Positions 1 through 19,044 of a stretch of DNA of 19,044 nucleotides are shown here, piece after piece (positions within the stretch are counted from its first letter, which is position 1; each line of letters opens with the position of its first letter). Location: positions 1 to 19,044 of the forward strand of contig JAGLYT010000005.1 of assembly GCA_023132075.1 (NCBI GenBank), written 5' to 3'. This stretch comes from JAGLHV01 sp023132075 [NCBI: bacterium] (lineage in GTDB: Bacteria > CBDUZB01 > JAGLHV01). The position numbers were made by a program, and so were the translations under genes. The notes beneath the pieces were generated by a model that made no database searches, was not told the DNA's origin, and was given only the letters and a program-made list of their open reading frames with translations.

Positions 1-81
1 CAACACAAGGGAAGGATTGAAGTAGAGAGTGTGGAAAATAAAGGCACTGTTATAAGAGTATATTTACCTTGTTCTGCCTAA
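1..81 (+). CDS. Sensor histidine kinase, C-terminal fragment (cut by window start)
   Basis: The first 26 codons before TAA at 79-81 read as the tail of a HATPase_c ATP-binding domain. The piece starts HKGRIEVESVENKGT and ends IRVYLP, the usual last two beta strands after the G2 box of a histidine kinase. Everything upstream (sensor, dimerisation histidine, N and G1 boxes) lies outside the window. The gene ends 47 bp before the NtrC-type response regulator on the same strand, so the two are very probably one operon and a cognate pair. The signal it senses cannot be judged from this fragment. The family call is fairly secure because the motif is distinctive, but only about 26 residues support it. 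Confidence 0.8.
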   Translation, partial: QHKGRIEVESVENKGTVIRVYLPCSA

Positions 82-128
82 ATTTGGAAACGTCAAAATA
101 TAAGTAAAACAAAGTTAAAGGAGACAAA

Positions 129-1508
129 ATGAAAACAATTTTGATCGTTGATGATGAACCTGATATTCTTTGGGCATTGTCTAATGTTTTAAAGGAAAAA
201 GGATTTTTTCCTATTATGGCTCAAAACGGAAAAGAAGGTTTAAAAAAACTGGAAGAAGAACAGCCTGATTTGGCTGTTTTAGATATAAGATTACCGGATA
301 TGAATGGGATAGAATTACTTAAACGAATGAAGAGTAAAGAGCAGGATTTGTTAGTAATTATGTTTACTGCTTATGGTGAAATAAATTCAGCGGTGGAAGC
401 AATAAAATTAGGTGCATTTGATTATCTTAATAAACCGATAGCCAATGAAGAATTACTTTTGGTAATTGAAAGAGCGTTTAAGACAAAAAACCTGAACGAA
501 GAGGTAAAATTTCTCAGGCAGCGTTTACATGAAAAGATAGAAACAAAAGATATTTTGGGAAAAAGTAAGGTAATGAAAAATGTTTTTAATCAAATAAAAC
601 AAGTTAGTCCTACAGATTTAACAGTTATTTTGCAGGGAGAAAGTGGAACAGGAAAGGAAGTTGTTGCTCATTTTATTCATCAGAAAAGTTTAAGAAAGAA
701 TAAACCTTTTATTATTGTAGATTGTAGCACAATACCCGAAAGTTTAGTAGAGAGTGAACTCTTTGGTTATGAAAAAGGTGCATTTACCGGGGCGGATAAA
801 AGAAAGTTAGGATATTTTGAATTGGCTAATGAAGGAACTATTTTTCTAGATGAAATAGGAAATTTACCTTCCTCTACTCAGGCTAAAATGTTAAGGGTTT
901 TGGAAGAGCGAACAATACAACATTTGGGAGGGAAAAAAGTTATTAAAATAAATGTAAGGATTATTGTTGCTACTAATTTTACTCTGGAAGAGGCAGTAAG
1001 AAAAGGTTGTTTTAGAGAAGATTTATATCATCGTTTAAATCAGTTTATTATTTTCTTACCGCCTTTACATAATAGAAAAGAAGATATTATTCCTTTGGCT
1101 CAATATTTTTTAAAAGAAGCTAATATGGAACTGCATAAACAAATAAATTGTTTTTCGCCTGAAGTGCTTAAATTATTTAATCAGTATTCCTGGTCAGGAA
1201 ACATAAGGGAGATGAAAAATGTTATAAAAAGGGCGGTTCTTCTTGCGGAGGAAACTATTTTTCCCCGACATTTACCGGAAAGGTTTCAGCTATTATCTCC
1301 TGCCTCAAAGGAGTTTACTTCCCGGGACAAGGGAATAATTATTTCCGAATCTTTAAATTTAAAACAGGCAATTGAACAATTAGAAAAAAAAGTGATTAAA
1401 AAAGTATTGCAGGAAGTAGCCGGTAACAAGGTAAAAGCAGCAAAAGTTTTAGGTATTGATCGTAAATCGCTTTATAATAAGATGAAAAAATTTGGCTTTA
1501 AAATGTAG
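129..1508 (+). CDS. NtrC-family sigma-54-dependent response regulator (REC-AAA+-Fis HTH)
   Basis: This 459-residue protein has the standard three-domain NtrC layout and normal family length. Residues 1-120 are a receiver with acidic pocket D8/D9, phospho-acceptor D52, T80 and K102. Residues 140-375 are the AAA+ domain, with Walker A GESGTGKE at 170-177, an intact GAFTGA sigma-54 loop at 217-222, Walker B GTIFLDE at 236-242 and arginine-finger candidates R296 and R302. Residues 413-459 form a Fis-type helix-turn-helix (NKVKAAKVLGIDRKSLYNKM). The start is fixed by AAAGGAG at 117-123, five bases before ATG. A histidine kinase tail lies just upstream and a sigma-54 promoter about 340 bp downstream, so the next operon is the obvious target. 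It should act as a phosphorylation-controlled hexamer remodelling sigma-54 polymerase. The regulon name is unknown, so no symbol is given. Confidence 0.96.
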   Translation: MKTILIVDDEPDILWALSNVLKEKGFFPIMAQNGKEGLKKLEEEQPDLAVLDIRLPDMNGIELLKRMKSKEQDLLVIMFTAYGEINSAVEAIKLGAFDYLNKPIANEELLLVIERAFKTKNLNEEVKFLRQRLHEKIETKDILGKSKVMKNVFNQIKQVSPTDLTVILQGESGTGKEVVAHFIHQKSLRKNKPFIIVDCSTIPESLVESELFGYEKGAFTGADKRKLGYFELANEGTIFLDEIGNLPSSTQAKMLRVLEERTIQHLGGKKVIKINVRIIVATNFTLEEAVRKGCFREDLYHRLNQFIIFLPPLHNRKEDIIPLAQYFLKEANMELHKQINCFSPEVLKLFNQYSWSGNIREMKNVIKRAVLLAEETIFPRHLPERFQLLSPASKEFTSRDKGIIISESLNLKQAIEQLEKKVIKKVLQEVAGNKVKAAKVLGIDRKSLYNKMKKFGFKM

Positions 1509-1540
1509 AAAAATTGCCCACCATGTAGAAAAACTCCACA
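1504..1540 (+). promoter_or_regulatory. Candidate upstream activator sites for the NtrC-type regulator
   Basis: Two copies of TGTAGAAAAA start at 1504 and 1524, 20 bp apart, so they lie on nearly the same helix face. The second copy forms an imperfect dyad, TGTAGA-N5-TCCACA (1524-1540), with one arm mismatch. The first (1504-1520, ending TGCCCA) is a weaker version and overlaps the regulator's stop codon. Tandem in-phase dyads about 300 bp upstream of a -24/-12 promoter are typical of NtrC-family enhancers. Binding is inferred from position and symmetry only. Confidence 0.45.
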
Positions 1541-1836
1541 TTTGATAAATAAATAATTTATTATTTTATTAATTTTTTATTTAAGATTTTCCCTTAATTA
1601 TTTCTGCAAAATAGCTTTTTTCCCCTTATTATCAGTCCTGTCCCGTATCAAGTACGGGATAAACTCCAGCAGGAATCTATTGATGTTTTAAAACATTATA
1701 GAGTGGGAAATGAACCGCCTTAAAAAGTAGCGAACACGCAAAATGTATGTTTTTCTGAAGTCTTGTTTTTGTTAATATTTCCTTATTAATTTGAGAATTT
1801 TATTTTTTTTTGTTTTTGTTTAGTTTTTTTATGTTT
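1541..1836. other. Gene-free T-rich spacer between enhancer candidates and promoter
   Basis: No supportable reading frame is present. The stretch is strongly T-rich, with long T runs at 1799-1836 just before the sigma-54 promoter, which suggests intrinsically curved DNA. It contains the palindromic repeat at 1641-1659. It also has AA-TCTA-TTGAT at 1674-1684, which fits the core of the IHF consensus in reverse orientation but misses both outer positions. IHF-assisted looping is common for sigma-54 promoters. Here it is only a possibility. Confidence 0.4.
1641..1671. repeat. Dispersed palindromic repeat (TCCCGTA-TCAAG-TACGGGA)
   Basis: Perfect 7-bp arms TCCCGTA (1641-1647) and TACGGGA (1653-1659) flank a 5-nt loop. 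ACTCCAGCA follows at 1663-1671. The same nonamer sits immediately 3' of the GC-rich hairpin at 10647-10661, so both probably belong to one REP-like intergenic repeat family. No T-run follows the hairpin, which argues against an intrinsic terminator. Confidence 0.6.
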
Positions 1837-1852
1837 TGGCATAAAAATTGCA
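1837..1852 (+). promoter_or_regulatory. Sigma-54 (-24/-12) promoter
   Basis: TGGCATAAAAATTGCA matches the RpoN consensus TGGCACG-N4-TTGCW closely. The invariant GG (1838-1839) and GC (1850-1851) are separated by exactly 10 nt. Transcription would start near 1863, leaving a leader of about 50 nt before the ATG at 1916. A gene for a GAFTGA-bearing sigma-54 activator lies directly upstream. An overlapping sigma-70 reading exists (TTGCAC at 1848, 17-bp spacer, TATGTA at 1871), but its -10 is poor. Confidence 0.8.
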
Positions 1853-1915
1853 CAAATATATTTATAGAGGTATGTATATATTATTAAATTGTAAATGAGA
1901 TGCAAAGGGGAAAAA

Positions 1916-4900
1916 ATGAAAAAATTTTTGATTTTAATAAAACGAGAGAATATTGATAGAAAGATAATGATGGCATTAATAATAATAATTAGTATGTTGA
2001 CGATTGTTCCCCGGATGTGGGCGGTTGATTATATTTCCGTGGGTAGTGGGAATTGGAATGAAGATGCTACTTGGGATAATCCCGGTTATCCTGACGGGGT
2101 AGATGATACAGTTACTATTACCAATGAGCATACGGTAGGTATTACTGCCGATCTTACCTGTGGTGCTGTGACTATAAATAGTGGTGGAGTGGTAAATCAT
2201 ACTGCAATTGATGGGACATGGATTGTTCAGGGGGATATTTTAGTTATGGGGACTTTAAGTTTAAGAACAAGGACAACTACTAAGATTGCCCCGGGATTAT
2301 ACGGTATTATTGTGGAATCAGGAGGTGTTTTTAATGCCAAGGGAGACTGGCGTTTTCATGATTGCATAATTACTGCCTTAGACCCGGATCATAATACTTA
2401 TATTTATTTGAAAGATGGTTCTCAAACCACATTAGAATACTGTCAAATAAGTGAAATGGGAAGATGGGAAAACCTTAAAACAGGGATATATATTGAGAAT
2501 GTTGATGGGGATATGCCAAATGAGGGGGTACTTATAAAAGATTGTTATATAAGCAATAACGAATATGGTATTTATATGATTGGGTGTTCAAATAACAATG
2601 AAGCTAACGGAATGGGAATTATTGATACTGTTGTCTGGAGTTGTAGAGTAGGAATCTGGATGTTTGTGTGTTCTTCCAATACACTCCAAAACAATCATTG
2701 TCATGATAACAATAGAGGTAGTATAGAGGGAGCAGGTATTCGTCTTTTTGGTGGTGGTAATAATATCATAACCGGTAATACTTGTTATAAAAATGAATTG
2801 CTTGGGATTTTAATCGAAGACAGTAATAATAATACTTTAAATAGTAATACTTGTTATAGCCAAGCTCTTGATGGCAGTATTAGACTTTATAATAGTCACA
2901 GTAATCAATTAAACAATAATGTTTCTTATAGTGATGGAAATGGTATTGCTTTATATGAAAGTAATAATAACACTTTGACTGGAAATATAAGTTATAGTAA
3001 TGTTACTGGGCTGATTTCCTCCAATAGTACGGGGAATGAACTTATAAATTGTAATTTTGGCACCATTGGAGAAAATATGGCGGGAGATATTTATTTAAGC
3101 GATTCTACACTTACTTTAAAAAATTGTCAATTAGCCAGTACGACTGAAGTACGTACTACGGGCTTGATTAATCCTGGAAGTTGGATTATTTCGCAAAAAC
3201 ACGACCAGATACCAGGAGTAGTCAGGATATGGGGAGATTATAGTATTCCTGCCGGTACAACCAATTGGCGATATGATACGGAATTGTATTCCGGTAGTGG
3301 TGATGCCAATGTGCAAAAAAAGATAGAGTTTTATTCCACACCGATAGGCACAGAATTCATTATAGAAAACGGAAATACACTAAATATAATCGGGGGTTCT
3401 CAAACGAATCAGAAGACTTTGCTTTATAGCGGGGATAGTACTTTTTGGGGTTTTAATGTGAATGGCAGCATAAATTGTGATTATACAAATTTTAGTAATT
3501 TAGATACAAACGGTTTAAATATTAGTAGTGGTGCTACGATTATCAAATTCGACCAGACATCGTTTGGTAATGTAGCTGATGGAGGTAGTCATCTAACGAT
3601 AGATGCTATAGATTGTAGCTTTGACGGATGTGTTTTCGATGATAGTGGGACCTACGATGTAACTGTAAATAACGATGCTGATTTAGTTTTTGTTAATTCC
3701 ACCCGGGGTAACCTTGCCGATAATTTTATGGATGTAAATTCGTCTATTCAGTGGGTTGAAGATAGTATTACCGGATTTATCGATAGTGGAGGTGTAGACA
3801 TAACTTTTTATAGTATTGAAACGGATGAAATTTTTGTTACGGTCAACGATAATGATGAGAATCTCCACAATGGTTCACAACAGCAGGTAAGTGTAACTAT
3901 ATCTAATAGTTCTACCGGTGATGAGGAAGTACTTACCTTAGTTGAAACCGGAAATGATACCGGGATATTCAGAAATACAGTAGGCCTTCCTGTAAAACTC
4001 AATTCTACGGCTACCAAGGGTAATTATGAATTGGAAGCATTGGGTACAGAAATAGTTAATGTGACCTATGTTGATGCAAATGACCCGGGGGATGTTTCCA
4101 ATGATACTGTCAGAATTTACCCCAAAGAGCCGATGGTGATATCAATTATACCTGATGAAGGAGCTGTAGGTTTGTTGCCGGACAGTTTTGTTAGAGTAGT
4201 ATTTAACAAGGAAATGGATAAAACCTCTGTAGAATCAGCAATGAGTTTAAAAGTTGTGAGAGATAAAGATGGACAGGTTATAAATGAGTTGGTAAGTGGA
4301 GTGTTTACTTGGGAAAATGATACTACTGTTATTTTTCAACCGAATGAACCATTGAATAAAAATTATACTTATGAGGTAGTTGTTTTAATTGATGCACAGG
4401 ATGTGGAGGGTAATCCTTTGCTCGGAGCTAAGGACTGGAAATTTGTTACCATAATGGAGAGTACAGTTACTAATACTGTGTTGGGGGAAGATGAAAGCAC
4501 GGAAGTAGTTTTAGCAGCCAATGCTTTGCCGGAAGATGGATATATTAAGATTAGTTTAGAGTCAGCAGATCAAGAGGGAATTATTCAGGCAGAGAGTAAA
4601 CTTAAAAGGCAAGGGGATACTTGTAAATATCCCCTTGATAATACATTTCGGGAATTGAATGCGTATGATATAAACGGAAATTTATATAACATAACTTTTA
4701 ATGCGGCAGTAAATTTAACTATTCCTTATTTAGATAATGATAACGACGGGATTGTTGACGGCACATTTCCGTTAGTAAGGGAAAAGACTTTGGCTATACA
4801 TTATTTAGACGAAAATAATAATTTATGGGTAAGGATACCGGGTTCAGTGGTAGATGTAGAAAGTAATATAGTTACGGCAAAGGTTCCGCACTTTTCCACT

Positions 4901-5200
4901 TTTGTATTGATGGGGGCAAATGATACTAATTTAACTTCTGCTTACGCCTTTCCTGTTCCCTTCAGAGCCTATCAAGGACATAATCAGATTACCTTTACCG
5001 GACTTTCTTCGCAGGTCACGATAAAGATATTTACCATTAGCGGAGAGTTGATTGTAACGCTTAAAGAGGAAGATGGGGACGGGCAATTAATCTGGGATGT
5101 AAAAAATAAGGGAGGAAAGAGATTAGCCAGCGGGGTATATATTTATTATATAGAAAACGAAAGAGAACATAAGAGCGGGAAATTGATGATAATAAAGTAA
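1916..5200 (+). CDS. Exported giant beta-helix protein with Big_5 and FlgD/type-IX-like C-terminal domain (paralog 1)
   Basis: I start this 1,094-residue protein at 1916, not at the in-frame ATG 1895. AAAGGGG lies five bases before 1916, and MKKF then leads into a long hydrophobic signal segment ending near VPRMWA. Order: a GNW/TW beta-rich module (about 30-80); NosD/pectate-lyase-like parallel beta-helix rich in SNNNTL ladders (about 160-410); a module with NDNDEN and ETGNDTGIF (about 620-740); a Big_5-like Ig domain with FNKEMDKTS (about 740-850); an acidic DNDNDGIVDG calcium-type loop near 945; and a C-terminal domain (about 1000-1094) with AFPVPF, IKIFTISGEL and LASGVYIYY. That tail resembles FlgD-Ig/T9SS sorting domains. 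It probably ends up on the surface or outside the cell. No catalytic site is evident, so adhesion or polysaccharide binding is only inferred. A 41-bp gap leads to the PorV-like gene. Confidence 0.85.
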   Translation: MKKFLILIKRENIDRKIMMALIIIISMLTIVPRMWAVDYISVGSGNWNEDATWDNPGYPDGVDDTVTITNEHTVGITADLTCGAVTINSGGVVNHTAIDGTWIVQGDILVMGTLSLRTRTTTKIAPGLYGIIVESGGVFNAKGDWRFHDCIITALDPDHNTYIYLKDGSQTTLEYCQISEMGRWENLKTGIYIENVDGDMPNEGVLIKDCYISNNEYGIYMIGCSNNNEANGMGIIDTVVWSCRVGIWMFVCSSNTLQNNHCHDNNRGSIEGAGIRLFGGGNNIITGNTCYKNELLGILIEDSNNNTLNSNTCYSQALDGSIRLYNSHSNQLNNNVSYSDGNGIALYESNNNTLTGNISYSNVTGLISSNSTGNELINCNFGTIGENMAGDIYLSDSTLTLKNCQLASTTEVRTTGLINPGSWIISQKHDQIPGVVRIWGDYSIPAGTTNWRYDTELYSGSGDANVQKKIEFYSTPIGTEFIIENGNTLNIIGGSQTNQKTLLYSGDSTFWGFNVNGSINCDYTNFSNLDTNGLNISSGATIIKFDQTSFGNVADGGSHLTIDAIDCSFDGCVFDDSGTYDVTVNNDADLVFVNSTRGNLADNFMDVNSSIQWVEDSITGFIDSGGVDITFYSIETDEIFVTVNDNDENLHNGSQQQVSVTISNSSTGDEEVLTLVETGNDTGIFRNTVGLPVKLNSTATKGNYELEALGTEIVNVTYVDANDPGDVSNDTVRIYPKEPMVISIIPDEGAVGLLPDSFVRVVFNKEMDKTSVESAMSLKVVRDKDGQVINELVSGVFTWENDTTVIFQPNEPLNKNYTYEVVVLIDAQDVEGNPLLGAKDWKFVTIMESTVTNTVLGEDESTEVVLAANALPEDGYIKISLESADQEGIIQAESKLKRQGDTCKYPLDNTFRELNAYDINGNLYNITFNAAVNLTIPYLDNDNDGIVDGTFPLVREKTLAIHYLDENNNLWVRIPGSVVDVESNIVTAKVPHFSTFVLMGANDTNLTSAYAFPVPFRAYQGHNQITFTGLSSQVTIKIFTISGELIVTLKEEDGDGQLIWDVKNKGGKRLASGVYIYYIENEREHKSGKLMIIK

Positions 5201-5241
5201 AGATAAAAAATAAATGATTTAAAAAAGGGAGGAAAATAAAA

Positions 5242-7239
5242 ATGAAAAGAAAAGAAATTCTAAAAGAGGAAGTAAAAGATTCGGTAAGGATGTTTTTTAT
5301 TCTTGGCCTGGCAATATTCTGTGTTTTTTATTTTCAACTTATTGCTTTTGGCAGTAGTTCGGAAGGGACTACGGGAGCGAATTTTCTTAAGTTAAAAGTG
5401 GGAGCAAGAGGGGCAGGAATGGGAGGGGCATTTTGCGGAGTGGCGGATGATGTAGGTGCGGTTTATTGGAACCCGGCAGGGTTAGGGCAATTAGAGAGGA
5501 AAGAAGTAAGTTTGATGTATCTTAAATGGTGGGAAGGGATAAATTATCAATTTATGGGATATGCACATCCGCTGGGAAGGAAAGGAGTATTAGGGGGGAG
5601 TGTTTATTATTTAACGATAAATGATATAGATGGATATTCCGAAACTGGTATGCCGTCAAATAATCTAACGGCGTATGATTTAGCCGTAGCCCTATCGTAC
5701 GGTAGGAAGCTAATGGGGAATAAAAAAATAAGCGATCAATGGAAAGTAGGTCTATTCGGAGGGATAAGTATAAAATTTATCCAGGAAAAGTTAGATGATA
5801 AATCGGCGGTAGCGTATGCATTGGATATAGGAAGTTTATATAAAACCCCTGTAGAAAATTTATCGTTAGGATTTAATGTACAGAATTTGGGAGGGGAAAT
5901 AAAGTTTGTAGAAGAGGGGGATGAATTACCGTTGAATATAAAGGTAGGGACAGGATACCGGCTGCTTAACGGAGATTTTCTTTTAGCCTTAGATTATAAT
6001 TTACCTGCTGATAACGACGGATATATAAATACGGGTGTAGAATATTGGTTGTGGGATATAATCAGTTTAAGGTTGGGATATGGGAGTAACAATGAAGTAG
6101 AGGAAGGAATAAGTTATGGTTTGGGAATGAATAACGGAGAAATAGGGCTTGATTATGCCTTTGAGCCGTATGGGATATTAGGAAATACACATCGGGTAAG
6201 TTTAAGCTGGAGATTTGGGAAAAATTACCGGGCGAATTTAATAGACGTTCGGGTAAAGGAATATAATAAACAAGGGGTAAGGGATTATCGTAAGAAAGAT
6301 TATATTAATGCCTACCAGGGATTTAAAAACATATTGGTATTAGATTCAGATAACAAGAAAGCGAAAAAATATATAAAGAAGATACAGGACGAATTCAAAG
6401 AGGTAAAAATGAATAAAGAGATAAGAGAGCATTTAGATTTAGGAATGAAATATTATGAAGAAGGGAAGACACTTAAAGCGAGGGAAGAATTTGAAGCGAT
6501 ATTAGCTTTAGTGCCGGAACAAGAGGAAGCGAAAGAATGGATAATAAAGGTAAGGACGAAGTTAGAAGAATACAAAGAGGAAGAAATAAAGGAAATGTAT
6601 AAAGCAGGATTAAAGTTGTATAAGAAGAAAAGATATGTGCAGGCCAGGGAAGAGTTTCAGAAGGTAATATTCTTAAATTCGCGACATGAGAAAGCGAGGT
6701 ATTACATATATACCATTAATAAAAAATTAAAAGAGCTAGGAGAAATAGAGCGGAAGAAAGAGATAAAGGGATATTATGCAAAAGCGATGGAAATGCATAA
6801 GGGTGGGGAATTAAAAGAAGCGATAAAAGAATTAAAGAAAGTATTAAAATTAGATTCCAGGCATAAAAAAGCGAAAGATTTCCTGGTTAAGGTAAGAGCC
6901 GAATTAAGAGGGAAATTAACTAAGAAGTATTATGAGAAAGGTGTTGTGTTGTATAAAGAAGGGAAATTAGAAGAAGCGATAGTAAGTTTTAAAAAAGCCC
7001 TAAAACTTACATCAAGGCATTTGAAAGCGAGGGAAAATTTAGAGAAAGCAGAATTAAAATTGAAGCGAAACAAAGAGGCAGCTGCAAATAAATATTATGA
7101 AGAGGGGTTAGAGGCATATAATAAAGGGAAAATGGAGAAAGCAGCAGAGTTATGGAATAAGGCTTTGGAATTTGTTCCCCAACATTCCAAAACGCGAAGT
7201 GCATTACAAAGGGTAAAAGGGTATAAAGATAAAAAATAA
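5242..7239 (+). CDS. PorV/PorQ-family outer-membrane barrel fused to six TPR units
   Basis: The protein has 665 residues. Residues 15-36 form a hydrophobic export signal. Residues 41-327 resemble the PorV/PorQ (UPF0164) barrel: it opens GTTGANFLKLKVGARGAGMG, has VYWNPAGLG at 74-82, and closes with GNTHRVSLSWRFG at 314-326. Residues 336-660 are about six lysine- and glutamate-rich TPR-like helical hairpins, each with a YY-EG-A-EEF/L pattern and a long linking helix. In Bacteroidota, PorV is the type IX receptor that carries cargo to the PorU sortase through the cargo C-terminal domain. Both neighbours carry such a tail. GGGAGG at 5227-5232 supports the start. The gene is only 17 bp from the next one, so it is co-transcribed. 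The TPR part would lie in the periplasm if the barrel inserts normally. True PorV function is inferred. A generic porin-like role is the alternative. Confidence 0.85.
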   Translation: MKRKEILKEEVKDSVRMFFILGLAIFCVFYFQLIAFGSSSEGTTGANFLKLKVGARGAGMGGAFCGVADDVGAVYWNPAGLGQLERKEVSLMYLKWWEGINYQFMGYAHPLGRKGVLGGSVYYLTINDIDGYSETGMPSNNLTAYDLAVALSYGRKLMGNKKISDQWKVGLFGGISIKFIQEKLDDKSAVAYALDIGSLYKTPVENLSLGFNVQNLGGEIKFVEEGDELPLNIKVGTGYRLLNGDFLLALDYNLPADNDGYINTGVEYWLWDIISLRLGYGSNNEVEEGISYGLGMNNGEIGLDYAFEPYGILGNTHRVSLSWRFGKNYRANLIDVRVKEYNKQGVRDYRKKDYINAYQGFKNILVLDSDNKKAKKYIKKIQDEFKEVKMNKEIREHLDLGMKYYEEGKTLKAREEFEAILALVPEQEEAKEWIIKVRTKLEEYKEEEIKEMYKAGLKLYKKKRYVQAREEFQKVIFLNSRHEKARYYIYTINKKLKELGEIERKKEIKGYYAKAMEMHKGGELKEAIKELKKVLKLDSRHKKAKDFLVKVRAELRGKLTKKYYEKGVVLYKEGKLEEAIVSFKKALKLTSRHLKARENLEKAELKLKRNKEAAANKYYEEGLEAYNKGKMEKAAELWNKALEFVPQHSKTRSALQRVKGYKDKK

Positions 7240-7256
7240 AGAGAGGGGGAAAAAAA

Positions 7257-10200
7257 ATGAATAAAATTTTAATAAGTCGAAAGAGTATTGAAAGAAAAAA
7301 AATGATGGTATTAATAATGATGATAACGATCATGTTGACGGTTGTTCCCCGGATATGGGCGGTTAATTATACTTCCGTTGGCAGCGGGAATTGGAACAAT
7401 TCCGCTATCTGGGACCAGGCTGGCTATCCTGACGGAGTAAACGATACTGCTACTATTGTCAATGGACATACGGTAACCATTACTGCCGATCTTACCTGTG
7501 GTGCAGTGACTATAAATAGTGGTGGGGTGGTAAATATTAGTTGGGGTTCTGTGACCTGGACCGTCCGGGGAGATATTTCGGTTAGTGGTAATTTAATGCT
7601 TGGAACCGGCGATATTGTCAAAATAGATTGTATTACTACACCGGTATTATATGGCATTATTGTTGAGTCAGGAGGTATTTTTAATGCCATTGGAGAATCG
7701 TATGGGAATTGTAGAATTATCGCTTTCAACCAAAATTATAATAGCTATATCTACCTGAAAGATGGTTCCCGCACTACATTTAAGCATTGTGATATAAGTG
7801 AAATGGGAAGTTGGATGAACCCAAAATACGGTATATACATTGAGGATGTTGATGGGAGTGTCCCCGGAGAAGGAGTACTTATAGAGAATTGTGATATTCA
7901 CCATAATGGAAAATATGGGATTTATATGTCCGGATGTTCCAATAATAATGCGGCTAATGGGAAGGGAATCATTGATACCAAAGTGAGGGATAATATACAA
8001 GGAGTCTGGCTGGTTAATTGTTCTTCCAATACCTTTGATAGTAATGATTGTTTTGACAACAATGCAGGAATAGAAGACGGAACAGGTGTTTCTCTTTCCG
8101 GTGGGGGTTATAATAATCTGATTAATAATAATTGTTGTAATAATCAAATGATTGGGATTTCAATTCAAAACAGTAATAATAATATTTTAAATAGTAATAC
8201 TTGCTATGGTCAGTGGAGTCGTGCGGGTATTGAGCTTTATAATAGTGATAATAATCAATTGAACAATAATATTACTTATAATAATTCAACCGGTATTTCC
8301 TTAATTTCGAGTAATAATAATATCTTGGTCGGACATGTGAGTCATAGCAATACTTTTGGATTGAATTGCGTTGGTACAGGTAACGAACTTATAAATTGTA
8401 ATCTTGGCACTTTTGGAAAAAACACCCAGGGCGATATTTCTTTATGGAATTATAATATTAGTACACTAACTTTAAAAAATTGTCAATTAGCCAGTACGAT
8501 TGCAATAAATACTACTGGTTTTAGTGTGGGAAGTTGGATTATTTCTCAAAAACATGATGAAATACCAGGGTTGGTTAAAATCTGGGGAGATTATAGTGTT
8601 CCTGCCGGAACAACCAACTGGCGATATGATACGGAATTGTATCCTGGTAGTGGGGATGCTGATGTGCAAAAAAAGATAGAATTTTATTCTACATCTATAG
8701 GCACAGAAGTCACTGTGGAAAACGGAAATATACTAAATATCGGGGGTTCCCAAACAGCTCAAAAAACTTTGCTTTATAGTGGAGATAGTACTTTTTGGGG
8801 TTTTACTGTGAATGGCAGTATAAATTGTGATTATGCAAACTTTAGTAATTTGACTCCAAATGGTTTGAATATTGCCAGTAGTGCTACGATTATCAAACTT
8901 GACCGGACATCGTTTAGTAATGTAGCTGATGGGGGTGGTCATCTAACGATAGATGGTGTAGATTATACTTTTGATAGCTGTGTTTTTGATAACAGTGGGG
9001 ACTATGATGTAATTGTAAACAACGATGCAGATTTAATTTTTATTAATTATACCCGGGGGAACTTTGCCGATAATTTTTTAGATATAAACTCATCTATTCA
9101 ATGGATTGGAACGAGTGAGACTCACTTTAGCGATAGTGGTGGTGTAGACAGAACTTTTTACAGTATTGAGACGGATGAAATTTTCGTTACAGTCAATGAC
9201 AATGATGAAAACATCCATGGTGGTTCACAACAACAGGTAAGTGTAATTGTATCTAATAGTAGCACCGGGGATGAGGAAGTACTTACCTTAGTTGAAACCG
9301 GAAATGATACCGGAATATTCAGAAATACAACAGGACTCCCTGTCATTCTCAATTCTACCGCTGCCAAGGGGAATTATGAATTGGAAGCATTGGGCACAGA
9401 AATGATTAATGTGACCTATGTTGATGCAAATGACCCTGGGGATACTTCTAATGATACTGTCAGGATTTACCCTAAAGAGCCGGTAGTAGTATTGATGGAA
9501 CCAGACGAAGGAGCAGTTGGTTTGTTGCCGGACAGTTTTATCAGAATAGAATTTAGTAAGGAAATGGATAAAACATCTGTAGAATCAGCAATGAGCTTGA
9601 AAGCAGTAATGGATAAAGATGGGCAGATTATAAATGAATTGATTCTTGTAAGTTTTAATTGGGAAGATGATTTTACAGTTACTTTAAAGCCTGCTAAAGA
9701 GTTGAATAAAAATTATACTTATGAGGCAGTTATTTCAACAGGTGCAAAGGATGCAAGCGGTAATTCTTTATCCCAGAGCAAAGTATGGAAATTTACTACC
9801 ATAATGGAGAGTACAGTGACTAACACTGTAGTTGGTGAAGATGAAGATACACAGATAGTATTAGCTCCTGATGCTTTACCGGAAGATGGATATATTAAGA
9901 TTAGTTTAACAACGGTTAATCAAGAGGGGATTGTTTATGCAGAGAGTAAATTAAAAAAGCAGGGAGATACTTGTAGATATCCCATTAATAATACATTTCG
10001 TGAATTGAATGCTTATGATATAAACGGAAATTTATATAACATAAATTTTAATGCGGCAGTAAACTTAACTATTCCTTATTCGGATGATGATAACGACGGG
10101 ATTGTTGACGGCACATTTCCTTTGGTAAGGGAAAAGACTTTGGCTATACATTATTTAGACGAAAATAATAATTTATGGGTAAGGATCCCCGGGTCGATAG

Positions 10201-10550
10201 TGGATACGGAGAGAAATGTAGTTACAGCTAAAGTATTACATTTTTCCACTTTTGTATTGATGGGGGCAAATGATACTAATTTAACTTCTGCTTATGCCTT
10301 TCCGGTTCCGTTCAGAGCATATCAAGGGCATAACGAAATTACCTTTACCGGGCTTTCTTCTCAGGCAACGATAAAGATATTTACTATTAGCGGAGAGTTG
10401 ACTGTAACGCTTAAAGAAGAAGATGGAGACGGACAACTTATTTGGGATGTAAAGAATAAGGGGGGAAAGCTCTTAGCCAGTGGGGTATATATATATTATA
10501 TAAAAAACGAAAGAGAACATAAAAGCGGGAAATTGATGATTATAAAATAA
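7257..10550 (+). CDS. Exported giant beta-helix protein with Big_5 and FlgD/type-IX-like C-terminal domain (paralog 2)
   Basis: This 1,097-residue paralog of the protein at 1916-5200 has the same domain order throughout. A signal segment ends near VPRIWA. It is followed by a GNW module, an asparagine-ladder beta-helix (about 165-415, e.g. SNNNIL), the ETGNDTGIF module, a Big_5 domain with FSKEMDKTS, the DDDNDGIVDG loop and the LASGVYIYY tail. GAGAGGGGGA precedes ATG 7257. The C-terminal 450 residues and the GNW module are nearly the same as in paralog 1. The beta-helix and the strands after it differ much more, including indels. At DNA level 10125-10186 is identical to 4775-4836 (62 nt). This is a tandem duplication with the PorV-like gene between the copies. 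No enzyme motif is visible. The role is inferred to be a second cargo of the same export route. Confidence 0.85.
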   Translation: MNKILISRKSIERKKMMVLIMMITIMLTVVPRIWAVNYTSVGSGNWNNSAIWDQAGYPDGVNDTATIVNGHTVTITADLTCGAVTINSGGVVNISWGSVTWTVRGDISVSGNLMLGTGDIVKIDCITTPVLYGIIVESGGIFNAIGESYGNCRIIAFNQNYNSYIYLKDGSRTTFKHCDISEMGSWMNPKYGIYIEDVDGSVPGEGVLIENCDIHHNGKYGIYMSGCSNNNAANGKGIIDTKVRDNIQGVWLVNCSSNTFDSNDCFDNNAGIEDGTGVSLSGGGYNNLINNNCCNNQMIGISIQNSNNNILNSNTCYGQWSRAGIELYNSDNNQLNNNITYNNSTGISLISSNNNILVGHVSHSNTFGLNCVGTGNELINCNLGTFGKNTQGDISLWNYNISTLTLKNCQLASTIAINTTGFSVGSWIISQKHDEIPGLVKIWGDYSVPAGTTNWRYDTELYPGSGDADVQKKIEFYSTSIGTEVTVENGNILNIGGSQTAQKTLLYSGDSTFWGFTVNGSINCDYANFSNLTPNGLNIASSATIIKLDRTSFSNVADGGGHLTIDGVDYTFDSCVFDNSGDYDVIVNNDADLIFINYTRGNFADNFLDINSSIQWIGTSETHFSDSGGVDRTFYSIETDEIFVTVNDNDENIHGGSQQQVSVIVSNSSTGDEEVLTLVETGNDTGIFRNTTGLPVILNSTAAKGNYELEALGTEMINVTYVDANDPGDTSNDTVRIYPKEPVVVLMEPDEGAVGLLPDSFIRIEFSKEMDKTSVESAMSLKAVMDKDGQIINELILVSFNWEDDFTVTLKPAKELNKNYTYEAVISTGAKDASGNSLSQSKVWKFTTIMESTVTNTVVGEDEDTQIVLAPDALPEDGYIKISLTTVNQEGIVYAESKLKKQGDTCRYPINNTFRELNAYDINGNLYNINFNAAVNLTIPYSDDDNDGIVDGTFPLVREKTLAIHYLDENNNLWVRIPGSIVDTERNVVTAKVLHFSTFVLMGANDTNLTSAYAFPVPFRAYQGHNEITFTGLSSQATIKIFTISGELTVTLKEEDGDGQLIWDVKNKGGKLLASGVYIYYIKNEREHKSGKLMIIK

Positions 10551-10553
10551 AAA

Positions 10554-10604
10554 AAAGACAGTTAACAAAGACAGTTTAATTGGTTTAAATTTGTCGAATT
10601 GGTT
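10554..10604. repeat. Short direct repeats after the cassette
   Basis: AAAGACAGTT occurs at 10554-10563 and 10567-10576, a 13-bp period. AATTGGTT occurs at 10578-10585 and 10597-10604. These lie directly behind the last cassette gene and form no T-tailed hairpin. They may be replication-slippage debris or a protein site, and I cannot decide between them. Confidence 0.35.
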
Positions 10605-10637
10605 AAAGGATAAAAAATATAAAGACCCTCTTTGAAG

Positions 10638-10796
10638 ACTGGCGGATCCGCCTGAGGCGGACTCCAGCAAAATAAAAAAAGGCACAGAGGCACAAAGTAA
10701 AAGAAAAAGGCAATAGACAATTATAAGTGATGGGTTGAAAAAAATTTGAATTTGCTTGCCTGCTTATCCGCCAATCTTTAAGGCGGGCCCGCCAGT
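10638..10796. repeat. MITE-like element with GC-rich inverted termini
   Basis: The left end, ACTGGCGGATCCGCC (10638-10652), matches the reverse complement of the right end (10782-10796) at 13 of 15 positions. Each end contains a 12-bp palindrome (GGCGGATCCGCC and GGCGGGCCCGCC). Just inside each end is a further GGCGG/CCGCC hairpin, at 10647-10661 and 10767-10786. The 159-bp unit is non-coding and AT-rich between the ends. It is far richer in G+C at its termini than its surroundings. I see no clear target-site duplication. Two oppositely oriented copies of one REP-like repeat would look the same. Confidence 0.5.
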
Positions 10797-10840
10797 TTGT
10801 AATGAGGGAATTTATGGGTTTGGAGTTATTTTAAAATATC

Positions 10841-10869
10841 TTGACAAAAAACAAAGAAAATATTAAATT
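10841..10869 (+). promoter_or_regulatory. Sigma-70-type promoter of the sensor kinase gene
   Basis: TTGACA (10841-10846) is a perfect -35. After a 17-bp spacer comes TAAATT (10864-10869) as the -10. Transcription would start about 75 bp before the kinase ATG. This separates the two-component genes from the sigma-54 cassette upstream. Confidence 0.6.
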
Positions 10870-10949
10870 TAAATTGTGAGTGCAAAAAGTAAATATTGTT
10901 TTACAAGAGATAAATATAAGAAAACAAGAAAAAGTAAAGGTAAAATAAG

Positions 10950-12374
10950 ATGAAAATAAAAACTGAGTTTACGTTGTTTGCCAGCGTGCTTATAATAATA
11001 GTTATTTTAGGTGTAAGTATCTTTCTTTTTCTCTTTGAGAAACAGTTCTTGATTGAAGAAATTAAAAAGGGTGAAAGTAGTTCGATAGAGAATTTTGCCC
11101 AGCTTTGTAAGGAAGCATTAATTACCGATGATGAAATACTTCTTTTAAATTATATTAATGTAATTAAAAAAACGAATGAGGCTATAGTATACGGTTTTTA
11201 TCTGGACGATAATGACAGGATTCTTACTTCTACCAAGAACAAATTAATTAAAAATGTTTTAAAAAGTTCTGCAGGAAGAAAAGCAAAAAAAACTAAAAAA
11301 TTTCTAAGGCAAGTATATACTAATCCATTAAATGGTGAACTTCTGGATATAGTATCTATTCCTGTGATTGTAAGTCAAAAGAAAACCGGTATTGCTCAAA
11401 TAGGTTTTTCCCGGCGGGTTATTAACAAGAGGATAAAAGAAATAGTAGATAAAACACGGGAACGCATATTGCAGGTAGCATTAGTCTCTTTAGTTGTAGG
11501 AATTATAGGGGCGTTCCTTTTATCCAGAAAGATAACCTTGCCCATTAGAAAATTGGCTCAGGGAGCAAAAACCATAGGAGACGGTAATTTAGATACAAAA
11601 ATTGTTATTAAAACTAAAAACGAATTAGGTTCACTGGCCGGGGAGTTTAATCGAATGGCAGAAAAATTAAAAGAATTGGACCGAATGAAGAAGGATTTCG
11701 TTTCCAGTGTTTCCCATGAATTGAGGTCTCCGCTTACCGCTATTCAAGGATATCTTGACCTTTTTATCAATACCCCTCCGGAAAAAATGAATGAAGAAAG
11801 AAGAATTAAGGCCTTAAACATTATGAAAAGCGATACAACTCGATTGACTCGTTTTATCAATGATGTATTAGACCTGGCTAAAATAGAGGCAGCTCAATTG
11901 GAGGTAGTTAAAGAACAGGTAAATATTGCTCAAATAGTTGAGGAAATATTTATTTTATTCACTCCTTTAACTGAGGAAAAACAGATTAAAACGACTATGG
12001 ATATATCTCCTGATATAAAACCAATTTTAGCTGATTCTGATAAGATAAAACAGGTGATTACTAATTTGGTCAGTAATGCTTTTAAATTTACTCTTTCGGG
12101 AGGAAGAATAACTATTTTTGCCAAGGATAAAGGTGACAGCCTGCAAATTAGTGTTCAGGATACAGGAGCGGGAATTCCCCCGGATGCAGTAAATTATGTA
12201 TTTGATAAATTCCGTCAAGTCCGTAAGGCTTCCGGAGGGTCTGGTCAACCCAAGGGGACGGGATTGGGTTTAGCTATTGTAAAAGGTATTGTTGAAGCTC
12301 ACGGTGGTAAGATATGGGTAGAGAGCCAATTAAACCGGGGAAGCATATTTCATTTTACATTACTCAAAAAATAA
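10950..12374 (+). CDS. Membrane sensor histidine kinase (extracytoplasmic sensor-HAMP-HisKA-HATPase)
   Basis: The 474-residue kinase starts with a membrane helix at about 7-29. An extracytoplasmic sensor follows (about 30-172) that looks like a single Cache/PAS-type fold, with YGFYLDDNDRILTST and DIVSIPVIV strands. The second membrane helix is at about 173-192. HAMP occupies about 193-247. HisKA carries SHELRSPLTA with phospho-histidine H256. HATPase_c has an N box with N372 and N376, G1 DTGAGIP at 404-410, and G2 GTGLGL at 436-441. All catalytic motifs are intact. The ligand is unknown. It has its own promoter upstream, and a REC-GGDEF regulator follows 158 bp downstream, its likely partner. 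It is a separate kinase from the one cut off at the left edge. Confidence 0.93.
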   Translation: MKIKTEFTLFASVLIIIVILGVSIFLFLFEKQFLIEEIKKGESSSIENFAQLCKEALITDDEILLLNYINVIKKTNEAIVYGFYLDDNDRILTSTKNKLIKNVLKSSAGRKAKKTKKFLRQVYTNPLNGELLDIVSIPVIVSQKKTGIAQIGFSRRVINKRIKEIVDKTRERILQVALVSLVVGIIGAFLLSRKITLPIRKLAQGAKTIGDGNLDTKIVIKTKNELGSLAGEFNRMAEKLKELDRMKKDFVSSVSHELRSPLTAIQGYLDLFINTPPEKMNEERRIKALNIMKSDTTRLTRFINDVLDLAKIEAAQLEVVKEQVNIAQIVEEIFILFTPLTEEKQIKTTMDISPDIKPILADSDKIKQVITNLVSNAFKFTLSGGRITIFAKDKGDSLQISVQDTGAGIPPDAVNYVFDKFRQVRKASGGSGQPKGTGLGLAIVKGIVEAHGGKIWVESQLNRGSIFHFTLLKK

Positions 12375-12455
12375 AATAAATAAACTAACTTGCAAAATAG
12401 AAAAAAATGTTATAAAATCATTTTTTAAGTAATTAAGAAACAAAAAACAAACTAA

Positions 12456-12479
12456 TGCTCAGCAGTTTACTGCTGAGCA
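12456..12479. promoter_or_regulatory. Perfect dyad between kinase and response regulator
   Basis: Arms TGCTCAGCAGT (12456-12466) and ACTGCTGAGCA (12469-12479) are perfectly complementary across a TT centre, giving 11 bp per arm. No T-run follows on the + strand, so an intrinsic terminator for the kinase gene is not supported. An operator or an RNA hairpin limiting read-through into the regulator gene is possible. It stands out as GC-richer than the AT-rich flanks. Confidence 0.55.
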
Positions 12480-12532
12480 GTTGATTAAATTGAAATTATT
12501 TAATAAAGAAAGAGTAGAGAAAGGAATAAATA

Positions 12533-13462
12533 ATGAAAAATAAAATATTGGTTGTTGACGATGAACCCAATATTCGGGAAATGATTAAAGATTCTTTAGA
12601 GTTGGCAGACTATACGGTAGTTATGGCCACTAATGGTAAAGAGGCATTGGAAAAGATTTATAGTGAAGTTCCTGATTTAATTCTTTTAGATGTAAGGATG
12701 CCTGAAATGGGAGGATACGAGGTTTGTCAGAAAATAAGAGATGATTTATTAGTAAGAAATCTCCCCATTATTATGTTGACAGCTCAGGGAGAAGAAAGGG
12801 ATGAATTAATGGGGTTAAGTAAGGGAGCGGATGATTATTTGGTAAAGCCCTTCCGGACTGCATTACTTTTAGCCCGTATAGAGATGGTATTACGGCGTAC
12901 TATGGAAAATATGGATTCTAACCCTTTGACCCATTTGCCCGGGAATAATGCTATTATTAAAAACATCGAAGCAAGAATTAATTCACAAAATTCTTTTGCG
13001 GTAATTTATATGGATTTAAATAAATTTAAATCCTTTAATGATTATTATGGTTTTGTTCGGGGAGATGGAATGATTAAATTCACAGAAAAGGTAATTGTAG
13101 AGACATTCAGAGATTTAGGTAATTCAGAAGATTTTCTGGGACATATTGGTGGAGATGATTTTATTGCTATTACCTCTCCCGATAAAGTAGAAATTACCTG
13201 TAAACAAATCATTAAAGTTTTTGATTCAATGGTTCCTGATTTATATAATGAAGAAGACAGAAAAAAAGGGTACATTATAATTCAGGATAGAAGAGGTGAA
13301 AAAAGGCAATTTCCTTTTGTTTCCATAGCTATTGCGGTGGTAACCAATAAAAACAAAAAAATAACCCATCCGGCCGAAGTAAGTGCTGTTGCTACGGAAT
13401 TAAAGAAATTCGTTAAGAAGGAAATCAAGAGTGCTTTTATTGTGGACAGAAGGAAGAAATAA
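12533..13462 (+). CDS. Response regulator with receiver and variant GGDEF (GGDDF) domain
   Basis: The protein has 309 residues. Residues 1-120 are a receiver with D9/D10, phospho-acceptor D53, T83 and K105, all intact. Residues 128-300 are a GGDEF-type domain. It has PLTHLPG at 131-137, the metal/substrate segment DLNKFKSFND at 161-170, and signature GGDDF at 206-210. Active diguanylate cyclases normally have GG(D/E)EF, so the E-to-D change makes c-di-GMP synthesis uncertain. Binding without catalysis is possible. The start has AAAGGA about nine bases upstream. The gene probably works with the sensor kinase before it, from which it is separated by a perfect dyad. The domain call is secure. 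The enzymatic activity is open. Confidence 0.92.
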   Translation: MKNKILVVDDEPNIREMIKDSLELADYTVVMATNGKEALEKIYSEVPDLILLDVRMPEMGGYEVCQKIRDDLLVRNLPIIMLTAQGEERDELMGLSKGADDYLVKPFRTALLLARIEMVLRRTMENMDSNPLTHLPGNNAIIKNIEARINSQNSFAVIYMDLNKFKSFNDYYGFVRGDGMIKFTEKVIVETFRDLGNSEDFLGHIGGDDFIAITSPDKVEITCKQIIKVFDSMVPDLYNEEDRKKGYIIIQDRRGEKRQFPFVSIAIAVVTNKNKKITHPAEVSAVATELKKFVKKEIKSAFIVDRRKK

Positions 13463-13595
13463 GAAATTCCGGATTTTTTTATCTACAAATCTTATCTTTA
13501 TATTAACCCATCTCTTAAAAAAAGTTTAAAAAATCAGAATAGTTTCCAGCCCTCAACTCATAAAATCGTTTTTGTAATTTATTAATTGTTTTTTA

Positions 13596-13624
13596 TTGAC
13601 GGTTTTATCTTTTTTATGTATAAT
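13596..13624 (+). promoter_or_regulatory. Strong sigma-70-type promoter of the rnf operon
   Basis: TTGACG (13596-13601), a 17-bp spacer and a perfect TATAAT (13619-13624) give near-consensus housekeeping architecture. The leader before rnfC would be roughly 95 nt. No recognisable riboswitch is seen in it. Confidence 0.75.
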
Positions 13625-13727
13625 TCATTCCGTTGTTAAGGTAGTTTTGTTAGATGGTTTGTGTAGGAAATATGAGTCAAATTAATATTTAATTTAATCC
13701 GGGGAATTTTAAAATACAGGGTTTATT

Positions 13728-15032
13728 ATGGAAAAATTTACTTTTAAAGCAGGAGTTCACCTTCCGGCTTGTAAAAAATTGACTATTGGGGAAGAAATAA
13801 AAGAAACAAGTATTCCTCAGCAGGTAGTTATCCCTTTATCTCAGCATATTGGTTGTCCTGCACAATCAATAGTTTCTAAGGGGGAAAAGGTAAAAGTCGG
13901 TCAAAAAATAGGAGAAGCACAGGGGAATGTTTCCGTTCCTGTTCATTCCAGTATTTCAGGAGAGGTGGTTGATATTTGCCCGCAATTACATCCTGTTTCA
14001 GGAAAGAAAGCTTTGTCGGTAATTATTAAATCGGATGGGCGGGATGAATGGATAGAAAAGGGAAAAAGACATGAGGATTATTTTCGTTTGTCCTCAAAAG
14101 AAATTTGTAACATTATTAAAGAAGCAGGTATTGCAGGTTTGGGAGGAGCGGCTTTTCCCACCCATATAAAGTTATCTCCCCCTAAAGAGGTAGATACCGT
14201 TATTTTAAATGGGGTAGAATGTGAACCTTATCTTTCCGGCGATGAACAGTTGATGATTAAACATCCGCTGGAGATCATTGAGGGTTTAAAAATAATAATG
14301 CAGACAGTAAAGGCTTCCTGGGGAATTGTGGGGATTGAAGACAATAAGCCGCGGGCCATAGATTTAATGAAAAAAGAAATTGCCAAACAACCCAATATAA
14401 GTTTAAAAATCTTAAAAGAAAAATATCCGCAAGGCGGTGAAAAACAGTTAATTAAAGCTTTATTAAACAGAGAGGTTCCTTCCGGGGGATTACCTATGGA
14501 TGTTGGGGTCTTAGTGGATAATGTGGGAACTTCTTTTGCCATAAGAGAAGCAGTAATTCGGGGTTTTCCCCTGGTTTCCCGAGTGGTGACGGTAACCGGT
14601 TGGGGAGTTTTTTCCCCTAAAAACTTAAGAGTAAGAATAGGCAGTTCTATTTCTTTTTTAATTGAAGAATGTGGAGGGTTTAGTTTCGTTCCGGGGAAAG
14701 TGATTATGGGTGGTCCGATGATGGGCATTACTCAGTATAATTTGGAAGTTCCTGTCGTAAAAGGAACTTCGGGAATTTTGGTTTTCGGTCAGCAGGAAGC
14801 AGAGAAAGAGAATATACGGGATTGCATTCGTTGTTCTAAATGTATAGATGCTTGTCCTATGGGTTTGCTTCCCTGTATGATTGCTCTTTATGCCCAGAAT
14901 CAGGATTGGGAAAAAGCAAAAGAATATAATCTCTTAGATTGTATGGAATGCGGTGCTTGTACCTATGTTTGTCCGGCAAAGAGGCCTATTGTTCAATATG
15001 TAAAATGGGCAAAAGACAAATTAAAGTGTTAA
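13728..15032 (+). CDS. rnfC: Rnf electron transport complex subunit C
   Basis: RnfC is the peripheral NADH/FMN-binding subunit, which passes electrons between NAD(H) and the other Rnf subunits. At 434 residues it is the short, Clostridia/Thermotoga-like form without the long C-terminal extension of some proteobacterial RnfC. Visible features are an N-terminal barrel-sandwich part, the flavin/NADH-site segment GLGGAAFPTHIK near 137-148 and the NGVECEPYLSGD segment near 160-171. Two [4Fe-4S] motifs lie at the C terminus: C366-C369-C372-C376 and C405-C408-C411-C415. It is first in the CDGEAB order, directly behind the promoter at 13596. An 85-bp gap separates it from rnfD. Confidence 0.97.
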   Translation: MEKFTFKAGVHLPACKKLTIGEEIKETSIPQQVVIPLSQHIGCPAQSIVSKGEKVKVGQKIGEAQGNVSVPVHSSISGEVVDICPQLHPVSGKKALSVIIKSDGRDEWIEKGKRHEDYFRLSSKEICNIIKEAGIAGLGGAAFPTHIKLSPPKEVDTVILNGVECEPYLSGDEQLMIKHPLEIIEGLKIIMQTVKASWGIVGIEDNKPRAIDLMKKEIAKQPNISLKILKEKYPQGGEKQLIKALLNREVPSGGLPMDVGVLVDNVGTSFAIREAVIRGFPLVSRVVTVTGWGVFSPKNLRVRIGSSISFLIEECGGFSFVPGKVIMGGPMMGITQYNLEVPVVKGTSGILVFGQQEAEKENIRDCIRCSKCIDACPMGLLPCMIALYAQNQDWEKAKEYNLLDCMECGACTYVCPAKRPIVQYVKWAKDKLKC

Positions 15033-15117
15033 AAAATTGTAAAAGATAATTAATCCTGTAGCTTGCTGAGGGGTAGTTGATTTTTGAAGTTGGTAATTTA
15101 TAACAGGGAGTTTTTTT

Positions 15118-16050
15118 GTGAAAGACCGGTTAGTTGTTTCTGTTTCGCCCCATATAAAAGGAAAAGAAAGTATTTTTTCTATAATGCTGGATGTGATTAT
15201 AGCTTTATTTCCGGCTTTAATAGTATCGATATATTTATTCGGCTGGTACGCTTTAATGTTGGTCTTGATAAGTGTCGTTTTTTGTGTCGGTACGGAGTTT
15301 TTTTCTCAAAAACTTTTTAAAAAAGAAATCACTATAAATGATTTAAGTGCAGTGGTTACAGGTATTCTTTTGGCTTTTGTATTGCCTCCCAACGCTCCCT
15401 TGTGGATGATTGCTATTGGCGCTGTGGTTTCTATTTTACTCGGCAAACAGGTTTTTGGTGGATTGGGACATAACCTTTTTAATCCGGCACTGGTAGGAAG
15501 GGCGGTATTACTGGTTTCCTGGCCGATACAAATGACTACATGGGTTACTCCTTTTGACGGGGTTACCAGCGCATCTCCTTTGAATATAATTAAAATGGGA
15601 TTAAATGAGCCCTTACCTTCTTATTTGAATTTGTTTTTAGGTAACAGGGTGGGATGTTTAGGGGAGACATCGGTTTTAGCCTTGTTAATAGGGGCAGGAT
15701 ATCTTTTGTATAAAAAACATATTAAATTATATACCCCCTTATCTTTTATTGGGACGGTAGCTGTTTTATCTGCAGTCCTGGGTGGAAATGTATTGTTTAA
15801 TATTATGAGCGGGGGAATAATTTTAGGAGCATTTTTTATGGCTACGGATATGGTTACTTCTCCCCTTACCAAAAAAGGGAAGGTTGTTTTTGGATTGGGT
15901 TGTGGATTGTTAACTGTGCTCATTCGTTTTAAAGGGGGAACTCCGGAAGGGGTTTGTTATGCTATATTGATTATGAATATGTTTGTTCCTTTGATAGACA
16001 GATATACTAAACCTAAAAAATTCGGACTGATTTCAGTTAAAGAAAGGTAA
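15118..16050 (+). CDS. rnfD: Rnf electron transport complex subunit D (GTG start)
   Basis: RnfD is a membrane flavoprotein homologous to NqrB and is implicated in the ion path. The 310-residue sequence has many hydrophobic helices. DGVT-SASPL at 147-155 matches the covalent-FMN segment, so T150 is the expected phosphoester-linked threonine. GLGHNLFNPALVGRA near 115-129 is a further conserved stretch. The start is GTG at 15118, with CAGGGAG seven bases upstream. The protein then reads MKDRLVVSVSPH, the usual RnfD opening. It is two bases from rnfG, consistent with coupled translation. Flavinylation would need an ApbE transferase, which is not in this window. Confidence 0.96.
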   Translation: MKDRLVVSVSPHIKGKESIFSIMLDVIIALFPALIVSIYLFGWYALMLVLISVVFCVGTEFFSQKLFKKEITINDLSAVVTGILLAFVLPPNAPLWMIAIGAVVSILLGKQVFGGLGHNLFNPALVGRAVLLVSWPIQMTTWVTPFDGVTSASPLNIIKMGLNEPLPSYLNLFLGNRVGCLGETSVLALLIGAGYLLYKKHIKLYTPLSFIGTVAVLSAVLGGNVLFNIMSGGIILGAFFMATDMVTSPLTKKGKVVFGLGCGLLTVLIRFKGGTPEGVCYAILIMNMFVPLIDRYTKPKKFGLISVKER

Positions 16051-16052
16051 AA

Positions 16053-16601
16053 ATGAAGAAAGTATTACAAGTAGGAATGAGTTTGACTTTTATCTGTAGT
16101 ATTTCGGCGGCTATTTTATCTTTTGTTTATCAGAAGACTAAACCGTTAATTGATCTGGAGAGGGAGAAAAGTATTAAAATTGCCCAAAAAGAAGTTCTTC
16201 CCCGGGCAGTAACTTTTGAGACAAATAAAATAAAGGAAAGAGAGTTTAGTATAGGATATAATGACGGCGATCAGCAGGAAGGAATAGTAATGAATGTTTC
16301 TGTTAAAGGATATAGCGGTAAAATTGATATGATTGTCGGAGTGAATAACGAAAGGGAAATAAGCGGATTAAAAGTTCTTCAGCACACTGAAACCCCCGGT
16401 TTAGGGGCGAAAATTACCCGGGAAAATTTTCTAAAACAGTTTTATGGAAACAAAGATTGTGATTTAGTGTTAAAAAAAGAAAGTCCTTCAGGGAAAATCG
16501 ATGCTATTACCGGAGCAACTATTTCTTCCCGGGCAGTAACTATGGGAACGAAAAAATGTTTAAACTGGGTAAATGAAAATTATTATTTAAAGGATAAATA
16601 A
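16053..16601 (+). CDS. rnfG: Rnf electron transport complex subunit G
   Basis: RnfG is a single-pass membrane protein with a covalently bound FMN on its extracytoplasmic domain (FMN_bind family, homologous to NqrC). This 182-residue copy has an N-terminal helix at about 7-26. The ApbE flavinylation motif is D150-AI-T153-G-A-T156, with T156 the expected attachment site. HTETPGLGAKI near 111-121 is the conserved family segment. AAAGG at 16043-16047, overlapping the end of rnfD, serves as ribosome site. rnfE begins one base after its stop codon. Confidence 0.96.
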   Translation: MKKVLQVGMSLTFICSISAAILSFVYQKTKPLIDLEREKSIKIAQKEVLPRAVTFETNKIKEREFSIGYNDGDQQEGIVMNVSVKGYSGKIDMIVGVNNEREISGLKVLQHTETPGLGAKITRENFLKQFYGNKDCDLVLKKESPSGKIDAITGATISSRAVTMGTKKCLNWVNENYYLKDK

Positions 16602-16602
16602 A

Positions 16603-17190
16603 GTGATCAGGTGGAATGAGTTTACTAAAGGTATCGTAAAGGAGAATCCGGTTTTAATTTTAATGCTGGGTTTATGTCCCTTGTTAGCTGTTTCTTCGAC
16701 AGCAATTAATGGTTTAGGGATGGGGATAGCGGCCATGTTTGTTTTGGTGGGTTCTAATATAGTGGTTTCTCTGTTAAGAAAGTTTATTCCTGATGGGGTA
16801 CGCATTCCTGTTTTTATTATCATTATTTCTACTTTTGTTACCGTGACTGATTATTTGATGGCAGCATATTATCCTTCTTTACATAAAAACCTGGGAGTTT
16901 TTGTTCCGCTTATTGTAGTTAATTGCATTATTTTAGGGAGAGCAGAAGTTTTTGCTTATAGAAATAATATTTTTTATTCCGTATTGGATGGGATAGGAAT
17001 GGGGTTGGGTTTTACTGTCGTAATTACGATAATAGGGATGATTAGAGAATTGATAGGCAACGGAAGTATTTTTGGATTTGGTAATTTTGTTTCCTATCCT
17101 GCATTAATAATGATTTTACCGCCAGGCGGGTTTATTACTATTGGTTTCTTAATGGGAATTTTAAATTGGTACAGGCAGAAACATAGATAA
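16603..17190 (+). CDS. rnfE: Rnf electron transport complex subunit E (GTG start)
   Basis: RnfE is an integral membrane subunit with about six helices, paralogous to RnfA and homologous to NqrD. The 195-residue protein opens with the typical FTKGIVKENPVLILMLGLCP. C25 and C108 are the conserved membrane-embedded cysteines that, with those of RnfA, are known to hold a [2Fe-2S] cluster carrying electrons across the membrane. The GTG start at 16603 follows AAAGGA (16589-16594) by eight bases. No better in-frame start exists without losing the conserved N terminus. Confidence 0.95.
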   Translation: MIRWNEFTKGIVKENPVLILMLGLCPLLAVSSTAINGLGMGIAAMFVLVGSNIVVSLLRKFIPDGVRIPVFIIIISTFVTVTDYLMAAYYPSLHKNLGVFVPLIVVNCIILGRAEVFAYRNNIFYSVLDGIGMGLGFTVVITIIGMIRELIGNGSIFGFGNFVSYPALIMILPPGGFITIGFLMGILNWYRQKHR

Positions 17191-17219
17191 CCCTGTCCGT
17201 ATTAAAGGAAGATACAAAA

Positions 17220-17807
17220 ATGGAAGAAATAAATTTAATAGGCATATTTGTGTCGGCGTTGCTGATAAATAATATTTTACTCATTCGTTTTCTCGGACTT
17301 TGTCCTTTCTTTGGGGTTTCGGGCAGGGTAAAGTCTTCGCTGGGAATGAGTATGGCGGTATTTTTTGTAATGACTACAGCTTCTATTGTAAGCTGGATGC
17401 TTTACCATTGGGTTTTACTACCTCTTCAATTAGAATTTTTAAGAACAGCAACTTTTATTCTTGTTATTGCTTCTCTGGTTCAGCTGGAAGAAATATTTAT
17501 GAAAAAATTTTTTCCAAACCTTTATAAAGCGTTAGGGGTATATTTACCTCTGGTTACTACTAATTGTGCTATTTTAGCGGTTGCTTTTTTTAATATTGAT
17601 TATAATCACAGTTTAATTCAGACTATAATATATGCATGGGGAGTGGCAACAGGTTATACTATAGCTATTGTTCTTTTTGCTTCTATTCGGGAAAGGGTTG
17701 CGCTTGCTCCTGTCCCTGAGGCGTTGAAAGGATATCCTATAGCTTTTTTTATCGCAAGTTTAATGTCTCTTTCCTTTCTTGGGTTTAAAGGGTTGTTTGG
17801 ATTGTAA
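17220..17807 (+). CDS. rnfA: Rnf electron transport complex subunit A
   Basis: RnfA is the partner of RnfE, homologous to NqrE. It has 195 residues, about six membrane helices and the signature LLINNILLIRFLGLCPFFG at 14-32. C28 and C116 match the conserved cysteine pair of the shared [2Fe-2S] cluster. An AAAGGAAG ribosome site precedes ATG after a 29-bp gap from rnfE. The length and both cysteine positions mirror RnfE, as expected for this ancient duplication. rnfB follows after 49 bp. Confidence 0.96.
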   Translation: MEEINLIGIFVSALLINNILLIRFLGLCPFFGVSGRVKSSLGMSMAVFFVMTTASIVSWMLYHWVLLPLQLEFLRTATFILVIASLVQLEEIFMKKFFPNLYKALGVYLPLVTTNCAILAVAFFNIDYNHSLIQTIIYAWGVATGYTIAIVLFASIRERVALAPVPEALKGYPIAFFIASLMSLSFLGFKGLFGL

Positions 17808-17856
17808 TCTGGTCTTGGAATTTGTCAAATATAAAGAGAAATAGATAGGGAATAAA

Positions 17857-18669
17857 ATGGTATTAAATTCTGTTTTGATTTTAGGTGGAATTGGCTTGTT
17901 TTTCGGTTTGGGCTTGGCTTTCATAGGAAAGAAATTAGCAGTAAAAATAGATCCTCTGGAAGAAAACATTCTACAGGTTTTACCCGGTTCAAATTGTGGT
18001 GCTTGTGGTTTTGCCGGTTGTGCCGGTTATGCGGTGGAGTGCCTAAAAGAAAATGCGGATATAGGAAAATGTGCTTTGGGCGGGGAGAAAGTAGTCCGTC
18101 AAATTAGTGATATTTTAGGAAAAGAAGCAAAAATAAAAGAAGATAGCGTGGCAGTTGTTTTTTGTCAGGGTAAGGACGGTATTAGTAAAGATAGATTTGT
18201 TTACGAGGGAATAGCTGATTGTAGTGCGGCAAACTTAATAGCGGAAGGAAATAAAGAATGTATTTGGGCCTGTCTGGGTTTTGGAACTTGTATGGAAGTA
18301 TGTCCGTTCGGAGCAATTAGAATGGATGAAGGGATTCCCGTTATTGATGAAGAGAAATGTAAGGGATGTGGTATTTGTATTCCGGCTTGTCCCAGGGAGC
18401 TTATTACCCTTATTCCCAAAAGGCACCGTGTTTATGTTTTATGCAGGTCAAAGGAGAAAGGGAAAAAAGTACGGGAAATGTGTGAAAAAGGATGCATAGG
18501 ATGTGGCCTTTGTGTTAAAGTTTGTCCCACAGGGGCAATACAGTTGAAAGATAATTTAGCCGTGATTGAGTACGATAAATGTAATAATTGTGGTAAATGT
18601 GTGGAAAAATGTCCTACAAAAAGTATCGTTTTAAATAATTCTTCATCGTCAATGCAATTTTTGTCCTAA
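17857..18669 (+). CDS. rnfB: Rnf electron transport complex subunit B, polyferredoxin
   Basis: RnfB is the membrane-anchored subunit that takes electrons from reduced ferredoxin. It has 270 residues with an N-terminal anchor helix at about 5-23. The Fe-S domain typical of RnfB follows, with C47, C50, C55 and C72 (SNCGACGFAGC). Further cysteine sets come after it: one ending CLGFGTCMEVCP and three CxxCxxCxxxCP ferredoxin motifs (KCKGCGICIPACP, GCIGCGLCVKVCP, KCNNCGKCVEKCP). This multi-cluster, Clostridia-like form is longer than the roughly 190-residue proteobacterial RnfB. It is last in the operon and completes rnfCDGEAB. Confidence 0.96.
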   Translation: MVLNSVLILGGIGLFFGLGLAFIGKKLAVKIDPLEENILQVLPGSNCGACGFAGCAGYAVECLKENADIGKCALGGEKVVRQISDILGKEAKIKEDSVAVVFCQGKDGISKDRFVYEGIADCSAANLIAEGNKECIWACLGFGTCMEVCPFGAIRMDEGIPVIDEEKCKGCGICIPACPRELITLIPKRHRVYVLCRSKEKGKKVREMCEKGCIGCGLCVKVCPTGAIQLKDNLAVIEYDKCNNCGKCVEKCPTKSIVLNNSSSSMQFLS

Positions 18670-18715
18670 TTTATTATTTACCGAAAATAGGTGAATACAG
18701 TATGACGCAAACGAA

Positions 18716-18750
18716 TTTTCCCCTTTGGAAAAGGGGGGTAGGGGGATTTA
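18716..18750. repeat. G-rich dispersed-repeat remnant with hairpin
   Basis: CCCCTTT (18720-18726) and AAAGGGG (18730-18736) form a 7-bp stem with a GGA loop. G-rich sequence ending GGGGGATTT follows at 18741-18749. It resembles a C/G-rich intergenic repeat I know from many unrelated bacterial genomes. No T-run follows, so it is a poor intrinsic terminator for rnfB. Its base composition is unlike its surroundings. Confidence 0.5.
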
Positions 18751-18790
18751 TAGCTATTTGTGACAAGGGGTACTGCCAGGAGGAAAAAAT

Positions 18791-19044
18791 ATGAAAGAAG
18801 CTTTGTATTATAAGCAAAGTACGGAAGTGGAAAATGCTGTTCAATGTCTTTTATGTCCCCATAAGTGTGTTATTGCTGACGGGAAAGAAGGGTTATGCCG
18901 GGTTAGAAAAAATGAGAAGGGTAAATTATATTCTTTTATTTATGATGAATTTGCTTGCTCTTATATGGAACCTATTGAAAAAAGACATCTTTACCATTTT
19001 TATCCCGGGAAAAAAATTCTTTCTTTAGGAACAATAGGTTGTAA
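18791..19044 (+). CDS. AmrS-like radical SAM enzyme (AmmeMemoRadiSam system), N-terminal part, cut by window end
   Basis: The first 84 codons are present. CLLCPHKC at 19-26 and GLCRVRKNEKGKL at 35-47 form the N-terminal cysteine module of COG1180-type activating-enzyme-like radical SAM proteins. HFYPGKKILSLGTIGC then leads into where the SAM-cluster motif (NLRCxFCQN in relatives) should begin, past the window end. This combination is characteristic of AmrS of the AmmeMemoRadiSam set, usually found near memo and ammecr1 genes. CCAGGAGG lies seven bases before ATG 18791, a strong ribosome site. It is 121 bp after rnfB, so co-transcription is possible but not shown. A generic pyruvate-formate-lyase-activase-like protein is the alternative. 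Confidence 0.85.
   Translation, partial: MKEALYYKQSTEVENAVQCLLCPHKCVIADGKEGLCRVRKNEKGKLYSFIYDEFACSYMEPIEKRHLYHFYPGKKILSLGTIGC

What the first reader, a model, noticed from the sequence alone, without database searches (positions are those of the whole stretch)
1916..10550. Cargo-receptor-cargo cassette: two giant beta-helix proteins around a PorV-TPR fusion
Both flanking proteins end in a FlgD/type-IX-like C-terminal domain. The middle gene encodes a PorV/PorQ-like barrel, the family that binds such tails in type IX secretion. Gaps of 41 and 17 bp indicate one transcript. I do not know a described system with this layout. It could be a dedicated two-partner export unit in a lineage far from Bacteroidota.
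Basis: partly seen in the sequence, partly recalled or inferred. Interest (0 to 1): 0.75.

Follow-up and report, generated by a model that had tools for sequence, protein, structure and literature searches.

The report
Surface proteins with a private receptor

Summary
The triad is real. Genes A (1916-5200) and C (7257-10550) encode beta-helix proteins ending in a type IX (T9SS) type A-like sorting domain; the tail's predicted fold is closest to PorZ and PorU CTDs. Gene B (5242-7239) is a PorQ/PorV-family barrel with a TPR extension. C is a tandem relative of A, absent between B and the kinase in sister genome G002. The recurring unit is cargo - PorV-TPR - Cache/HAMP histidine kinase, with a regulator after it, seen in paralogues and two other MAGs. 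On fetched contigs of three genomes of the genus, 36 of 67 tail genes have an adjacent same-strand PorV gene (shuffles: mean 8.9, maximum 20). Best reading: a T9SS-like translocon-shuttle-signal module with dedicated, probably retaining, receptors; coupling of the TPR arm to the linked sensor is inferred. New variant of a known kind.

The parts
1916..5200 (+). Gene A: signal-peptide-like N-terminus (by eye), right-handed beta-helix, Big_5 Ig domain, C-terminal T9SS type A-like CTD (1094 aa); predicted cargo
4127..4450 (+). Big_5 domain of A (residues 738-845); present in all five cassette cargos scanned
4910..5197 (+). CTD of A (last 96 residues, ends KLMIIK): PorZ-tail model 58 bits, TIGR04183 32 bits on this stretch alone; AlphaFold pLDDT 92, best PDB match PorZ CTD 5m11 (Z 13.3)
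5242..6237 (+). Gene B, barrel part: PorV/PorQ family outer-membrane barrel (PorQ model 124 bits, PorV model 81 bits, both below equivalog cut-offs; PDB 6h3i_F PorV E 7.6e-12)
6238..7239 (+). Gene B, C-terminal TPR extension of about 335 aa, inferred periplasmic
7257..10550 (+). Gene C: tandem relative of A (74% aa, 80% DNA identity), same CTD; predicted second cargo of B
10260..10547 (+). CTD of C (95% identical to that of A over 96 aa)
10950..12374 (+). Histidine kinase: periplasmic Cache-like sensor (weak match), HAMP, HisKA, HATPase; its five best non-self matches in the genus all follow PorV-TPR genes
12533..13462 (+). Response regulator with GGDEF domain (linked output)
129..1508 (+). 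NtrC-type response regulator upstream; possible but untested link

Best explanation
A and C are Sec-exported surface proteins whose C-terminal domain is a T9SS type A-like sorting signal. They cross the outer membrane through a SprA/Sov-like translocon encoded elsewhere in the genome and are received by B, a PorQ/PorV-type barrel co-encoded as their dedicated receptor. Because no PorU-type sortase was found, the CTD is probably not cleaved and the cargo stays docked on B, as PorZ stays on PorQ. B's C-terminal TPR arm, inferred periplasmic, stands in for the separate PorE-type periplasmic adaptor; in this cassette it most likely touches, directly or through a partner, the Cache/HAMP histidine kinase encoded next to it, so that the loaded or ligand-bound state at the surface can be reported to a response regulator. 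Shown: families, tail fold, tandem relation of A and C, systematic cargo-PorV pairing, a SprA homologue, failure to find motor, ring (GldN) and sortase with known models, and statistical linkage of long-extension PorVs to Cache/HAMP sensors. Inferred: signal peptides, actual export, CTD docking, retention, and TPR-sensor coupling.
For: PorV/PorQ family. Tail: 62 of 67 tails match TIGR04183 and 53 of 67 the PorZ model at E<=0.01; 54 tails end exactly at the C-terminus, 49 with K and 5 with R last, 40 with K at -6; best folds PorZ 5m11, PorU 6za2, mirolase 8qb1, with a CTD bound in the SprA-PorV complex (8glk) at Z 9.1. Pairing 36 of 67; tail and PorV distances correlate, r 0.53 over 17 representative pairs, p 2e-4 = floor of 5000 permutations. 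SprA homologue: whole-protein E 3.6e-44, 0 of 14 named control genomes; SprA in 12 of 14 PorV-rich and 3 of 27 other genomes and in 21 of 21 genomes searched through PorV loci, two of them G001 and G002. Sensor linkage: 4 of 8 PorV families with a >=300 aa extension against 0 of 18 others, p 0.005; cassette also in L136 and L137.
Against: SprA homologue is below the equivalog cut-off (150 of 200 bits) and has no Pfam hit. 31 of 67 tail genes have no adjacent PorV, 22 of them with more than 800 bp of contig downstream. FlgD models also match many tails: 44 of 67 for NF005176. The PorU model, which in this genus matches only through its tail, also rings in 2 of 14 control genomes, Thermotoga maritima and Haloferax volcanii, so weak tail matches may not be specific. 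The barrel model of B failed (pLDDT about 20-30), so no docking test was possible. In the window the kinase is 399 bp beyond C with a promoter-like site (TTGACA-17-TAAATT, 10841-10869) in the gap. Tail/PorV correlation can arise from whole-operon duplication. In one of the four linked families the sensor carries a SpoIIE phosphatase, not a kinase, and one of the 8 long-extension families is Ig-OmpA, not TPR. No motor to energise transport was found. Strong C25 peptidase matches exist in 6 other PorV-rich genomes, so the lack of a sortase is not general.
Confidence: 0.5

Rival explanations
1. Same cargo-receptor pair, but the kinase is only an operon neighbour that regulates expression; B's TPR arm is a structural or peptidoglycan-side anchor with no signalling role, like PorE behind PorP.
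For: PorV barrels in the same genus also carry OmpA (L048, L095, L078, L076) or a polysaccharide-export domain (L047), i.e. generic periplasmic adaptors; PorE contains TPR and OmpA domains and is proposed to bridge PorP to the cell wall (PMC9143113, passages; PMC12204202, passages). 399-bp gap with a promoter-like site before the kinase.
Against: Linkage is confined to PorVs with long extensions (4 of 8 families against 0 of 18) and to Cache/HAMP or HAMP sensors with varied outputs; gaps of 5 bp or a 4-bp overlap between PorV and kinase in paralogous cassettes.
Confidence: 0.3
2. A complete but diverged T9SS: motor and ring proteins exist and are too diverged for the models used.
For: SprA itself scores only 150 bits; the models are, as far as I recall, built on Bacteroidota proteins.
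Against: The 14 named control genomes rang for none of the three models. PorK and PorW were not searched.
Confidence: 0.2
3. The barrels are anchors only; cargo reaches the surface by another route, as reported for PorA of P. gingivalis.
For: [quoted passage not shown]
Against: SprA homologues co-occur with PorV expansion (12 of 14 against 3 of 27) and the tails carry a terminal lysine pattern.
Confidence: 0.12
4. B is a FadL-like small-molecule transporter and the neighbours are incidental; tails are ordinary FlgD-type Ig domains.
For: Weak Toluene_X/FadL and FlgD_ig matches; 44 of 67 tails match a FlgD model at E<=0.01.
Against: Adjacency far above shuffles; PorZ and PorU folds above the first unrelated Ig domain (Z 13.3 and 11.3 against 9.2), FlgD only from rank 17 in Foldseek.
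Confidence: 0.03

Closest known systems
PorQ-PorZ subcomplex of the P. gingivalis T9SS attachment complex
   Same: Barrel scored higher by the PorQ than by the PorV model; tail scored by, and folded like, the PorZ CTD; PorQ holds PorZ on the surface, consistent with 1:1 (PMC5562754, passages)
   Different: Cargo body is a beta-helix, not beta-propellers; barrel carries a TPR arm; no PorU sortase or GldL/M/N found; many paralogous pairs per genome; both scores below equivalog cut-offs
Type B CTD cargo with its cognate PorP/SprF shuttle (F. johnsoniae, P. gingivalis PG1035-PorP-PorE)
   Same: Receptor gene usually directly downstream of its cargo gene; one receptor per cargo; periplasmic TPR/OmpA adaptor (PMC12618676, PMC9143113, passages)
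   Different: Here the receptor is PorV/PorQ family and the tail type A-like; in F. johnsoniae all type A CTDs share one PorV. The TPR or OmpA adaptor is fused to the barrel
PorA-PorXY signalling in P. gingivalis
   Same: A CTD-bearing surface protein tied to a two-component system (PMC7712824, passages)
   Different: There the mediator between surface protein and kinase is unknown; here cargo, barrel with a periplasmic arm, kinase and regulator sit together

Membership tests
Type IX secretion system (complete) | Cargo with type A CTD at the extreme C-terminus | tested here: met
   TIGR04183 24.8 and 23.3 bits, cut-off 23, but Pfam Por_Secre_tail below cut-off; 62 of 67 tails at E<=0.01; fold PorZ/PorU
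Type IX secretion system (complete) | PorV/PorQ family shuttle barrel | tested here: met
   NF033709 204 bits, cut-off 90; PDB 6h3i_F PorV E 7.6e-12
Type IX secretion system (complete) | SprA/Sov translocon | tested here: inconclusive
   Homologue of about 1.73-1.75 kaa, four stretches in order along the model, E 3.6e-44, but 150 bits against cut-off 200 and no Pfam hit
Type IX secretion system (complete) | PorL/PorM (GldL/GldM) motor | tested here: not met
   0 in G000-G002; GldM at E<=0.001 in 4 of 386 genomes, over cut-off in 3; GldL in the same 3 of 17. Sequence models only; genomes 87-97% complete
Type IX secretion system (complete) | PorN (GldN) ring protein | tested here: not met
   0 in G000-G002; the same 3 of 17 genomes ring
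Type IX secretion system (complete) | PorK and PorW/SprE | not tested
   Searches exhausted
Type IX secretion system (complete) | PorU C25 sortase | tested here: not met
   NF033707 matches in G000-G002 are to its C-terminal part only (profile positions 877 and up of 1095); Peptidase_C25 0 in G000 and G002; one match in G001, 37 bits over cut-off 23, in a 380-aa frame and not followed up
PorQ equivalog / PorZ equivalog | Score over the equivalog cut-off | tested here: not met
   PorQ 124 of 220 bits; PorZ 53 of 260 bits, tail only
Type B CTD + PorP/SprF pair | Type B CTD (TIGR04131) on the cargo | tested here: not met
   A tail has no TIGR04131 match at E<=0.01; 19 of 67 tails do
Type B CTD + PorP/SprF pair | PorP/SprF family receptor | tested here: inconclusive
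   PF11751 28.5 bits over cut-off 22.3 but TIGR03519 18.3 against 90.55; the PorV/PorQ model wins

The most novel reading that the evidence does not exclude
A T9SS-like surface-sensing device found in lineages outside the phyla usually credited with T9SS: a translocon-shuttle-signal module with no PorLMN motor, in which each cargo has its own PorV-type barrel, and in which barrels with a TPR arm relay the state of the surface-docked cargo through the periplasm to a dedicated Cache/HAMP kinase or phosphatase.
Probability: 0.3. Interest if true: 0.82.

Novelty: new variant of a known kind. Interest (0 to 1): 0.63.

Why it matters
[quoted passage not shown] Here a SprA match at E<=0.001 was found in 21 of 21 genomes searched through PorV loci (two are G001 and G002), labelled among others Elusimicrobia, Aerophobetes and Lindowbacteria; but only 4 of 21 are over the cut-off, and those are labelled Zixiibacteriota (two), WOR-3 and 'bacterium'. 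GldL, GldM and GldN rang in none of 14 PorV-rich genomes. If right, either another energy source drives substrate release or retention replaces release. The PorV-TPR/sensor linkage offers a testable answer to how a surface CTD protein can talk to an inner-membrane kinase, a gap noted for PorA-PorY (PMC7712824).

Tried and rejected
Strict cargo-receptor-cargo unit: rejected, C is missing between B and the kinase in G002. Gene conversion between A and C: I first read it from unequal stretches (80% over 3.3 kb against 75% over 1.4 kb); over the same 1384 columns A-C is 74.6%, A-G001 75.0%, C-G001 74.9%, and over the last 363 bp A-C 86.0%, A-G002 84.0%, C-G002 84.8%, so it is dropped: the duplication looks about as old as the split of these genomes, and G002 may have lost C. 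Ordinary FlgD-type Ig tail: rejected on fold ranking and terminal lysine pattern, though FlgD models match many tails; FlgD entries do not appear in the 50 VIA rows shown, which is not evidence of a different fold. Structure of B from six sequences: barrel unusable, only the TPR helices were confident. phmmer of the SprA-like protein against PDB: no hit. The PorU-model matches looked like a sortase at first but cover only its tail.

Literature: seven searches of the open PMC library listed no paper whose title or abstract start describes a PorV-TPR fusion, a PorV-kinase cassette or one PorV per cargo; subscription papers are mostly not held, so this is weak. PMC7323717 and PMC8542988 (passages) and PMC11205867 (passages) gave nothing that changed the reading; PMC11205867 places T9SS in the FCB superphylum. 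Taxonomy: the phylum could not be named; sister genomes carry the NCBI labels 'bacterium' and 'Clostridia bacterium'. Rows dropped before the count of 67: tail-profile matches inside PorV proteins, or ending more than 15 residues from the C-end, or with E of 1e-8 or more. Profiles were run only on contigs fetched around hits, and the match list was cut, so weak PorVs elsewhere may be missing. PorV counts include contig-end fragments and orthologues. In one search, 21 of the 22 genomes behind the 26 loci were given; that of L156 was left out.
Full report
Observation. Three + strand genes lie at 1916-5200 (A), 5242-7239 (B) and 7257-10550 (C), with gaps of 41 and 17 bp. A and C carry right-handed beta-helix and Big_5 domains and end in a T9SS type A-like sorting domain just over the TIGR04183 cut-off; Pfam's own tail models stay below theirs. 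B is a PorV/PorQ-family barrel (204 bits, cut-off 90) followed by TPRs, and its residues 41-246 match the solved PorV 6h3i_F, E 7.6e-12. The scan of 1400-12600 lists five terminator-like sites, all on the - strand (5.7 expected), and 53 promoter-like sites (45.3 expected), so neither is informative; one promoter-like site lies in the C-kinase gap.

The tail. The last 96 residues of A, modelled with 67 tails from the genus, fold into a seven-strand sandwich at pLDDT 92. Best solved matches are the CTDs of PorZ (Foldseek E 6e-7; Z 13.3, rmsd 2.5, 93 aligned), PorU (Z 11.3) and mirolase (Z 9.6); the NucA CTD bound in the SprA-PorV complex scores Z 9.1 with 73 aligned, and the first unrelated Ig domain has Z 9.2. 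Of 67 tails, 62 match TIGR04183 and 53 the PorZ model at E<=0.01, but 44 also match a FlgD model. Of the 54 that end exactly at the C-terminus, 49 end in lysine and 5 in arginine, and 40 have lysine at -6. A nearly invariant lysine near the end of type A CTDs contacts PorV in solved complexes (PMC10994853, passages); that it is the same lysine is my inference.

The genome. The window is contig C335 of an 87% complete MAG; two other genomes share its genus and the next relatives offered are only 'same domain'. My own profiles found 67 non-PorV genes with a terminal tail and 64 PorV-like ORFs on the fetched contigs of the three genomes. 36 of 67 tail genes have a same-strand adjacent PorV (36 of 58 once those without one and with 800 bp or less downstream are set aside); PorV is downstream in 32 and upstream in 5, one gene having both; seven gaps are 4-bp overlaps; label shuffles gave mean 8.9, maximum 20 of 2000. 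The contigs were chosen because they hold hits, which raises the shuffled values. Tail and PorV distances correlate (r 0.86 over 29 pairs, 0.53 over 17 representatives, p 2e-4 at the floor), as expected for co-evolution but also for whole-operon duplication. Cargos include a subtilase (L038) and a thermolysin-like protein (L042).

Core machinery. A SprA/Sov homologue is split over two contig ends in G000 and lies in one frame in G001 and G002; the G002 protein matches only the SprA model among NCBIfam at E<=1e-5, E 3.6e-44, 150 bits (cut-off 200), in four stretches, and no Pfam family at E<=0.001. Taking PorV-rich as best E below 1e-20, SprA is found in 12 of 14 such genomes (not in G020 and G029) and weakly in 3 of the other 27 (Fisher p 4e-6). 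Through PorV loci, 21 of 21 genomes have a SprA match at E<=0.001, over cut-off in 4; two of the 21 are G001 and G002. None of the 14 named control genomes rang for SprA. GldM rings over cut-off in 3 of 386 genomes, with a fourth weak match in G328, and GldL and GldN in the same 3 of 17; those 3 are unnamed, and the 14 named control genomes ring for none of the three models. None of the 14 PorV-rich genomes rings. The PorU model matches only through its C-terminal part. Peptidase_C25 is absent in G000 and G002, with one match in G001 over the Pfam cut-off in a short frame; 6 other PorV-rich genomes (G003, G005, G009, G011, G027, G032) have strong C25 matches, so the lack of a sortase is a trait of this lineage and not of all. 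PorK and PorW were not searched. MAG incompleteness alone is an unlikely cause of the missing motor across 14 genomes.

What the conserved unit is. A and C are 80% identical in DNA overall; over shared stretches A, C and the G001 copy are equidistant, about 75%, so the duplication looks about as old as the split of these genomes. In G001 B is followed by an A/C-like gene that runs off the contig. In G002 the order is cargo tail, a 96-aa ORF, B, then kinase and regulator, with no C. A paralogous cassette (G000:C4, G001:C359, G002:C39) reads cargo - PorV-TPR - kinase, 35 and 5 bp apart, with a regulator next where the contig continues. L136 and L137, from other MAGs, show cargo - PorV-TPR - kinase - hybrid regulator/kinase (domains). 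The five cassette cargos scanned (A, C, L050, L136, L137) share Big_5 and tail but differ in N-terminal Pfam domains. In the genus, the five best non-self matches of the window kinase (879 to 294 bits) all follow PorV-TPR genes; weaker ones, from 211 bits, were mostly not examined. Of 64 PorV ORFs, 8 of 18 with an extension of 300 aa or more have a related sensor within three genes downstream, against 0 of 46 others; collapsed to families at 60% identity, 4 of 8 against 0 of 18, p 0.005. One of the 8 families (L095, L078) is Ig-OmpA rather than TPR. In one of the four linked families the sensor is Cache-HAMP-SpoIIE and a propeller-OmpA protein lies between; in another an OmpR-type pair follows, its kinase overlapping PorV by 4 bp. 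Outputs vary: GGDEF, HD-GYP, NtrC, OmpR, hybrid kinase, SpoIIE.

Spread. Among 26 loci found by PorV similarity in named genomes, 12 have a tail-profile gene as immediate same-strand upstream neighbour of PorV, 10 of the 22 outside the genus, including MAGs labelled Elusimicrobia, Aerophobetes, FCPU426, Lindowbacteria and WOR-3 (counted by hand; ORF choice by length may miscall some, and several loci stop at a contig end).

Mechanism. In F. johnsoniae all type A CTDs share one PorV, while type B cargos often have a cognate PorP/SprF gene directly downstream (PMC12618676, passages). In P. gingivalis PorQ holds PorZ on the surface (PMC5562754, passages), and PorE, with TPR, propeller and OmpA domains, is proposed to tie PorP to the cell wall (PMC9143113, passages). 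The window looks like a PorQ-PorZ-type pair in the genomic layout of the type B system, with the periplasmic adaptor fused to the barrel. Export, docking and retention are inferred. The signalling step is the boldest: PorA, a CTD protein, acts on PorY/PorX through an unknown mediator (PMC7712824, passages), and a barrel with a periplasmic arm next to a Cache kinase is what such a mediator could look like.

Noticed in passing
L047:305-1924 (G000:C120): PorV-family barrel fused to a polysaccharide-export (EpsE/XrtA-type) domain, followed by a 451-aa ORF that by eye resembles a chain-length regulator; no cargo next to it.
   Followed up: partly
L048:4168-5717, L095:8125-10203, L078:221-2227, L076:2321-4033: PorV-family barrels with C-terminal OmpA peptidoglycan-binding domains (PorE-model matches seen in L076 and L078 cover this part only); L095 and L078 also have an internal tail-like Ig stretch.
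   Followed up: partly
L033:1-1104 and L050:7986-9440: Response regulators at the same place in orthologous cassettes start almost identically, but one has an NtrC AAA+ output and the other GAF + HD-GYP: apparent output-domain swap between sister genomes.
   Followed up: partly
window 1916-5200 and 7257-10550; L010; L049: A, C and the G001 copy are equidistant over their first 1.4 kb, and A, C and the G002 copy nearly so over the last 363 bp; the duplication seems old and C may have been lost in G002.
   Followed up: yes
L041 (G000:C67) both ends: A PorV gene is split over the two ends of one contig with a short peptide overlap, as if the contig closes on itself or sits in a tandem array.
   Followed up: no
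L133, L135, L137, L138 record titles: MAGs labelled 'Clostridia bacterium' carry SprA-like and PorV-like proteins (and an LptE-like gene beside SprA in CSMAG_496); the NCBI label looks wrong for such diderms.
   Followed up: no
L109:10433-12430: Two-component-regulator-type propeller + OmpA protein between PorV-TPR and a Cache-HAMP-SpoIIE phosphatase, reminiscent of PorE.
   Followed up: partly
G001:C412 (L130): One Peptidase_C25 match (37 bits) in a 380-aa frame, the only one in the three genomes of the genus.
   Followed up: no
window 13728-18669: Apparent Rnf electron-transport operon (by eye) on the same strand directly downstream of the cassette, also present in G002.
   Followed up: no
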